Of a stretch of DNA of 64,000 nt, positions 1-64,000 are shown piece by piece; the stretch's first letter is position 1; every line of letters starts with the position of its first letter. The notes under the pieces are model-generated. The model was not told the origin of the DNA, searched no databases, and saw only the letters and a list, made by a program, of their open reading frames with translations. The stretch is from Anseongella ginsenosidimutans (GTDB taxonomy: Bacteria; Bacteroidota; Bacteroidia; Sphingobacteriales; Sphingobacteriaceae): NCBI RefSeq assembly GCF_008033235.1, contig NZ_CP042432.1:2418001-2482000 (forward strand). Reading direction: 5' to 3'. Made by a program: the position numbers and the translations under genes.

Positions 1-1
1 A

Positions 2-109
2 GTAATGGTAACCCACTCGCCTTATGATGCGGGCTTTGCTCACAGGACCGTCAATTTATTCGACGGAAAGATTGTCACGGAAAATATCCGGGAACAATTT
101 CACGTTTAA
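2..109 (+). CDS. ABC transporter ATP-binding protein, C-terminal end only (partial)
   Basis: Frame 2 is open from the left edge to a TAA at 107-109 and encodes the last 35 residues of a LolD/MacB-type ATPase. The piece starts with VMVTHSPYDAGFAHRTVNL, the switch-region histidine context (VTHS) that follows Walker B in this family, and then has the usual ...DGKIV... strand. A complete relative at 22533-23204 has the matching segment VQVTHSEENAGYGKRIVNL. The Walker motifs lie outside the window. The next open frame on the same strand, at 191, starts like an FtsX/MacB permease, so this was probably one ATPase-permease efflux unit whose permease has been lost. Confidence 0.8.
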   Translation, partial: VMVTHSPYDAGFAHRTVNLFDGKIVTENIREQFHV

Positions 110-190
110 TAATTCCGGTAAGGTATAACCCGGGTAGTGTAATAATTAATAATTCAAGCTATCTCCAAAAAAATTTAAAACCGGGAATTC

Positions 191-340
191 ATGCTGAAAA
201 GTTATTTCAAGTTAGCAATTATTCCACTGCTGAGCATGGCAGCCGGCGTGTGCGTATGCTGGTTCATGGTCACCTGGGTAGAACACGAGTGTTATTTCCT
301 GTATCTTGAGTCAGCAAGCAATATCGCGATCATTCCTTGA
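191..340 (+). pseudogene. N-terminal remnant of a MacB/FtsX-type ABC permease
   Basis: A 49-codon frame starts MLKSYFKLAI, which resembles the cytoplasmic start of Bacteroidota MacB-like permeases (MLKNYFKIA...). It continues with a hydrophobic stretch, SMAAGVCVCWFMVTWVEHE, that can be aligned with the first transmembrane helix and the following (V/L)xxELxxDxxH segment. It stops at 338-340, where full-length permeases run to about 800 residues. Its last 11 bases overlap the 3' end of the opposite-strand Rpn-type gene, so the rest was probably lost when that gene arrived or by a later deletion. The ATPase end just upstream fits a former ATPase-permease pair. Assignment to the family rests on a short stretch and is an inference. 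Confidence 0.5.
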
Positions 341-1373
341 TCGAGGTAGCTTTCTTACTTTTAAAGAGGCTCTGCCGCACATGTTTTACAAACTCGACAG
401 AAACCTCGGCTACCCCGGCGGCCTGCCGGTCATTGAGGTCCAGCTGCAGAATAAGGTTTCTGACGAAGCGTTCCTTTCCCTGCCGGAGCCCTTTTTCGAC
501 ACCTTTTTCGATTCCTTTTTCAATTCCCTGGCTCATGGCCTTATCCAGTAAATATTCTTCAGTTCCCATAGCGATATTCCTTTTTGTTAATTCCTTTATA
601 TCCTGTTCAAAAATCGATTTTATTTCCTCATCCCTGAAATGCACGAAATGATTTAAAAAGTTGAATACTGCCCGCTGCCTTATCTTGTCGAGATTCCTTC
701 CAAGCATTTCCTTTAACAAGTCACGCTTCATATTCAAAAGCTCGTACCCACCCTGGTTTTTATTTTTTATGTACAGGAGTGTCGTGAGGATGATCAAGGC
801 AAAAGGGTTAGAATTGGCCCTTAACATCTCTTCATCCTGGTCCAATATTTTATAGCTGTTAAACTTATATATGAGGCTTGTTCCCAGGCACTCCTCCGTA
901 TAAATTCCGGGGCGGAAACTCTTATTATTATCCGTAAGTATAGCCAGCGACGTCACCGGTATCCTGTATTTATCCTTTACCCGGTACCAATAACGGTGCA
1001 TTCTTTTCGTAAATTCCTCCCGGCCTCTTTGCCCCTGCACTTCAATATGGGTCAGAAAACATTTTTCAGTATTGTCTTTCAAATACACTTTTACCAGTTT
1101 ATCTACGTGCCGCACGCCGGTATCCGATTCTTCAGGGGATAGAAGCTGGTCAAATTCTTTGTCCAGGTAGGAGAATCCCCTGCCAAAGTCAAAACTTTCG
1201 CAGGCCGCAGGGAAGAAAAAACGCAGAAAATCCTCGAAGAGGTCTTCTAGTGCCGCTTTCCATAACCGGTCGTCCCGCTGATGATATTCATTACGCTCAT
1301 TGACGTCTTCAACGCATAAGCGCGAAGGAAAAAATCTAAACGGGGCAATGGTTTCTTCGTAGGTCATATTCAT
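330..1373 (-). CDS. Rpn family recombination-promoting nuclease / PD-(D/E)XK transposase-like protein
   Basis: This is an Rpn/PDDEXK-type protein. The N-terminal half carries DDRLWKAALEDLFEDFLRFFFP, the family opening, then LDKEFDQLL and the nuclease core FLTHIEVQGQRGREEFTKRM, in which the E-x-Q of a PD-(D/E)XK fold is visible. The C-terminus has the charged GIEKGIEKGVEKGLRQGKE repeat typical of these proteins. Related proteins promote RecA-independent DNA exchange; that role is family knowledge. I chose the ATG at 1373 because a TATATTTG -7 box at 1402-1409 would place transcription start downstream of the alternative ATGs at 1427 and 1400. The 3' end overlaps the ABC permease remnant, which fits a mobile or inserted gene. 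No terminal repeats or target duplication were seen. Confidence 0.75.
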   Translation of the reverse strand: MNMTYEETIAPFRFFPSRLCVEDVNERNEYHQRDDRLWKAALEDLFEDFLRFFFPAACESFDFGRGFSYLDKEFDQLLSPEESDTGVRHVDKLVKVYLKDNTEKCFLTHIEVQGQRGREEFTKRMHRYWYRVKDKYRIPVTSLAILTDNNKSFRPGIYTEECLGTSLIYKFNSYKILDQDEEMLRANSNPFALIILTTLLYIKNKNQGGYELLNMKRDLLKEMLGRNLDKIRQRAVFNFLNHFVHFRDEEIKSIFEQDIKELTKRNIAMGTEEYLLDKAMSQGIEKGIEKGVEKGLRQGKERFVRNLILQLDLNDRQAAGVAEVSVEFVKHVRQSLFKSKKATSIKE

Positions 1374-1401
1374 AAGGCGAGTTGTGATTGGTCGTGTCAT
1401 G

Positions 1402-1409
1402 CAAATATA
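1402..1409 (-). promoter_or_regulatory. Bacteroidota -7 box (TATATTTG) of the Rpn-type gene
   Basis: The minus strand reads TATATTTG, an exact match to the Bacteroidota primary sigma factor -7 consensus TAnnTTTG. It ends 28 nt before the ATG at 1373. No clear -33 TTG at the usual spacing was found, so the call rests on the -7 element only. Confidence 0.45.
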
Positions 1410-1467
1410 ATAATTAATGCATAACATATAAAATATTTAGTAAAACCAAACTGCATAACCCGGGCGC

Positions 1468-1517
1468 CAGGAACGCTTTGCCCGTTTCTTGAAGCCGTCT
1501 TCTTCGATGGTGGTCGT
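1468..1517 (-). repeat. Copy A of a dispersed repeat placed directly after a stop codon
   Basis: On the minus strand, just after the TGA of the DUF1801 gene, there is a 36-nt core (1503 down to 1468) that matches copy B at 16881-16916 in 32 of 36 positions by eye. Both include CGGCTTCA, one variable base, and GAAACGGGCAAAGC. The core begins 14 nt after the stop codon. Copy B also begins 14 nt after its stop and copy C (minus strand near 60718) begins 13 nt after. The stop codon context itself (TGAAC-ACC in A and B) looks like part of the repeat. Function unknown. Confidence 0.55.
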
Positions 1518-1937
1518 TCAGTTTTTATATTTTTCGTTCAGATAGCTTACCGTGGCGTTAACCAGTTTTTCCAACGCAGGCTGATGAATGTCAGAAAGCT
1601 TTTTGACATAAATACAGGCTTTTCCCATTTTAAACTTACCTAAATCCCTGAGCAGGTGCTTATGTTCTTCAAGCCCGGTAAACACGTATAAGGATATCGC
1701 TGCCTTTCTTGGCGAAAAGCCTACCAGGGGCGCGTCACCTTCGTGACCACTTTCATACTTGTAATGGTAACTGCCAAAGCCGATGATGGATGGGCCCCAC
1801 ATTCTTGGCTCATGCCCGGAGGCCTCCTGCATAAGCCGCAGCAATTCGTAACTATCTTTTTGCTTCTGTTCTGTAGCGGCGAATGAATGAATGAAGTCAA
1901 GCACATTTGCGTCGGTCGCTGTTGTTTTATTTGCCAT
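1518..1937 (-). CDS. DUF1801 domain-containing protein
   Basis: A 139-residue protein of the DUF1801/YdhG-like family. Recognisable parts are the helical start NVLDFIHSFAATEQKQKDSYELLRLM, the MWGPSIIGFGSYHYKY signature (residues about 46-61), and GFSPRKAAISLYVF. The C-terminus has GKACIYVKKLSDIHQPALEKLV. Members are small cytosolic proteins with a profilin-like or iron-chaperone-like fold and no settled function. The length matches the family and the ATG start gives the standard N-terminus. It is transcribed away from the sigma-54-type region at 1971-2076. Copy A of the dispersed repeat begins at its stop codon. Confidence 0.85.
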   Translation of the reverse strand: MANKTTATDANVLDFIHSFAATEQKQKDSYELLRLMQEASGHEPRMWGPSIIGFGSYHYKYESGHEGDAPLVGFSPRKAAISLYVFTGLEEHKHLLRDLGKFKMGKACIYVKKLSDIHQPALEKLVNATVSYLNEKYKN

Positions 1938-1970
1938 GATCGCGTCTTAAAATAATGAAGATAGTGAATA

Positions 1971-2009
1971 TGTCCGGATGCGGACGGGCAGCGTGTCCGA
2001 AAATGAACG
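1971..2009 (+). promoter_or_regulatory. Tandem activator sites (TGTCCG-N4-CGGACA type) upstream of a sigma-54 promoter
   Basis: Two 16-bp imperfect palindromes lie in tandem: TGTCCGGATGCGGACG at 1971-1986 (perfect 5-bp arms GTCCG/CGGAC) and TGTCCGAAAATGAACG at 1994-2009. Their starts are 23 bp apart. The same arrangement occurs at 22374-22411. The first palindrome starts exactly 90 bp before the GG of the -24 element in both places. This looks like an upstream activating sequence for an NtrC-type enhancer-binding protein; no such regulator is encoded in the window. Confidence 0.6.
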
Positions 2010-2058
2010 TTAGCAGCCATTCCCAGGCGCAGAGAACCTTTTAAAGGGGAAAAATCCT

Positions 2059-2076
2059 TTGGCAGTTTTCTTGCAT
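2059..2076 (+). promoter_or_regulatory. Sigma-54 (RpoN) type -24/-12 promoter
   Basis: The sequence TTGGCAGTTTTCTTGCAT fits TGGCAC-N5-TTGCA, with GG at 2061-2062, exactly ten bases, and GC at 2073-2074. Transcription would start near 2086 and run into the DUF4097 gene at 2268, giving a leader of about 180 nt. The rest of the 330-nt gap (1938-2267) holds the activator palindromes at 1971-2009 and a 20-codon frame at 2108-2170 that I do not call a gene. I see nothing else in it. Confidence 0.6.
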
Positions 2077-2267
2077 TCCGGATGTCCGCGGATTTGGACT
2101 GCTCACCATGAGCTTCCAATCAATCAGGACGGCGCTGATGAATCCGGTGAAGAGCCTCCGGTCGGAATGAGAAAAGCTTTCCGGGATTTTTTTTTCAGGG
2201 GGTGCAACGTGCCGGACAAAATAGGTGTCTTATAGCTAATAGACTTATATTAAAATAAACCCTCATT

Positions 2268-3296
2268 ATGAGAACTCTTTTCATACTTTTTTTAAGTGTT
2301 TGCCTGGCAACCGCCATGCAGGCTCAGGACAGCAGGGACCTGTACCTGACAAAATCCCTTTCGAGCGAGAATATTAAAAATGTGGAAGTCACTACGTCTG
2401 GCGGAAATATTACCGTAGAAGACAGTGACGCCGGCCAAAGTAAGGTGGAGGTTTACGTGCGTTCCGGCAACGGCCGCAGTCTGAGCAAGGAAGAAATAAA
2501 AGAACGCCTTGAGGAGGATTACGACCTGGAGGTTTCGGTCAGCGGTTCGAAACTGATTGCGGCGGCCCGGTCTAAAAGTAACCTGAACTGGAAAAACAGT
2601 CTTAGTATTTCCTTCAAGATATATGTTCCGGGAACCATTTCCAGCCACCTGCGTACAAGCGGCGGAAGCATTCATCTGAAGGGGCTTTCGGGGAATCAGG
2701 ATTTTGCGACCAGCGGGGGCAGCCTGCACCTGGATAAACTGAACGGGTCCATTAACGGAAGAACCTCCGGCGGAAGTATCCACGTTTTTAATTCGGGCGA
2801 TCTGCTTGACCTGCGGACATCGGGCGGCAGCATAGAAGCCGGAAACTGCCGTGGGAACATCACGCTGGCTACTTCCGGCGGCTCTATCCGTCTTGATCAG
2901 CTGGAAGGAGCAGTAGAAGCTACCACCAGCGGGGGCAGTATTGACGGGAACAGTGTTAAAGGTACTCTTCTTGCCCATACCTCCGGCGGCAGCATCGAAC
3001 TTGAGGGGATTTCCGGGAGCCTGGATGCCAGTACCAGCGGTGGAAGAGTCGTTGCCGAGTTAATCGCACTTGGGGACTACGTAAAATTAAGCACCAGCGC
3101 CGGCGGAATTGATCTGTCATTACCTTCCGGAACAGGAATGAACCTGGACCTCCGGGCTAACAAGATCAATACAGGAACACTAAATGATTTCAAGGGTACA
3201 GTAGAAGAAGACCGCATAGAAGGCCAGCTGGGAGGAGGGGGAATACCGGTAGAGTTAAGAGCCAGTTCCGGAAACATTAACCTTGATTGGAAGTAA
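2268..3296 (+). CDS. Exported DUF4097 family beta-solenoid protein
   Basis: A 342-residue secreted protein with a signal peptide ending near MQAQ (residue 19). From residue 35 to the end it has about ten repeats of the form (R/A/T/H/S)TSGGSI spaced roughly 18-22 residues apart. This is the DUF4097/putative-adhesin pattern expected to form a right-handed beta-helix. There is no catalytic motif. Family members are periplasmic or surface proteins of unknown function and are often linked to anti-sigma or stress loci. The gene is followed 4 nt later by a pentapeptide-repeat gene, so the two are probably co-transcribed. A sigma-54-type promoter with tandem activator sites lies upstream. The stop at 3294-3296 precedes the next ATG at 3301. 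Confidence 0.85.
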   Translation: MRTLFILFLSVCLATAMQAQDSRDLYLTKSLSSENIKNVEVTTSGGNITVEDSDAGQSKVEVYVRSGNGRSLSKEEIKERLEEDYDLEVSVSGSKLIAAARSKSNLNWKNSLSISFKIYVPGTISSHLRTSGGSIHLKGLSGNQDFATSGGSLHLDKLNGSINGRTSGGSIHVFNSGDLLDLRTSGGSIEAGNCRGNITLATSGGSIRLDQLEGAVEATTSGGSIDGNSVKGTLLAHTSGGSIELEGISGSLDASTSGGRVVAELIALGDYVKLSTSAGGIDLSLPSGTGMNLDLRANKINTGTLNDFKGTVEEDRIEGQLGGGGIPVELRASSGNINLDWK

Positions 3297-3300
3297 AGCG

Positions 3301-4086
3301 ATGAAAAGAATATTGAAAATCATGCGGCCGGCCGCGCTGTTGGCGCTGCGCGCGGTATTATTTGTCCTGCCGGCACTACTTTTTGTTTTAACGGCGGCTT
3401 CCGCTCAGGAAAATGTTTCCGCCGAAGAGATCGTGCAGAAGATCAACCAGGGACAAGCTGTTGAGATCAGGGATGCAATCATTACAGGTATACTTGATCT
3501 TACTGAAATAAATACCAAAAGCCTTGCGAAGGATCGCGATTCGAACAGGTCTTACAAAAGTAAGGTCAATGTTCCGTTAACGTTCTATAATTGCACTTTT
3601 AATGATGGCATAGTTGCTTACAAGGTGCTGGAAAATCGGGGAAAGTCGCCGCAGGTACTCTATACAGCTGATTTTTCGAAACAAGTGACTTTTGACAACT
3701 GCACTTTTGAAGGAATGACCGAATTTAAGTATTCTGACTTTTCCGAAAGCGTTTCTTTTGCCGGAGCCAGGTTTTCAGAACCGGCAAATTTTAAATATGC
3801 ACAGTTTCATGACCGTACTGATTTTTCCAACGCAAATTTCCCGGAAGATGCTGACTTCAAATACGCGCAGTTCCAGGAGGAAGCCGATTTTTCTTCAGCA
3901 AAACTGCGGGATGACGCCAGCTTTAAATACGCTAAATTTAAGAATAAGGTCAATTTTCAACAGACAACATTTGAAGGATTTGCCGACTTTAAGTATACTA
4001 CGTTTAAAACGGCTACAGACTTCCAGCAGGCGTCCTTCCGCCAGGGAAGCGATTTCAAGTACACGAACGGCGATTACCGGCTTTGA
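3301..4086 (+). CDS. Exported pentapeptide-repeat protein
   Basis: A 261-residue protein with a long signal peptide (residues about 1-36, ending LLFVLTAASAQ). It then has pentapeptide-type repeats in which an aromatic residue recurs every five residues. From residue about 115 these form a 20-residue super-repeat alternating (A/D)FKYAQF-type and DFSNA/DFQQA-type rungs. Such repeats fold into a square right-handed beta-helix. I chose the ATG at 3301, 4 nt after the stop of the preceding gene; a TTG 18 nt upstream lies inside that gene and is less likely. No enzymatic motif is present. Together with the preceding DUF4097 gene it forms a pair of exported beta-solenoid proteins. Function unknown. 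Confidence 0.8.
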   Translation: MKRILKIMRPAALLALRAVLFVLPALLFVLTAASAQENVSAEEIVQKINQGQAVEIRDAIITGILDLTEINTKSLAKDRDSNRSYKSKVNVPLTFYNCTFNDGIVAYKVLENRGKSPQVLYTADFSKQVTFDNCTFEGMTEFKYSDFSESVSFAGARFSEPANFKYAQFHDRTDFSNANFPEDADFKYAQFQEEADFSSAKLRDDASFKYAKFKNKVNFQQTTFEGFADFKYTTFKTATDFQQASFRQGSDFKYTNGDYRL

Positions 4087-4164
4087 TGTTATATAGCGAG
4101 AAATTCTCACCTGCAGGACCGGGAAATTAACGTATATTAGTGCCATCACCTGAACCCGGCCCGG

Positions 4165-6150
4165 ATGGAGAGAATTTTCTACTCTTTTATTTCACTTCGA
4201 ATTTCTATTTGCCGCGGCTGCTGCGCTTACCGGAACTGCTGCATTTACCGGAACCGCAGCGTAAGCCTGAACCGGAACCGCAGCGCTTACCGGAACCAAA
4301 GCGTTTACCGGGATTACGGCGTAAACCTGAACCGGAACACTTGCCTGCTTCTGTTCTCCTTGTTTTTGCTTTCCGTTTCCTGCGCAGATGAGACGGCTGT
4401 CAACCCCGCTGAAAACATCAAGGCTGAGGCTGGCTATAAAGCAAGCGTTGACAGCTTGTACAGGCAAAGCAACTATTATAAGGACTCAGGCCACGATTCA
4501 TTAAAGGTAATCGCCCGGCAATTGGTTGTGTTGGGAGAAACTAATAAAGACGCGGAAGCCGTTGTCCGGGGTACACTTTTGAATGCTAACTACGAATGGA
4601 TGCGCGCCAATTATCCCGAAGCCATTCGCCTTGCGGTGGTTGCCCTGGGAAAGGCGCAGGAAAACGGGTTGAAAAAGCAAATTCCGCAGATATATGCGAC
4701 CATCGGGAACCTCCACAAGGAGAATGAAAACTACGCAACAGCTCTGGACGCTGCGGAAAAGGGGATCAGGGCGGCCCGGGAGATCCGGGATACGGCACAG
4801 CTTATCTACTTGCTGCGGGTAAAGGCGATGTTCACCCACAGCTTTGGCATGCTGAAAAATAACGACTCCATCAGAGCGCATTCGCTGCAGCTGCATATGG
4901 AAGGTTTGAAGCTGGCGGAATCCGGTCAGGCCTATGAACGCAGCCGCATTGCCTATTATGACAACATTAGCCAGTACTATAAAATCAACGGTGTTTATGA
5001 CCTTGGGATCTACTATGGCCATAAAGGCGCTGAACTGGCGAAGAAATATAGCCAGCGCCGGTCTCTTACATATGCCTATAACTGGTTAGGTGAAAGTTAT
5101 TTTTATAAAGGCCAGCAGGAAAAAGGGATCGCTTACATGAAGGACGCGTTACAGATAGCCCTGGAGTTGAAATCAACCTATAGAGCGATGGAAATTCATT
5201 GCTCTCTCTATGAGTGCTACCATTCCATAAACGACGATAAGAATGCGCTGGCACATTTTGTAAGATACAGGGGCATTCACGATTCCCTGGAAGTACTGAA
5301 GAATGTAAAGAAAATCGGGCAGATACACCTGCAGTATGAAACGGAACAGAAGGATCAGCAAATTGCTTCGCTGGGGGCTATCAACGAGGAAAAGACCCGG
5401 CGGAACATGCTTATTCTTGTTGGTTTATTTTTGTTGTTGTGTCTGTCGGGTTTTCTTTACAGGCAATACCGGGCCATTGGCAGAAGGAACCGGCTGTTAA
5501 CAGAAAGTAATCATAAGATCAATAAACAGTCGGAACAACTGCAGCTGCTGATGAAAGAGTTGCATCACCGGGTGAAAAACAACCTTCAGATCGTTTCCAG
5601 CTTGCTGAGCCTGCAATCCAATCATCTGGAAGACAAAGACGCCCAACAGGCGGTAAGGATCGGACAGCAGCGGATCGAGGCCATGTCCCTGATCCACCGG
5701 AGCCTTTACCAGCGGGATACCCCCAATTCCGTGAATATGCGTGAATATGTTAAGGACCTTGTCGAAAGCATTATCCAGAGCTTCGGCTTTGACAAAAACC
5801 GCTTCGACCTGAAGCTGGAGGTAGATACGGCGGAAGTGGACGTGGATATGGCGCTGCCACTGGGGCTCATTATTAACGAATGGGTGACGAATGCTTTTAA
5901 ACATGCCTACAAGGACGTAAGGAGGCCCTTGTTATGGCTTTCCCTGAAGCAGGATGGTGGAATTCAGCTCGAGATCAGGGATAACGGGCCGGGAATGGAT
6001 GCTGACAGCTGGGAGCGGCCGGCCGGTTCATTCGGCGTGAAACTGGTCAAGGTCCTCAGCAGGCAGCTAAAAGGGGTTTGTGAAATGAAACGGGCAGGCG
6101 GTACGGCTTTCACTTTAAGGATTCCCCTGCAAATGGAGAAAGCAGTTTAG
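4165..6150 (+). CDS. TPR-containing sensor histidine kinase (HisKA_2/HWE type), lipoprotein-like N-terminus
   Basis: A 661-residue sensor kinase. Residues about 95-400 are helical TPR-like repeats. A transmembrane helix lies near 415-436 (MLILVGLFLLLCLSGFLY). The HisKA_2 dimerisation box KELHHRVKNNLQIVSSLLSL puts the phosphoacceptor at His467 or His468. The ATPase domain has N-box NEWVTNAFKHAY and G1 box DNGPGMD. A lipobox, LLSVSC, gives Cys73, so the sensor part is probably exported and anchored. Residues 19-58 are encoded by an 18/24-bp tandem repeat (4219-4348), giving an unusually long, Arg/Asn/Tyr-rich region before the hydrophobic signal. No in-frame start nearer the signal was found, so ATG 4165 is kept. 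The response-regulator gene starts 5 nt after the stop, so the two form a two-component pair. Confidence 0.88.
   Translation: MERIFYSFISLRISICRGCCAYRNCCIYRNRSVSLNRNRSAYRNQSVYRDYGVNLNRNTCLLLFSLFLLSVSCADETAVNPAENIKAEAGYKASVDSLYRQSNYYKDSGHDSLKVIARQLVVLGETNKDAEAVVRGTLLNANYEWMRANYPEAIRLAVVALGKAQENGLKKQIPQIYATIGNLHKENENYATALDAAEKGIRAAREIRDTAQLIYLLRVKAMFTHSFGMLKNNDSIRAHSLQLHMEGLKLAESGQAYERSRIAYYDNISQYYKINGVYDLGIYYGHKGAELAKKYSQRRSLTYAYNWLGESYFYKGQQEKGIAYMKDALQIALELKSTYRAMEIHCSLYECYHSINDDKNALAHFVRYRGIHDSLEVLKNVKKIGQIHLQYETEQKDQQIASLGAINEEKTRRNMLILVGLFLLLCLSGFLYRQYRAIGRRNRLLTESNHKINKQSEQLQLLMKELHHRVKNNLQIVSSLLSLQSNHLEDKDAQQAVRIGQQRIEAMSLIHRSLYQRDTPNSVNMREYVKDLVESIIQSFGFDKNRFDLKLEVDTAEVDVDMALPLGLIINEWVTNAFKHAYKDVRRPLLWLSLKQDGGIQLEIRDNGPGMDADSWERPAGSFGVKLVKVLSRQLKGVCEMKRAGGTAFTLRIPLQMEKAV
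4219..4348 (+). repeat. In-frame 18/24-bp tandem repeat in the histidine kinase N-terminus
   Basis: Units related to CGCAGCGCTTACCGGAAC recur in tandem, with longer 24-bp variants built on GCCTGAACCGGAAC. All unit lengths are multiples of three, so the kinase frame stays open; encoded motifs are AYRNRS, VYRNQS and VSLNRN. A second plus-strand frame is also open across the block, reading LPEP/KPEPEP. The repeats sit between the start codon and the hydrophobic signal segment. Confidence 0.75.
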
Positions 6151-6155
6151 ACGAT

Positions 6156-6950
6156 ATGGAACATAAGATGAGCGTGCTGATCGTGGAAGATGAAGGGATA
6201 GTAGCCCTTGGTTTGGAAAACATGCTTCAGCTGGAAGGCTACGAAGTAACGGGTATTGCCGATAACGGGAAAGAAGCATTGGAAATTATAAAACAGCAAA
6301 CAGTTGATCTTGTACTACTCGATATCCAGATCAAAGGCGAATGGGACGGGGTTGAAACTGCCCGCCAGCTTAGTACCGTCAGGAATATTCCTTTCATTTA
6401 CCTAACAGCCTTTTCAGATGATGAAACCGTCGAACGGGCCAGGGAAACCTTTCCGGCCGCTTACCTGACCAAACCCTACCAGGCAAGAAGCCTCATGATT
6501 GCCATTGACCTGGCGCTGCACAATTTTGCTTTTCACAAACAACAGTCCGGCAGACAGGATACAGATAAGATAATTCCCTTGTTTCCCCGCGACCGCAGCA
6601 CGGGAACAATGGATCAAAAGGAGGCGATACTCTATTTTAATGACGCGGTTTTTATCAAGCAAAACTATAAGTTTATCAAAGTGCGATTGAACGAGATTTG
6701 CTACCTGCAGGCGGACGGAAACTATACCGGCATCTTTACATCGGATAAGAAATATATCATTCGCCATACCTTAAGCGCCTTACTCGAAAAACTGAACCGT
6801 TCCAATCTGTCCAGGGTCCACCGGTCTTTTGCTGTCAATATGGAAGTGATTGACCATTTTAACGAGAATGCCATTTTCGTAGGGGAAAAGGAGATACCGT
6901 TGGGGCGTTATTACAAAGATGGTTTTTTTCAGAATTTTGATTTCCGCTGA
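6156..6950 (+). CDS. LytTR-family response regulator
   Basis: A 264-residue two-component response regulator. Residues 5-125 are a receiver domain with acidic pocket VEDE, phosphoacceptor Asp56 (DLVLLDIQIKG), conserved Thr in YLTAF, and the Lys of TKPYQ. Residues about 160-262 are a LytTR DNA-binding domain (FIKQNYKFIKVRLNEICYLQ, LSRVHRSFAVN). It follows the kinase gene after 5 nt, so it is the likely cognate partner. The first ATG (6156) is used; a second one at 6168 gives a more compact start and is equally possible. Targets are not visible here. The adjacent giant secreted protein gene is on the same strand but is separated by a hairpin. Confidence 0.92.
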   Translation: MEHKMSVLIVEDEGIVALGLENMLQLEGYEVTGIADNGKEALEIIKQQTVDLVLLDIQIKGEWDGVETARQLSTVRNIPFIYLTAFSDDETVERARETFPAAYLTKPYQARSLMIAIDLALHNFAFHKQQSGRQDTDKIIPLFPRDRSTGTMDQKEAILYFNDAVFIKQNYKFIKVRLNEICYLQADGNYTGIFTSDKKYIIRHTLSALLEKLNRSNLSRVHRSFAVNMEVIDHFNENAIFVGEKEIPLGRYYKDGFFQNFDFR

Positions 6951-6992
6951 ATCCAAGCCGCTTAAGCTTTCCTTTTTCTACATACATATATT

Positions 6993-7015
6993 CGCCCTTT
7001 GAATACAAAAGGGCG
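6993..7015 (+). terminator. Hairpin between the response regulator and the giant secreted-protein gene
   Basis: CGCCCTTT at 6993-7000 pairs perfectly with AAAGGGCG at 7008-7015 around a 7-nt loop. The downstream side is GGGTTTACAT, with only a short T run. It may be an intrinsic terminator for the two-component operon or a hairpin in a leader. Confidence 0.4.
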
Positions 7016-7068
7016 GGGTTTACATACATTTCCTGAAACCGGGGTTGCCTAATGGTTAATTTCAGGAC

Positions 7069-10000
7069 ATGGAAAGACTCTACTTTAACTGTTTGACAAC
7101 TACCCTGTTTTTATCGCTGCAGCTTTTTGGATATAAAGCGCAAGCGGCCACCCATTTCATTCCAGCTATTGATATTGCTTCCGCTTCCGCTTCCGCTTCC
7201 GCTGATATTGCTTCCGCCGGGACTGTTTCAGGCAAGTTATATAATCCGGATGATTATGGTATAGAAGGTTATGGTGTTGATGAATACGGGGTATATATAC
7301 ATTTTTATTTGGTAGTAGCCAGTAAAGAAGGGCCTACCTCCAAGATAGACGGCAGAGTAAAGGTTAGGTATTCTGATCGCGGAGCGACTTTCATCGGCAG
7401 TTTATTTGACTATGGAGGTGATCCTGAAACCATGCGGATCAGGACAAAATTTCTTGATACTTATCATAGCTCGGGAGGAATCCGGTTCAGGGCTGAAAAT
7501 GGCACTCCGGCAAATAATGCATGGTCGGGATTTATAACAGTTCCCGATGGAGATGAATATAAGACGGATGGGGGTGCGGAATTAACAGAGGTGCATATCA
7601 GGTGGTATATTCCGGAGGAGCTTATCGGAAAACGCCTCACGATACTACATAGTCAAGCCCTTTATATTGCCGGCGATTACGTAGGTATTCAGGAAACAAC
7701 CATGTATTTTGATAAGGTAAAATCAAGGACATCAAAAATATTCAGTCCGCCGCTGCCCGATGCCACGTTTTCTACCGGGGAGATCTCCGCGAATCCGGAT
7801 AAAATGCTGGTACGGTATGCTTATAGCGGCACCACCGCGCCTGCCGGTGCTACTGTCAGGCATTGGCTGAACGACGATATGAATAATGATGTTACCGATG
7901 CATCCAATGTAAAGCCCACGGGGACATTGGATGCGGTAAAGAGCAACTTTGAGCAGCGACATGATTTTTATTCGGAATTTATCGGACAGGGAGGTCATAT
8001 GCGCTACCGTCAATCACAGGTGGTAATGGTTCCCCCTTATATCTGGCCTGTTGAGCTGAAAGCGGCCTACGATGGGGAAAACAAGGTCGCCCTCTCCTGG
8101 AATGTAAATCTGCCCGGCGCGGGAACGAATTTTATTGACGGGGATAAATTTGAGGTTGCTCGTTCAACGGACAGCACGTTCGGAGACATCACTAAAATCA
8201 AAGCGGTGGGCACCATCGATTACGATCCGGCCCAAACCCATTACGAGACGCTCGACAACCTGGCCGACCTCCGGGACAGCACGCATGTATACTACCGTGT
8301 AAGGCGTACCGAATCCAAAAACACCTGGGAGTGGAAGGTGTCCGTGAATGCCGGTCTTTATGTTGAACTGGATACCATCTTAAAAGCGGATACAGTTTTG
8401 CTGGATGAAACGGCCGGCCCAAAAGCTATTATCACCTGGCAACCATTTAAGGGGGTATGGTTTTCGGGTACCCGGTTTACCATTACAAAATCCAATCAAA
8501 CCACCGGCGCCGCGCCTCAAATAATAAATCTTGACGAAAAGGATGCCCGTTCAGGTACCTATACTGATGACAATATTCCCTATTGCAGCGAGTTTACCTA
8601 CTCCATTGAACTGACATTTGGCGGCAATTTTGATTCGCCTCCGGAAGCGGACGTGCCGGGAAGCGTTCTCGCCGTCGACGTCGGAACCATCAAGGACCTG
8701 TATGTGTCCAAGGGGTATTTTCCCGATCGGACGGAATTAAGATGGAGCGCCGAAGGTATATTCGATAGTTATATTATCAAGCGGAGGATCTATGGCTCCG
8801 GCGATAATTTCGCCCAGATAGCCACTGTTCCGGGCACTTCGGCCAATAGTGATATCCAGACCGACGATCCCAAGGGAATTCCGGGAGTTTATTACGAATA
8901 TAGAGTAGTAGGGGCGGTCAACTGCAATAACACGACAAAATACTCGAAGGACACCCTGCAAGCCGTGGGTTTTCGCAGCCCGGCGGGAACGGTCTATGGA
9001 CGCATCACCTACGAGAACGGGCAGGCCGTGGAAAATGTAGCGGTAAGATTGGAAAGTGCGGATAACGCTCAATTGGGACGAAGTATTTATCTGAACGGAG
9101 AAGCTGAAAGCTACCTGATGATCGATTCGCTGTACCACCCCTTTTCCGGCCCGGCCTTTACGGTAGAAGCCTGGATCCGCCCGGATGACAAGCAGCCTGT
9201 AAATCAGGTAATATTTAGCCAGTCGGGGCAATATGAACTGGGTTTTAACGGCGCAGGACAGCTGTATTTCCGGTATAAAAATGAAGTAGTAACGGGAGCG
9301 TATATTATCCAAAACCAATCCTTTGTACACCTGGCCGGGGTTTATGGCAGGGACTCCCTTGGGCTGATGCTTAACGATTCGCTCATAGCGGTTATTCCCT
9401 GCCTTGCCCAGCCGGGCGGAAGCCCTGATACCACGGTATATATCGGACGGAATGCAAATGGCAATCACTTCAAAGGTTACATTGATGAAATGCGGGCCTG
9501 GAATATCGCGCTGGACGCACAGCGCGTGAAGCGGGACTATACCCGGCTGATGGCGGGTAACGAAGCCGGCCTGGCGGCCTACTGGCGCTTTGACGAAACA
9601 ATTGAAGATCAATTCTACGATATTTCAAATACCAGCAGCAATTATCATAAAAATGACGGCATACTAGCTATGCAGGCCGTAAGGTCGAACGTTATCCCAA
9701 CGCCCGACCAGCTTTCTCTGAAGGCTTATACCGATATTTCCGGGAATTATATGATCTCCGGCATTCCCTACACGGGTAATGGCACTACCTATGCCATTGT
9801 TCCCCTGCTGGGTACCCATCAATTCGATCCTACATCGGTGAACCGGCTGATATCGTCCAATTCGTCCGAATTCACCGTGAATTTTGTGGATAAATCTTCC
9901 TTCCCTGTGTCGGGATACGTTTACTATCAGAATAGTACCGTGCCGGTGAAAGGCGTTCAATTTATGATAGATGGCAAGTATGCGCAAAAAGAGAACGGCC

Positions 10001-13000
10001 AGATCATAGAAACCGATGCGCTGGGAAAATTCTCGATATCCGTGCCGGTGGGTGTCCATGAAGTGAAAGCGGTGAAAACGAACCATGTATTTGTTAACGA
10101 TGGAAAGATCACCAATCGATTCGGCGGGAACCTGAATTACCAGGAGCCGGTGAGTGAACGCATTTTGTATGACAGCACTACGGTGCGCTTTATAGGCCGG
10201 GTAGCGGGCGGCGTTATACAAAGCGATTATCCCCTGGGGCATTCTCTTTCCAGGAATAACCTTGGGGAAAACCTTTCAATAACGATGGAACTGGCCGGCG
10301 CCCAAAACCGGAAGATCAATGCTTCCGCGGTTGATAGCCTGGTTACCGTAAAGCATTTACTGCCGTCCGGCCAAAGCGACCCTTCCCGGGTGCATCGCAC
10401 GCGCGTGAATTTCCAGGAATATGCCATTACCATTTACCCGGATTCCGTCACCGGGGAATTTGCCGTTGACCTTATTCCGGAGGACTTTAACGTGATGTCC
10501 GTAAAGGCAACCGGGCATTCCAGCCTGAACCTGCCCGGGAATCTTCCGCTGAATATTAACCTGACCAATAAATTTTTTGTCGAAAGTGAAGTGCATGCCT
10601 CCGATACGGTTTTCTATAATTACGCTTATAAATTTATTGAGCGAAATAAACCGCTTATTGACGTAAGCCAGGTGAATATATCGGGGAATAGTGTTCCTTT
10701 TTTCGGGGATACCGTGACTACGGTTAATTTGCTGAACAACCAGGGATATCGTGTGCCTGTTTATGATTTTTCGGACGGCAGCTATTTATTCGGCTACCCG
10801 GTTTTTGAACAGAACAGATCGTACCGGCTCCGGGTAAGCGCATATGAGTTATATGAGTATTTTGAAGAAGATGACCCGCAAAATCCGGTATCCACGGACC
10901 GTGTTCCAACTCAAGACGGACTTGTATCCATCGCGAATGATTTGAGGCGCGGTTCAAATATTCCCGATACGCTTAGCCTGAATGAAGAAGGCGAAGGAAT
11001 TTACCAGTTCCAGGCCGGTGAGCCGGAAATTTCGAATGGGGTCGGGAGAAAGGGGCTTAGCGTCACCGTTGATATAGGCGGCCAGCCCATTCCATGGAAT
11101 AACGGAAACAAACTGGAAGGCTATATAGTAGGGTGGAAGAAGACAGGAACCGATTTTATAACGGCAGGGCCGAACGAAATCGTGCGGGTACTCCGGGACC
11201 CGCCCGGATCCAACAGTTACGCCTGGTTTGAAGAGGGTACCAGCACTATCGTAGAAAAGGAATACGTTGGATCCGTTATCCAGGCAGGTTCGGAGGAATT
11301 GAAAAACTCGCTGGGAGCGGCAACTATTACATTTGTAGGTGTGGGCGGCGGGACCATTAATGTAACGGAAGCCGGAAACACGTACGCGGGCAAGCTTAGC
11401 CATTCGGAAACATTTACCGGGAAGGATAAAAGCACGACGGTCACGAAATTCCTGAGCCGGTATCAGACAAGTGCAGATCCGACCCGGGTTGGCGCCGATG
11501 CCGATCTCTTTATCGGGAATTCCACCAATTTTACCTATGGAAGTACACTTGAACTGATCGTCGTAAAGAACGATGAAGTGAAAACCGGTTCTGATATGGT
11601 CTTTTTCGACGGAGCCGCCGCTGGCGTTGATTATTCTATAGTCCGAAGGACCGGGATTAATATCGCCCAGCGATTCGGAACCCATTTTGTGTACACCGCC
11701 AAACATATCGAAGATATACTGATCCCCGGGATAGTGGAGATCAGGAATACCCTGCTTCTGCCGGTTTCAACCTCGCCTGCTGCTGCCCAGCAAAGGGCTA
11801 ACTCATTAAAGGAAGAGGTATATGTTTCTAAATTGCCTCCTGGTGACCCAAATTATGGTGCGTCTAATGTGGATGCGGAAGCATTTGGGGTTGGGGTGCT
11901 TTCCGCGCCCTGGGGCGACGGCCCAAGCTATAAAATATATACTCCCGATCTGCCCGGTTATAACCAGACGGATACGATCCTGGCTTTGAACCAGCACATC
12001 AAAGGCTGGAAGCGCGAATTGTATGAAAATGAAAAGGTGAAAGTATCCGATCCTGTTCATGTAAAGAATTTTTCCTTTACCGGCGGAGGCGATGTTCAGT
12101 ATTCGGAATATGCCGGGATAACGGAAGTAACCAGCACGGATTTCAATATAACGCTTGGGGCCGCTTTCCTGAGCAGTATCGGTGTCACGATCAACAAAAC
12201 CGGATTGACTCTTAATATTGAAGAAGGCCTGACGACCGAACAAGGGGGTAATTTCAGCGACGGCGGCACCGAAGAAAAGACCTTTGGTTTTACGTTTTCC
12301 GAAAGCAGCGTGGATTACCTCAGCGTGGACGTGCTGAAAGCAAAGGATAGTACCTTCGTATTCAAAACAAAGGGCGGCGAAACAGCATGCCCGTATGAAG
12401 GCCCTACCTTAACAAAATATTTTCAGCCCGGCACTACCATTGACCAGCCGACCATGCGGGCGGAAGCGCCGGATATTACGGTGGAAAAACCCGTTGCCGC
12501 TGATATACCTTCTACGCGCAATGCTACCTTTTCCCTGCAGCTTCAGAACGCATCCGAAACGGAGCGGGGCGTGTCCTTTTACCTGCAGGTAATGGAAGAC
12601 AGTAACCCGGACGGGGCAAAGATCTATATGGACGGCGCCTCCCTGGCCACCGGAAGAGCTGTCTGGCTCAATGCCGGGCAGGTACTGCAAAAGACCATTA
12701 CCCTGGAGCGCGGGCCGGAGGCGATGGAGTATGAAGACATTGTACTGCGGCTGATCTCTGAATGTGATACCACCGCTTTTGACCTGGTTAATATTTCGGC
12801 CCATTTTATTCCATCCTGCTCGGATGTGCATATCCAATCACCGGCTGATAACTGGCTTTTGAACACCCAGTCTCCGGTGAATGCCGCCGGGGAGCGATAC
12901 CTGCCCCTGGTTATTGATGAATTTGATACGAGTAACAGCTTATTCGGCTATATAGGCCTCCAGTATAAGCCCCTGGCCAGTTCAACCTGGACCTCGGTTG

Positions 13001-16000
13001 TTAAATTTTATGCGGATTCCGCTTCCTACGAGGAGGCCCAGGGCGCCAAACAGTTAATTACGGGTAATGAGATTAACTACCAGCTGGTCATGAGCGATGC
13101 TTCGTTCAGCGACCAGCAATATGAGATCAGGACGGTGGCCGTCTGCATGGATAATGGACAGCAGGTATCCACAACTGCATCAAACGTGATAAGAGGAACG
13201 AAGGATACGTACCGGCCCCGACTGTTCGGCAGTCCGCAGCCGGCTAACGGCGTGCTGGATATTACTGAAGATGTCCGGCTCAATTTGAATGAAACGATTG
13301 CTGCGGGCCTGCTTTCTTATCCGGATTTCCAGGTGACCGGTATCCGTAACGGCTCCCTGGGTGATCATTCTGTGTCGGTAAGGCTGGACGGGCAGGATGA
13401 TTACCTGGCTACTGAATTTAATAGGAACCTGGAAGGGAAAGATATCACGGTGGAAATGTGGGTTTTGCCGGGCGGGCAAACGAGCGGCATACCTGCCGGG
13501 AGCCCGCGCGGAACTCTTTTCAGCCACGGAAATAGCAACCAATCCCTGGAACTTGCTTTTGCAGCGGGCAATTACCTGGAAGTGAGGGTTGGGGAAACGG
13601 TTGTTAAAAGTGAAGCGCCCCTGGTGTACAAACCCGGAGAATGGGCGCATGTGGCGCTGGTTTATAATGCAGCGGCTTCTACTGTTTCGGCAGTCTATAA
13701 TTTCGCGGAAGTGATCAGCGGCGTCCCGGTAACCACTTATAGCGGAAGCGGCCATTTTGAGTTCGGACGAAGTATCGCGAAGCAGGGCAACTATTTCGAA
13801 GGGGCCATGCACGAGGCCAGGATATGGACCGAAAGCCTCACGCCAACGCGTTTACAGGCGAACAGCCTGCTTCGTTTATCGGGCGCTGAGAACGGGCTGC
13901 TCGGCTATTATCCGATGACAGAGGGAAAAGGCGATAAGGCTTTTGATAAAGCGCATGGCGCGCATGCCGGCCTGCAGGGGAACTGGGCTACGCCGCCCGG
14001 AAAAGCCATCAGCTTCGACGGGAACGGATACCTGAAGCTGAATACAGCCACCGCTCCGGTAACCGGCCGGATGGATTACACGATGGAACTTTGGTTTAAA
14101 GCGGAACCGGGCCAGGGAGATGCGGCCCTGGCATCCAGCGGAAAAGGCGATGGCAATGATAACAGCGGATCCCGCAGCGTCTTCTTTTTAGGTTTTGAGA
14201 ATGGCTTGCTTACCTACCGCAATAACGGCGTCAAAATGCAGGCCGAAGGAAATTATTTGGACAATGACTGGCATCACCTGGCTATTGCCGTGAACCGCAA
14301 CTCAGGTGTTGCACAGTTCTTCGTGGACGGCGAACTCAACAGTTATTTCGATGGGAATGCCCTGGGAGGATTAGCTGCACCCTTTATCTACCTGGGAGCC
14401 AGGGGATGGCATGAGCAGGGTGATGCGGCTACGGTGTCATTTGACCGCCACTTCAAAGGAAAAATAGATGAGTTCCGTCTCTGGAATACCTACCTGAATG
14501 CCACCCTGGTAAGCGAGAACAGTAACGTACGGCTTAAAGGAGATGAGCTGGGGCTTTTATTGTACTATCCGTTTGAGGACTACGTGGAGTTCCAGAATAA
14601 CCAGGAACTGGCTTTCAGCCTGGCCGATTTAAAAATACAGCAGGATCCTGCGACGGTTATTCCCCCTGCCGAAACGGTGAATGCAACGGAAACAGACGAT
14701 AAAGCGCCGGTTAAAGACCATGGCTCGGTGGACAACCTGCAATTCGACTACGTGGTGAATGACGACGCGCTGATCATTAATTTGCTGGAGCCAAGGCAGG
14801 CGATTGATAAAACCATTGTCACTTTCCGGGTGGAAAACCTGCGCGATATGAATGGCAATATAATGGAATCGCCGGTCACCTGGACAGCCTATATTGACCG
14901 GAATCAATTGAGTTGGAGTGATGATGAATTCACGCTGAGCAAGGAATTATATGCGCCCATGGAATTTGAATCGTATATTCTGAACAGCGGCGGCAGCGTG
15001 CAGCATTTCCGGCTGGACAATCTTCCTTCCTGGCTGCGCGCCAGTCCTTCCAGCGGTACCATTGAGCCTCAGGGTCGGGAAAAAATTGTATTCCGCATAA
15101 ATGAAGGCCTGAATGTAGGCGCTTATGATGAGATCATCTATATGCGTAATGATGACGACGAAACCGAAGCCTTGCCGGTTAGCCTGAAAGTGGCGGGCGA
15201 GGAACCGGACTGGGCCGTGGACCCCGCCGATTTTGATTACAGCATGATCGTTTATGGTAAACTGCGTATCAATGGCATTTTTTCGGCGAATCCGGATGAT
15301 ATACTGGCCGCGTTTACCGGCGGGGAATGCGTTGGGTTCACGCGAAACGTTTATAATGAGGCAAATGATCTCTGGTACACCTTCCTGACGGTCTATAGCA
15401 ATACGCTGCAGCACGATGATCTTGAATTCCGAATCTGGGACGCCGCCAGCGGTAAAACCTACCAGGCAGTGCCTTCGGCCGGTGTTTCTTTTAGCAATGA
15501 TGCCATTGCCGGCACGGCCGCCGGCCCTATTCTGTTTGAGGGCCGGGAGATGGTCTTCCAGGATATCCCCTTGACCCAGGGCTGGAATTGGATATCCTTT
15601 AACCTTTCCAGCGGGAACCTCGATGATATACCATCCACGTTATCCAAGGGGCAATGGCAGTCCGGAGATATCGTGAAGAACGAGGAGCTGGGATTTCATC
15701 AATATTCCTCGTCAGGCGGCTGGCTGGGGTACCTGGAATCTTTTAATAATACGTCTCTTTTCATGCTGAAGGCCGGCCTTGCCCAGTCCCTGAGTATCGA
15801 CGGCATTCCGCTGGATATCGCCGCTACCCCCATTCCGGTGAAAGGCGGGCGCTGGAATTATATCAGTTACCTGCCACAGGGCAATATGACCGTGCAGGAA
15901 GCCCTGGCGGGCTACGAAGCATCGGATGAAGACGTGATCAAGTCGCAGACCGGTTTCGCTATGTATAATTCGCAGACCGGCTGGGTGGGTAATCTCACTT

Positions 16001-16866
16001 TCCTGGAACCTGGCAAAGGGTATATGCTGTACCGGAAAGCGGCAAACGATGTGACCTTCCACTATCCTGCTCAGGGCGGTATATTGAACCAGGCCGGCGG
16101 GGGCCGGACCGTGGAAACCGTTCCTTTGCGATCTTCGGGAAGCACGGCCTTGCCCGGCGGGCTGCGGGCGGGCGCCATACAGGCCGCTCAGCGGCTTAAT
16201 CCCCTGCAGGCGCCGGTGGAAAATAACTTTTATTTCGCCGAAAATATGACTGTAATTGCTGTCCTGGATGATGAATTTGATCTTAGCTCCGAGGATCGCG
16301 TAATTGCCTACGTGAATGGCGAAGTAAGGGGCAAGGCAGCGCAAGTTACCAACCCGCTGAACGGGAAGCCCCAATTCTTTATAAATATCGCCGGCGATGA
16401 AAACGCGCCCGTGTATTTTGAGATCGAACGCCAGGGAAGGATAGTGGCCCGCTCGGCTACGACAATTGCCTACCGGTCGGACAGCAGGGCGGGTACGGTG
16501 GACGATCCCCTGGTGATCCGCATTGAGAATGAGCATGCGGAGATCACCATGTACCCTAACCCCTTTGGCCGGCAGCTCACGATCAGCGGGGAGATCCGCG
16601 CCGGCGGAAGCGCCGGCGGTGAAAGCCCTGGAAGCCAGCGCGAAACTTCCCCTGTTCATGAAGTACAGTTACTGGTATATGACGTTACCGGTGCAAAGGT
16701 GCTGGAAGGGCCGCCGCAGCGGATAAGCGGTAATAATTTCCGCCTTACCTGGGACGGGCGGAACATGGGCGGCCAGGTTTGCCTGCCGGGAGTTTATTTT
16801 ATTCATGTGCTTATTGACGGCAGGCCTCTTTCAGGTAAAGTGATCAAGGTGGATTCTCCTAAGTGA
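7069..16866 (+). CDS. Giant multidomain secreted protein with three LamG-like domains and a T9SS type A sorting tail
   Basis: A 3,265-residue secreted protein with a signal peptide (residues about 1-26). Residues about 330-630 hold fibronectin-like segments. A first LamG/concanavalin-like domain (about 671-845) is inserted into a carboxypeptidase-regulatory-like fold (GTVYGRITYENGQAVENVAV). A second regulatory-like domain is at about 945-1012. Two more LamG domains lie at about 2104-2280 and 2311-2500 (FDGNGYLKL..., DNDWHHLAIAV). A BACON-like segment (about 2614-2712) follows. Then come a (D/E)DILAAF domain (about 2713-2830), two GWNWISF/RWNYISY repeats (about 2838-3005) and a second DDEF/VIAYVNGEVRG domain. 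The last ~100 residues (MYPNPFGRQLTI ... GVYFIHVLIDG) are a type A sorting signal. The protein is probably surface-anchored or released; ligand binding is suggested by LamG, but no enzyme domain is recognised. Confidence 0.9.
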   Translation: MERLYFNCLTTTLFLSLQLFGYKAQAATHFIPAIDIASASASASADIASAGTVSGKLYNPDDYGIEGYGVDEYGVYIHFYLVVASKEGPTSKIDGRVKVRYSDRGATFIGSLFDYGGDPETMRIRTKFLDTYHSSGGIRFRAENGTPANNAWSGFITVPDGDEYKTDGGAELTEVHIRWYIPEELIGKRLTILHSQALYIAGDYVGIQETTMYFDKVKSRTSKIFSPPLPDATFSTGEISANPDKMLVRYAYSGTTAPAGATVRHWLNDDMNNDVTDASNVKPTGTLDAVKSNFEQRHDFYSEFIGQGGHMRYRQSQVVMVPPYIWPVELKAAYDGENKVALSWNVNLPGAGTNFIDGDKFEVARSTDSTFGDITKIKAVGTIDYDPAQTHYETLDNLADLRDSTHVYYRVRRTESKNTWEWKVSVNAGLYVELDTILKADTVLLDETAGPKAIITWQPFKGVWFSGTRFTITKSNQTTGAAPQIINLDEKDARSGTYTDDNIPYCSEFTYSIELTFGGNFDSPPEADVPGSVLAVDVGTIKDLYVSKGYFPDRTELRWSAEGIFDSYIIKRRIYGSGDNFAQIATVPGTSANSDIQTDDPKGIPGVYYEYRVVGAVNCNNTTKYSKDTLQAVGFRSPAGTVYGRITYENGQAVENVAVRLESADNAQLGRSIYLNGEAESYLMIDSLYHPFSGPAFTVEAWIRPDDKQPVNQVIFSQSGQYELGFNGAGQLYFRYKNEVVTGAYIIQNQSFVHLAGVYGRDSLGLMLNDSLIAVIPCLAQPGGSPDTTVYIGRNANGNHFKGYIDEMRAWNIALDAQRVKRDYTRLMAGNEAGLAAYWRFDETIEDQFYDISNTSSNYHKNDGILAMQAVRSNVIPTPDQLSLKAYTDISGNYMISGIPYTGNGTTYAIVPLLGTHQFDPTSVNRLISSNSSEFTVNFVDKSSFPVSGYVYYQNSTVPVKGVQFMIDGKYAQKENGQIIETDALGKFSISVPVGVHEVKAVKTNHVFVNDGKITNRFGGNLNYQEPVSERILYDSTTVRFIGRVAGGVIQSDYPLGHSLSRNNLGENLSITMELAGAQNRKINASAVDSLVTVKHLLPSGQSDPSRVHRTRVNFQEYAITIYPDSVTGEFAVDLIPEDFNVMSVKATGHSSLNLPGNLPLNINLTNKFFVESEVHASDTVFYNYAYKFIERNKPLIDVSQVNISGNSVPFFGDTVTTVNLLNNQGYRVPVYDFSDGSYLFGYPVFEQNRSYRLRVSAYELYEYFEEDDPQNPVSTDRVPTQDGLVSIANDLRRGSNIPDTLSLNEEGEGIYQFQAGEPEISNGVGRKGLSVTVDIGGQPIPWNNGNKLEGYIVGWKKTGTDFITAGPNEIVRVLRDPPGSNSYAWFEEGTSTIVEKEYVGSVIQAGSEELKNSLGAATITFVGVGGGTINVTEAGNTYAGKLSHSETFTGKDKSTTVTKFLSRYQTSADPTRVGADADLFIGNSTNFTYGSTLELIVVKNDEVKTGSDMVFFDGAAAGVDYSIVRRTGINIAQRFGTHFVYTAKHIEDILIPGIVEIRNTLLLPVSTSPAAAQQRANSLKEEVYVSKLPPGDPNYGASNVDAEAFGVGVLSAPWGDGPSYKIYTPDLPGYNQTDTILALNQHIKGWKRELYENEKVKVSDPVHVKNFSFTGGGDVQYSEYAGITEVTSTDFNITLGAAFLSSIGVTINKTGLTLNIEEGLTTEQGGNFSDGGTEEKTFGFTFSESSVDYLSVDVLKAKDSTFVFKTKGGETACPYEGPTLTKYFQPGTTIDQPTMRAEAPDITVEKPVAADIPSTRNATFSLQLQNASETERGVSFYLQVMEDSNPDGAKIYMDGASLATGRAVWLNAGQVLQKTITLERGPEAMEYEDIVLRLISECDTTAFDLVNISAHFIPSCSDVHIQSPADNWLLNTQSPVNAAGERYLPLVIDEFDTSNSLFGYIGLQYKPLASSTWTSVVKFYADSASYEEAQGAKQLITGNEINYQLVMSDASFSDQQYEIRTVAVCMDNGQQVSTTASNVIRGTKDTYRPRLFGSPQPANGVLDITEDVRLNLNETIAAGLLSYPDFQVTGIRNGSLGDHSVSVRLDGQDDYLATEFNRNLEGKDITVEMWVLPGGQTSGIPAGSPRGTLFSHGNSNQSLELAFAAGNYLEVRVGETVVKSEAPLVYKPGEWAHVALVYNAAASTVSAVYNFAEVISGVPVTTYSGSGHFEFGRSIAKQGNYFEGAMHEARIWTESLTPTRLQANSLLRLSGAENGLLGYYPMTEGKGDKAFDKAHGAHAGLQGNWATPPGKAISFDGNGYLKLNTATAPVTGRMDYTMELWFKAEPGQGDAALASSGKGDGNDNSGSRSVFFLGFENGLLTYRNNGVKMQAEGNYLDNDWHHLAIAVNRNSGVAQFFVDGELNSYFDGNALGGLAAPFIYLGARGWHEQGDAATVSFDRHFKGKIDEFRLWNTYLNATLVSENSNVRLKGDELGLLLYYPFEDYVEFQNNQELAFSLADLKIQQDPATVIPPAETVNATETDDKAPVKDHGSVDNLQFDYVVNDDALIINLLEPRQAIDKTIVTFRVENLRDMNGNIMESPVTWTAYIDRNQLSWSDDEFTLSKELYAPMEFESYILNSGGSVQHFRLDNLPSWLRASPSSGTIEPQGREKIVFRINEGLNVGAYDEIIYMRNDDDETEALPVSLKVAGEEPDWAVDPADFDYSMIVYGKLRINGIFSANPDDILAAFTGGECVGFTRNVYNEANDLWYTFLTVYSNTLQHDDLEFRIWDAASGKTYQAVPSAGVSFSNDAIAGTAAGPILFEGREMVFQDIPLTQGWNWISFNLSSGNLDDIPSTLSKGQWQSGDIVKNEELGFHQYSSSGGWLGYLESFNNTSLFMLKAGLAQSLSIDGIPLDIAATPIPVKGGRWNYISYLPQGNMTVQEALAGYEASDEDVIKSQTGFAMYNSQTGWVGNLTFLEPGKGYMLYRKAANDVTFHYPAQGGILNQAGGGRTVETVPLRSSGSTALPGGLRAGAIQAAQRLNPLQAPVENNFYFAENMTVIAVLDDEFDLSSEDRVIAYVNGEVRGKAAQVTNPLNGKPQFFINIAGDENAPVYFEIERQGRIVARSATTIAYRSDSRAGTVDDPLVIRIENEHAEITMYPNPFGRQLTISGEIRAGGSAGGESPGSQRETSPVHEVQLLVYDVTGAKVLEGPPQRISGNNFRLTWDGRNMGGQVCLPGVYFIHVLIDGRPLSGKVIKVDSPK
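7171..7218 (+). repeat. GCTTCC hexamer microsatellite within the giant gene
   Basis: Four perfect tandem GCTTCC units (7177-7200) are flanked by two copies of GATATTGCTTCCGC. They encode DIASASASASADIASAG just after the signal peptide. Because the unit is six bases, copy-number change would alter the length of the Ala-Ser linker without a frameshift. Confidence 0.75.
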
Positions 16867-16937
16867 ACTACCGTCTTCTGAGAAGGCGGCTTCATGAAAC
16901 GGGCAAAGCCCTCCTGAATTTTTCCTGCTTCACAGCC
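16867..16937 (+). repeat. Copy B of the dispersed post-stop repeat
   Basis: This lies directly after the stop of the giant gene. Positions 16881-16916 match copy A (minus strand, 1503-1468) in 32 of 36 bases. Positions 16908-16937 match copy C (minus strand, 60692-60663) in 29 of 30 bases; the shared stretch includes GAATTTTTCCTGCTTCACAG. Copy B therefore bridges the other two. As in the other copies, the core starts 14 nt after a stop codon and runs in the sense direction of the gene. The remaining bases to the lipoprotein at 17043 are AT-rich near the start codon, with no other recognised feature. Confidence 0.6.
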
Positions 16938-17042
16938 CCGACCACTGTCGGCAACTCCACAGGCTCTGCGGGACGTCCCATCCCTGAATAGCGAATACAA
17001 ATGTTGTTAATAGATCGCAATGCAAATACATAAATAAAAAAA

Positions 17043-17489
17043 ATGAAAAAAAATACTGTATACGTAGTGTTGCTCGCCTTCCTGTTTGGAGCGGGCGCCT
17101 GCAAGAAGAAGAAGGGCGAAGATGCGCTGCCTGTATTCCCTGCGCCTTCCTGGAAAGCGGCGGAAACAACCGATTTCCCCTATAGCATGACGGCGGTGGT
17201 AAAGCTGCCCAATTCGCTGCAATCCGGCTACCAGGCGGATGATGAGCTGGCGGCGTTCATCAACGAGGGCTGCCGCGGCACGGGGGTGCCCGTCAAGGTA
17301 GGGAATGATATGACCTTCTACATAATGATCCGGGGAGCGGCATCCGAGGAGGAACGGGTGCGCTTTAAGTATTTCAGCGCGAAGACCGGGCATATTTATT
17401 TTTCGGGTAATTGGGCGGAATTTACCGTTGACGGCAGTTATGGTACTGCCGACCAGCCCCGGGTCCTTGACCTCCAGCCGCAGAAGTAA
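17043..17489 (+). CDS. Small lipoprotein resembling a domain of the giant T9SS protein
   Basis: A 148-residue lipoprotein with hydrophobic signal and lipobox FGAGAC (Cys20) followed by a Lys-rich KKKK tail. The mature part shares an ordered set of features with residues about 2713-2830 of the preceding giant protein: W...F.YSM...V.L, then (A/P)DDELAAFINEGCRG against PDDILAAFTGGECVG, then FYIMIRG against WYTFLTVYS, then VRFKYFSAKTGHIY against LEFRIWDAASGKTY. I read it as a stand-alone copy of that domain. No family name is recognised. The gene lies 176 nt downstream on the same strand and may be functionally linked to the giant protein as an outer-membrane-anchored partner; that is inference. 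Confidence 0.75.
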   Translation: MKKNTVYVVLLAFLFGAGACKKKKGEDALPVFPAPSWKAAETTDFPYSMTAVVKLPNSLQSGYQADDELAAFINEGCRGTGVPVKVGNDMTFYIMIRGAASEEERVRFKYFSAKTGHIYFSGNWAEFTVDGSYGTADQPRVLDLQPQK

Positions 17490-17551
17490 GGCGTCAGGCG
17501 GGAGCGGAGGTGGTCTCCGGGGAAAACGGCTGTTCCCTGAGATCGCGGCGC

Positions 17552-20426
17552 TTAAGCCAGCAGGTATTCCAGGTCTTCCAGGCTCAGCTGTTTCACGAAG
17601 CCGTCCCCTTCGCCGATAAGATCGCCGGCCAGTTGCTTTTTTTGCTGCTGCATGCCGATGATCTTTTCCTCGATACTGTCCCTGCATACCATTTTGTAGG
17701 CAAATACTTTCCTGGTTTGTCCGATACGGTGACTCCTGTCAACGGCCTGTTCCTGCACGGCGGTGTTCCACCAGGGGTCGAATAAAAAGATATAGCTGGC
17801 CGCCGTAAGATTCAGGCCGGTATTGCCCGCCATCAGGCTGATCAGGAATACGTTTACCGGGTTGCTTTCATCCTGGAATTTATTCACCATTTCCATGCGC
17901 TCCCGGCTGGGGGTGCTTCCGTCGAAATGATAATGATCAATACCCCGCTGCCTGCAGGCGTCCGAAAGCAGGTGCAGCATGGAGCTGAACTGGGAGAATA
18001 CCAGTACTTTTCGATCTTTCAGGTCATTGCAAAGCTCCTCCATGAGCATTTCGGTTTTTATGGAGTCCCCGTTGATCCGGTCTTCAGCGGGGAGCAGCAG
18101 CGGAGAATTGCAAGCCTGGCGAAGGCGGGTGATCCCCTGGATAATGGCCAGCTTGCTTTTGCCGATACCCTGCTGCTTTATTTCAAGAAAGATGCTGCTG
18201 CGGATGGCGCTTTTGATCGTTTCGTACTGTTCCCGCTGTCCGGGGCCCATATTGCACCAAAGAACGGTCTCCGTTTTTTCCGGTAGTTCGGGAGCAACCT
18301 GTTCCTTTGTCCGGCGGAGAATGAAGGGTGCAGTCAGCTTTCGCAGGGCATTTGTTTTTTCTTCGTCCCGGTCACGGTCAATGGGATTGGCATATTGCTT
18401 CCTGAAGAACTCACGGCTTCCGAACATGCCCGGTACCAGGAAATGAAGCTGCGAATAAAGGTCGAAGGTATTGTTCATTACGGGCGTCCCGCTAAGGGTG
18501 ATACGCGCAGCGGCTTGCAGGCGGTTTACAGCACGGGTGACTAAAGCATCCGGGTTTTTGATATGGTGGCTTTCATCGATCACGACCGTATCGAATGAGA
18601 TCCCTGCCAGGAGTTCCTCATCGGAACGAAGAGTGCCGTAACTGGTGATCAATACCTGTGCCGGGGCCCCTCCGGGCCGCTGGCCGTGCGGGAGGCGCCG
18701 TGATAAGCCAATGAGTTTATGCCCGGCGCAAATTTTTCCAGTTCCTGCTGCCAGTTGTAGATGAGCGATGCCGGGCAAACCACCAGGTGCCTTGCCGAAG
18801 CGTCCTGCTCCAGGCGTTTCAACAGGAAAGCGATCGTCTGAAGGGTCTTTCCCAGGCCCATGTCATCTGCCAGGCAGGCTCCGGCCCCGGTTTCTGCCAG
18901 CAGCAGCAGCCATTCATATCCTTTTTGCTGATAAGGCCTTAAGGCGGCCTGCATCCCGGCCGGCGGCGGATAAAGAGGTTCCTGGCGTTCCTGCCAGTAT
19001 TCCCATTTTTCCCACCAGCCGGCTTTCAGGACAGGCTTAAAAATTTCCGTTTCCGGGCTTTCCCCGCCGCGGGTCAGCGCCATCCAGCGGGGCACCAGCA
19101 GTTTGCTTCCCGATATTTTTCCATGCCGGATCAGGGTGGCATATTGAGTTAACCATTCATCGCTCAGGATGCCAAGCGTATGGCCTTTCAGCAATACCGC
19201 CCGCTGACCCGCCATCAGCGTTTTTTGTAACGTGCCCAGGGATATCTTTTCTTTTCCAAAAGATACTTCCAGGGTCATCGTAAGCAGTTCCCCGTCTCCC
19301 TCTTCGAGCGCCGCCTGCGTCTGCGCCTTATGGGGAGAATAACGGAAATGCTGCAGCATATCCATTCCGGTTAGTTCAATATCCTGTTCCTGCAGCCGGT
19401 GATATGTTTTCAGGAACCATTGCTTTTTTTGCGCATCGGCGAAAGAAAGATAAAAATAGCCGTTGCTTTGCTTTTCAAAGGCCGGATGGAGGCTCCTCAG
19501 TAATGCCTGGAAATCTTCTTCGGCCTGTTTGTTCCTCCTGATTATATAGGTCCTGCCTCCGCGGTTTATCTCCAGGGTGGCGGTGAAGGGGCCTTCTGCC
19601 AGAAAATCATCGTAAATCCATTGTGGGGTCAGCAACAGGAAGGCGCCGTTCAGTTCACTTAACAGCAGTCGGTTTACGGGAAGCGCATCCACACGATCTT
19701 CCTCCATCAGATTATTCCTGTTTACGGAATGACTTTCTTCCAGCCTGGCCAGCACATGGTGCGTAAATGCGGCCGGGTCATCGCCGTATAAAGAGGGAGG
19801 GTTTTTCTCCAGCCATTCAAGCAGCAGGAAATCCCGGTAGCCAAGCAGGAAATAATTGTTATCCAGCTCAAGCAGGAAATGATACCGCCGGAAATCCGCC
19901 AGCGGCCGGGTGTTTCCGCCTTCGCGCGCCGACCTTCCGTCCGCGAGCGCCTGCCCGGCCAATTTCACCTGCACCCGGATATTCAGCCGGCCTTCTTCCC
20001 TGATCACATCAAATTGAAGCAGCGGCTTAGCTTCGCTGAACCGGCAGGGAGCCGTTTTATAATTATGGTCCTGCTGCTTTACCCGGTGATACCATTTTAC
20101 CTGGCCTGTATAAGGTTTCAGTCCGACAAATAATTCATGCAAAGCCCTCAGAGCAGCCTGGCGGTAAAACACATCAAAATCAGGACGGCTGGTCCGGGCG
20201 GAATATTTCCTGCGGATGGTATCTTTCAGCTCGCTTATTCCCTTTTCCCCGAAGCGCGGCAGCAGCTTTCTGGCTGCTGCCGGCAAGGCGTCAAACGTTG
20301 TTTTGGCTTCCCGTTCACTGAAGCTGAGGATTTCATAATCAATTTTCCCTGCTTCTTTTTTGATATGCAGGGATTTCAGGACACCGTGGTCCGGTAATAG
20401 TTGCTGAGGGCCAGTAATATGATCAT
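17552..20426 (-). pseudogene. SNF2-family DEAD/DEAH helicase, frameshifted (probably one gene)
   Basis: Two minus-strand frames together encode one SNF2/RapA-like helicase of about 910 residues. The upstream part (20286-18649) ends with LADDMGLGKTLQTIAFLLKR and VVCPASLIYNWQQELEKF. The downstream part (to 17552) continues with VLITSYGTLR, the DESHH box and LSGTPVMNN, and ends with HRIGQTRKVFAYK, completing the two RecA lobes. The frames join at GGGGCCCC (18663-18670), and one extra G or C restores YHGASRTASGPEGAPAQVLI. No heptamer in the right phase suggests programmed slippage. The upstream frame lacks an ATG (only a TTG at 20286). A short frame starting at ATG 20426 (MIILLALSNYYR) stops at 20376 and would join it by another one-base shift, so a second lesion is possible. 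It is either a pseudogene or a sequencing artefact. Confidence 0.8.
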
Positions 20427-20532
20427 CGGGCCGCTAAGTAAGTAAAATCCGGAAAGCAATCAAAAAGTATCCCGGTCCGGGATGTGCAAATTCAGATATG
20501 CAACACCGGCAGCTTCAACAACCTGCTTGCCG

Positions 20533-21024
20533 TCAATTCTCCCGCCGGGCGCTGACTTCTTCCGGCAGGATATAGTCTTTGTTGTCTCCGAATGTATAGC
20601 GGACATAGCTGAGTACGGAGGCGATTTCTTTGTCTTTCAGGAAATTATGGGTAGGCATCATTTGGTTGTAGGTTTTGCCGTTCACCGTGATGCTGCCGGA
20701 AAGGCCTTCGAGGACGATCTCTATCAGCTTTTCTTCATCCGCCAGCCAGGCGGTATCCGTAAGGGGCGGGTACATGCCGGGCACGCCGTTGCCATCGGAT
20801 TGGTGACAGGCCAGGCAGTAGCTGTCATAGATCTTCTTTCCCAGTATGAGCGTGCTGTCCGGAGGGCTTTTCCCGGCGGAGTCCTTTCCGGCGGGCGAAA
20901 GATGTTCCTGCAATCGGGAGGAGTCTTCAGCGGCCGCTTTATTTCCGGCGGTGTCGGCGGCGTCCTTTGAAACAGGCTGGCAGGAAGTGATCGCTGCCAG
21001 CAGTAAAAAATAACAAAAGTTCAA
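20533..21024 (-). CDS. c-type cytochrome lipoprotein
   Basis: A 163-residue periplasmic cytochrome c with lipobox AITSC (Cys15) and a Ser/Ala/Asp-rich linker. It has a single heme-binding site, CLACH (Cys70, Cys73, His74). The likely distal Met ligand is in NQMMPTHNF. The start is a TTG at 21024 that overlaps the TGA of the upstream dehydrogenase (TTGA), indicating translational coupling. It is the probable electron acceptor for the PQQ-type dehydrogenase encoded just upstream. Its C-terminal half resembles the cytochrome domain at the right edge of the window (PPL...W...EE(K/R)LI, L(K/E)GL.G...VNGK.Y, VLSYVR..FG). Confidence 0.9.
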   Translation of the reverse strand: MNFCYFLLLAAITSCQPVSKDAADTAGNKAAAEDSSRLQEHLSPAGKDSAGKSPPDSTLILGKKIYDSYCLACHQSDGNGVPGMYPPLTDTAWLADEEKLIEIVLEGLSGSITVNGKTYNQMMPTHNFLKDKEIASVLSYVRYTFGDNKDYILPEEVSARREN

Positions 21025-22322
21025 TTCTCTTCGTTTTTTCCCTCGTAGATCACCCGCCAGATACGTCCGTTTTGCGAGTCGGAAATATACAGGGAACCGT
21101 CAGGCCCTTGTGCCAGCCCCATAGGGCGGTATTCCGCATCTCCCGGGCTTGACAGCGAGTCGGTCCCGGTGAAACCTTCGGCAAAAACCTCCCAGTCGCC
21201 GGAAGGCTGATCGCCATTAAAGGGAACGAAGGCTACCAGGTAACCTGCCTGCTTGAGGGGCGCCCGGTTCCAGGAGCCATGGAAAGCAATGAAGGCGCCG
21301 TTCTTATACTGTTCCGGGAACATGTCTCCATCGTAAAAAAGCACGTCATTGGGAGCCCAGTGGCCTGGAAATGCCATGATAGGGTTTTCCGCCGAATCAC
21401 AGCGGGCAATTTGCCGGCCGTCTCCGCCGTATTCCGGGGAAAGCACCTTCTTGTTTTGAATATGATCGTAGTAACAATACGGCCAGCCAAAATCGGAACC
21501 GTCCCGGACCAGGAAAAATTCTTCGGCCGGAAGCTCAGCGCTTTCCTCGTTCGTATAAAGCTCCGGCCAAAAATTAGCCAGCTGGTCCCGGCCATGCTGC
21601 AGGGCATATAATGTATTGACCGATGAATTCCAGTCCAGCGCTACAGCGTTGCGTATGCCGGTAGCATAGCGGTGCCCGTCTTCCTGGGACTGTTTTGTTT
21701 GTCCTGCACTGAACCGCCAGATGCCTCCGGCGTATTCAAGGATAGGGCAGGGGTCCTGGCCGGGAGTGCCGGGCGTACGGTCCGGATCCTGACAGGCATT
21801 GGAGGGTGCGCCGATATTTATATATACGTTTCCCTGATCGTCAAACGTGAAGGTTTTGGCGGCATGCTGATTCCGGGACGTAAGTCCGTAAGCGATGGTT
21901 TCAAAAGCCGCTTCGGGCAGTAGTTCATCGCCTTTAAACGGATACCGGAAAAGCGCGGAATCCGGTGCGAAATACAGGTAATTGTCCCGGATGCCTATCC
22001 CTGTGCCGGAATAATCCCCGAAATAACTGATCTGATCGGCTTTTCCGTCGCCGGTAGTATCCCGAAGGGCGGCGATGCCGCCACCTTTGTCCAGGTTCTC
22101 AATGGCAACATAAATGTCTCCGTTCTCCCGGACGGTAAGGTGCCTCGCACGCCCAAGGCTATCGGCTACCACCAGGGCGCCGAAATTTTCAGGGAGTTCT
22201 ATGCTTCCATTATCAGGATCGGCCGCAAGGCCGGCGTTCTGATCGTCGGTTGAGCCAGGCTGACAGCCTGCGGTTGCCAGCACTGCCGCCAGGGCAACCG
22301 GTAAGTAATTCCGGGCTTTCAT
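21021..22322 (-). CDS. PQQ-dependent sugar/sorbosone dehydrogenase-like lipoprotein
   Basis: A 433-residue periplasmic protein with lipobox ATAGC (Cys20). It shows the six-bladed beta-propeller features of the sorbosone/soluble glucose dehydrogenase family: GDIYVAIENLDKGGGIAAL, GLTSRNQHAAKTFTFD, NVYINIGAPSNAC, GIRNAVALDWN, DFGWPYCYYD and GLAQGPDGSLYISDSQNGRIWRV. Such proteins oxidise aldoses or related sugars with bound PQQ and pass electrons to a cytochrome. The coupled cytochrome c gene downstream fits this role. Substrate cannot be told from sequence, and PQQ binding itself is inferred. The ATG at 22322 gives a normal lipoprotein signal. The region upstream is shared with the divergent ABC operon. 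Confidence 0.88.
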   Translation of the reverse strand: MKARNYLPVALAAVLATAGCQPGSTDDQNAGLAADPDNGSIELPENFGALVVADSLGRARHLTVRENGDIYVAIENLDKGGGIAALRDTTGDGKADQISYFGDYSGTGIGIRDNYLYFAPDSALFRYPFKGDELLPEAAFETIAYGLTSRNQHAAKTFTFDDQGNVYINIGAPSNACQDPDRTPGTPGQDPCPILEYAGGIWRFSAGQTKQSQEDGHRYATGIRNAVALDWNSSVNTLYALQHGRDQLANFWPELYTNEESAELPAEEFFLVRDGSDFGWPYCYYDHIQNKKVLSPEYGGDGRQIARCDSAENPIMAFPGHWAPNDVLFYDGDMFPEQYKNGAFIAFHGSWNRAPLKQAGYLVAFVPFNGDQPSGDWEVFAEGFTGTDSLSSPGDAEYRPMGLAQGPDGSLYISDSQNGRIWRVIYEGKNEEN

Positions 22323-22373
22323 GTTATAAATTTATGAATACCTGATCAAATATTGCAAGCATTGCCTTTAATT

Positions 22374-22411
22374 TGTCCGGAAATGAACAGGAAGGTGTGC
22401 GTTTCCGAACA
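22374..22411 (+). promoter_or_regulatory. Tandem activator sites upstream of the ABC-TolC-HlyD operon
   Basis: Two 16-bp imperfect palindromes are present: TGTCCGGAAATGAACA at 22374-22389 and TGTGCGTTTCCGAACA at 22396-22411. Their starts are 22 bp apart. They match the pair at 1971-2009 in sequence and spacing. The distance from the first palindrome to the -24 GG is 90 bp here as well. They are likely binding sites for an NtrC-type activator. Confidence 0.6.
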
Positions 22412-22462
22412 TTGCTTTGTTACTTTGTGGGCTTAGCGGCCGGCAGGCGGGTAATTTTCTTC

Positions 22463-22478
22463 TGGCCGCAATATTGCG
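22463..22478 (+). promoter_or_regulatory. Sigma-54 type promoter of the ABC-TolC-HlyD operon
   Basis: TGGCCGCAATATTGCG has GG at 22464-22465, exactly ten bases, then GC at 22476-22477, with TTGC in the -12 element. Predicted transcription start is near 22489, which leaves a leader of about 44 nt before the ATPase ATG at 22533. Confidence 0.55.
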
Positions 22479-22532
22479 CCTGCTGGCGTCAAACATTGTT
22501 TGATTTTACGTTTTTATTTACAATTTTTAAAA

Positions 22533-23204
22533 ATGATCCGCTTAAACGATATTTCAAAATCTTACCCGGCAGGATTCGGACGAGTATATGTATTGCGCCA
22601 TGTTGACCTGGAGATCAAAGAAGGCGATTTTCTAAGCATAATGGGGCCTTCCGGAGCGGGAAAGTCCACTTTGCTTCATATACTCGGATTACTTGAGGAT
22701 CCCTCGGAAGGAGAGTATTTATTCCTGGACGAATCGGTACAGGGGCTTAATGAAAAGAAGCGCACTTTGCTGCACCGTGACCATATCGGATTTGTATTTC
22801 AGCAATACCACCTGATAGACGAACTTACGGTGTACGAAAATATTGAAACGCCCCTGCTTTATAAGAAACTGGGAGCTTCCGAACGTAAGAGCCGAGTAGC
22901 GGATGTGCTGGACAGGTTCAATATTGTCGCGAAAAAAGACTTGTTTCCCAGCCAGTTATCAGGCGGGCAGCAGCAGCTCGTAGGGGTTGCCCGCGCCATC
23001 GTAGCCCGTCCGAGGGTCATATTCGCTGACGAACCTACCGGAAACCTGCATTCTGACCAGGCCCGGGAGATCATGAGCCTTTTCAGGGAACTTAATGAAA
23101 AGGATGGGATCACTATTGTGCAGGTGACTCATTCGGAAGAAAACGCCGGTTATGGGAAGCGTATCGTGAATTTGAAGGATGGTGTAGTAATAACCCGTAA
23201 CTAA
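22533..23204 (+). CDS. ABC transporter ATP-binding protein (LolD/MacB type)
   Basis: A 223-residue ATPase with Walker A MGPSGAGKSTLLHILG, Q-loop FVFQQYHLIDELTVYENIE, signature LSGGQQQLVGVARAIVARP, Walker B VIFADEPTGNL and switch His in VQVTHS. The LolD/MacB subgroup powers periplasm-facing FtsX-type permeases in lipoprotein sorting or tripartite export rather than substrate translocation through the membrane. I start at ATG 22533 (MIRLNDISKSYP), which is the family N-terminus; an upstream in-frame start would add 11 AT-rich codons. The next genes encode a TolC-like channel and a HlyD-like adaptor, but no permease follows, which is unusual. A sigma-54-type promoter lies upstream. Confidence 0.93.
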   Translation: MIRLNDISKSYPAGFGRVYVLRHVDLEIKEGDFLSIMGPSGAGKSTLLHILGLLEDPSEGEYLFLDESVQGLNEKKRTLLHRDHIGFVFQQYHLIDELTVYENIETPLLYKKLGASERKSRVADVLDRFNIVAKKDLFPSQLSGGQQQLVGVARAIVARPRVIFADEPTGNLHSDQAREIMSLFRELNEKDGITIVQVTHSEENAGYGKRIVNLKDGVVITRN

Positions 23205-23258
23205 AAATTTACGGCAGTTGAAATTTAATACATAAAATTATTTATATACTTGTGCCAC

Positions 23259-24590
23259 ATGATTACACATTACCGTTATTTCGCTTTGGTACTCGGCCTG
23301 TTTTTTTTAAGCGGGGAAGCGGCTGCCCAGCAAAACCTGACCCTGCTTGAATGCATTGATTATGCCCTTGAGAACAACCTGGAGATTGAACAGGCGCGGA
23401 TAAATGAACGGCTTTCGGAGGTGGATGTACACCAGGCTAAAATTGACCTCTTTCCGGATCTGAACGGGTCGGCATCGCATAATGTCAGCTTTGGCCGAAG
23501 CGTGAACCCGATTACAGACGTAATCGATGACCAGCGGATAAGTGCGGGAAACCTGGGGCTTAATACGTCCCTGCTGCTGTTTTCCGGTTTCCGTCAGCTG
23601 AATGCCATTGCCCAGGCAAAGTACAATATGATGGCCAATCAAAGCGCCGTGGAAAGGATCAAGCAGCAGGTCATGGTAAACGTGGCCGCCACTTTCGTGC
23701 AGGTACTCTATTCCAGGGAGCAAATGGCTGCCACGCAGGAACAGGTTAATATCAGCAAGTCCCAGGTGGAGAACGCGCAGCGCAAAGTAGATGTAGGTAC
23801 CATTCCTATGGGCGATTTGCTTCAGTTGAAGGCGACGCTTGCCAATGACGAGCTTACCCTTACTCAGGCGATCAATACTTATGAAATTAATTTATTGGAT
23901 CTTAAAAACTTTCTGAATATAAATCCTTCCACTCCTTTCGGGATTGAAGTGCCCGCCAACGTGGATCTCTTGCTGGAACAGATCAAGACGGATTATTCGC
24001 TTTCCGAGGTGTTTACCAGGGCCGTGGAGATCAATCCTGCCATGCAGGAGGCCGCTAACCGGCGCCTGGCTGCGGAAGAGAACCTGCAGATAGCCCGGGG
24101 AGGCTTACTGCCATCCTTATCCTTTGGAGCCGGATTGGGAACAAGGTATTCCAATGGCACCGATTTCACGATAAACGACCAGCTGGATCAGAATTTCAAC
24201 CAGTATTTCGGCTTCCAGCTCTCTATTCCTATTTTCAATAAATTTCAGGCACAAAATACGATTAAACGCGCCCGGCTGAACCTGGAAGGCGCCCGTATCA
24301 CGGAGAATACAAACCGCAATGAACTGAACCAGATCATTGCACAGGCGCTGGCGGATCTCCGGGCGGCGGAAAAAAATTATTCTTCGGCCCTTCGTGCCTT
24401 TGAATCATCCAGGCTCGCATTCGAGTACAGCCAGAAGCGATTTGACGTCGGCCTGACCAATGCCATTGATCTGAATCTTTCAAAAACGCAGCTTGCCCAG
24501 GCAGAAGTGGACATGCTGCAATCCAAATACGATCTTATTTTCAGGAGTAAAGTAATTGATTACTATCTTGGGAATAGTTTGGCATTTTAA
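23259..24590 (+). CDS. TolC family outer-membrane efflux protein
   Basis: A 443-residue protein with signal peptide ending SGEAAAQ. It has the two-repeat TolC architecture: an N-terminal NLTLLECIDYALENNLEIEQARIN helix, SFGRSVNPITD and a long alpha-helical barrel region. The second repeat is ...NPAMQEAANRRLAAEENLQIARGGLLPSLSFGAGLGTRYSN. Near the end is the conserved ...YSQKRFDVGLTNAIDLNLSKTQLAQAE motif. The start is ATG 23259; an upstream TTG nine bases earlier is less likely. It provides the outer-membrane duct for the adaptor encoded 1 nt downstream and is presumably powered with the ATPase upstream (54-nt gap). Confidence 0.93.
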   Translation: MITHYRYFALVLGLFFLSGEAAAQQNLTLLECIDYALENNLEIEQARINERLSEVDVHQAKIDLFPDLNGSASHNVSFGRSVNPITDVIDDQRISAGNLGLNTSLLLFSGFRQLNAIAQAKYNMMANQSAVERIKQQVMVNVAATFVQVLYSREQMAATQEQVNISKSQVENAQRKVDVGTIPMGDLLQLKATLANDELTLTQAINTYEINLLDLKNFLNINPSTPFGIEVPANVDLLLEQIKTDYSLSEVFTRAVEINPAMQEAANRRLAAEENLQIARGGLLPSLSFGAGLGTRYSNGTDFTINDQLDQNFNQYFGFQLSIPIFNKFQAQNTIKRARLNLEGARITENTNRNELNQIIAQALADLRAAEKNYSSALRAFESSRLAFEYSQKRFDVGLTNAIDLNLSKTQLAQAEVDMLQSKYDLIFRSKVIDYYLGNSLAF

Positions 24591-24591
24591 C

Positions 24592-25989
24592 ATGAAGAAA
24601 TTAAAGCGTACAGGTTATCATATGAGGCGAACAAATTTTTTTATCATACTATTAACGACCCTGTTTGCCGGGGCCTGCGGAAATAAGAAGGGAACAGAGG
24701 TGGCCGTGGAGGCTGCCACAGGGCGGAGTATTACGGAAACTGTTTCAGCCAGCGGGAAGATCCAGCCCGAAGTGGATGTCAAGCTCAGCCCGGAAATTTC
24801 AGGAGAGATCACCGAACTGAATGTGAAGGAAGGCGACCAGGTGAAAAAAGGCGACCTGCTTATGCGTATTCGGCCTGAAATATACGAGTCTACTGTTAAC
24901 CAGATGGCTGCCGCTCTTAACCAGGCAAGGTCCAACACTGCTACCGCGCAGGCAAGGCTGAGCCAGTACGAGGCACAGCTTGCGGGTTTGGAATCCGCGT
25001 TTAACCGTACCCGGCAGCTTCACGAAGACAAAGTAATATCCAACGCTGAATACGACCAGGCTGTTGCTGACTATGAAGCCATGAAGGCGCAGGTGACGGC
25101 GGCCAAGCAGGAAGTGGATGCCGCCCGCTTTAACGCAGCCGCTGCCCAGGCGAGAATGAAGGAAGCCAATCAGAACCTGGACCGTACTATTATTTATGCG
25201 CCGGTTGACGGCACGGTTTCCAAGCTGAACGTGGAAATAGGTGAAACAGTACTTGGAACCTCTCAAATGACGGGTACCGAGCTGATGCGGATCTCTAACC
25301 TTTCCAGCATGGAAGTGCTGGTGGAAGTGAATGAGAATGATATTACCCGCATTTCCGTGGGTGATACGGCGGATATTGAAGTGGATGCTTTTCTGGGCGA
25401 AGAATTTACGGGTGTGGTTACGGAAATTGCCAGTTCGGCCAATAACGTAGGTTCTGCTACAGACCAGATCGCAAATATCGACCAGGTAACAAATTTCAAT
25501 GTAAAGGTGCGGATCCTGCCGGAATCTTACCAGCACCTTATGCAATCAAAAAGTACGGACCTGCCCTCGCCCTTCCGGCCCGGGCTTTCCGCCTCGGTTG
25601 ATATCCAGACAGAAAGAGTTGCCGGAACAGTCAGCGTACCCATCCAGGCGGTGACCATCCGGGATGAATCCGGCCGGAACCGGAACACGGAATCGCGTCC
25701 CGGGCAGGAGGAAGAAAAAACTACGGAAGAACAGGAAGCGCCGCCTGCCGATAGCGGCGAAGAAAAGGTCAGGGAAGTAGTGTTTATCCATAATGAAGCG
25801 GAGGGCACTGTTTCCATGAGAGAAGTAGTAACGGGAATACAGGATGACCAGTTCATAGAAGTGAAATCGGGCCTTGAAGAAGGGGAGAAGGTAGTGGTTG
25901 CTCCTTTTCTGGCAATTTCCAAAACGCTTCGCGACGGATCGAGTGTCCGGATCGTGGAGCGGTCTGAATTATTTTCCGGGGAAGAATAA
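24592..25989 (+). CDS. HlyD/MacA-like efflux adaptor (periplasmic membrane fusion protein)
   Basis: A periplasmic adaptor of about 465 residues. It has a lipobox-like TTLFAGAC near residue 29. The biotinyl-lipoyl halves are SPEISGEITELNVKEGDQVKKGDLL and TIIYAPVDGTVSKLNVEIGETV, flanking a coiled-coil hairpin (about 105-200, rich in Ala/Gln). The beta-barrel carries MEVLVEVNENDITRISVGD. A Glu-rich low-complexity insert (about residues 363-392) precedes the membrane-proximal domain. The ATG at 24592 lies 1 nt after the TolC stop, so the pair is translationally linked; a second ATG at 24622 would also keep the signal. It bridges an inner-membrane pump to TolC. The expected MacB-like permease gene is missing; gpsA follows instead after 28 nt. 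Confidence 0.92.
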   Translation: MKKLKRTGYHMRRTNFFIILLTTLFAGACGNKKGTEVAVEAATGRSITETVSASGKIQPEVDVKLSPEISGEITELNVKEGDQVKKGDLLMRIRPEIYESTVNQMAAALNQARSNTATAQARLSQYEAQLAGLESAFNRTRQLHEDKVISNAEYDQAVADYEAMKAQVTAAKQEVDAARFNAAAAQARMKEANQNLDRTIIYAPVDGTVSKLNVEIGETVLGTSQMTGTELMRISNLSSMEVLVEVNENDITRISVGDTADIEVDAFLGEEFTGVVTEIASSANNVGSATDQIANIDQVTNFNVKVRILPESYQHLMQSKSTDLPSPFRPGLSASVDIQTERVAGTVSVPIQAVTIRDESGRNRNTESRPGQEEEKTTEEQEAPPADSGEEKVREVVFIHNEAEGTVSMREVVTGIQDDQFIEVKSGLEEGEKVVVAPFLAISKTLRDGSSVRIVERSELFSGEE

Positions 25990-26017
25990 GCAGCTGCAGG
26001 CGGCAAACAGGGAAATT

Positions 26018-27019
26018 GTGGAAAAAAGTACAACAGCAGTCATCGGTGGCGGAAGCTGGGGTACCGCCATTGTAAAGATACTTAGTGAAGCCCCCGGCGG
26101 CTACCCGGTTTCCTGGTGGATGCGTAACCAGGACCAGATCAATCATATTGTCAAATTCGGAAGGAATCCCTGGTACCTGAGTTCAGTAGACCTGGACGTG
26201 GACAGGAAGCACATAAGCAATGATCTCAGGAAGGTTATTTCCGGAGCGGAAACGCTTATCTTCAGCGTACCAGCCGCTTTTCTTAAAGATGCATTGAAAG
26301 ATATCAGGCCCGAAGACCTGCAGGGAAAAAGGGTGGTTTCGGCAATTAAAGGCTTCGTGCCTGATGATAATATGATCGTCGGCGAGTTCTTCAATAAAGA
26401 ATTCGGGGTTCCTTTTAGCCGGCTGGCCGTGGTTACCGGGCCCTGCCATGCGGAAGAGGTAGCCCTGGAAAAATTGTCCTACCTGACTATTGCCTCGAAA
26501 AACAGGACGCTTGCCCGGTCAATAGGCGCCCTGTTTTCAGCCCGTTATATCCATGTTAACGTATCGGATGATATTTATGGGACGGAATATGCCGCAGTGC
26601 TAAAAAATATCTTTGCGATCGCCAGCGGTATTTGCCACGGACTTGGATACGGAGATAATTTTCAGGCTGTGCTTATCGCTAATGCCATCCAGGAGATCAA
26701 ACGCTTTGTGGACGCGGTGCATCCCATTGACCGGGATATTAAGGAATCGGCCTACCTCGGTGATTTACTGGTAACGGCATATTCACAGTTCAGCCGCAAC
26801 CGTACTTTTGGAAATATGATCGGGAAGGGATATTCCGTGAAATCGGCGCAGATGGAAATGAATATGATCGCCGAAGGTTATTTTGCTGTAAAATGCCTTT
26901 ACGAGATCAACCGGCAATATGGTATTTCCATGCCTATCTGCGAAGCTGTTTATGCTATTCTTTATAAAAATAATTCTCCCGCCGCGGAGATCCGCGCGCT
27001 GTCCGGAAAATTGAAATAG
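26018..27019 (+). CDS. gpsA: NAD(P)H-dependent glycerol-3-phosphate dehydrogenase
   Basis: A cytosolic enzyme that reduces dihydroxyacetone phosphate to sn-glycerol 3-phosphate for phospholipid synthesis. The N-terminus has the Rossmann fingerprint AVIGGGSWGTAIVKIL. The middle has TGPCHAEEVA, the catalytic-lysine segment EYAAVLKNIFAIASGICHGLGYGDN, and NRTFGNMIGKGYSVKSA. I choose GTG 26018 (MEKSTTAVIGGGSWG), which gives 333 residues, the usual family length. The frame is open further upstream into the adaptor gene but lacks a good start there. It lies 28 nt after the adaptor stop on the same strand, so it may be co-transcribed with the efflux genes, though it should have its own housekeeping role. 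Confidence 0.93.
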   Translation: MEKSTTAVIGGGSWGTAIVKILSEAPGGYPVSWWMRNQDQINHIVKFGRNPWYLSSVDLDVDRKHISNDLRKVISGAETLIFSVPAAFLKDALKDIRPEDLQGKRVVSAIKGFVPDDNMIVGEFFNKEFGVPFSRLAVVTGPCHAEEVALEKLSYLTIASKNRTLARSIGALFSARYIHVNVSDDIYGTEYAAVLKNIFAIASGICHGLGYGDNFQAVLIANAIQEIKRFVDAVHPIDRDIKESAYLGDLLVTAYSQFSRNRTFGNMIGKGYSVKSAQMEMNMIAEGYFAVKCLYEINRQYGISMPICEAVYAILYKNNSPAAEIRALSGKLK

Positions 27020-27076
27020 GCACGGTGCCGGTTAACCGTAATGTGCCAGGTACTTTGCAGCGCTGGCAGCGCGGTA

Positions 27077-27961
27077 TCAGCGGAACAGGTCGGAAGATAA
27101 ATAGCGGTCGCCCCGGTCGCAGACGATGCACACAACTACTCCTTTATCCAGTTCTTCCGCTACGCGCAGGGCTGCCGACACGGCGCCGCCGCTGCTCATC
27201 CCGCAAAATATCGCTTCTTCGCGGGCCAGGCGCCGGGTCATGATCATTGCTTCATCCTGCCATATTTCCATAATCCTGTCTATCCGTTCGGCTTCGAATA
27301 TCTTGGGAAGGTATTCTTTGGGCCATTTCCGGATGCCGGGGATGCGGGCCCCTTCCGCCGGCTGGCAGCCGACTATCTGGATCTGAGGCCGCTGCTCCTT
27401 CAGGAAACGGGAAACTCCCATGATCGTTCCTGTAGTTCCCATAGCGGAAACAAAGTGCGTGATCCCTCCTTCGGTATCCTTCCAGATCTCCGGCCCGGTA
27501 GTGTGGTAGTGCGCAAGATAGTTATCGGGATTGGCAAACTGGTTGAGCATCAGGTAACCTCCCTTTGCTACCTGTGCGTTGGCATAATCAATGGCTCCTT
27601 CCATAGAATCCTTCGCCGGAGTAAGCACGACGCGGGCGCCAAAAGCTTCCATCGTGAGGACCCGTTCCTGCGTGGCATCCTCGGGCATTACCAGTTCTAT
27701 TTCCACGCCAAACAAGCTGGCCATCATGGCAAGTGCAATACCAGTATTGCCGCTGGTAGGCTCAATCAGTTTAATTCCAGGCTGAAGTTCTCCCCGGTCA
27801 AGGGCGCCCCTGATCATACCGTATGCGGCGCGGTCCTTTACGCTGCCTCCGGGGTTATTTCCTTCCAGCTTTGCGTATACTTTGACATTGGGGTTTGGGT
27901 TTACGTTCTTCAGGTTGACCAGCGGTGTATTTCCCACCAGGTCTAAAAGGCTGTAGATCAT
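27077..27961 (-). CDS. cysM: Cysteine synthase (O-acetylserine sulfhydrylase)
   Basis: A 294-residue PLP enzyme that makes cysteine from O-acetylserine and sulfide (or thiosulfate for CysM-type forms). The PLP lysine is Lys42 in EGNNPGGSVKDRAAYGMI. Phosphate and substrate loops are PTSGNTGIALAMMA and MGTTGTIMGVSRFL. The C-terminal phosphate site is GMSSGGAVSAALRVA. The length and the KWPKEYLPKIF insertion fit the CysM group. It lies 12 nt downstream of the serine O-acetyltransferase gene on the same strand, so the two final steps of cysteine synthesis form one operon. Confidence 0.95.
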   Translation of the reverse strand: MIYSLLDLVGNTPLVNLKNVNPNPNVKVYAKLEGNNPGGSVKDRAAYGMIRGALDRGELQPGIKLIEPTSGNTGIALAMMASLFGVEIELVMPEDATQERVLTMEAFGARVVLTPAKDSMEGAIDYANAQVAKGGYLMLNQFANPDNYLAHYHTTGPEIWKDTEGGITHFVSAMGTTGTIMGVSRFLKEQRPQIQIVGCQPAEGARIPGIRKWPKEYLPKIFEAERIDRIMEIWQDEAMIMTRRLAREEAIFCGMSSGGAVSAALRVAEELDKGVVVCIVCDRGDRYLSSDLFR

Positions 27962-27973
27962 TCTAAAGTATGG

Positions 27974-28777
27974 TTAAGTAAGGGCCGTAACATCATTTGA
28001 CCTGTAATAGATACGCGAATAAGGAGGGACACTCTTGATCAGCCACACATTACCACCGATAACACTATGATGCCCCACCGTGGTTTCCCCTCCAAGGATG
28101 GTCGCCCCGGAATAGATCACCACATGATCTTCAATGGTAGGATGACGTTTGCTCTTGGCCATTGCCTTGTCCACGCTTGCGGCACCCAGGGTGACGCCCT
28201 GGTAGATCTTCACATAATCGCCGATCACTGTTGTTTCCCCGATGACAGCTCCGGTGCCGTGATCAATGCAGAAATGGGAACCGATGGAGGCTGCCGGATG
28301 AATGTCAATCCCGGTTTTAGCGTGGGCAAATTCGGTAATAATGCGCGGCAGCAGGGGGATATTCAGGCCGTAGAGAACATGAGCGATCCGGTAAAAGCCA
28401 ATCGCATAAAAGCCCGGATAGGCCCTGATCACTTCATAAGGATTGGAAGAAGCCGGATCGCCAAGATGGATCGCTTCGGCATCCTGAACCAGGTGCCGGT
28501 AAATATCCGGGAGCGCTTCCATGAACTGCCCGGCCAGGTTGGCCGCTCCCCCGGGCAGGGCAGGCTGTATATCCAGCAATAACCCTTCGAGGAGCCGCCC
28601 GATGTCCTGCACGGCAGCTCCCAGTGATTCTGGGGAAGTAATCACCTTCCCGTTATGTTCCGGGAATAATAAATTCATCAGCTGCCGGCTGAAATCGCAG
28701 ATCCGCTCGCTTGACGGATACGTATTTACTGCCGCATTCCTATGCCTTTGCGCCAGTTCTTCTAATAATCTGTTCAT
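27974..28777 (-). CDS. cysE: Serine O-acetyltransferase (EpsC/CysE type)
   Basis: A 267-residue acetyltransferase that converts serine and acetyl-CoA to O-acetylserine. The N-terminal helical domain (about 1-140) is followed by a left-handed beta-helix of hexapeptide repeats: GIDIHPAASIGSHFCIDHGTG, AVIGETTVIGDYVKIYQGVT and HPTIEDHVVIYSGATILGG. The DHGTG/HPxA residues contribute to the catalytic site in this family. The N-terminal extension is of the plant/EpsC kind rather than the E. coli CysE kind. It heads the operon with cysM. Its start at 28777 faces the proline dehydrogenase promoter region. Confidence 0.93.
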   Translation of the reverse strand: MNRLLEELAQRHRNAAVNTYPSSERICDFSRQLMNLLFPEHNGKVITSPESLGAAVQDIGRLLEGLLLDIQPALPGGAANLAGQFMEALPDIYRHLVQDAEAIHLGDPASSNPYEVIRAYPGFYAIGFYRIAHVLYGLNIPLLPRIITEFAHAKTGIDIHPAASIGSHFCIDHGTGAVIGETTVIGDYVKIYQGVTLGAASVDKAMAKSKRHPTIEDHVVIYSGATILGGETTVGHHSVIGGNVWLIKSVPPYSRIYYRSNDVTALT

Positions 28778-28817
28778 CGCCTCCCTAAGCTTACGCTGCG
28801 AAAATTACGCATAAAAA

Positions 28818-28852
28818 TTGAATAGAAAGGGCGCAGTCTTATCTTTGCGCCC
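28818..28852 (+). promoter_or_regulatory. Proline dehydrogenase promoter overlapped by an inverted repeat
   Basis: A -33 TTG at 28818-28820, exactly 19 bases, then TATCTTTG at 28840-28847 match the Bacteroidota promoter consensus TTG-N19-TAnnTTTG. Transcription would start near 28853, about 32 nt before the ATG at 28885. A perfect 7-bp inverted repeat with a 10-bp spacer, GGGCGCA (28829-28835) and TGCGCCC (28846-28852), brackets the -7 box and could be an operator or a start-site hairpin. Confidence 0.65.
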
Positions 28853-28884
28853 ATATTTGAAGTAATAACCAATATTTCGCCTGT

Positions 28885-30069
28885 ATGTTCGACAATACCG
28901 AGATCGCTTTTTCGCACCTCAGCGATAAAGCGTTAAAAAAAGCCTGGTGGCTCTTTAAAGCTATTAATGTGAATTTCCTGGTGAAGACGGGACCGGCGCT
29001 CACCAATTTCGCCCTTAAAGCCGGCCTGCCGGTGCTGCCGCTGATCCGCAGCACTATTTTTGCGCACTTCTGCGGCGGGGAAACCATTGAAGAATGCGAG
29101 GACAATATCGCCAACCTCTGGGAATACGGAGTAGGGACGATCCTGGATTACTCCGTGGAAGGTGAGAAAACCGAAGCCGCCTTTGAGCAAACCGCTGCCG
29201 AGATCATAGCAACCATTCACCGGGCCCGCAAAGATAACAAAGTGCCCTTTTCCGTTTTTAAAGTAACCGGTATTGCCCGTTTTGAGCTGCTTGCAAAGAT
29301 AACTGCCGCCGAGCCCCTGTCAACCGCGGAGTTAGAGGAATTCGACCGCGCTGCCCGGCGTGCGGACCGCATTTGCCGCGAATCCTTTACCGCCGGGATC
29401 CCCGTCCTGGTAGATGCCGAAGAAAGCTGGATACAAAGTGCCATAGACCGGCTTGTACTGGACATGATGGAGAAATACAACCGGGAAACTGCCATTGTAT
29501 TCAATACCTACCAATTATATCGTAATGACAGCCTGGATATACTGAAGGCCAATATTAAAACCGCCGGTGAAGCCGGGTTTTACCTGGGCGCCAAGCTGGT
29601 ACGGGGAGCGTATATGGAGAAAGAGCGGGAACGCGCCGGGGAAAAGGGCTATCCTTCGCCCATTCATGTCACGAAGCAGGAAAGTGATCGCGATTTCGAC
29701 GCGGCGGTCGCCTTCTGTCTTGATCATATACAGCAGGTGGCCTTTATGGCAGGGACCCACAATGAAACCAGCTGCAGGAAGCTGGTAGAACGTATGAAGG
29801 AAAAGCAGCTTTCTCCCGGTGATAAACGTATCTGGTTCGGGCAGCTGCTGGGAATGAGCGACAACATCAGCTTTAATCTCGCTCACGCCGGCTACAGAGT
29901 GGCCAAATATGTGCCTTACGGACCCGTGAAGTCTGTATTGCCCTATCTTTTCCGTCGTGCCCGCGAAAATACCGCCATTTCCGGGCAGATGAGCAGGGAA
30001 CTCCGTCTGGTAAACGAAGAACTCCGGCGCAGGAAAGATGAGCGCAAAGTGAACGTCATTAGCGCTTAA
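28885..30069 (+). CDS. Proline dehydrogenase family protein
   Basis: A 394-residue FAD enzyme of the PRODH family, which oxidises proline to pyrroline-5-carboxylate with electrons to the quinone pool. Diagnostic pieces are GVGTILDYSVEGEK near residue 95, LVDAEESWIQSAIDRL, FNTYQLYRND, the active-site strand GFYLGAKLVRGAYMEKERERA, MAGTHNETSCRKL and the C-terminal YRVAKYVPYGPVKSVLPYLFRRARENT. It is the monofunctional form without the aldehyde dehydrogenase domain of PutA. It is preceded by a consensus promoter with a superimposed inverted repeat, so its expression may be regulated. lysS follows 73 nt later on the same strand. Confidence 0.93.
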   Translation: MFDNTEIAFSHLSDKALKKAWWLFKAINVNFLVKTGPALTNFALKAGLPVLPLIRSTIFAHFCGGETIEECEDNIANLWEYGVGTILDYSVEGEKTEAAFEQTAAEIIATIHRARKDNKVPFSVFKVTGIARFELLAKITAAEPLSTAELEEFDRAARRADRICRESFTAGIPVLVDAEESWIQSAIDRLVLDMMEKYNRETAIVFNTYQLYRNDSLDILKANIKTAGEAGFYLGAKLVRGAYMEKERERAGEKGYPSPIHVTKQESDRDFDAAVAFCLDHIQQVAFMAGTHNETSCRKLVERMKEKQLSPGDKRIWFGQLLGMSDNISFNLAHAGYRVAKYVPYGPVKSVLPYLFRRARENTAISGQMSRELRLVNEELRRRKDERKVNVISA

Positions 30070-30142
30070 CGCCACCAGTGTTTAACCCGCGTTTTTTGCA
30101 GTCAGTTTCGTAACTTGCGCCGTTTTATTTTCAGGACGAATT

Positions 30143-31861
30143 ATGACAGAATTAAGCGAACAGGAACAGCTGCGCAGGCAAAGCCTGCAGGACCTGAGAA
30201 AGCTGGGAATAGATCCCTATCCCGCCGGCAGATACGACGTAACCGCCTTTGCAAAAGATATTAAGGAGCGGTATACCGAAGGAAGCAAGGCGTTTGAACA
30301 GGTTTCGCTTGCCGGGCGGATCATGAGCCGGCGTATTATGGGAAGCGCCTCTTTTGCTGAATTGCAGGATTCCAGCGGAAGGATACAGCTTTACCTGAAC
30401 CGGGATGAGTTATGCCCCGGAGAAGATAAAACATTCTATAATACCGTTTTTAAAAAGCTGCTGGATATCGGTGATTTTGTCGGGGTGAAGGGATATGTGT
30501 TTACTACAAAAACGGGTGAAATATCGCTGCATGTGAAGGAACTGGAAGTGCTTTCCAAATCTTTGAGGCCGCTTCCCGTTGTAAAGCGCGATGAAGAGGG
30601 TAACATACATGATGGCTTTACCGATCCGGAGCAGCGTTACAGGCAGCGTTACGTGGATCTCACGGTGAATCCCGAGGTAAAACGCACTTTTATTATCCGC
30701 TCCAGGCTGATCAATACCATGCGCCGTTTTTTTGATTCCCGGGGTTGGCTGGAGGTGGAAACACCTATTCTCCAGGCTGTACACGGCGGGGCCGCTGCAA
30801 GGCCTTTCAAGACCTATCATAATACCCTTGATATGCCGCTCTACCTGCGTATCGCCAATGAGTTATACCTGAAACGCCTTATCGTCGGGGGGATTGACGG
30901 CGTGTACGAGATTGGCAAGATGTTCCGCAACGAAGGCATGGATCGTACCCATAATCCCGAGTTTACTTCCATGGAGATCTACGTGGCCTACAAAGATTAT
31001 CTCTGGATGATGGAAATGGTGGAAGAGTTGCTGGAAAGCCTGGCGACCGAACTCCTGGGAGGTACAAAGGTTAAATCAGGCGACCGGGAAATTGATTTTA
31101 AAGGACCCTATGAGCGGCTCACCATGTACGAGTCTATCCGTAAATACACCGGTATAGACGTTTCGGGCATGGACGAAGCCACGCTGCTGAACACCTGCCG
31201 GGAATTGGGAGTGCCGGCGGATGCTACCATGGGCCGCGGTAAACTAATTGATGAACTGTTCAGCGAAAAAGTGGAAGATCATCTTGTGCAGCCTACCTAT
31301 ATCATTGATTATCCCCTTGAAATGACTCCGCTGGCAAAAAAGCATCGCCAGGATGAAGGGCTGGTGGAACGCTTTGAACTATTCATAAACGGGAAAGAGA
31401 TTGCGAACGCTTATACCGAGCTGAATGATCCCATTGACCAGCGCAGGCGCTTTGAAGAACAGCTGGAGCTTGGAAAAAGGGGAGATGAAGAAGCGATGGC
31501 GCTTGATGAGGATTTTTTGCGGGCCCTGGAATACGGAATGCCGCCCACTTCCGGGCTGGGTATAGGTATAGACCGGCTGGTAATGCTCCTGACAGGGCAG
31601 AGTACGATCCAGGAGGTGCTTTTCTTCCCGCAAATGCGGCCTGAAAAGAAAGAGAAGGCACTATCTTCTGAAGAACTGGAGAGCGCCGGCGTTCCCGCGG
31701 AGTGGGCTCCGGTTATTCTGAAAATGGGTTTTAAGAACCTGAAAGAATTAAAAGCGGCCAATCCTAATAAATTCTTTAACGACCTTGGCGGAATGCGGAA
31801 GAAAATGAAGCTGGACCTGAAAATGCCCGCCCCGGAAGATGTTCAGAACTGGCTGAGCTAG
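30143..31861 (+). CDS. lysS: Lysine--tRNA ligase (class II)
   Basis: A 572-residue class II aminoacyl-tRNA synthetase that charges tRNA-Lys. It has an N-terminal OB-fold anticodon-binding domain (about 55-165). The catalytic core carries motif 2 [21 protein letters not shown] and motif 3 [15 protein letters not shown]. Beyond the usual ~500 residues there is a C-terminal extension of about 70 residues ([23 protein letters not shown]... to [14 protein letters not shown]), a helix-rich tail I have seen in other Bacteroidota LysS proteins. A strong hairpin terminator follows at 31903-31945. Confidence 0.97.
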
Positions 31862-31902
31862 TATTTGCCTCACCAACCGCCCTCTTACCGGCGGGATAAA
31901 AA

Positions 31903-31945
31903 CAAAAAATGCTCCGGTGCCTGAAAGCTCCGGAGCATTTTTGTT
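31903..31945. terminator. Bidirectional rho-independent terminator between lysS and the csp gene
   Basis: GCTCCGG at 31911-31917 pairs with CCGGAGC at 31930-31936. The stem extends through the flanking A run (CAAAAAAT) and T run (ATTTTTG), with a 12-nt loop. A runs on one side and T runs on the other mean it can stop both lysS (plus) and the convergent cold-shock operon (minus). Confidence 0.85.
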
Positions 31946-31960
31946 TAAGACTTAAAAAAA

Positions 31961-32152
31961 TCAGATGCGTTTTACATTTACTGCATTGATACCTTTCGTT
32001 CCCTGTTTAAGGTCGAATTGTACCCGGTCATTTTCCTTGATGTGGTCAATGAGGCCAGTGCTATGTACGAATGTTTCCTTTGCAGAGTCGTCATGTTTAA
32101 TAAAACCAAATCCTTTGGCTTCGTTAAAGAACTTTACCGTTCCTGTTTCCAT
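31961..32152 (-). CDS. CspA-family cold-shock protein
   Basis: A 63-residue single cold-shock domain that binds single-stranded RNA/DNA and melts RNA structure. It has the start TGTVKFFNEAKGFGFIKHD with RNP1 (KGFGFI), the RNP2-like ETFVHST and the C-terminal QGTKGINAVNVKRI strand. The length is typical. It is encoded 42 nt downstream of a RhlE-type RNA helicase on the same strand, and the shared terminator follows. Helicase and chaperone probably form one cold-shock RNA-remodelling operon. Confidence 0.95.
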   Translation of the reverse strand: METGTVKFFNEAKGFGFIKHDDSAKETFVHSTGLIDHIKENDRVQFDLKQGTKGINAVNVKRI

Positions 32153-32194
32153 GTTAAAATTGTTGAAATTGTTGATTGTTATAATAAAAAAGAA

Positions 32195-33430
32195 TTATGC
32201 AATGCGCCTGCCAGCCATAGCGGGCCTGCGCCCACGCTGTCTGAACGGGTTTTTGTTGAACACAACGGGCTGCTTTTCAGCAATCTCGATGTGCATGTGA
32301 AAAGGATGGTCTTCCTTTACCGGAATTTCTTTCCTTATCAGCTTGTGAATACTCTTGAGGTACGGGCGTTCTTCCCGGTCGCAAAAAGAGAAGGCAATAC
32401 CGCTGGCGCCTGCGCGTCCGGTACGGCCAATCCGGTGAACATAGGTTTCCGGCTCATTAGGAAGGTGGAAATTGATTACGTGCGAAAGCTCGTCAATGTC
32501 AATTCCCCTGGCCGCAATATCAGTAGCCACAAGTACCCTCGCTTTGCCGTTCTTGAAACGCTCCAGGGCTATCTGCCGGGCTCCCTGTGTTTTGTTCCCG
32601 TGGATGGCGGCTGCATTTATTCCTACACTGTTCAGGGATTTTGCCAGTTTGTCGGCACCGTGTTTCGTACGGCTGAAAACCAGGGCGTTTTTAATCGGCT
32701 CTTCCCTCAATATGTGGAGTAAAAGATTAAGCTTGTTGTTTTTTTCTACCATGAATATGCTCTGCTGCACGGTTTCACATGAAGAAGAAACCGGCGTAAC
32801 GGCCACATTCACCGGATCCCGGAGAATCGTATTGGCCAGCTGCCGTATGTCAGAAGGCATAGTAGCGGAAAAGAAAACGTTCTGCCTGGCAGGCGGAAGC
32901 TTAGCGACTATCTTGCGGATATCGTGGATAAATCCCATATCCAGCATCCTGTCGGCTTCGTCCAGGACAAAGAAACTGATCGAATCCAGTTTAACGACTC
33001 CCATTCCCATGAGGTCAAGGAGCCTTCCGGGTGTTGCCACCACGATATCAGGATTCCCGCGCATGGCGCGGATCTGCTGATTTTTAGGCACTCCTCCATA
33101 GATCACCGCATGCCTGAACCGTAAATTCCGGCCGTAGCTGCTGATAGATTCCCCGATCTGGATGGCCAGCTCGCGGGTAGGAGCAAGAATAAGCGCCCTT
33201 AGTTTATTATTAGGATGCTTTGATACCAATGCCCCTTGTTCCAGCAACTGCAGCATGGGAATAGTAAAAGCAGCAGTTTTTCCAGTACCGGTCTGCGCCG
33301 CGCCGGAAAGGTCGCTTCCCTGAAGTAAATGGGGGATGGACTGTTCCTGTATAGGCGTAGGATTAGTATAACCCTCTGTTTCTAACGCCTTTAATATAGG
33401 CGCTATGATATTTAATTTGTCGAATGTCAT
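32195..33430 (-). CDS. rhlE: DEAD-box RNA helicase (RhlE type)
   Basis: A 411-residue ATP-dependent RNA helicase. The motifs run in order: Q motif NPTPIQEQSIPHLL, motif I AQTGTGKT, Ia APTRELA, Ib TPGRLLD, II DEAD (VLDEADRMLDMGF), III SAT, then FSRTKHGADKLAKSL, V ATDIAARGIDID and VI HRIGRTGR. The short basic C-terminus (RQRGRRPAMAGRR) fits the RhlE group. It is encoded upstream of the cold-shock protein gene. A TATCTTTG -7 box at 33591-33598 would give a leader of about 155 nt, long for this genome and reminiscent of cold-shock mRNAs. Confidence 0.94.
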   Translation of the reverse strand: MTFDKLNIIAPILKALETEGYTNPTPIQEQSIPHLLQGSDLSGAAQTGTGKTAAFTIPMLQLLEQGALVSKHPNNKLRALILAPTRELAIQIGESISSYGRNLRFRHAVIYGGVPKNQQIRAMRGNPDIVVATPGRLLDLMGMGVVKLDSISFFVLDEADRMLDMGFIHDIRKIVAKLPPARQNVFFSATMPSDIRQLANTILRDPVNVAVTPVSSSCETVQQSIFMVEKNNKLNLLLHILREEPIKNALVFSRTKHGADKLAKSLNSVGINAAAIHGNKTQGARQIALERFKNGKARVLVATDIAARGIDIDELSHVINFHLPNEPETYVHRIGRTGRAGASGIAFSFCDREERPYLKSIHKLIRKEIPVKEDHPFHMHIEIAEKQPVVFNKNPFRQRGRRPAMAGRRIA

Positions 33431-33590
33431 GATTTGTTAAAATGCATAAATCTTCCGACCGGGAATAAAGGCACCGTCATGAAATCGCTTGACAAATCGT
33501 CCGTGGGTAAAGATTTTCTTAAAGCAGAAACCGGCGGGATATAACGGAAGGAAAATGAATTACTAATTGTTGTTTTATTTTTATCTGTCA

Positions 33591-33598
33591 CAAAGATA
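33591..33598 (-). promoter_or_regulatory. -7 box of the rhlE-csp operon
   Basis: The minus strand reads TATCTTTG, exactly TAnnTTTG. The predicted start near 33585 leaves an AT-rich leader of about 155 nt before the rhlE ATG. The best TTG upstream is only 14 nt away, so the -33 element is poor. Confidence 0.5.
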
Positions 33599-33674
33599 CA
33601 ACAATTATAATACAAAAAAGTCATTTCATTAAATTTTAAAGAAAAGGCGGGCGGAAATAATTTATATTTGAAGC

Positions 33675-34352
33675 ATGTCAACCATTCAATTGGATACTTC
33701 CTGGCTGAAATACCTTGAAGGGGAATTCAGCCAGGAATACATGTGCCAGTTAAGAGCTTTTTTACAAGCGGAAAAAGAAAAGGGCGTGCATATTTACCCG
33801 CCGGGATCCCTTATTTTCAACGCGCTTAATACCACTCCTTTTGACAAGGTGAAGGTAGTATTGCTGGGGCAGGATCCCTACCATGGGGCGGGTCAGGCGC
33901 ATGGCCTGTCCTTTTCGGTGCAAAAGGGAATTGCCATTCCGCCTTCGCTGAAAAATATTTACAAAGAACTTCATGCTGACCTGGGGATGGAGATCCCCCC
34001 GCACGGAGACCTTACCTCCTGGGCGGAACAAGGGGTATTATTGCTGAATGCGACCTTAACGGTGCAGGCCGGCTGCGCGGGTTCGCATCAGAAAAAGGGC
34101 TGGGAATCCTTTACGGATAAGATCATTTCTATTGTTTCGGAAGAAAAGGAAGGGGTTGTTTTCCTGCTTTGGGGGAATTATGCCAAGGCAAAGCAGCCGC
34201 TTATAGACGGTAAAAAACACCTGATCCTGACGGCGGCCCATCCTTCGCCTTTTTCGGCACACTATGGCTTTTTGGGCTGCCGCCACTTTTCCAGCACGAA
34301 CGAATACCTGGTATCGCAGGGAAAAGACCCGGTTGACTGGCAGATCCGGTGA
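33675..34352 (+). CDS. ung: Uracil-DNA glycosylase (family 1)
   Basis: A 225-residue base-excision repair enzyme that removes uracil from DNA. It has the water-activating motif GQDPYHG (catalytic Asp67), [26 protein letters not shown] and the minor-groove intercalation loop [18 protein letters not shown] with catalytic His. Length and order of motifs are normal for Ung. The ATG at 33675 gives the family N-terminus ([13 protein letters not shown]). It is convergent with the Lrp-type gene; the 59-nt gap contains a 6-bp inverted repeat, GCTAAG/CTTAGC. Confidence 0.97.
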
Positions 34353-34411
34353 AATCGCTTGTAAGGAAGAGGACTCCCTTGACGGCTAAGACGGGTGGGT
34401 TTGCTTAGCGG

Positions 34412-34885
34412 CTAGCCGGCATCCATTGGCAGGACAGCGTTCTTTTTAACGGTGGAAATGACCATCATAGAAGCCTGATGGTTGATCTCTTCTATTTTAC
34501 TGAACTTTTCCAGTACGAGGACTTCAAAGGCATGCATATCGCGGACGATCACTTTCAACAGGAAATCGGATTCGCCGGTGACGTGGTAGCATTCCACTAC
34601 TTCGTCAATCTCAGAAATTTTCCTTATAAAGTTATTGCGGGAATCGGGTAAGTTGAGGTTTACTGTTATCTGGATAAAGGTTTTAATGCCGAATCCCAAT
34701 GCTTCCTCGTTAACATTGGCGTGATAACTTTTAATGTACCCGTTGTTTTCCAGTTTCCGGACGCGCTCCAGGGTGGGTGCGGGCGAAAGCCCTACTTCGG
34801 TAGAAAGCTGCAAATTGGTGATCCTCCCGTCCTTTTGCAACAGGCGAATGATGTGCAGATCAATTTTGTCAAGATGCGTACTCAT
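34412..34885 (-). CDS. Lrp/AsnC family transcriptional regulator
   Basis: A 157-residue regulator with an N-terminal winged helix-turn-helix (LDKIDLHIIRLLQKDGRITN ... GLSPAPTLERVRKLENNGYIK) and a C-terminal RAM ligand-binding domain (FIQITVNLNLPDSRNNFIRKI, VVECYHVTGESDFLLKVIVRD). Lrp/AsnC proteins form octameric discs and sense amino acids. It is divergent from mntR; the 105-nt intergenic region holds a 16-bp palindrome. Targets cannot be read from the window; proline dehydrogenase or cysteine genes are possible but unproven. Confidence 0.93.
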   Translation of the reverse strand: MSTHLDKIDLHIIRLLQKDGRITNLQLSTEVGLSPAPTLERVRKLENNGYIKSYHANVNEEALGFGIKTFIQITVNLNLPDSRNNFIRKISEIDEVVECYHVTGESDFLLKVIVRDMHAFEVLVLEKFSKIEEINHQASMMVISTVKKNAVLPMDAG

Positions 34886-34943
34886 AGTCTACTAAAAATA
34901 AAATTAAATTTTTAGATAAACAATAACAAGCAAATTAAATTTT

Positions 34944-34975
34944 TTTAGATTGATCTAAATTTTTTATTAGATTTG
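34944..34975 (+). promoter_or_regulatory. mntR promoter with palindromic operator
   Basis: TTTAGATTGATCTAAA (34944-34959) is a perfect palindrome with 7-bp arms and a 2-bp centre. It lies 8 bp upstream of TAGATTTG (34968-34975), an exact TAnnTTTG -7 box. The mntR ATG is at 34991. A DtxR/MntR-family repressor bound here would cover the upstream part of its own promoter. An AT-rich direct repeat (AAATTAAATTTTT...AGAT) also occurs twice, starting near 34902 and 34932. Confidence 0.6.
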
Positions 34976-34990
34976 CGCTAAACATTGAAT

Positions 34991-35635
34991 ATGAATTCGT
35001 TTACAGAGGAAAATTACCTGAAAGCTATTTACAAGCTATCTGAAAGAACGGAAGAAATGGTCAGTACTAACGCTATTTCCGAGGAAATGAATACGCGGGC
35101 AGCGTCGGTGACGGATATGCTGAAAAAATTATCTGAAAAGGGATTGATCAACTACGTGAAATACCAGGGGGTGAGCCTTACGAGCCAGGGGAAGGTTACC
35201 GCGGTGAATATTATCAGGAAGCATCGCTTATGGGAAGTGTTCCTTGTAAATAAGTTGGATTTCGGATGGGATGAGGTGCATGATATTGCGGAGGAGCTGG
35301 AGCATATTAATTCGGAAAAGCTGGTTGACCGGCTGGATGAATTCCTGGGTTGCCCTCAGTTTGACCCGCATGGCGATCCTATTCCCACAAAGACGGGTAA
35401 ATTCCGCGAACATGATTTTATCAAGCTGTCTAAACTGGAAAGAGGCGAGTCCGGTGTGATATCCGGGGTAAGCGATCACAGCAGTACCTTTTTGCATTAC
35501 CTTGAACGGCTGAACATGGTGCTTGGCAAAAGGATCAGCATGGTGGAAAGAAACGAGTACGACGGTTCAGTAGTCGTGGAAGACGGGGAGGAAGCAAAAT
35601 ATACCTCAGTAAGGAGGTGTCCAATAATATACTAG
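34991..35635 (+). CDS. mntR: DtxR/MntR-family metal-dependent repressor
   Basis: A 214-residue regulator with a winged helix (FTEENYLKAIYKLSERTEE ... NTRAASVTDMLKKLSEKGLINYVKYQGVSLT). The dimerisation/metal domain has conserved HRLWEVFLVNKLDFGWDEVHDIAEELEH and the C-terminus is FeoA/SH3-like. Metal ligands typical of the family (Glu/His in WDEVHDIAEELEH) are present. ATG 34991 is preferred over a TTG 6 nt upstream. The Nramp transporter gene starts 10 nt after its stop, so it most likely controls Mn(II)/Fe(II) uptake. A palindrome overlapping its promoter suggests autorepression. Confidence 0.92.
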   Translation: MNSFTEENYLKAIYKLSERTEEMVSTNAISEEMNTRAASVTDMLKKLSEKGLINYVKYQGVSLTSQGKVTAVNIIRKHRLWEVFLVNKLDFGWDEVHDIAEELEHINSEKLVDRLDEFLGCPQFDPHGDPIPTKTGKFREHDFIKLSKLERGESGVISGVSDHSSTFLHYLERLNMVLGKRISMVERNEYDGSVVVEDGEEAKYTSVRRCPIIY

Positions 35636-35645
35636 TTACAAGCTA

Positions 35646-37529
35646 ATGGCACGAAGCAATAGCAGCGAATCCCTCAGCGAAGTTCATTCCAGCGTCGCTA
35701 TTCCTACGGGGAAAAGCCCCTGGAAAAAGTTTCTGGCATTCATCGGGCCCGCTTACCTGGTAGGGGTGGGATACATGGATCCCGGAAACTGGGCAACCGA
35801 CCTTGCCGGGGGAAGCAATTTCGGCTATTCACTGATCTGGGTCCTGCTAATGTCCAATCTCATGGCTCTGCTGCTGCAATCGCTGAGTGCGAGGCTGGGG
35901 ATTGTGCGCGGCCTGGACCTGGCCCAGGCTTCACGAAATACTTATCCGCCGATTGTAAATATACCTTTATACATCCTGGCGGAAATAGCCATTGCGGCTA
36001 CTGATCTGGCAGAGGTGATCGGGATGGCTATCGGGCTGCAGCTGCTTTTCGGGCTTCCGCTGATAGCCGGCGTATCCATTACCGTACTTGATACGATACT
36101 TGTTCTATTCCTGATGAACCGGGGCATCCGGCTGATGGAGATCTTCATCGTTTCCATGGTCTCGATCATTGGATTGTCCTTTTTAGCGGAAATGATCATC
36201 GCCAGCCCGGATTTAGGGGAAGTAGTCCGGGGTTTTGAGCCCTCCCTGCTATCCGGCGAAGCGCTTTACATTGCTATTGGGATTATCGGGGCTACGGTAA
36301 TGCCCCATAACCTCTACCTTCATTCTTCCCTCGTTCAAACAAGGAAGCTAGACAGGAGCCCCTCCGGCCTCCGGGACGCATTGAAGTTTAATTTTCTTGA
36401 TACCACGATAGCCCTGAACCTCGCATTTTTTGTGAACGCAGCCATTCTTATTCTTGCCGCTACCGCCTTTTATAAGAACGGAATGATGGTGGATGAAATT
36501 CAGGACGCCCACCGCCTGCTGGAGGACCTGTTCGGATCGCTTGCTCCCACCTTATTTGCCATTGCGTTGATCGCGGCCGGGCAAAGCTCCACCATTACCG
36601 GCACGCTGGCCGGGCAGATCGTCATGGAAGGATACCTTAATCTTCGCATCCGGCCCTGGCTTCGCCGTTTACTCACCCGCCTGCTGGCCATTATTCCCGC
36701 ATTTTTTACCATTCTTTATTTCGGAGAAGATGCTCTTGGAAATCTCCTGGTCCTTAGCCAGGTGGTGCTTAGCCTGCAATTGGGTTTTGCCGTTATCCCG
36801 CTTATTCATTTCAATAGCGACAGGGTCCGCATGGGCGAATACACCATAAAAACATGGGTAAAGGTCCTGGCCTGGTCGGCAGCTATTATCATTGTGGGGC
36901 TAAATGTAAAACTGGTGGCGGAAAGTATCGGCGGTTGGATTGGCGGAGCAGAAAACCCGGTTTATCTCTATATATTTGTGGTTCCGGTAGCTATTATTAC
37001 CGGCATACTGCTGCTCTATGTGACCTTCGGGCCATTGATCAGGCGGGAACGGCGATTGAAAAGAAATATTCCTCATGGGGAAGCGCTGAGCATCACACTT
37101 CCCGACAAGATGGAATTGAGAAGAATAGCGCTGACGATCGATTTTTCCAGGAATGACCGGGATACAATCCGGTACGCGCTTATGCAGGGAGGAAAGCAAG
37201 CCAACTACCTGCTTATTCATATCGTGGAATCGGCCGGGGCTCATTATATGGGTGGGGAGATCCGGGATTTTGAAACGCGCAGCGACGAAGAGAATATAAA
37301 AAAATACGTGGAAGATATCAGGAAGCTCGGCTACCAGGCCGACTACAGGATCGGTTACGGAAAGACCGCTCCTTCCATTGCCAGGATCATTTCAGAAGAT
37401 GCATGCGACTTCCTGGTAATGGGCGCTCACGGCCACCGCGCATTAAAGGATATTATTTTAGGCACAACAGTTGATGCGGTAAGGCACCTGGTGAAAGTAC
37501 CTGTTCTGATTGTCAGAAAGGAAGAGTAA
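35646..37529 (+). CDS. mntH: Nramp-family Mn/Fe transporter fused to a universal stress protein domain
   Basis: A 627-residue inner-membrane transporter. Residues about 25-460 form the Nramp core of about 11 helices, with metal-binding motif YMDPGNWATDLAGG in TM1 and the TM6 motif ATVMPHNLYLHSSLVQTR. These carry the Asp/Asn and Met/His residues that bind Mn(II) or Fe(II) in the family. Residues about 485-627 are a cytosolic UspA-like domain (RIALTIDFSRNDRDTIRYAL ... FLVMGAHGHRALKDIILGTT) with the G-x2-G-x9-G-(S/T)-type nucleotide loop. Standard MntH proteins of about 410-440 residues lack this domain. It is co-transcribed with mntR upstream, and smpB begins 6 nt downstream. Confidence 0.94.
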   Translation: MARSNSSESLSEVHSSVAIPTGKSPWKKFLAFIGPAYLVGVGYMDPGNWATDLAGGSNFGYSLIWVLLMSNLMALLLQSLSARLGIVRGLDLAQASRNTYPPIVNIPLYILAEIAIAATDLAEVIGMAIGLQLLFGLPLIAGVSITVLDTILVLFLMNRGIRLMEIFIVSMVSIIGLSFLAEMIIASPDLGEVVRGFEPSLLSGEALYIAIGIIGATVMPHNLYLHSSLVQTRKLDRSPSGLRDALKFNFLDTTIALNLAFFVNAAILILAATAFYKNGMMVDEIQDAHRLLEDLFGSLAPTLFAIALIAAGQSSTITGTLAGQIVMEGYLNLRIRPWLRRLLTRLLAIIPAFFTILYFGEDALGNLLVLSQVVLSLQLGFAVIPLIHFNSDRVRMGEYTIKTWVKVLAWSAAIIIVGLNVKLVAESIGGWIGGAENPVYLYIFVVPVAIITGILLLYVTFGPLIRRERRLKRNIPHGEALSITLPDKMELRRIALTIDFSRNDRDTIRYALMQGGKQANYLLIHIVESAGAHYMGGEIRDFETRSDEENIKKYVEDIRKLGYQADYRIGYGKTAPSIARIISEDACDFLVMGAHGHRALKDIILGTTVDAVRHLVKVPVLIVRKEE

Positions 37530-37535
37530 TTTCAG

Positions 37536-37979
37536 ATGAAAGATATAAACATCAAAAATAAAAAAGCTCATTTCGAGTACCATCTTCTTGACCGCTACGT
37601 AGCGGGCCTGAAGCTGCTTGGAACGGAGATCAAGTCTATACGCGAAGCGAAGGCCAATATCAATGACGCCTTCTGCTCTTTTATTGACGACACCCTGTAT
37701 GTGCGGAATATGCATATTGCCGAATATTCCCATGGTTCCTTTTATAATCACGAATCAAAACGGGACAGGGTATTGCTGCTTCAGAAAAATGAACTGAAGA
37801 AGCTTAGGACTAAAGTGAATGAGAAAGGGCTTACCATTATTCCGCTGCGCATATTCATCAGCCAACGGGGGTTCGCCAAGCTCGAGATCGCTGTGGCACA
37901 GGGGAAAAAGGAATATGACAAAAGGCAGTCGATAAAAGAACGGGATACTCAAAGAGAACTCGACCGGACTTTCCGTTAA
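37536..37979 (+). CDS. smpB: SsrA-binding protein
   Basis: A 147-residue partner of tmRNA in ribosome rescue. It has the family start NKKAHFEYHLLDRYVAGLKLLGTEIKSIREAKANI, NMHIAEYSHGSFYNHESKRDRVLLL, LRIFISQRGFAKLEIAVAQGKKEYDKRQ and a basic C-terminal tail ending in LDRTFR. Length is typical. It follows mntH by 6 nt, so it probably shares the transcript. The next gene is convergent with only a 19-nt gap and no visible terminator. Confidence 0.96.
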   Translation: MKDINIKNKKAHFEYHLLDRYVAGLKLLGTEIKSIREAKANINDAFCSFIDDTLYVRNMHIAEYSHGSFYNHESKRDRVLLLQKNELKKLRTKVNEKGLTIIPLRIFISQRGFAKLEIAVAQGKKEYDKRQSIKERDTQRELDRTFR

Positions 37980-37998
37980 TCACCCCCGGGGCAGAAAA

Positions 37999-40900
37999 TT
38001 ATCTGATAATGGTCACCGAACCGGTGAGCGGCTGCAAAATGCCTCCGTTGGGCCGGACGAGGTAGTAATAAGTACCCGGTGGAACCGGTTTATTGTTAAA
38101 TTCTCCTTCCCATTCTTCTGCATATCCCCTTGAAATGAAAAGCCGGTCTCCGTTCCGGTTAAAAACCTGTACCGTGGCATTGGGGTACTCTTCAATATTC
38201 ACGATTTTCCAGGTATCGTTTACCCCATCGTCATTAGGAGTAAACGCATTGGGGATCTCCAGCCGGGGATATACGTATACCGTCACTTCGTCAAAGGCGC
38301 TGCAGGTACCGGGATTTTCCGCCGTCAGCCGGTAAGTGGTCGTTACCCGGGGAGCAGCTACCGCCCGGACAATGGCCGGGTTGTCCAGGCCTTCGGAAGG
38401 AGTCCAGCGGATGATCTCTCCTGTAGCCCCGGCTTCCAGCACAATAGAATCACCTTCCAGTATCTCCCGGTCGGGACCGGCATCCGCCCGGGCAGCCGGC
38501 AGCAGGTGAAGTGTGTCCCGCAGCTGTTTTACCGTTCCGCCCAGGGTCGTATAGGTGTAGGTAACTTCGTAATCGCCAGGTTCCAGGTTAGCGGAATTAA
38601 ACTGGCCCTCACTTATTCCCGGTCCTGAATACACCCCTGTTCCCGGAACATTATTCCGCACCCCGCCCCCGCTAAGCGCAAGCATTTGTCCCTTGCATAC
38701 CCGGTCCTGTGAAAGGCTGAAAAATACATCGGCCGGAGGGTAAACACCTGTTTTGAATACGGAGCGGTTATTTGCAGCTTGCGGGTCGAATACGGTTGAT
38801 TGAATAGCCGCTGTATTGCTGACGGTAAAAGAAGAGGCATTTGCATTTACTCCTACGCGGACAGTCAGAAGCCTTTCTGTGCCGGCTGCCATTGCCGGTA
38901 GCGCGGGCCAGGAGATACCATGGCTGCCCGGATCGTACACGCCGCCGTTGGAAATGCTAAGGGGCGCTCCCAGGTTCGTGGGGAGCTGATCCTGGAAAGT
39001 GACATTCAAAGCTGTGGAAGGTCCGTTGTTCCGAATCAGTATCTCGTACCGGATGATGCCGGCAGAGTCAATGGCCGCGGTGCCTTCCTTGATCACTTCC
39101 ACATCCGCGGCAGGGGTAATGGTCGTTGAAAAAATGGAGCGGTTATTTACCGGGTCCTTATCATAGAACGGGCCCGTGACGTCGGCGATATTCCTGGCTA
39201 TTCCTACTCTTCCCGGAGTCTTGACCGTCACATTAATGGTTGAGCTTTCCCCCGGTTCAAGGCGGGGAATGGTCCAGCTAAGCGGATTTGCAAGGCTGTC
39301 CGCAGGGGCAAGGTCCGAGGCGATATATTCCATTCCTGAAGGAAGGCGGTCGGTAACAATGACGTTTTCTGCAGCCGAGGGCCCCAGGTTGCTTACCCTT
39401 AGCTGGTAGCTTACCTCTTCCCCGGCGTAGGCTTCTGCGGGCCCGGTCTTTTCCACCAGCAAATCGGTGGAAGGTAAGACCCTCGTAACCGCCGAGGCGG
39501 TGTTATCGGAATTGTCCGGGTCGGGACTTTCAGCGCGGATACTGACGGAGTTGCTAAGGGTGGCGCTTTGAGAGGGCGCCTTCACTTCTACCGTAAAGCG
39601 TCGTACGCCGTTCCTTGGCAAAGAAGGGATGGCCCACGTGATCTCCTGCCCGTTTACGACCCCTCCGCCGGGATCAATTATTTCCAGTCCGGCCGGAACC
39701 GCATCTGTGATGGTGATATTTCTCGCGGTCGAAGGGCCGTTGTTCCGTGCCAGGATAACGTAGGAAAAATTGTCTTGCTGGTAAACGCTGTCGGGCGCCG
39801 TTTTGCTGATACTTAAACCGGCTTCCGGTCTTATTTCCGTCACGAAGGCATCGCTTTTTCCGGCAACGCTGGCAATATTAGTGATCTCCGGTGCGTCCGC
39901 GGGCGCCTGAACTTTTACCTGGTGTTCAATGGAAGCACCTGGCGCCAGGCCGGTTTCATGCCGCCAGAAGAGGGTATGGTAATTTTTATTGTAGGTTCCG
40001 CCGTCGCTGCTGATGTATTTGCTGCCCAGCGGAAGGCGGTCTGAGATAAGCAGGTCCCCGGATTCTCCGCTTCCGGTATTGGAAACAGTAATGGTATAGC
40101 TGATTTCGGCACCGGCTTCCGCCTGGGCCGGGCCGCTCTTTTCAATGGTTATTGCCGCCGGTTTGTAAACATTTGTCCTTACCTCGTCCCCGGATATTTC
40201 TGTCCCTGAAACGGCGTTTGCGGTGTTCAGGATCTCGCCGGTGAAATCTTGCGCGATGGTGCCGCGTATGCTGATGGTTATTTTTTTATCGGGAGGGATG
40301 CTCGCTTCCAGGTTAATCGGCAGGGAATTGCCGCTTTCCAGGGACATGGTGACTCCCGGGTCATCAGGAACGGCTGTCCACCGGATGCCGCTGAGCGCCT
40401 CGGCCGGCTGGAGCAGGTCTTCAAACTGAATATCGCTGAGGGTGACATTGCTGTTGTTGATCAGCTGGATAGTATAGGTAATAGCGCCTCCTGAAACAGC
40501 TCCGGATGGCCCGCGCTTGCGCAGCAAAAGCTGATCCATTCCGTCCAGCATATTCGTATGGCTATCGGTATTAGGTGTGGGGTCGGGGATATCCGCGGGC
40601 AGTACCGCTGTGGCCTCGTTCACTATTTCGCCGCTGCTCCCGGGAATTACTTTTCCATTGATCCGTATAAGCACGTCCGATCCCACGGGGATATTTGCGC
40701 GAACTTCCACATCATTGCCGGTCCCGGTTTCGCCGCTAAGTATCTGCGTTCCCGGGCCGGGGGTAGTACTCCAGCTTTCGACGGCCACCTCCGGGGGTAC
40801 AGCGTCGGTGATCAGTACATCCCTTGCATAGCTGGGGCCGTTATTGGTCACGCGGACCGTGTACCAGACGTTCTCGTTGGGGGTCATCCTGCCCGGCCCC

Positions 40901-42344
40901 GCCTTTACCAGTTCAAGGTTGGCTTCTTTTGTAACCGGGGTGGTGACACCCGAAGTGTTCGGCAGGACAGGATCCGTTACCGCGTCCGGGGGAGTAAGGC
41001 CGGTGGTGTTGGAAATGGAAGCGCCCTCAAACCGGGAGTCCACCAATCCGTACACGAAGAGCCGGATCGTTTCGCCGGCTTCCAGGTCTGCTTCCGTCCA
41101 GTCGCCGGTGAGGTAGTTAAAAACCCCTTCTTCCGCTTCGTAGTTACGTATCAGGTAGCCTTCCGGAAGCTCTTCGAGCAGGTTGAAAGCGTCTGTCGGT
41201 AAAATGCGGCTGGGTCCGTTATTGGTAATGCTGATCTCGTAATTAAGCGCCTGCCCGGCCTTCACGGCAGATTGAAGGGCTTTTTTTGTGATCACAAGGT
41301 CGGCGGTTCGCCGTATGGGGGTAGTGGTTTGATCCAGGGAATCGATTCTGCTCGTATTTTTTACGCCTTCCGGAGGAATGACCGTTACCGTATTGACGAA
41401 GGGGTCGCCGGTATAATCAGGAGCGACTGTTCCTTCGATCGTAATGGAAGTGCTTTCCCCCGGCTGCAGTTGAATCCCGGTCCAGGTTTGCGCCTCCAGG
41501 TCCAGCGTTCCCAGCGCATTTACCGAACCTATGTTAAAGCCTTCGGGAAGCGCTTCTTTCAGCGTGATCACCTGCCCGGCCTGTAAGGCGGAAGGCCCCC
41601 GGTTAGTCAGGTTAATAGTATAAGTAAGCGGATCGCCGGCGGAAACTTCAGCGGCGGATGCTGTTTTACTTACGGCCAGCGCCATGCAATCCATTACCTC
41701 CACGCTAACCGGCGTGGAAACAGGACTGCAGATGGGATTGGGCATGCCCTTTGGCGTAGCCCTGAGCCGGTATTGCGTAAAACCTGTTGATGAAGTAGCA
41801 TGGGGATCTGGGGTTCATGGACCCCGGTTGATTCCCAGTTTACGCCATCGCTGCTTTTTTCCCATTCAATATCCCATACGCTGATATCTATTCCCGAGCG
41901 GATGGTCAGGGCTGAATTCAGGCAGACAGCTTCCGCTGGCGCGGCAATGCTGAAGGCCGGGGGGCGGTAAATAGTGACGGTAGCGGCATTGGAGTAAATA
42001 GCGCTTCCGTCTGCGGAAGTAACCCTTGCCCGGTAAAAGACGGTACCCGCCTGCCGGGTAGCGGGAGTATAAGAACTGCCGCTTGCTCCTTCAATATTTA
42101 CCCAGGGAGCAGTTCCGGTTTTCTGCTGCCAGGAATATTGGAAAGGTCCCGCCCCTTCGGCGGCTACGCTAAGCGCCTGGCCGGGATCATTGATGCAGGT
42201 ACTGAAACTCTGGGGATGCGCCGTGATAACAGGAGCCGCGGCAGGGGCCGGAAGGGCGCCTGCCATTATATTGAATGCCGGGAATACCAGCAACAAAATG
42301 GCCAGTAATACATTGTCCTGGACAATGCGATACACGTTCAGCAT
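37999..42344 (-). pseudogene. DUF11-repeat T9SS type B cargo protein, single frameshift
   Basis: Two minus-strand frames form one secreted protein of about 1,450 residues. The N-terminal part (from 42344) has a signal peptide and Ig-like segments, APVITAHPQSFSTCINDPGQ and NSALTIRSGIDI. It meets the long frame near 41802-41813. One extra C in a CCCC run restores GVHEPPDPHATSSTGFTQYRL, joining both parts. The long part has about nine DUF11 repeats (VSKTASAAEVSAGDPLTYTI, ITNNGPS, VEKTGPAEAYAGEEVSYQL) and a T9SS type B C-terminus (AFTPNDDGVNDTWKIVNIEEYP ... TGSVTIIR). It is the last gene of the PorP/SprF operon and is likely a surface protein. The lesion is probably a consensus error. Confidence 0.82.
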
Positions 42345-42461
42345 GTTGGGAGAGATCAGTACAAATAGCTTTCATACCGGCAATGACATATTTGTCATGA
42401 CGGTTGGAGAACCACCGCAAATTTCGAGCCTGTTTTTCCGGTTTTCTTTACCGTACGATGG

Positions 42462-45362
42462 TTACCGACCCGGTGATCGGGGATGGGCTTCATTGGGCCT
42501 GATCACGTAATAATAAGTGGCCGGAGGCAGAAGTTTATTGCCGAGGTCTCCGTTCCAGGGCTCGGGATAGCCTTGTGAATGAAAGACCCGTTCCCCAAAC
42601 CTGTTGAAGATCTGGACAAGGCAACGCGGGTAGTCCTCAATATTTCCGATGATCCAGCGATCATTGGTTCCGTCGTTATTGGGCGTGAACATACCGGGAA
42701 TCCGGAGAAAGCGCAATACCTCCACTTTCACTTCATCGGTGTTCATGCAGCCGGCTTCGTTCCAGGCAGTCAGCGTATAAACCGTGGTGGTGTCGGGAGC
42801 TGCGCGGGGATCCAGGCTAAACGGGTTATCCAGCCCATGGGAAGGCGTCCATTCGAACCGGATCCCGCTGCTTCCCGCGTTCAGATCAGCGCTTTTTCCT
42901 TCAAGGATCCGTTGGTCATTGCCGGCGTTTACCACCGGCAGCTCCTGCACAAGTATCACCTGGGACACGGTCTGGCTGCAGCCTTCCGCATTGGTATAGG
43001 TGTAAAAAACTTCGTGGCTGCCCGCTCCTGCAAGGGCGGGATAAAAGATCCCGTTTTCATCCAGTCCGGCAGCAGCTGCCAGCTGCCCTTGCCCTCCCAG
43101 GTGGCCGTTCAGGGGAGAGAAACCGGAGAGCGTAAACGGAGGCGTATTGACGCAAACGACCGCCTGCTCCCGGCTCAGGGTGAAGACCGGTTCCGGAGAA
43201 GGCAGGACCGTCATTTCCCTTACTTCCACGTCAAAGCAGTTTTCACCGGTATATGCGGTAAGGGTAATTGTTTTCAGGCCGGGGGTGGCAAAGCGGAAGG
43301 AAGGATCTTTTTCCGCCGAACTTCCTTCGCCGTTAAAATCCCAATGCCAGCGGGTCACTTCTCCCAGGCTGACCGTACTCTGGTCGGAAAAAAGCGCTGT
43401 TTCGTTCTGGCAGATCGCTTCCGCCAGCGTGAATTCCGCGCTGGGATCAGCCGCGTTAATGGTAATCTCCTGGCTTAATTGCTGCCGGCAGCCATATTTT
43501 GAAATGGCGGAAAGGCTCACCTGGTAAATGCCGGGCTGCGAAAATTTATGCAAGGGATTTGCTTCGCCGGATACAGGGCTGCCATCTCCAAAATCCCATT
43601 CGTAGGTCATCGCTGTCCCGTCGGCGATGGAACTTAAATTTTCAAATTGTACGAGGTCTTCCACACAAGACGGAGGAATATGGAAAACAGGCTCAGGAAA
43701 TGGATTGGGGCTGACCTGCAGTTCGTAGGGGATCTCCAGCCTTTCGGCATCTCCGCATTCGCTGCCGTCGCTTTTAAGGATCACCAGTTTAGCCGTATAA
43801 TTACCGGCGCCGGCATATGTATGCTCATAGGAAAGCAGCTTTTCCAGTTCGGTTTCTACGCCTGATACCGTCCCGTCGCCGAAATCCCATTGAAAGGAAT
43901 AGACTTCGAAATCCAGCTCCGCGCTAAAACGGACGGTACGCCCGCTGCAGCTTTCCGATCCCGTGTAAATCTCCGGCCCTGTTTCGTGGGTGATGTGCTT
44001 GGAAAAATCAAGCAGGTTCGTGCCGCCCAGGTAGGCGTAGGATTCGTAATTTCCATAGCCATACGCAATGGCATTGAAGCCGCCGCCGGCGGAAAGACGG
44101 TGCGTGCCCGCGCTTACGCGGAAACGGGCATAAGCATAGGTTGTATTTCCGGTTATTTCCCGGAACTGGCCCACCTGGGTGCTTCCATCCAGCGTGAAAG
44201 TTGGAACGTCCTCTTTGGCAATGATGACATTTATATAGTTATCGGTGATATCCTGGGCGCTGGAGGAATACAGGGTGATCTGACGCAGGTTTTGTTCAAT
44301 GGGGCTGAGGATCACCATGTCCGGGTCGCCGGGATACAAGGGTTCATAAAAAGGAGACAGGTTATCATCCCTTGGGTTCCGGTTGTCACAAGTCTGAGAA
44401 GGGGTGAATTGCGCCACGGAAACCGGCTGGTCGGCATGGATTACCAATGCTTCGGTTATTTGCGGCACCTCCAGGTAGCCGCCCGGGCTGATGACCCGGC
44501 TGACCCCGTTAACAGTCACGGTGCTTGCCTGCTCCCCTGCAAGGATCCGGAGGATATCATAAGGGCGGTTTTCCATGGGAACGGCTATGTAATCCCTGCC
44601 CCAGCTGCTATAAGCAAAAAGCTGCTGATAAAGGTTGTCAAATCCCTGCCCCCCGCAGCCTATGCGAACACCCATGCTTCCTGAATAGACGGCTATTTTT
44701 TTGCAGTTGCTGTTCTCAGGTACCTTCGTCGTGATCTTTGATCCGGTAAGGTCACCCCCGGATCTCACCTGGTAAACATCCCCCGCCTGCAATTTGATCT
44801 TGAAGGGCGTATTCGCCGGCCGGCCGGCTTCGGTCAGCGCCGTAGGGGTGATTTCCACCCAGGTGTCGCTTTCTACCCCTATAATGCTGAACTGCGAATC
44901 TTCATAATAGCAGACAGCCCTGTATTCCTGGCCCAGGGAGCGTGAAGGCATTACCAGGGAGGCTCCGGACCGCTTTTCCCCGTAAATATGCGAGTAAACG
45001 ACAACGGGATCGCGGGAGCTGATATGAATGCCTTTTTGTTCCGGGGCTTCGGAAGTGCCGGTATAGCTTAGCCCGAAGGGAACCTGAACGATAGTAATAT
45101 TATTGGGGCTGACAGTAAACTCATCGCTGTATCCGCGTCCGGGAATAGAAACCACTCCTGAAGTGCTTACATCGGAGGTGATGTAAAGCGCCAGACCCGG
45201 CGGGTAGAATTCACCGTTCTCTACATTGATATGGGAGGTAAAGGTGGTCCAGAAATCAGTTCCCTTATTTGTTGTGTTCTGGGCATTCAATTCCAGCCCT
45301 GCCGCCAGCAGAAAAAGCGCTCCCCAATATCTCACTGTCCGGGCCAATCTGATTGCTATCAT
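42462..45362 (-). CDS. IgGFc-binding/PKD-domain T9SS type B cargo protein (C-terminal frameshift)
   Basis: A 966-residue secreted protein. After a signal peptide (ending LELNAQ), residues about 30-430 resemble the IgGFc-binding N-terminal domain (NKGTDFWTTFTSHINV, VVVYSHIYGEKR, VAVYSGSMGVRIGCGG-like). Three PKD-type domains follow (SFQWDFGDGTVSG, TYEWDFGDGSPVSG, RWHWDFNGEGSS), then an Ig-like stretch and the type B sorting module (GMFTPNNDGTNDRWIIGNIEDYP). The frame ends in NEAHPRSPGR, but adding one base at 42479-42490 gives PSPITGSVTIVR and a stop at 42448-42450. That matches the ends of the two neighbouring cargo proteins, so the annotated end is probably shifted. It is the third gene in the operon and starts 75 nt after the second. 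Confidence 0.85.
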   Translation of the reverse strand: MIAIRLARTVRYWGALFLLAAGLELNAQNTTNKGTDFWTTFTSHINVENGEFYPPGLALYITSDVSTSGVVSIPGRGYSDEFTVSPNNITIVQVPFGLSYTGTSEAPEQKGIHISSRDPVVVYSHIYGEKRSGASLVMPSRSLGQEYRAVCYYEDSQFSIIGVESDTWVEITPTALTEAGRPANTPFKIKLQAGDVYQVRSGGDLTGSKITTKVPENSNCKKIAVYSGSMGVRIGCGGQGFDNLYQQLFAYSSWGRDYIAVPMENRPYDILRILAGEQASTVTVNGVSRVISPGGYLEVPQITEALVIHADQPVSVAQFTPSQTCDNRNPRDDNLSPFYEPLYPGDPDMVILSPIEQNLRQITLYSSSAQDITDNYINVIIAKEDVPTFTLDGSTQVGQFREITGNTTYAYARFRVSAGTHRLSAGGGFNAIAYGYGNYESYAYLGGTNLLDFSKHITHETGPEIYTGSESCSGRTVRFSAELDFEVYSFQWDFGDGTVSGVETELEKLLSYEHTYAGAGNYTAKLVILKSDGSECGDAERLEIPYELQVSPNPFPEPVFHIPPSCVEDLVQFENLSSIADGTAMTYEWDFGDGSPVSGEANPLHKFSQPGIYQVSLSAISKYGCRQQLSQEITINAADPSAEFTLAEAICQNETALFSDQSTVSLGEVTRWHWDFNGEGSSAEKDPSFRFATPGLKTITLTAYTGENCFDVEVREMTVLPSPEPVFTLSREQAVVCVNTPPFTLSGFSPLNGHLGGQGQLAAAAGLDENGIFYPALAGAGSHEVFYTYTNAEGCSQTVSQVILVQELPVVNAGNDQRILEGKSADLNAGSSGIRFEWTPSHGLDNPFSLDPRAAPDTTTVYTLTAWNEAGCMNTDEVKVEVLRFLRIPGMFTPNNDGTNDRWIIGNIEDYPRCLVQIFNRFGERVFHSQGYPEPWNGDLGNKLLPPATYYYVIRPNEAHPRSPGR

Positions 45363-45437
45363 TAAACCGCTGATCCCCCTCTAAATTAGTAAAATCTAAC
45401 GTGCAAATCAATAGACCGGCCCTGGTGAGCTGCACTT

Positions 45438-47435
45438 CTAACGGACGATGGTAACGGAGCCGGAAACAGGTTCCAGGAAAATGCCGGGTATGATCAGGTA
45501 ATAATAAGTTCCGTCCGGCAGGAGGGCGCCCCGGGCTGCGCCGTCCCAGGGAATATGGTAACCTTTTGACCGGAACACGGTGGTTCCCCAGCGGTTAAAG
45601 ACCTTTACGGATGCCTCCGGGTAGCCGCTGATACCGTGAATGTCCCAGGTATCGTTCACGCCATCCTGGTTAGGTGTAAATGCCGAAGGGATGAGGAGCT
45701 TTTCCAGAACCTCTACCCGTACAGTATCGGTAGCCGTACAGCCGCCGGCTGTTGTTACAGTTAAGGTATAGGTGGTAGTTTCCGGCGGGCTGGCCCGCGG
45801 GCTGGCTTGCTGCGGATCATCCAGCCCTGCCGCAGGGCTCCAGGAGAAAGAAACGCCGTTGCCGGCTCCGTTCAGGGTGGTAAAGGTACCTTCCAGCATT
45901 TTCCTGTCTGCGCCCGCCTCTGCTACCGCCGGTGGATGCACGGTGATCATATCATTTGCCACATACTGGCAGCCGCTGGTATTGCTAAGGGTATAGGTTA
46001 TTTCATAGGTTCCCGGCCCGCCTGCCGCCTGCGGGTCGAAGTAACCGTTTATGACGCCCTTGCCGCTGTATATGCCGGTTTGGTCATTCTGCTGCCGTAA
46101 AGGCTGCCCCCCTGTTAATAGCAGCGGTTCCTGGCCTGCACATATCGTTTCTACCGGCAGGTCCAGCGTCACAACGGGAGGAAGTATGCTCAGCTTCGCT
46201 GCCCTGGAGGCAAGTGGCTGGCAGCCTTGTGCGGCTGTAGAAACGATGCAGCGGTAATAATAGTCGCCCGGTGCTGTTATAGGAGGGTAATACCGGTTAG
46301 GAGGTGTGCTTTCCGGGGCTGCTTCCGCCGGCGCCCAGGGGCCGTTCGGGCTTGAACTGCTTTCCCAGCGGTATTCCGGTTCCGGGTATCCGCCGCTGGC
46401 GGCTATCTCAAAAAAAGGCTGTTCATTAAGGCAGGCGGAAAGATCGGCCGGCTCCTGCTCAATAGTAAGAGGAGGTACCACTGTGATCTTTACCGGATTG
46501 GATACTACCCGGCAAAAGGGACTGAGCAAATTGGCGGCATTTGCCGCCGCTACCACCCGGAACGAACGCGTATCGCCGGCGATAATACCATTGAGTTCGT
46601 TCGTGTCCTCTCCCGGCAGGTCCAGCCAGGTTAGCCCGTCATCATCGCTTGCCTGCCATTGGTACAGGGGATCCGGAAACTCACTTCCGACAACGCTTTC
46701 CAGGTCAATACGGGCTCCGGGGCAAACATAGGGCATTTCTGCACTGCTATACCCTTCGGCATTCACGAGCAGGGAAGGCCCGCAGGCCCGGAACGTGATA
46801 TCGTCAATGGCCAGGTCGTTTCCGCATCCGCCCCCGTTATTATTTACCATTACCAGGTAGAATTCCGTCTTATTATCAGTCGTGAAGGTGAAACCGTAGT
46901 TTTCCCAGCGGGGAACTGCGGAAGTATCGATGTCGCCTGTCGTGGTCCGGGCCAGTATGGTTCCGTCCATATCTTCAATCCGGAACTCTATATTCGGGCG
47001 TATGCTATGGTAAGCACAGGTGGGAGGGGTGTTGGCATTGGTGATCCAGGCGCTGAACTCAAAGGTCGTGTTTTCGCAAAGCCCGCTGACCAGGCCCCGG
47101 TAAAATTCTCCTTTAGCCAGGTCGGCATTGACAACCAGCATGTACCCGTTAATGTCTCCGGGAGTATGATCTTCCAGGAAGTGCCAGTCTGATTTTGCAT
47201 AATTTACATTGCTTGCCAGCGTATATTGCCCGTCATCATTAACAGGTCCAGGAACGTATTGATAAGTGGTTACTCCGGCATCGAGGGCAGGCCCGAAGCC
47301 CGGCCCGCTGCCAAAGGTCATATTTATAATGGGTTCGCCCAGGCTGCCGCTGCAGAGCTGGGTTTGGCCTGAAAGCTCCTGCCACCAGCAGAGTATTGCC
47401 GGCAGGACAAGGATAAGTTTCAGCCCCCGGCGCAT
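45438..47435 (-). CDS. T9SS type B sorting-domain secreted protein
   Basis: A 665-residue secreted protein. After the signal peptide the region to about residue 220 looks like a jelly-roll or CBM-like module (GDINGYMLVVNADLAKGEFYR, CENTTFEFSAWITNA, WENYGFTFTTDNKTEFYLVMVNNNGGGCGNDLAIDDI). Ig/PKD-like segments follow. The type B C-terminus is SAFTPNQDGVNDTWDIHGISGYPEASVKVFNRWG ... DGTYYYLIIP, ending VSGSVTIVR. The ATG at 47435 overlaps the TAA of the PorP/SprF gene (TAATG), showing translational coupling and fixing the start. It is probably exported by T9SS with the help of the adjacent PorP/SprF protein. Confidence 0.9.
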   Translation of the reverse strand: MRRGLKLILVLPAILCWWQELSGQTQLCSGSLGEPIINMTFGSGPGFGPALDAGVTTYQYVPGPVNDDGQYTLASNVNYAKSDWHFLEDHTPGDINGYMLVVNADLAKGEFYRGLVSGLCENTTFEFSAWITNANTPPTCAYHSIRPNIEFRIEDMDGTILARTTTGDIDTSAVPRWENYGFTFTTDNKTEFYLVMVNNNGGGCGNDLAIDDITFRACGPSLLVNAEGYSSAEMPYVCPGARIDLESVVGSEFPDPLYQWQASDDDGLTWLDLPGEDTNELNGIIAGDTRSFRVVAAANAANLLSPFCRVVSNPVKITVVPPLTIEQEPADLSACLNEQPFFEIAASGGYPEPEYRWESSSSPNGPWAPAEAAPESTPPNRYYPPITAPGDYYYRCIVSTAAQGCQPLASRAAKLSILPPVVTLDLPVETICAGQEPLLLTGGQPLRQQNDQTGIYSGKGVINGYFDPQAAGGPGTYEITYTLSNTSGCQYVANDMITVHPPAVAEAGADRKMLEGTFTTLNGAGNGVSFSWSPAAGLDDPQQASPRASPPETTTYTLTVTTAGGCTATDTVRVEVLEKLLIPSAFTPNQDGVNDTWDIHGISGYPEASVKVFNRWGTTVFRSKGYHIPWDGAARGALLPDGTYYYLIIPGIFLEPVSGSVTIVR

Positions 47436-48367
47436 TACCAGACATTGGTGGGGCAAAGCGCGCCTTCTTCATTATTCAGCAGGATACCCAGGATGATCTC
47501 ATGGCTGCCGCTGGTATAATCCTGGAGGTCCGAGGTGACATAATCATAGGCGTAGCTGACATTGATAAGCGGACTGATATTGATCCCGGCCATGGCGGCA
47601 AAGCCATCCCTTTTCCGGTAAGACAAACCGGCCCAGAAACGGTCGCGATACATCATTTTAAAATTGATATCGAAGGAAACCGGCACCGGCTGTACTATTT
47701 TCAGCATCAGGGAAGGGGTAGCTGTAAGTGTCTCGCTTACGGCGAAACGATACCCTCCGGTAAGGAAGTAATGGCGGTACAGGCGGCTTTCTTCAGAAGC
47801 GGTGTAGCTGTTAAAAGTGAGCTTGCTTTCGATCAGGTTCTGCGCGGCGGCGCCGATGAAAAAATCCGGCGAATAGAGCCAGATACCTGCGTTGACGCTC
47901 GGGAGCATTTGGGAGTAATTACCTTTGGTAAGGATCACATCGTTGGGATTGCCTAATTCCAGCGCGTCCGTGTTGAGCGAATATTCCATGATCCCGGCGC
48001 TTACTCCGAAAGCGGTTGTCAGATTCTTGCTCACCGGCAAATGGAACCCATAAGCAACCGTGCCAGAAAAACGCTGGGTGGGCCCTGTTTTATCAAGCAC
48101 GATAGCGCCGCCAAGCCCGTGCCGCCGGCCTTCCAGGTCAGCAGCGATCAGCCCGTGTATGGTGGCATAAGCCGTTACAGGCGCATCTTCTATGCCTACC
48201 CATTGCGCCCGGTAACTTAATTTTACATCGGTGTAATTTTCGATTCCCGCAACCGCGGGGTTAAGCACGAAATTATTCGCCATGTACATGGTATATTGCG
48301 GCTGCTGCTGGGCTTTAAGCCCTGCGGTAATGAATAGCAGTACGTATGCAAGCAGGAATCTTTTCAT
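47435..48367 (-). CDS. PorP/SprF family T9SS outer-membrane protein
   Basis: A 310-residue predicted outer-membrane beta-barrel. After a signal peptide (MKRFLLAYVLLFITAGLKAQ) it has the family opening QQPQYTMYMANNFVLNPAVAGIENYTDVKLSYRAQWVGI. Later strands include GLGGAIVLDKTGPTQRF and FDINFKMMYRDRFWAGLSYRKRDGFAAMAGI. Members such as SprF are needed for secretion or anchoring of a particular T9SS type B cargo. I use ATG 48367; a GTG 18 nt upstream is less likely. It is first in a four-gene operon whose other three products all carry type B sorting modules, so they are its probable clients. Confidence 0.93.
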   Translation of the reverse strand: MKRFLLAYVLLFITAGLKAQQQPQYTMYMANNFVLNPAVAGIENYTDVKLSYRAQWVGIEDAPVTAYATIHGLIAADLEGRRHGLGGAIVLDKTGPTQRFSGTVAYGFHLPVSKNLTTAFGVSAGIMEYSLNTDALELGNPNDVILTKGNYSQMLPSVNAGIWLYSPDFFIGAAAQNLIESKLTFNSYTASEESRLYRHYFLTGGYRFAVSETLTATPSLMLKIVQPVPVSFDINFKMMYRDRFWAGLSYRKRDGFAAMAGINISPLINVSYAYDYVTSDLQDYTSGSHEIILGILLNNEEGALCPTNVW

Positions 48368-48488
48368 GCTGATCTGATTTCTCACAAAGCCTTAAACGAG
48401 CGCCGCGGAACCTGTTTGCCGCCGCGCCAATAAAGAGATTGCAGTAAATTTACTGAAAATCAGCGAACAATTTCCATGCCCGGCGGCG

Positions 48489-49790
48489 CTACACCGGTTG
48501 TTCCGGTTTGGCCGGAAGCGAGAGCGAACGAAGGTCATCCGAGGCCGGCAGCTCAAAGATCTCAAGTTTAAAATACTTGATAGCCGACAACAGGTGATCA
48601 AAAATATCAGACATAATTCCCTCGTAAGGCACCCAGCGAATATCGGAAGTAAACATATACAGCTCCAGGGGAAGTCCGTTGTCGCCCGGGCTCAGCTGCC
48701 GTACGATAAACGTAAGGTTCTTATTGATGCCGGGATGGCTATGGGTGTATAATTCGATGTATTTCCTGAACAAACCTGCATTGGTCATATTTCGCCCGTT
48801 GACCGGCATGCTGCGATCAGCCCCTTTTTCTTCGTTATAACGGTCAATTTCAAGCTGCCGTTCTTCAATAAAGGGCTTGAGCAGCTGAATTTTTTTCAGC
48901 TCTTCTATTTCGTCTTTTTCGAGATAACGAATGCTGGATATTTTTAAATGGAGCGGGCGCTTGATCCTTCTTCCGCCTGATTCCTGCATGCCGCGCCAGT
49001 TCTTAAAGGAATCTGTGATCAGGTAATAAGTGGGAATGGTGGTGATGGTTTTATCCCAGTTCTGCACTTTTACCGTATTCAGATTGATTTCCAGTACATC
49101 CCCGTCGGCCCCGTACTTGGGCATTTCAATCCAGTCGCCGATACGGACCATGTCATTGGTGGAAACCTGGATGCTGGCCACGAATCCCAGGATGGTATCC
49201 TTGAACACCAGCATGAGAATGGCCGTGGCGGCTCCCATGGCGGTAACAAAATACCAGACATCTTTTCCCGATACCATGGAGAAAATAAGCAGCCCGGCAA
49301 AAATGAATACGATAATACTGATCACCTGCAGGTAACTGTCAAGCGGTTTGTCTTTGAACGACTCCCTGGTTCGCAGGTAATCCCTTAGCGAGCGCAGGAC
49401 CGCCCGGATGATCCATACCCACAACAGGATCAGGTAAATGTCCGCAAGTATCCTTACCGGCCGGATCAGCTGAGGAATATCTGCCAGCACCACAGGGATC
49501 GCCTGCACCACGATGATCAGCGGAATTAGCCGGGCCACATAGGCCATTGTCCGGTTGCGCATCAGAAAATCATCAAAATGGCTATTGGTTTTGGCCGTCA
49601 CTTTGGCAAGGGCTTCTAACAGTATCTTACGGGTAAGGTAAGTTGTGATGATCACGATCAGGGAAAGCGCTGTCAAAAGCGCCAGGAGGTTCAGGTAAAT
49701 GGCTACATTTTCAGGAACGCCCCATTCCACAAGTTTCGTAAAGAGCCAATTGCTTATAATTCGTTCTGTCGTAGAAGTAATTTGATTCAT
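48489..49790 (-). CDS. MscS family mechanosensitive channel (YbdG-like)
   Basis: A 433-residue inner-membrane channel that opens under osmotic downshock. About five transmembrane helices lie in residues 20-200. The pore-lining helix and beta-domain signature are YFVTAMGAATAILMLVFKDTILGFVASIQVSTNDMVRIGDWIEMP, followed by ADGDVLEINLNTVKVQNWDKTITTIPTYYLITDSFKNW. The charged insert after residue 290 and the short C-terminus match the YbdG/YnaI-like subgroup. It is separated by 121 nt from the PorP/SprF gene and is not obviously part of that operon. Confidence 0.93.
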   Translation of the reverse strand: MNQITSTTERIISNWLFTKLVEWGVPENVAIYLNLLALLTALSLIVIITTYLTRKILLEALAKVTAKTNSHFDDFLMRNRTMAYVARLIPLIIVVQAIPVVLADIPQLIRPVRILADIYLILLWVWIIRAVLRSLRDYLRTRESFKDKPLDSYLQVISIIVFIFAGLLIFSMVSGKDVWYFVTAMGAATAILMLVFKDTILGFVASIQVSTNDMVRIGDWIEMPKYGADGDVLEINLNTVKVQNWDKTITTIPTYYLITDSFKNWRGMQESGGRRIKRPLHLKISSIRYLEKDEIEELKKIQLLKPFIEERQLEIDRYNEEKGADRSMPVNGRNMTNAGLFRKYIELYTHSHPGINKNLTFIVRQLSPGDNGLPLELYMFTSDIRWVPYEGIMSDIFDHLLSAIKYFKLEIFELPASDDLRSLSLPAKPEQPV

Positions 49791-49864
49791 AAATTTCCTG
49801 ATTTGCAGGCCGTTCCCGGCGGTGAAGCAGACAAATTTAAGAATTTAAGCCGGAATCCGGGAAC

Positions 49865-52687
49865 TTAGATGCATTCGTCCAGCAGGTAAACCAGGGACTG
49901 GTAATTTTTTTTCACCGCTTCGGACATGGCCATTTCGCAGGTTTTGGCGGAAGAATAGTACCCTTCGTATTCCTGCTGCTTTACTTCGGCGGCTTCGGGC
50001 GCCGTGGCTGAGTCCGTCAGTTCGGGGAATAAGAAACCCCGATCACCGGCCATGCCGCAGCAGCCCGCTTTCAGGGGGACAGTGACATCTTCTGCCAGTT
50101 GGGCCGCTATTGCCTGGAATTTATTTTCCAGACCCATGTGCTGAAGAGAGCAGACCGGATGGAGTACTATTTTTGCTTTTTTTCGCCGGACCAGCGCCTT
50201 GGGTAACAGGTAATCGGCGATGAAATCAATGCTGTCGATGATCCTGAGCGAATCAAAACGCTGCTGGTTTTCCGCGGTCAGCAGGGGGCGGCAACCCTGG
50301 AGAGTATGGGTACAGGAAGTAATGTCCAGCACCACCGGCAGCCGGCCCTGTCCGGTCCAGTTCCAGAGCTTTTCAACGGTCCGGTTGGCCGTATGGGCGA
50401 AAGCGCCGGTAAAGCCCTTCGATGAAAAAGGCTGGCCGCAGCAGGTTCCGCCGATCTCTTCATGGATCATAACCGGGACGCCGGCCTTAGAGGAGACGCG
50501 CATAAATGTTTCCGCAATACTCTTATCATTTCCCGGCGTGACGCCCATGACCCTGGAAATACAGGTGGGAAAATAAACGGCGGCCGCCTCAGAAGATTCT
50601 ACTTTCCTGGCAAGCAGGCGGGATACCGGCGGGGCCGGACGAAGCTGGTTAGACCACAAGGGAAGCGCGGGAATTATTTTTTTCAGGGAGCCTGTCAGCC
50701 TGCGCATCGTATTTTTTCCGAACAAGCCATTGAATGCGTTTCCTACTTGGAGGCCGCCTTTTATGGCGATTTCCAGGGCGTTGAAATGTTTTGCAGCCCT
50801 CAGCGCAAGCTTATTGGCTGTTTTACTATGATTCTCTTTCCGCAGCCGTTTTACAAGGGCGCCGGTGTTGATATCCACGGGGCAGGCCGTGGCGCAGAGG
50901 CCATCCACGGCGCAGGTATCCAGGCCGTCGTACTGATATTGTTCCAGCAGCAGCCGGTGATTTTCTCCATCCCCGGTTTTTTCCATTTTCGCCAGTTCCC
51001 GCCGTACCACAATGCGTTGCCTGGGAGTAAGCGTGAGGTTGCGGCTGGGGCATTTATATTCGCAGAAGCCGCATTCCATGCATTTGTCTACTTCTGATTC
51101 CACCTGCGGCATTTCTTTCAGATCACGAATATGGGCCTGCGGGTCTTCATTGATGATCACGCCGGGGTTCAGGAGGTTGCCGGGATCGATGCAAGCTTTC
51201 AGGGTTTTCATCACCCGGTAAATTTCCCCGCCCCACTCTGTTTCCACAAAAGGCGCCATATTCCGGCCGGTACCGTGTTCAGCTTTTAAGGCTCCCTGGT
51301 ATTTGTTTACCACCAGGGCCACCACTTCATCCAGGAAGGCCCGGTAACGTTCCACTTTCCCGGGAGTATCAAAAGCCTGGGTAATGACAAAATGGATATT
51401 GCCGTCTTTGGCATGGCCGAAAATAATCGCCTTGTCATAGCCGTGTTTTACGAACAGCCCCTGGAGATCCAGCACGGCTTCGCTTAATTTTTCCACCGGG
51501 AAAGCGATGTCTTCCAGGATTACTGAAGTGCCGCTTTCACGAACCGCCCCGATGGCTGGGAATAATCCTTTCCGGACTTTCCAGAGAAAGGCCTGTTCCA
51601 GCGGGTTTTCTGTGAATTCCGGTGGGTTTAGCAGGGATAGAGCCGGTGTAAGCGCCAGGAACGTATCGATCTTGCCGCGCACTACTTCCGGGGTGTTTCC
51701 CTGGAATTCCACCAGGAGGGCGGCAGCTGCTGCCGGCAGCGTCCTGATTGGTTCCGGAATGCCTTTAATATGAACGACGGAATGGAGGGATGCCCTGTCC
51801 ATTAATTCCACAGCTTCTGCGCCCGCGGCAGTTAAGGGGCCGATCGTTTTGCAGGCTTCAAAAATATCATGGAAATAAAGCAGCGCCGTGGATTTTGCGG
51901 GATAATCAGGAACTGTTTCCAGCACGGCTTCCGAAATGAATCCCAGCGTGCCTTCGGCTCCGATGAGCAAATGAGCTAAAATATCCAGCGGGTGGTCATG
52001 GTCTATAAATGCATTAACGGAATAGCCTACTGTGTTCTTGGTTTTATACTTTTTTCTGATAAGCTCATGAAGGTCAGGCCGGCTGCTGATCTGTTCGCGC
52101 AGCGCAAGCAGGCAATCATAAATTTCCGGGCATTCGTCCCGGAAGCGCATATAGTCTTCTTTGTTCTCCGTGGAATAGCGTTTTCCGTTAGGGAGGATAA
52201 AACGAATATAACGGGTAGTATGATAGGAGTTCCGGCTCACCCCGCAGCACATGCCGCTGGCATTATTCGACAGGATCCCGCCCATCATGGCAGAGTTGAT
52301 GCTTGCCGGATCAGGGCCTATTTTCCTGCGGTATTGCCGCAGCCGCGCATTGGCCATTGCACCGATCACTCCCGGCTGCACCCGGATCCGCGTTCCGCCT
52401 GCTTCCACGTCAAGCCGGTTCCAGTACATGCTGAGGTCAACGAGAATACCGCCGGATATGGCCTGGCCCGATAAGCTGGTGCCGCCCGTGCGAAAGGTAA
52501 GAGGAATATGCTGTTTTTGCGAAAAGTTAAAAAGGGCAATAATTTCTTCCTCGGAAACCGGTTGTACGACGGCTTTGGGCAGCAGGTAATAAAAACCGGC
52601 ATCAGGTGCATAGGCCGCCAGGTCAATCAGGCGGGCCTTGATCCGCTGCCGGGGCAAAATGGCTTCCAGAAGTTGTCCTGTATTCAT
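49865..52687 (-). CDS. FAD-linked oxidase with Fe-S clusters (D-lactate/2-hydroxyacid dehydrogenase-like)
   Basis: A flavin/iron-sulfur fusion of about 940 residues. The N-terminal FAD-binding part (about 20-240) has PLTFRTGGTSLSGQAISGGI, GPDPASINSAMMGGILSNNASGM and GAEGTLGFISEAVLE. The FAD-oxidase C-terminal domain ends in KAEHGTGRNMAPFVE and DPGNLLNPGVI. Two ferredoxin-type sites follow: KCMECGFCEYKCPS and DTCAVDGLCATACPVD. The C-terminal Cys-rich (CCG-type) halves are GGTCCGQPFSSKG and KAGCCGMAGDRG. This matches respiratory D-lactate or other D-2-hydroxyacid dehydrogenases of the YdiJ/Dld-II kind; the exact substrate is not decided by sequence. I start at ATG 52687; another ATG at 52708 is possible. 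It is divergent from the GH32 gene. Confidence 0.9.
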   Translation of the reverse strand: MNTGQLLEAILPRQRIKARLIDLAAYAPDAGFYYLLPKAVVQPVSEEEIIALFNFSQKQHIPLTFRTGGTSLSGQAISGGILVDLSMYWNRLDVEAGGTRIRVQPGVIGAMANARLRQYRRKIGPDPASINSAMMGGILSNNASGMCCGVSRNSYHTTRYIRFILPNGKRYSTENKEDYMRFRDECPEIYDCLLALREQISSRPDLHELIRKKYKTKNTVGYSVNAFIDHDHPLDILAHLLIGAEGTLGFISEAVLETVPDYPAKSTALLYFHDIFEACKTIGPLTAAGAEAVELMDRASLHSVVHIKGIPEPIRTLPAAAAALLVEFQGNTPEVVRGKIDTFLALTPALSLLNPPEFTENPLEQAFLWKVRKGLFPAIGAVRESGTSVILEDIAFPVEKLSEAVLDLQGLFVKHGYDKAIIFGHAKDGNIHFVITQAFDTPGKVERYRAFLDEVVALVVNKYQGALKAEHGTGRNMAPFVETEWGGEIYRVMKTLKACIDPGNLLNPGVIINEDPQAHIRDLKEMPQVESEVDKCMECGFCEYKCPSRNLTLTPRQRIVVRRELAKMEKTGDGENHRLLLEQYQYDGLDTCAVDGLCATACPVDINTGALVKRLRKENHSKTANKLALRAAKHFNALEIAIKGGLQVGNAFNGLFGKNTMRRLTGSLKKIIPALPLWSNQLRPAPPVSRLLARKVESSEAAAVYFPTCISRVMGVTPGNDKSIAETFMRVSSKAGVPVMIHEEIGGTCCGQPFSSKGFTGAFAHTANRTVEKLWNWTGQGRLPVVLDITSCTHTLQGCRPLLTAENQQRFDSLRIIDSIDFIADYLLPKALVRRKKAKIVLHPVCSLQHMGLENKFQAIAAQLAEDVTVPLKAGCCGMAGDRGFLFPELTDSATAPEAAEVKQQEYEGYYSSAKTCEMAMSEAVKKNYQSLVYLLDECI

Positions 52688-52794
52688 GTGGGGGGTAAAT
52701 ATCAGCATTTATTGCATTCTGCGAAAATACAAAGCATAGAAGGAGATAAAGGCCGGGGCCTTGGCTTAATGCGGGGTATTTATAACTTAGTGCA

Positions 52795-54456
52795 ATGAAA
52801 GCATTATTAAGCGTATTTGTCCTTTGCATCCTTTTTACGAGCGCAGCTGCGCAGGAGAACGCAGAAAAACTTCAGCGGTTCAATACCTTTTTTACAGGCG
52901 AAAAGCACTGGCTGGTGCTTCCTGTAAAGAACGGGGCGCCCAAAAGAAATATAGAATTATGGGTAGAAGGGGAGTTGGAACGATGGTTCGATATGGAGCT
53001 TGCCGCGGGAGAACCGGACTGGTATGCTTACCTGGATATCAGCGGCTGGAAAGGTAAGTTCATGGAGCTGAGGGTCGACCAGCTGGACGTGGATTCGAAG
53101 GTGTTTTCTCCCGTTAAGCAGGTGGATGAGGATAAAAACGCTGGTGTGCTTTACCAGGAGAAATTACGCGGGCAGTTTCATTTTTCACCCGCCCGGGGCT
53201 GGAATAATGATCCCAACGGACTGGTCTATTACAAGGGCGAGTATCACCTGTTCTTTCAGCATAATCCTTACGGCCGCGGCTGGGGTAATATGCACTGGGG
53301 CCATGCGGTAAGTAAAGACCTGGTTCACTGGAAAGAGCTGGATATCGCCTTGTATCCTGATAAATTCGGGCCCATGTTCAGCGGCGGGGCGGTAGTGGAT
53401 GAAAACAATACCATGGTATTATTCTTTACCGGCGCCAGGTCCTGGGGGCAGGGCATGGCCTGGAGTACTGACGGAAGGAATTTCAGGAAGCTGGATCATA
53501 CCGTGGTACACCGGATCAGCAGAGATAACCGCGACCCCAAAGTGATATGGCATGAGCCCACCGGGAAATGGACCATGGTCCTTTATGTGGAGCGGGACGG
53601 CGGGCAGCATACCATGCAGTTCCTGACTTCTCCGGATCTTAAGAACTGGACGCAAAGCAGCATGGTCAAAGGGGGCATAGGAGATGACCGCTACCTGTTT
53701 GAATGCCCGGAATTTTTTGAAATACCCATCGAAGGAAGCCCGGATGAAACAAAATGGATATTGACCGGGGCCGACAGCCAATACGCGATCGGAACCTTTG
53801 ATGGAAAAACCTTCAGGCCGGAAACTGAGCGATTGAACGGGCAGCTCGGACGCGGCTTTTACGCGGCGCAGACTTTCAGCAATGAACCGCAGGGCCGCCG
53901 AATTGAAATTGGCTGGTGGCGTACCCATACCGATAAAGAGGGAATGTCCTTTAACCAATCCATGAGCATTCCGATGGAGCTGAAGCTCGAAAAGCGGCCC
54001 GAAGGCTTGCGGCTGACGCGGACGCCGGTAAAGGAACTGGAATCGTTAAGAGGCGCTTCTCATCACCTTGGTAAATTCAGATTAAAGGAAGGGGCTTCTA
54101 ACCCTCTTTCGGCAATCAATACTGAGCTGGCCGAAATAAGAATGGAATTCGAACCAGGCGCCGCCAGCGAGATCATTCTCAACGTACGGGGGCTGCCTGT
54201 CCTTTACAATGTAGAAAAAGAAGAGTTGTCCATAGATGGCGTCAGGGCGCCGGTTCCTTTGCAGAACGGAAAGCTGGACCTGATCGTTTATGCGGACCGC
54301 ACGGGTTTGGAAGTGTTCGCAGCCGGCGGCCTCGTCTTTATGCCGGTAGATTTCAATCTTGATCCGGAGAACAGGTCCTTATCCCTGTTGTCGAAAGGTG
54401 GCGCTGCAAAAGTCAACAGGCTGGACGTGTACGAGCTGAAAAGTATCTGGAAATAG
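52795..54456 (+). CDS. GH32 fructan-degrading enzyme (levanase/inulinase-like)
   Basis: A 553-residue exported glycosidase with signal peptide ending SAAAQ. An N-terminal beta-sandwich-like region (about 30-110, which I associate with DUF4980 in Bacteroidota GH32 enzymes) precedes the five-bladed propeller. Catalytic motifs are GWNNDPNGLVYY (nucleophile Asp139), RDPKV (transition-state stabiliser) and FECPEFFEI (acid/base Glu). A C-terminal beta-sandwich starts near 400. GH32 enzymes hydrolyse beta-fructosidic bonds in levan, inulin or sucrose. The next gene encodes a TonB-dependent receptor, but there is no SusD-like gene, so this is not a classical polysaccharide utilisation locus. Confidence 0.93.
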   Translation: MKALLSVFVLCILFTSAAAQENAEKLQRFNTFFTGEKHWLVLPVKNGAPKRNIELWVEGELERWFDMELAAGEPDWYAYLDISGWKGKFMELRVDQLDVDSKVFSPVKQVDEDKNAGVLYQEKLRGQFHFSPARGWNNDPNGLVYYKGEYHLFFQHNPYGRGWGNMHWGHAVSKDLVHWKELDIALYPDKFGPMFSGGAVVDENNTMVLFFTGARSWGQGMAWSTDGRNFRKLDHTVVHRISRDNRDPKVIWHEPTGKWTMVLYVERDGGQHTMQFLTSPDLKNWTQSSMVKGGIGDDRYLFECPEFFEIPIEGSPDETKWILTGADSQYAIGTFDGKTFRPETERLNGQLGRGFYAAQTFSNEPQGRRIEIGWWRTHTDKEGMSFNQSMSIPMELKLEKRPEGLRLTRTPVKELESLRGASHHLGKFRLKEGASNPLSAINTELAEIRMEFEPGAASEIILNVRGLPVLYNVEKEELSIDGVRAPVPLQNGKLDLIVYADRTGLEVFAAGGLVFMPVDFNLDPENRSLSLLSKGGAAKVNRLDVYELKSIWK

Positions 54457-54514
54457 CGCTCAAACCTTTAAACCCTCCGTGCGTTAGAATAACTTAAACA
54501 ATTTCACCCCTTAT

Positions 54515-56709
54515 ATGCACAGGCTTGCCCTTTTCTTCTTAGTCCTTTTCTATTGTTCCGGAAGTTTAACGGCGCAGGATCCCAGCCAGCCTGATTCTGT
54601 AACCCAGCTAAGCGAGGTGACGGTGGAGGGGTATATATCCGGCCAGCCTTTATTGCGTACGCCTACTTCGGTAGGAATAGTGAATTTAACTCAGTTGCAG
54701 CGGCAGGCGGATGAATCCCTCCTTCCCGCGCTGAATGCAGTCCCTGGTGTCAGAATGGAGGAGCGCTCTCCGGGAAGTTATCGTTTATCCATCCGGGGAA
54801 GCCTGCTGCGCTCCCCCTGGGGCGTTCGCAATGTGAAAGTTTACCTGGATGAGTTCCCGCTGACCGACGCAGGAGGGAATACCTACCTGAACCTGATAGA
54901 TCCCAGGGGTATTGGCCGCCTTGAGGTGCTGAAAGGGCCTCACGGGAGCTTGTTTGGCGCTAATTCGGGCGGGGTATTGCTGGTTAATACGCCCGGAAGC
55001 GCCGGGACAGGCAGCCGGCGGCGGTCATCCACGGGTTTGCCGGACAAGGACGCCGTACCCCCAACGAGCATCCTTAATGCCGGTTTAAGCGGCGGTTCCT
55101 ATGGAATGTTCCATGAAAACCTGGGTTTCCGGCAGCATTGGGAAAAGTCCCGCTTCGATTTCAACCAAGCATTTCTGCGATCAGACGGCTACCGGGAGCA
55201 TTCAGGCATGCGCAGGCATTACCTGCAGGCTTCCCATCGCTGGAATTATCGCCCGGAAAGCCAGCTGAAAGCCCTGGCGTTTTATGCTGATATGGATTAT
55301 GCCACCCCGGGCGGATTGAACCCGGCGCAATACGAGGCTGACCCCCGGCAGGCTCGTCCGGCTGCCGGACCGAACCCGGGAGCTGTGGAACAGCAGGCAG
55401 GGATCCGGAACAAGACTCTTTTTGGCGGGCTCTCGCACCAATTCGAGCTGGCTCCCGGCTTGCGGCATATGCTGGCGGTTTTTGGCTCTTATACTGATTT
55501 TGAGAATCCGTTCATCACCAATTTTGAGATGCGCAGCGAAGAGAATTACGGCTTGCGTACTTACCTGGAATTGGACGGAAGCCATAATTCTTTTCATTTC
55601 GGGGACGTGAGCTGGAAATGGCACCTTGGCCTGGAGTGGCAGCGTTCGCGTCATGAAATTACCAACTTTGACAACCTGGGCAATGCCACGAAAGGTGGTT
55701 TGCAGGCTTCAGACGCCATTCGCACCAGCCAGTATTTTTACTTTACCAGGTTTTCCGCCGATCTGGCCGGGCGCCTCCGGGCTGAAGCGGCTGTAAGCTT
55801 GAATTATAACCGCTATGCCTTTAATGACCTGGCCGGCCAGGCGCCCGGCGACCCGGATGTGCCCGGAGAGGATGTTTCTCCGGGAAATACAGCGGGCGGA
55901 ACCTCTTCGGGCGAAATAAGGTTTTCCCCCGAATGGATGCCCCGGCTGAGCCTTTCTTACCTGCTTAACCCGGAATTTTCATGGCGAGCCTCGCTAAGCC
56001 GGGGTTTTTCTCAGCCAACGACCGCGGAAATTAGGCCCTCCAACATTACTATCAATACTGCGCTGAATCCTGAAACAGGATGGAACTATGAAACCGGCTT
56101 CCGTTTTATGCCCGGGAGCGGACGCTTACAGGCGGACGCCTCGGTGTTTTATTACCGGATGAAAGAAGCGATCGTACGGCGGCTGGATGAAGGGGCGGGG
56201 AATATTTTATCAATGCGGGCGGAACCGGTCAACTGGGCGTAGAGTCAATGATAAGCGCCCGGGTAATGGATAAGCGGAGTTCTGGGCTTTTCCGGGGGAT
56301 GCAGATAAGCGGCAGTTATACGTTTAGCCGCTTCCGCTTCCGTGAATACCTGCAGGGCGCAGATGATTATTCAGGAAAGGAGCTTACCGGTGTTCCCAAA
56401 CACGTCGCGGTAGCTAATATTTCTCTTGATCTCCCGCGCGCGTTCCAGGTAACAGCTCAGCATAATTTCACCAGCCGCATTCCGCTGGATGATGCCAACA
56501 GCGTTTATGCCAACGGGTACCACCTGTTACAGCTAAAGCTGAAATGGGAGGGTAAGCTGGGCGATTACCTGCTGGAGCTATATGCGGGAACGGATAACCT
56601 CCTGAATGAGAAATACAGCCTGGGAAACGATATTAACGCATTTGGGAGCCGCTTCTACAATGCGGCCCCCTTACGGAACTTTTACGGCGGAATGCGCCTG
56701 GTGTTTTAG
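54515..56709 (+). pseudogene. TonB-dependent outer-membrane receptor, single frameshift
   Basis: Two plus-strand frames (54515-56242 and from about 56200 to 56709) together encode one receptor of about 730 residues. After a signal peptide comes a plug domain (LLPALNAVPGVRMEERSPGSYRLSIRGS, IGRLEVLKGPHGSLFGANSGGVLLV). Beta-barrel strands follow, and the second frame ends with NEKYSLGNDINAFGSRFYN and a terminal Phe (GGMRLVF). Between them the sequence has GGGGCGGGG (56192-56200). One extra G turns it into DEGAGEYFINAGGTGQLGVE and joins both frames. It is either a one-base consensus error or a recent inactivation. The protein lacks the carboxypeptidase-like N-terminal domain of SusC proteins, so a siderophore or other small ligand is as likely as a fructan. 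Confidence 0.83.
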
Positions 56710-56803
56710 TGAACCGGCGGCACCAGCTCGCGGCAACTTCCGGAAGCACACGGCTCCCTGCTCCCGGCATTTGTGTCACACCCGATGAGCCTGATGCCGG
56801 CTT

Positions 56804-58327
56804 TCAGGAATATTTAAGCCAGGAACTGTTCTCCGCATAATCGTAGATCACCGTATTCGTGTTGGGGAACTTAAAGGAACTCACCAATGCAGCAACTTCT
56901 TGTTCGACGGTTTCAATGCAGCTGTCAACAAGATCCTTGCGGAAGCCTTTTTCATAAAGCTCTTTTACATAGCCGGCTGAAATCACACGGGCAAGTATTT
57001 TTCCAAGATCAACCAGTTTCCGCTGAGGCACAATGGCATCAATAATGAAGTTCAGTTCTTTTCTGAAATGGTCGCTTACCTTCGCCGTGAGAGGGTGGTT
57101 TTTGAGGTAGTCCAGCAGATTCAGCCTTTTTTGCTTTTTCATTTCGCGGAAAACCATTTCAGCGATCTGGCTGTAAAGCATTTCATTGGAGCCCTCGAAT
57201 ACCTGGAAAGGTCGGCTGTCCATTACTCCGCGCCCCCCGATATGGCTTATGCGGTAACCTTTTGCGCCGGACATTTGTGCGAGCAGCTGAGATGATTCCT
57301 GCATGAGGTCGGCTACCATCGCCTTCATACTGTTAGCTTCCAGGCCTTGGGTAGCTAAGTTATTCTCAAAGCTGCTTATTTCGCTGCTCCGCGAACACAT
57401 CGCCGAACAGAGCGTATATGCAGATTGTATCCTCGATATCTGGAACTGTACCTGATCCAGGGCCAACAGGTTGCTTGCGCCCACTATCCGGTTTTTACAA
57501 TGAGCGATGGATTCATCAAGCATTCGTTTAATAAAGCCCATTCCCATTCCGGGGAATTGCATCCTGCTGCGATGAAGGATATCAAGCATCATTTTTATGC
57601 CTGTGGATTCCGGCTCCAGTTTATATTTCTTGGGAATTTTAAGGTTCAGTTTATTCCTGCCGTAAGGGATCATATACAGGCCGATGGAATCAAAATATTC
57701 TTCCACTTCTATTTCCTGTCCCTCCTGGGTAACGTCGCAAATGAAAAATTCAATATCCCTGTTTAAATCTCCTGTAGGCAAAGCTTTCCTGGAAGCAATG
57801 ATCCAATAATCGGCCAGGCCGGTGAGTCCCTGCCAGTGTTTGATGCCTTTTATCCGGTAGCAATCGTTCAGCTCCTTATGGGCTGTTTTCATATTCAGGG
57901 CGTCGCTGCCGTATTCCGGCTCGGTGATCATCAAACCACCCATGTTTTGCTCGGTCAGGAAGCGGTTGAATATTTCCGCTTTTACTTCCTCGTTGGCGTA
58001 TTTTGCGACAGGTTCCAGGAAAAGCGCGATATTGATTCCAAAGGTAAGAGACAAAGGGAGCGATTCATAGGAAGCGGCTGCCATCAGCGCCAGGCATTCT
58101 TTCACCTGGCTCCCCCGTCCTCCGTACGCTTCAGGTATGGCAACAGACAAGGGCGCGTTGGACATTATTTCCTTCCAGATAGCCGGTGACAGCCCTCTTT
58201 TTAAACTCAATTTGTTGATATCCCCTTCCCTCCGGAATTGGTTTTTCAACGTTTCCTCAAAATCTGTAAGAAATTGTGAAAAACTAACTTTTTCTAACGT
58301 ACTACATGATTTAGTCATTTGCTTCAT
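56804..58327 (-). CDS. Acyl-CoA dehydrogenase family protein
   Basis: A 507-residue flavoprotein. It shows the N-terminal helical domain (AIPEAYGGRGSQVKECLALMAAA), the beta domain (GGLMITEPEYGSDALNMKTA; RIKGIKHWQGLTGLADYWIIASRK) and a C-terminal helical domain. The latter has HIGGRGVMDSRPFQVFEGSNEMLYSQIAEM, the place where the family substrate and FAD contacts lie. It is longer than fatty-acid beta-oxidation enzymes (about 380 residues), with an extra C-terminal region of about 100 residues. The catalytic base is not certain from inspection. It may act on long or unusual acyl groups; no pathway neighbours help. The ATG at 58327 lies 9 codons before the first conserved helix. Confidence 0.9.
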   Translation of the reverse strand: MKQMTKSCSTLEKVSFSQFLTDFEETLKNQFRREGDINKLSLKRGLSPAIWKEIMSNAPLSVAIPEAYGGRGSQVKECLALMAAASYESLPLSLTFGINIALFLEPVAKYANEEVKAEIFNRFLTEQNMGGLMITEPEYGSDALNMKTAHKELNDCYRIKGIKHWQGLTGLADYWIIASRKALPTGDLNRDIEFFICDVTQEGQEIEVEEYFDSIGLYMIPYGRNKLNLKIPKKYKLEPESTGIKMMLDILHRSRMQFPGMGMGFIKRMLDESIAHCKNRIVGASNLLALDQVQFQISRIQSAYTLCSAMCSRSSEISSFENNLATQGLEANSMKAMVADLMQESSQLLAQMSGAKGYRISHIGGRGVMDSRPFQVFEGSNEMLYSQIAEMVFREMKKQKRLNLLDYLKNHPLTAKVSDHFRKELNFIIDAIVPQRKLVDLGKILARVISAGYVKELYEKGFRKDLVDSCIETVEQEVAALVSSFKFPNTNTVIYDYAENSSWLKYS

Positions 58328-58452
58328 ACTACTTTTCTCGCCTGGCGTAATAAACTTCTTCTCATCCTTTTGATTATCAACAGTCTGCCTTAAAAAAAGT
58401 TGGCGTCCGGGTGGAAGATAAATAAAATAACGGGAAAACTAAAAATTGGGAT

Positions 58453-59808
58453 CTATGGCTTCCTGCTGAAGTCAGCTTGAATCTGCCCTTGTTTAAAGTG
58501 GAACTTTTGGGTTTCGTTCTCCATGAAGAACCCCATGCTTATCCCTGCGTCTTCGTATCCGAATTCTGTATTCGAATAGGCTGTAAGCGGAAATGCCGCC
58601 TGTCCTGTCGCCTGCCCTTGCAGCGTGCTGTCTTTAACAAAGATGCGGATATCCAGCGGGACACCAGAAGCGGAATAAGTGCCCTCATAAGTGCGGAGAA
58701 CATCTACCGGCACTTTTGCCTCGATTTTTTGAACGGTGTCCGGGTAACTTACCTTATTTTCATACACCGCATTCAAAACCTGGATGCTGATCTCATTGGG
58801 ATTACCGTTAAAGGCGGCAGTAGAAACCTGAGTAAACAGGATACGGTCCCCGGGGTTATAGCCGCATATCGACCGGTAATTTTCTATTCCTCCCGCATGT
58901 CCGTAAAATGTTTCCCGGCCGTAAGGAATGCCGGCCAGGCCAAGGCCATAATTGTCCCTGAGGTCCATCATTTGCCGCAGGCTTTCTTCCGAAACCAGCT
59001 TTCCGGAAAACAGCCCCTTGTAAAAAGCGGAAATATCATTCACTGTTGCCGAGATGGCCCCTGCTCCGAGCGCCCAGTCCGTATTCCATTCAGGTTGCGT
59101 TTCCGTCCATTGACCATCCTGGTATTGATAGGAAAGGGCAAAATTCGAGCGGTCGTCCGGCCGGCCGTAATAAGTGTTTTTTAAATTCAATTTATCAAGG
59201 ATCCGCTTTTTTAGCTGGTTTTCATACTTGTCGCCGGTCAGGTCTTCCAGGATGAAGCCAAGCAGCATATAATTTGTATTGCTGTATTCGTACCGGGTTC
59301 CCGGGGAAAAAATGGTGTCCAGCCTGTAAAATCGCTCCAGTAGTTCCTGCCTCGAAACCGGGCTGCTTACTTCTGACAGGAAGTTTTCATTGGAAGTATA
59401 ATTGAACAAGCCGCTCCGGTGCCTGAGCAGCATTTCTACATCGATCCCGGAGGCGTTTGGAACCTGCGGGTAAAACCGGGATAACTTATCCGATAACCGG
59501 ATCTTTCCCTCTTCTACCAACTGCATGATCATAACGGCCGTATAGGTTTTGGTAATAGAACCTACCAGGAAGACGCTGCTGCTGTCCAGCTTTTTCTTTT
59601 TCTCAAGATTCTCATAACCTACGGACCGCTGATAGAGCAACTCGCCGGCCTTTTCCAGCTCCACGCTGACGAAATACAGGTTATGCTGTTCATAAAAGCT
59701 GAATAAACTGTCTAATTGTCCGGATAGCTGCTTCGGTCGAAGGTCCTGCGAATGGCTTTTGCAGGCTGCGATGGCCAGAAAAAGCACGAACCATTTTTTT
59801 ACTTTCAT
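58453..59808 (-). CDS. Class C beta-lactamase-like serine hydrolase lipoprotein
   Basis: A 451-residue periplasmic or outer-membrane lipoprotein (lipobox AIAAC, Cys16) of the beta-lactamase class C / AmpC-like esterase group. It has the nucleophile motif Ser84-Ile-Thr-Lys87 (GSITKTYT), the second motif Tyr175-Ser-Asn177 (YEYSNTNY) and HAG (304-306) in place of KTG, as is common in esterase-type members. A lipocalin-like C-terminal domain follows residue about 350 (YEGTYSASGVPLDIRIF). It may be a peptidase or esterase rather than a drug-resistance enzyme. A TATCTTTG -7 box lies 28 nt upstream of the ATG. Confidence 0.92.
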   Translation of the reverse strand: MKVKKWFVLFLAIAACKSHSQDLRPKQLSGQLDSLFSFYEQHNLYFVSVELEKAGELLYQRSVGYENLEKKKKLDSSSVFLVGSITKTYTAVMIMQLVEEGKIRLSDKLSRFYPQVPNASGIDVEMLLRHRSGLFNYTSNENFLSEVSSPVSRQELLERFYRLDTIFSPGTRYEYSNTNYMLLGFILEDLTGDKYENQLKKRILDKLNLKNTYYGRPDDRSNFALSYQYQDGQWTETQPEWNTDWALGAGAISATVNDISAFYKGLFSGKLVSEESLRQMMDLRDNYGLGLAGIPYGRETFYGHAGGIENYRSICGYNPGDRILFTQVSTAAFNGNPNEISIQVLNAVYENKVSYPDTVQKIEAKVPVDVLRTYEGTYSASGVPLDIRIFVKDSTLQGQATGQAAFPLTAYSNTEFGYEDAGISMGFFMENETQKFHFKQGQIQADFSRKP

Positions 59809-59836
59809 ACTGGTGGGTTTCCCCCGATTGGTTTTT

Positions 59837-59844
59837 CAAAGATA
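59837..59844 (-). promoter_or_regulatory. -7 box of the serine hydrolase gene
   Basis: The minus strand reads TATCTTTG, exactly TAnnTTTG, ending 28 nt before the ATG at 59808. No -33 TTG at the expected spacing is evident. Confidence 0.5.
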
Positions 59845-59896
59845 CGTTTATTATGAATATTGTAAAATTACCTGGTAAAACCTCAGCGAAGAGATC

Positions 59897-59965
59897 ATGA
59901 AATACAGGCTTGCCCAGGCAGCCCTTATCATCGGACTGGTGGTAACTTTGATGCAGTTATTGTAA
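59897..59965 (+). CDS. Possible 22-residue membrane peptide
   Basis: ATG to TAA encodes MKYRLAQAALIIGLVVTLMQ followed by Leu-Leu: a basic start and one hydrophobic helix. It lies in the 169-nt gap between two divergently placed genes (serine hydrolase ending its promoter at 59844; DUF1579 gene ending at 59978). Small single-helix peptides like this occur in bacteria, but nothing besides composition supports translation. Confidence 0.3.
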   Translation: MKYRLAQAALIIGLVVTLMQLL

Positions 59966-59977
59966 CCTTGGAACCGG

Positions 59978-60553
59978 CTATTTCCGGGTCATTTTGATTT
60001 CCATTGATTTGAACTCGTTTCCGTCCCTGGTGTCGTACATTTCCATCACCTGCGTGTCTTCATCGATCCTTTTTATGACCTGCTTGATCTCTACTTCCCC
60101 GCCGCTTAGCGGATCGGTCATTGTTCCGCGGAAAGTTATGGATTTATCAGCTTCATTCCACTGCCCCTCAAGATACATCATTCCAGTCCCCATGTTGTCA
60201 ATCCAGGTAGTTACGAAAACTTTTCTTGCTTTGTCATATCCCGTAACACCAATACCTTCGAAGGGCATGCCGTTCATCTCTCCTGAGAATACAGATTCCT
60301 GGTAGCGGCCGTCCATGATCATCCTGTTAGTGCTGGTGCCGCTGGTAGTCGTGGGAGGAGCGTCGGGGGCCATCCAGAAGGTGATCTCGGATGTCCATTC
60401 ACCGTCATCCTCTGCCAGCATTTTATGCATTTCACCGGGAGTCATGTATTCCATCCACGCTTTTTGCATGGCCTCCTGGTCGTTTTGGGTTTGCGCATGG
60501 CATAGCAATGACGCCAGCAGCAAGGCGCTGAGTACAAGGCTGAAACGTTTCAT
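59978..60553 (-). CDS. Exported DUF1579 family protein
   Basis: A 191-residue protein with signal peptide ending LLCHAQ. The mature part has the DUF1579 order: MQKAWMEYMTPGEMHKML, DDGEWTSEITFWMAPDAPP, NRMIMDGRYQESVFSGEMNGMPFEGIGVTGYDKARKVFVTTWIDNMG and LEGQWNEADKSITFRGTMTDP. The family is expected to form a lipocalin-like beta-barrel and has no known function. The length is typical. It has its own upstream region and no obvious operon partner. Confidence 0.88.
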   Translation of the reverse strand: MKRFSLVLSALLLASLLCHAQTQNDQEAMQKAWMEYMTPGEMHKMLAEDDGEWTSEITFWMAPDAPPTTTSGTSTNRMIMDGRYQESVFSGEMNGMPFEGIGVTGYDKARKVFVTTWIDNMGTGMMYLEGQWNEADKSITFRGTMTDPLSGGEVEIKQVIKRIDEDTQVMEMYDTRDGNEFKSMEIKMTRK

Positions 60554-60662
60554 GATCGTTAAGTTTTGATTACATGAAACTACAAAAAATCCAGAAATTA
60601 CGGAAGGGGTAATTTATTTCAAACTGAAAAGGCCAAACCTGCGTAGCCGCCGGCGTTGGGAA

Positions 60663-60731
60663 GGCTGTGAAGCAGGAAAAATTCAAGAGGGCAACACCGT
60701 TTTCTGTAGCCAGCTTCTTTGATGGCGGCCA
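60663..60731 (-). repeat. Copy C of the dispersed post-stop repeat
   Basis: On the minus strand directly after the TAA of the reductase gene at 60732. Positions 60692-60663 match copy B (16908-16937) in 29 of 30 bases. The upstream part (AGAAG..GGCT.CA..AAACGG) also matches A and B in order. The core starts 13 nt after the stop. A TAATG overlap would let a 37-codon frame begin at the stop, but the other copies do not keep it open. Confidence 0.6.
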
Positions 60732-61277
60732 TTATTTCCGGGGCTCGTAGATGAGCTGTACAACACCCGATTTAAAAATATTGGTTTTAACCAACGTTAA
60801 CGCTATTCGTTCCTTTAAGTCTTTGAACAGGGGAGTTCCGCTGCCCAAAACTGTCGGATGTACCGACAAACGGTATGAATCAATAAGGTTTAATTCGATA
60901 AAGGTTTTGATAAGGCCCGCGCCGCCGTGGAGCCAAATGTCCTTTCCTCCCTGTTCTTTGATTTCTTTCACCTTATTCGTAATGTCGGAATTTATAAAGA
61001 TGGCGTTGTCATCATCCCGGCTTTGGCTCGAAAAAACAACTTTATGTTTTGAGTTTACATCTTTCCACAGCTGCTGTTCGATTTGACTGGCACCGGAGCC
61101 GGGCTGAAAATTACCCCAAATGTCGTAACTTACCCTGCCGTAAAATATCGTGTCAATACTTGCAAGAAATCCTTCGAAATTCATATCGTCTTCCAGAATG
61201 CACCAGTCTGTTTCCCCATTGGGACCCTCAATAAAACCATCAAGGCTTACTGCTAAATCTAAAACTACTTTTTTCAT
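60732..61277 (-). CDS. Dihydrofolate reductase-like (RibD C-terminal family) protein
   Basis: A 181-residue protein of the RibD-C/DHFR-like fold. It has KVVLDLAVSLDGFIEGPNGETDW at the start, TIFYGRVSYDIWG, then GKDIWLHGGAGLIKTFIELNLIDSYRLSVHPTVLGSGTPLF, which forms the NADPH-binding part. These reductases act on unknown small substrates; they are not true folate enzymes. Its ATG overlaps the stop of the upstream paralogue (ATGA), so the pair is co-translated. The dispersed repeat copy C follows its stop. Confidence 0.9.
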   Translation of the reverse strand: MKKVVLDLAVSLDGFIEGPNGETDWCILEDDMNFEGFLASIDTIFYGRVSYDIWGNFQPGSGASQIEQQLWKDVNSKHKVVFSSQSRDDDNAIFINSDITNKVKEIKEQGGKDIWLHGGAGLIKTFIELNLIDSYRLSVHPTVLGSGTPLFKDLKERIALTLVKTNIFKSGVVQLIYEPRK

Positions 61278-61867
61278 TGATCTTTTAGTTTGAGGTTATA
61301 CTTTACGTGCGTGCTTAGTCCGCCGGGGATTACCTCCGCAATCTCAATAATGAACTTTGTTTTGTCAATACCCTCAAAAAGGCGAATTCCGCTCCCCAGG
61401 ATGACCGGTGAAATATGCAGGATAAACTCATCTACCAGCCCCGCGTTTAAAAACTGCTGAATGGTTTCTGCGCCCCCCTGTATTCTGATATCCTTCCCTC
61501 TGGACGAATTCTTCGCTTTTTTGACGGCGCTTTCTATTCCATCATTTATAAAATGGAAAACGGTAGTTCCTTTCTGTACCCAGGGATCTCGCTTTTCATG
61601 TGTTAACACATATACGTCTGCTTTATAGAGATCTTCCGGCCAGTTCGGTTCTCCTTCTTCGAACATTCTTTTCCCCATGATGTAGGACCCTGTCCTTGCG
61701 AGCGTGTCCTCAACCAGTTTACTTTCCGGCCCGTTTTCCTGTCCGCCCTCATACATCCAATTATGAATGGACATTCCCCCGTCTCCCAAAGGGTTTTGAG
61801 GGCCGCGATGGTCGCCTGCCAGAAAGCCGTCAAGGGAAATGCCGCTATCAAAGAATAATTTGTTCAT
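61274..61867 (-). CDS. Dihydrofolate reductase-like (RibD C-terminal family) protein, tandem paralogue
   Basis: A 197-residue paralogue of the following gene. It has LFFDSGISLDGFLAGDHRGPQNPLGDGG, TGSYIMGKRMFEEGEPNWPEDLY, RIQGGAETIQQFLNAGLVDEFILHISPVILGSGIRLFEGI, and it ends in a short basic tail. It is the first gene of a two-gene operon (overlap 61274-61277). The AraC-type gene lies just upstream on the same strand and may regulate it. A TATTTTTG -7 box at 61905-61912 gives a leader of about 30 nt. Confidence 0.9.
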   Translation of the reverse strand: MNKLFFDSGISLDGFLAGDHRGPQNPLGDGGMSIHNWMYEGGQENGPESKLVEDTLARTGSYIMGKRMFEEGEPNWPEDLYKADVYVLTHEKRDPWVQKGTTVFHFINDGIESAVKKAKNSSRGKDIRIQGGAETIQQFLNAGLVDEFILHISPVILGSGIRLFEGIDKTKFIIEIAEVIPGGLSTHVKYNLKLKDQ

Positions 61868-61904
61868 GGTTAAAGCTTTATTTTTTTATTGTTTGTTCAG
61901 TATG

Positions 61905-61912
61905 CAAAAATA
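61905..61912 (-). promoter_or_regulatory. -7 box of the tandem reductase operon
   Basis: The minus strand reads TATTTTTG, matching TAnnTTTG, 37 nt before the ATG at 61867. No clear -33 TTG. It indicates that the two reductases have a promoter separate from the AraC gene. Confidence 0.45.
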
Positions 61913-61953
61913 ATCAGGCTGCTTTGCCCGGGCTTTGGAAAAATCCGACAAAA

Positions 61954-62688
61954 TTAAAATTGAGATGGCGCGAGCCCGGTGCGCCGCTTCATTTCATTGC
62001 TAAGATGCGCATGATCGTAAAATCCGCATTCAAAAGCTACGGCTGCTAAGTTTCGTTTATGGTTAGCGGTATTCAATAATGACAAGGCAGCCTGGAAGCG
62101 GATGATCGCTGAATATTCTTTCGGCGTAACACCAATATGTGTTTTAAAGTCCCGTTCTAATTGCCTTACAGTAGTGTGATTTCTTTTGGCAAGAACGCTG
62201 ATGCTATATCTTCCTTTTGACTGATGAATATCGGTTAAAACGGATTGAAGAGGCGCATGTTTATCTCTTTTTCTGGTTGAAAAAAAGCTGTTAAGATACG
62301 GCACCGGATCGCTCATTATCTTCCCGAAATCGAACGAAAGCCCCAAATCAAATTCGACGGTATTATTGGTTAATTCATTTTGCGGAGCATAGGTGTAAAA
62401 GGACGAAAACACGGCTGGTTTCAGGCATACGCCTAACAAGTGTGTATCTGAATCAATTAAGCTATCTTTAAAGGATGTCATGGTCCCTACCACATACGTC
62501 TTGCCATGCTCCATTACTGCTGAGCCATTATCTGTTTTGCAAGGCGCTCCCAAATTTATAACCATCCCGGGGCATCCGTCAGGAAAAATCCGCTCCCATT
62601 TACAAGCGCTTTCATCGCCGTTCAATTCCCAGAAAGCATGGATATGGCTTTCTAAAGCTGTACAAGGCTTAACTTCATGATATTTCAT
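61954..62688 (-). CDS. AraC family transcriptional regulator
   Basis: A 244-residue regulator. The N-terminal domain (about 1-150) has the HAFWELNGDESACKWERIFPDG and LLGVCLKPAVFSSFY pattern of the small-ligand or sensor domain often found in Bacteroidota AraC proteins. The C-terminal double helix-turn-helix runs ISVLAKRNHTTVRQLERDFKTHIGVTPKEYSAIIRFQ ... VAFECGFYDHAHLSNEMKRRTGLAPSQF. It is likely to control the two downstream reductase genes, 86 nt away on the same strand. This block and its neighbours look AT-richer than the rest of the window, so the group may have been acquired together. Confidence 0.92.
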   Translation of the reverse strand: MKYHEVKPCTALESHIHAFWELNGDESACKWERIFPDGCPGMVINLGAPCKTDNGSAVMEHGKTYVVGTMTSFKDSLIDSDTHLLGVCLKPAVFSSFYTYAPQNELTNNTVEFDLGLSFDFGKIMSDPVPYLNSFFSTRKRDKHAPLQSVLTDIHQSKGRYSISVLAKRNHTTVRQLERDFKTHIGVTPKEYSAIIRFQAALSLLNTANHKRNLAAVAFECGFYDHAHLSNEMKRRTGLAPSQF

Positions 62689-62757
62689 CTTTAAATTTAG
62701 CGCATTTTCTATAAAATGTATATTTATGTATTGGCAACAAGCAGAAAAAAATATAAA

Positions 62758-63251
62758 ATGAAAATAGCATCAACGATAATTCTGATTTTAATATCGATTC
62801 CCGGATTCGGTCAAAGCAAAAATGGGAAACGTACTTTTTATTGTAGATTCAATTCCAGAAAGTGAAGAGTAGGCAGCCGGGGTTGGGGCTTTGAAACAGA
62901 ACGAAATTGATAGAATTGACATTGTCAAAAATAAAGAAGCCCTGAATGAGAACAATGAAACTTAACGACTTCCAATTCGATGAAGCGATCGCGGATTTTG
63001 ACAGAACGTTAGAAATTGAACCATATTTCACAAATGCATATGCGAACAGGGCTTTTGCAATCATCCGAAAATACGAATTTGGAAGTAGTCGAAAATTGTC
63101 GCAATCGAAAGATATTCAGATAATCGCATCTAAAGAAGTTAAAATCCCGGAATCTGACCTCATGAAGATCTGCAAAGATCTACATAAAGCCATATCACTC
63201 GGGGACGATAGTCAGATGGTCCTGGAAGCGTTAGAAAAGCATTGTGAATAG
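62758..63251 (+). pseudogene. Decayed TPR protein gene (N- and C-terminal remnants)
   Basis: A signal-peptide-like start MKIASTIILILISIPGFGQ (62758) runs to a stop at 62865. An overlapping frame (62822-62965) encodes VLFIVDSIPESEE, then an in-frame TAG, then ALKQNEIDRIDIVKNKEALN, which resembles a TonB-plug/carboxypeptidase-like segment. Next, at 62946-63251, a 101-residue frame encodes a TPR piece, LNDFQFDEAIADFDRTLEIE and PYFTNAYANRAFAIIRKYEF. I recall longer Bacteroidota proteins with a signal, such a plug-like segment, MORN/YwqK-type repeats and then this TPR tail, so the middle seems deleted. The 101-residue frame may be annotated as a gene in its own right but probably lacks its own start signals. 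Confidence 0.55.
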
Positions 63252-63255
63252 CTGA

Positions 63256-64000
63256 TCACTTTTCCATGGGATGGGCTTTTAGCAGTTCTTCCGGCGTGTA
63301 GAAACCTGAATGGTCCTTCACGGCTGCGCGTACTTTTTCTACTTGTTCGGGACGGATTACCGTCGCTTTATTGCCGAAGGCGTTTCGCACATAGGTGAGT
63401 ACCGCGGCTACTTCCTCATCGTTTAACAGGCCTTCGAATGGTGTCATGGGTACCTGGCCGGGATATTTCTTTCCATTGACCTCAAGGGGGCCGATTAGGC
63501 CTTTCAAGGTCAGTTTTATCAGCCGTTCTTCATTGCCGGTTGCCCAGGGGGAAGCGGCCAGCGGCGGGAAGCCGGATGCTTCCAGGCCTTTTCCATCCGG
63601 TTGATGACAGGTGGCGCAGAATCCGTCCCGGGCGTAAATTTCTTTTCCTTTTTTAAACAGGTCCAGGTCTTTGCCTTTGAGGGTAGTTTCCAGGGGCTGG
63701 TTTTCCTGCTTCTTTTCTTTCACATTCTTACCTTCCAGATGGGCTACCGCGGCCTCATAGGAGGGGGCGATCCATTTGTCCATGGGAGCTTCCCCGGCGG
63801 CTTCCAGTATCGCGAGGCCGGCTTCCCGGTCAGGCAGCCAGGAGGCCGCCAGAATGGCTTCGAGACGGACGCGTCCGTGTTCGTCATTGACAGCTTTCAT
63901 AAGTAATTCGTTTGTGTCCTGAAGTTTATATCCGTAATAGCGAACTACGCGTACGGCCGCGGCCCGCGCCCGGTAATCGGGTGAGTTCAGCACACGGTCC
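63256..64000 (-). CDS. HEAT-repeat / c-type cytochrome protein (partial, C-terminal part)
   Basis: The frame is open to the right edge (reads DRVLNSPDYRARAAAVRVVRY from 63999), so the true start is outside. HEAT-like helices (RVRLEAILAASWLPDREAGLAIL) precede a cytochrome c domain with heme site CATCH (DGFCATCHQPDGKG) and a probable Met ligand in GQVPMTPFEG. This arrangement is typical of the C-terminus of large PQQ-dependent or PVC-type dehydrogenases. It shares the cytochrome pattern of the lipoprotein at 20533-21024. Confidence 0.85.
   Translation of the reverse strand, partial: DRVLNSPDYRARAAAVRVVRYYGYKLQDTNELLMKAVNDEHGRVRLEAILAASWLPDREAGLAILEAAGEAPMDKWIAPSYEAAVAHLEGKNVKEKKQENQPLETTLKGKDLDLFKKGKEIYARDGFCATCHQPDGKGLEASGFPPLAASPWATGNEERLIKLTLKGLIGPLEVNGKKYPGQVPMTPFEGLLNDEEVAAVLTYVRNAFGNKATVIRPEQVEKVRAAVKDHSGFYTPEELLKAHPMEK

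Follow-up and report, generated by a model that had tools for sequence, protein, structure and literature searches.

The site at positions 22374-22478 is very likely the enhancer and sigma-54 promoter of a dispersed regulon, in which a histidine kinase and an NtrC-family activator would co-induce permeases, ATPases and adaptors. It lies in the window, the 64,000-nucleotide stretch C1:2418001-2482000 of the 4.32-Mb genome of Anseongella ginsenosidimutans (G000), whose positions are used below unless C1 is named. A sequence-only reading had called the site a second copy, after one at 1971, whereas it is one of 15 full copies genome-wide; the sigma-54 and activator architecture proposed in that reading, and its suggestion of a common regulator for the two sites, are both supported by the present analysis.

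Architecture of the Window Sites

Both palindromes and the -24/-12 element lie where the sequence-only reading had placed them (Table 1). The step from palindrome 1 to palindrome 2 is 22 bp, or two helical turns, and the GG-N10-GC arrangement of the promoter is the canonical spacing of a sigma-54 -24/-12 element. Transcription is predicted to start at about 22489 (about 12 nt past the GC), which leaves a 44-nt leader before the ATPase ATG at 22533, as had been claimed. The spacing had also been described as identical to that of the 1971 site, which holds for the 89 bp from palindrome 1 to the TGG but not for the palindrome step, which is 23 bp at 1971.

Exactly two matches to the paired-palindrome pattern were identified in the window (1971 and 22374), against a mean of 0.00 in 100 shuffles. 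Sites were searched by patterns and by a sequence-only covariance model trained on nine genome sites, with both window sites left out. Out of sample and genome-wide, this model recovered 22374-22477 (E = 0.005; model positions 1-103 of 104) and the 1971 site (E = 0.009). With 19 bits vs 32-66, the profile score of the window promoter is among the lowest of the full sites.

Table 1. Features of the window discussed in the text.
Feature	Position	Strand	Basis or remark
Enhancer palindrome 1, TGTCCGGAAATGAACA	22374..22389	.	Pattern match; genome consensus (15 sites)
Enhancer palindrome 2, TGTGCGTTTCCGAACA	22396..22411	.	Perfect match to TGTNCG-N4-CGNACA
Sigma-54 -24/-12 promoter, TGGCCGCAATATTGCG	22463..22478	+	GG-N10-GC; 89 bp from palindrome 1 start
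ABC ATPase, MacB/LolD/DarD-like, 223 aa	22533..23204	+	67% identical to stand-alone ATPases of G036 and G004
TolC-family outer-membrane efflux protein	23268..24590	+	85% identical orthologue in G001
HlyD/RND-type periplasmic adaptor, lipoprotein-like N terminus	24592..25989	+	TIGR01730 above cut-off
GpsA-like glycerol-3-phosphate dehydrogenase ORF	25898..27019	+	Conserved TolC-HlyD neighbour; true start probably further in
GSDH/sorbosone-dehydrogenase-like protein, divergent neighbour	21021..22322	-	Conserved in G001
Block (site and ATPase), 855 bp	22378..23232	.	Absent from the G001 GSDH-TolC interval (blastn)
Companion palindrome 1, TGTCCGGATGCGGACG	1971..1986	.	Pattern match
Companion palindrome 2, TGTCCGAAAATGAACG	1994..2009	.	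Pattern match
Companion sigma-54 promoter, TGGCAGTTTTCTTGCA	2060..2075	+	Sequence, fixed spacing
20-codon permease stump, MSFQSIRTALMNPVKSLRSE*	2108..2170	+	Matches C terminus (SFQSIKAALMNPVKSLRSE) of the regulon's duplicated permeases

Genome-Wide Copies and Their Targets

Outside the window, the model identified 13 full sites, comprising the nine training sites and four others (E = 6e-12 to 6e-7). The palindrome consensus over the 15 genome sites is TGTyCG-N4-CGrACA, and the -24 element is locked to the palindromes in every one of them, at 85-89 bp from palindrome 1, a value of 85 meaning that the match begins one base inside the palindrome. Lone palindromes with one mismatch occur near the level of noise (117 vs 94 in the control; 21 vs 16 expected), so that only palindrome pairs are informative. 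One such pair, at C1:4096045-4096084, is followed in neither direction by a recognisable -24/-12 element.

The permeases of the regulon are about 800 aa long and carry a duplicated FtsX/MacB_PCD architecture according to the domain search. A genome search with MacB_PCD revealed 12 duplicated permeases in 11 transcription units together with six single-length permeases; the site is present before all 11 duplicated-permease units and before none of the six single-PCD MacB-type permeases (Fisher P = 8e-5). The remaining targets are an HlyD-ATPase operon divergent from the activator gene and the ATPase of the window. Two sites precede permease remnants, namely the window site at 1971 and the one at C1:3977814, where the middle of the permease is deleted. 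Judging from its C-terminal match, the stump at 2108-2170 is the remnant of a lost duplicated permease, the rest of the gene being gone. The companion promoter might instead drive the DUF4097 gene at 2268, a possibility that we set aside because the stump directly behind the promoter explains the site better. Damaged or rearranged regulon permeases were noted at C1:3690152, 1252910, 3977814 and 2700452 (L094, L101, L104 and L097), and among them, besides the middle-deleted copy, are a short one beside a transposase-like gene, one in two frames and one behind a partial copy.

The Candidate Activator and the Adjacent Kinase

The genome encodes one rpoN (a single PF04552 gene, 188 bits) and four true sigma-54 activators. 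The candidate activator, at C1:2414499-2415848, is an NtrC-family protein encoded 2.2 kb to the left of the window and adjoining a histidine kinase gene (C1:2413154-2414509). It contains the domains of a group 1 (NtrC-type) activator, which are a receiver (PF00072, Response_reg), an AAA+ domain (PF00158, Sigma54_activat) and a Fis-type HTH (PF02954), and a palindrome pair sits between its gene and the divergent HlyD of the HlyD-ATPase operon. Its loop reads GAFTDA, against GAFTGA in the sigma-54 contact loop, and GAFTDA is found in 75 of 78 orthologues. The recognition helix LG[LI][ST]RxxLYRR is shared by the orthologues, and the three remaining activators of the genome have a different one.

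We compared 80 orthologous activator loci from named genomes (Chitinophaga, Dyadobacter, Runella, Larkinella, Pedobacter and others). In 65 of these loci, the 700 bp upstream of the activator contain a palindrome pair, compared with 0/80 in the reversed control, which makes it very probable that the activator binds the pair; the other 15 loci have no pair at the threshold used. Divergent HlyD (66/80), ATPase (72/80) and permease genes (69/80) recur at these loci, and a similar kinase was found beside the regulator in only 43/80. Strict pairs in 60 relatives gave 46 matches, vs one in the control, spread over nine genomes, eight of which have an activator orthologue. Across 247 genomes of the class, strict pairs occur in 8 of 35 with the orthologue and in 1 of 212 without it (P = 6e-7), although such P values overstate independence because the genomes are related to each other. 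The sole pair-bearing genome among the 212 encodes a 44% relative at a distance of 10 kb. Genome G023 contains seven strict pairs, several before permeases, and no clear activator orthologue was found in its assembly of 120 contigs; a gap in the assembly, a recent loss or a different regulator may account for this.

Two positions of the -24 element relative to palindrome 2 were seen in relatives, 67-71 bp and, one helical turn further out, 80-81 bp. Their -12 element often reads TTG or ATG with a next base other than C. In the Dyadobacter loci L228-L249, the palindrome step is 20 bp and the distance to the -24 element exceeds that seen elsewhere by about a helical turn, which looks like a lineage-specific change that preserves the helix face.

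The kinase has two membrane helices separated by a loop of roughly 5-12 residues, a layout kept in relatives. Because this leaves almost no periplasmic part, its signal is more likely read in the membrane or cytoplasm than as a periplasmic ligand. Envelope or export stress, suggested in the sequence-only reading, is a candidate signal.

Gene Content and History of the Window Locus

The genes behind the window site had been described as an ABC-TolC-HlyD efflux operon. An ATPase, a TolC and an HlyD do follow the site, but no permease was identified between 22533 and 27019, so the target is not a complete tripartite ABC efflux operon of the MacAB-TolC type.

Compared by blastn with a genome of the same genus (G001), the window is collinear through 22377 and resumes at 23233. 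The order in G001 is GSDH, TolC, HlyD and GpsA without the ATPase, and neither an activator orthologue nor strict palindrome pairs were found in that genome (92% complete). Most other family members carry TolC-HlyD-GpsA behind a polysaccharide deacetylase gene, also without ATPase or palindromes. The nearest ATPases (67% identity) are those of G004 and G036, where they stand alone after palindrome pairs. The expectation that the elements would be conserved upstream of orthologous efflux operons consequently fails when anchored on TolC-HlyD, because the TolC-HlyD orthologues lack ATPase and palindromes, but it is borne out when the ATPase (G004, G036) or the activator (65/80 loci) is followed instead. 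The simplest reading of these comparisons is that site and ATPase were gained ahead of an older TolC-HlyD pair. In the activator tree, the protein falls with Chitinophaga (97/92 support) and outside its own family, in keeping with lateral gain. The block may instead have been lost in G001, whose incompleteness leaves some room for this.

Elsewhere in the window, an SNF2-type helicase spans two overlapping frames on the minus strand (17552-18778 and 18649-20286), probably through a frameshift. A 3265-aa ORF at 7069-16866 with three Laminin_G_3 stretches encodes a giant secreted or surface protein beside a HisKA_2 kinase and a LytTR regulator.

Proposed Mechanism and Alternative Readings

We infer that, upon a signal, the membrane histidine kinase would phosphorylate the adjacent NtrC-family response regulator, which would oligomerise on the two palindromes, placed two turns apart on a single DNA face. 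From there, about 50 bp away, the bound regulator would remodel sigma-54 polymerase at the -24/-12 element. In this way the signal would co-induce the scattered duplicated FtsX/MacB permeases together with the parts that they lack, namely two ATPases and one or two HlyD adaptors, with which the permeases may assemble for export; the window operon would probably add TolC to this set. A bolder version, held only tentatively, is a modular exporter in which many interchangeable duplicated permeases share one or two ATPases and the adaptor and TolC parts, all encoded elsewhere, under one kinase-activator-sigma-54 switch. In that version the kinase, with its two membrane helices and nearly absent outer loop, may sense through the permeases, in the manner of BceS-type kinases.

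The strongest competing reading, to which we give a chance somewhat short of even, concerns the reach of the window promoter: the site would drive the inserted ATPase alone, and TolC-HlyD would stay outside the regulon under a housekeeping promoter of their own. The block stops 35 bp before the TolC ATG, and these 35 bp (23233-23267) are common to G001, whose TolC-HlyD pair has neither site nor ATPase before it; the lone ATPases behind the same palindromes in G004 and G036 point in the same direction. Since the shared 35 bp could harbour an older promoter, sigma-54 read-through into TolC-HlyD is put forward here as an inference, but the ATPase-TolC gap of just 63 bp and the alignment of the genes favour it. 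Decay is a less likely explanation, under which the sites would be relics that no longer work in this strain. It would fit the permease remnants behind the sites at 1971 and C1:3977814, the permease truncated beside a transposase-like gene and the one split in two frames, yet intact open frames remain for the regulatory genes (activator, kinase and rpoN), for the ATPases and for most permeases, and we consider such decay unlikely.

That the palindromes serve one or more of the other activators, the neighbouring one being there by chance, appears quite improbable: G023 has pairs and no clear orthologue, but the pair lies beside the activator orthologue in most loci, the two co-occur among genomes, and the recognition helix is not the same in the three others. 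Least credible is a coincidence of chance palindromes and a chance -24/-12 look-alike before an ordinary operon. The window site does score below most others and single palindromes with one mismatch are common, but a pair at the fixed 89-bp distance from the promoter of an ABC target, where no pair was expected in the shuffled window and where the genome-wide model found the site out of sample, makes this explanation hardly tenable. Chance-site and repressor-site readings were dropped because the distance to the -24 element is fixed.

Comparison With Known Systems

A 2025 study (PMC12316311) predicted that COG0577 FtsX-like permeases of Bacteroidia are under sigma-54 control and called this first evidence. 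That prediction shares with ours the sigma factor, the permease class and the phylum; the passages considered concern promoter predictions only and contain no paired enhancer, cognate activator, shared ATPase or adaptor genes, or fixed geometry. In the open-access papers searched, no description came up of the enhancer, of its activator or of the shared genes for ATPase and adaptor, and a search there for palindromes with sigma-54 in Bacteroidota returned nothing relevant.

In Bacteroidota, the duplicated FtsX/MacB permeases number in the tens and are annotated as orphans of unknown function; two Dyadobacter genomes contain 28 and 33 copies, many Dyadobacter copies being annotated as ADOP (PMC11573002). 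ADOP (TIGR03434) is also the best NCBIfam match of the regulon permeases, which share its length of about 800 aa, its two MacB_PCD-FtsX repeats and its lack of an ATPase domain, but their scores of 272-294 bits lie below the cut-off of 622 for a full-length member. The common enhancer names a regulator and likely ATPase and adaptor partners for the whole permease family, and permease function and signal thus become testable via one regulator gene.

Similar to MacAB-TolC and DarBCD, the putative system includes an ATPase, an HlyD/MacA-like adaptor, TolC and a MacB-type permease, but its genes are dispersed and joined by a regulator and do not form one operon. Both ATPases match DarD best, and the adaptor at the regulator locus matches DarC best, at scores below the equivalog cut-offs (236 of 375 bits for the DarD-like protein; 34 in the window and 217 at the regulator locus, of 450, for the DarC-like ones). 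With NtrC-family sigma-54 regulons of the ZraSR and AtoSC type, the candidate regulon has in common an activator of receiver, AAA+ domain and Fis HTH, an adjacent kinase, paired palindromes and -24/-12 promoters. It differs from them in an activator that reaches none of the NCBIfam equivalog cut-offs set for named members and carries a GAFTDA loop, in a two-helix kinase with almost no periplasmic loop, and in having a scattered family of paralogous permeases as its regulon.
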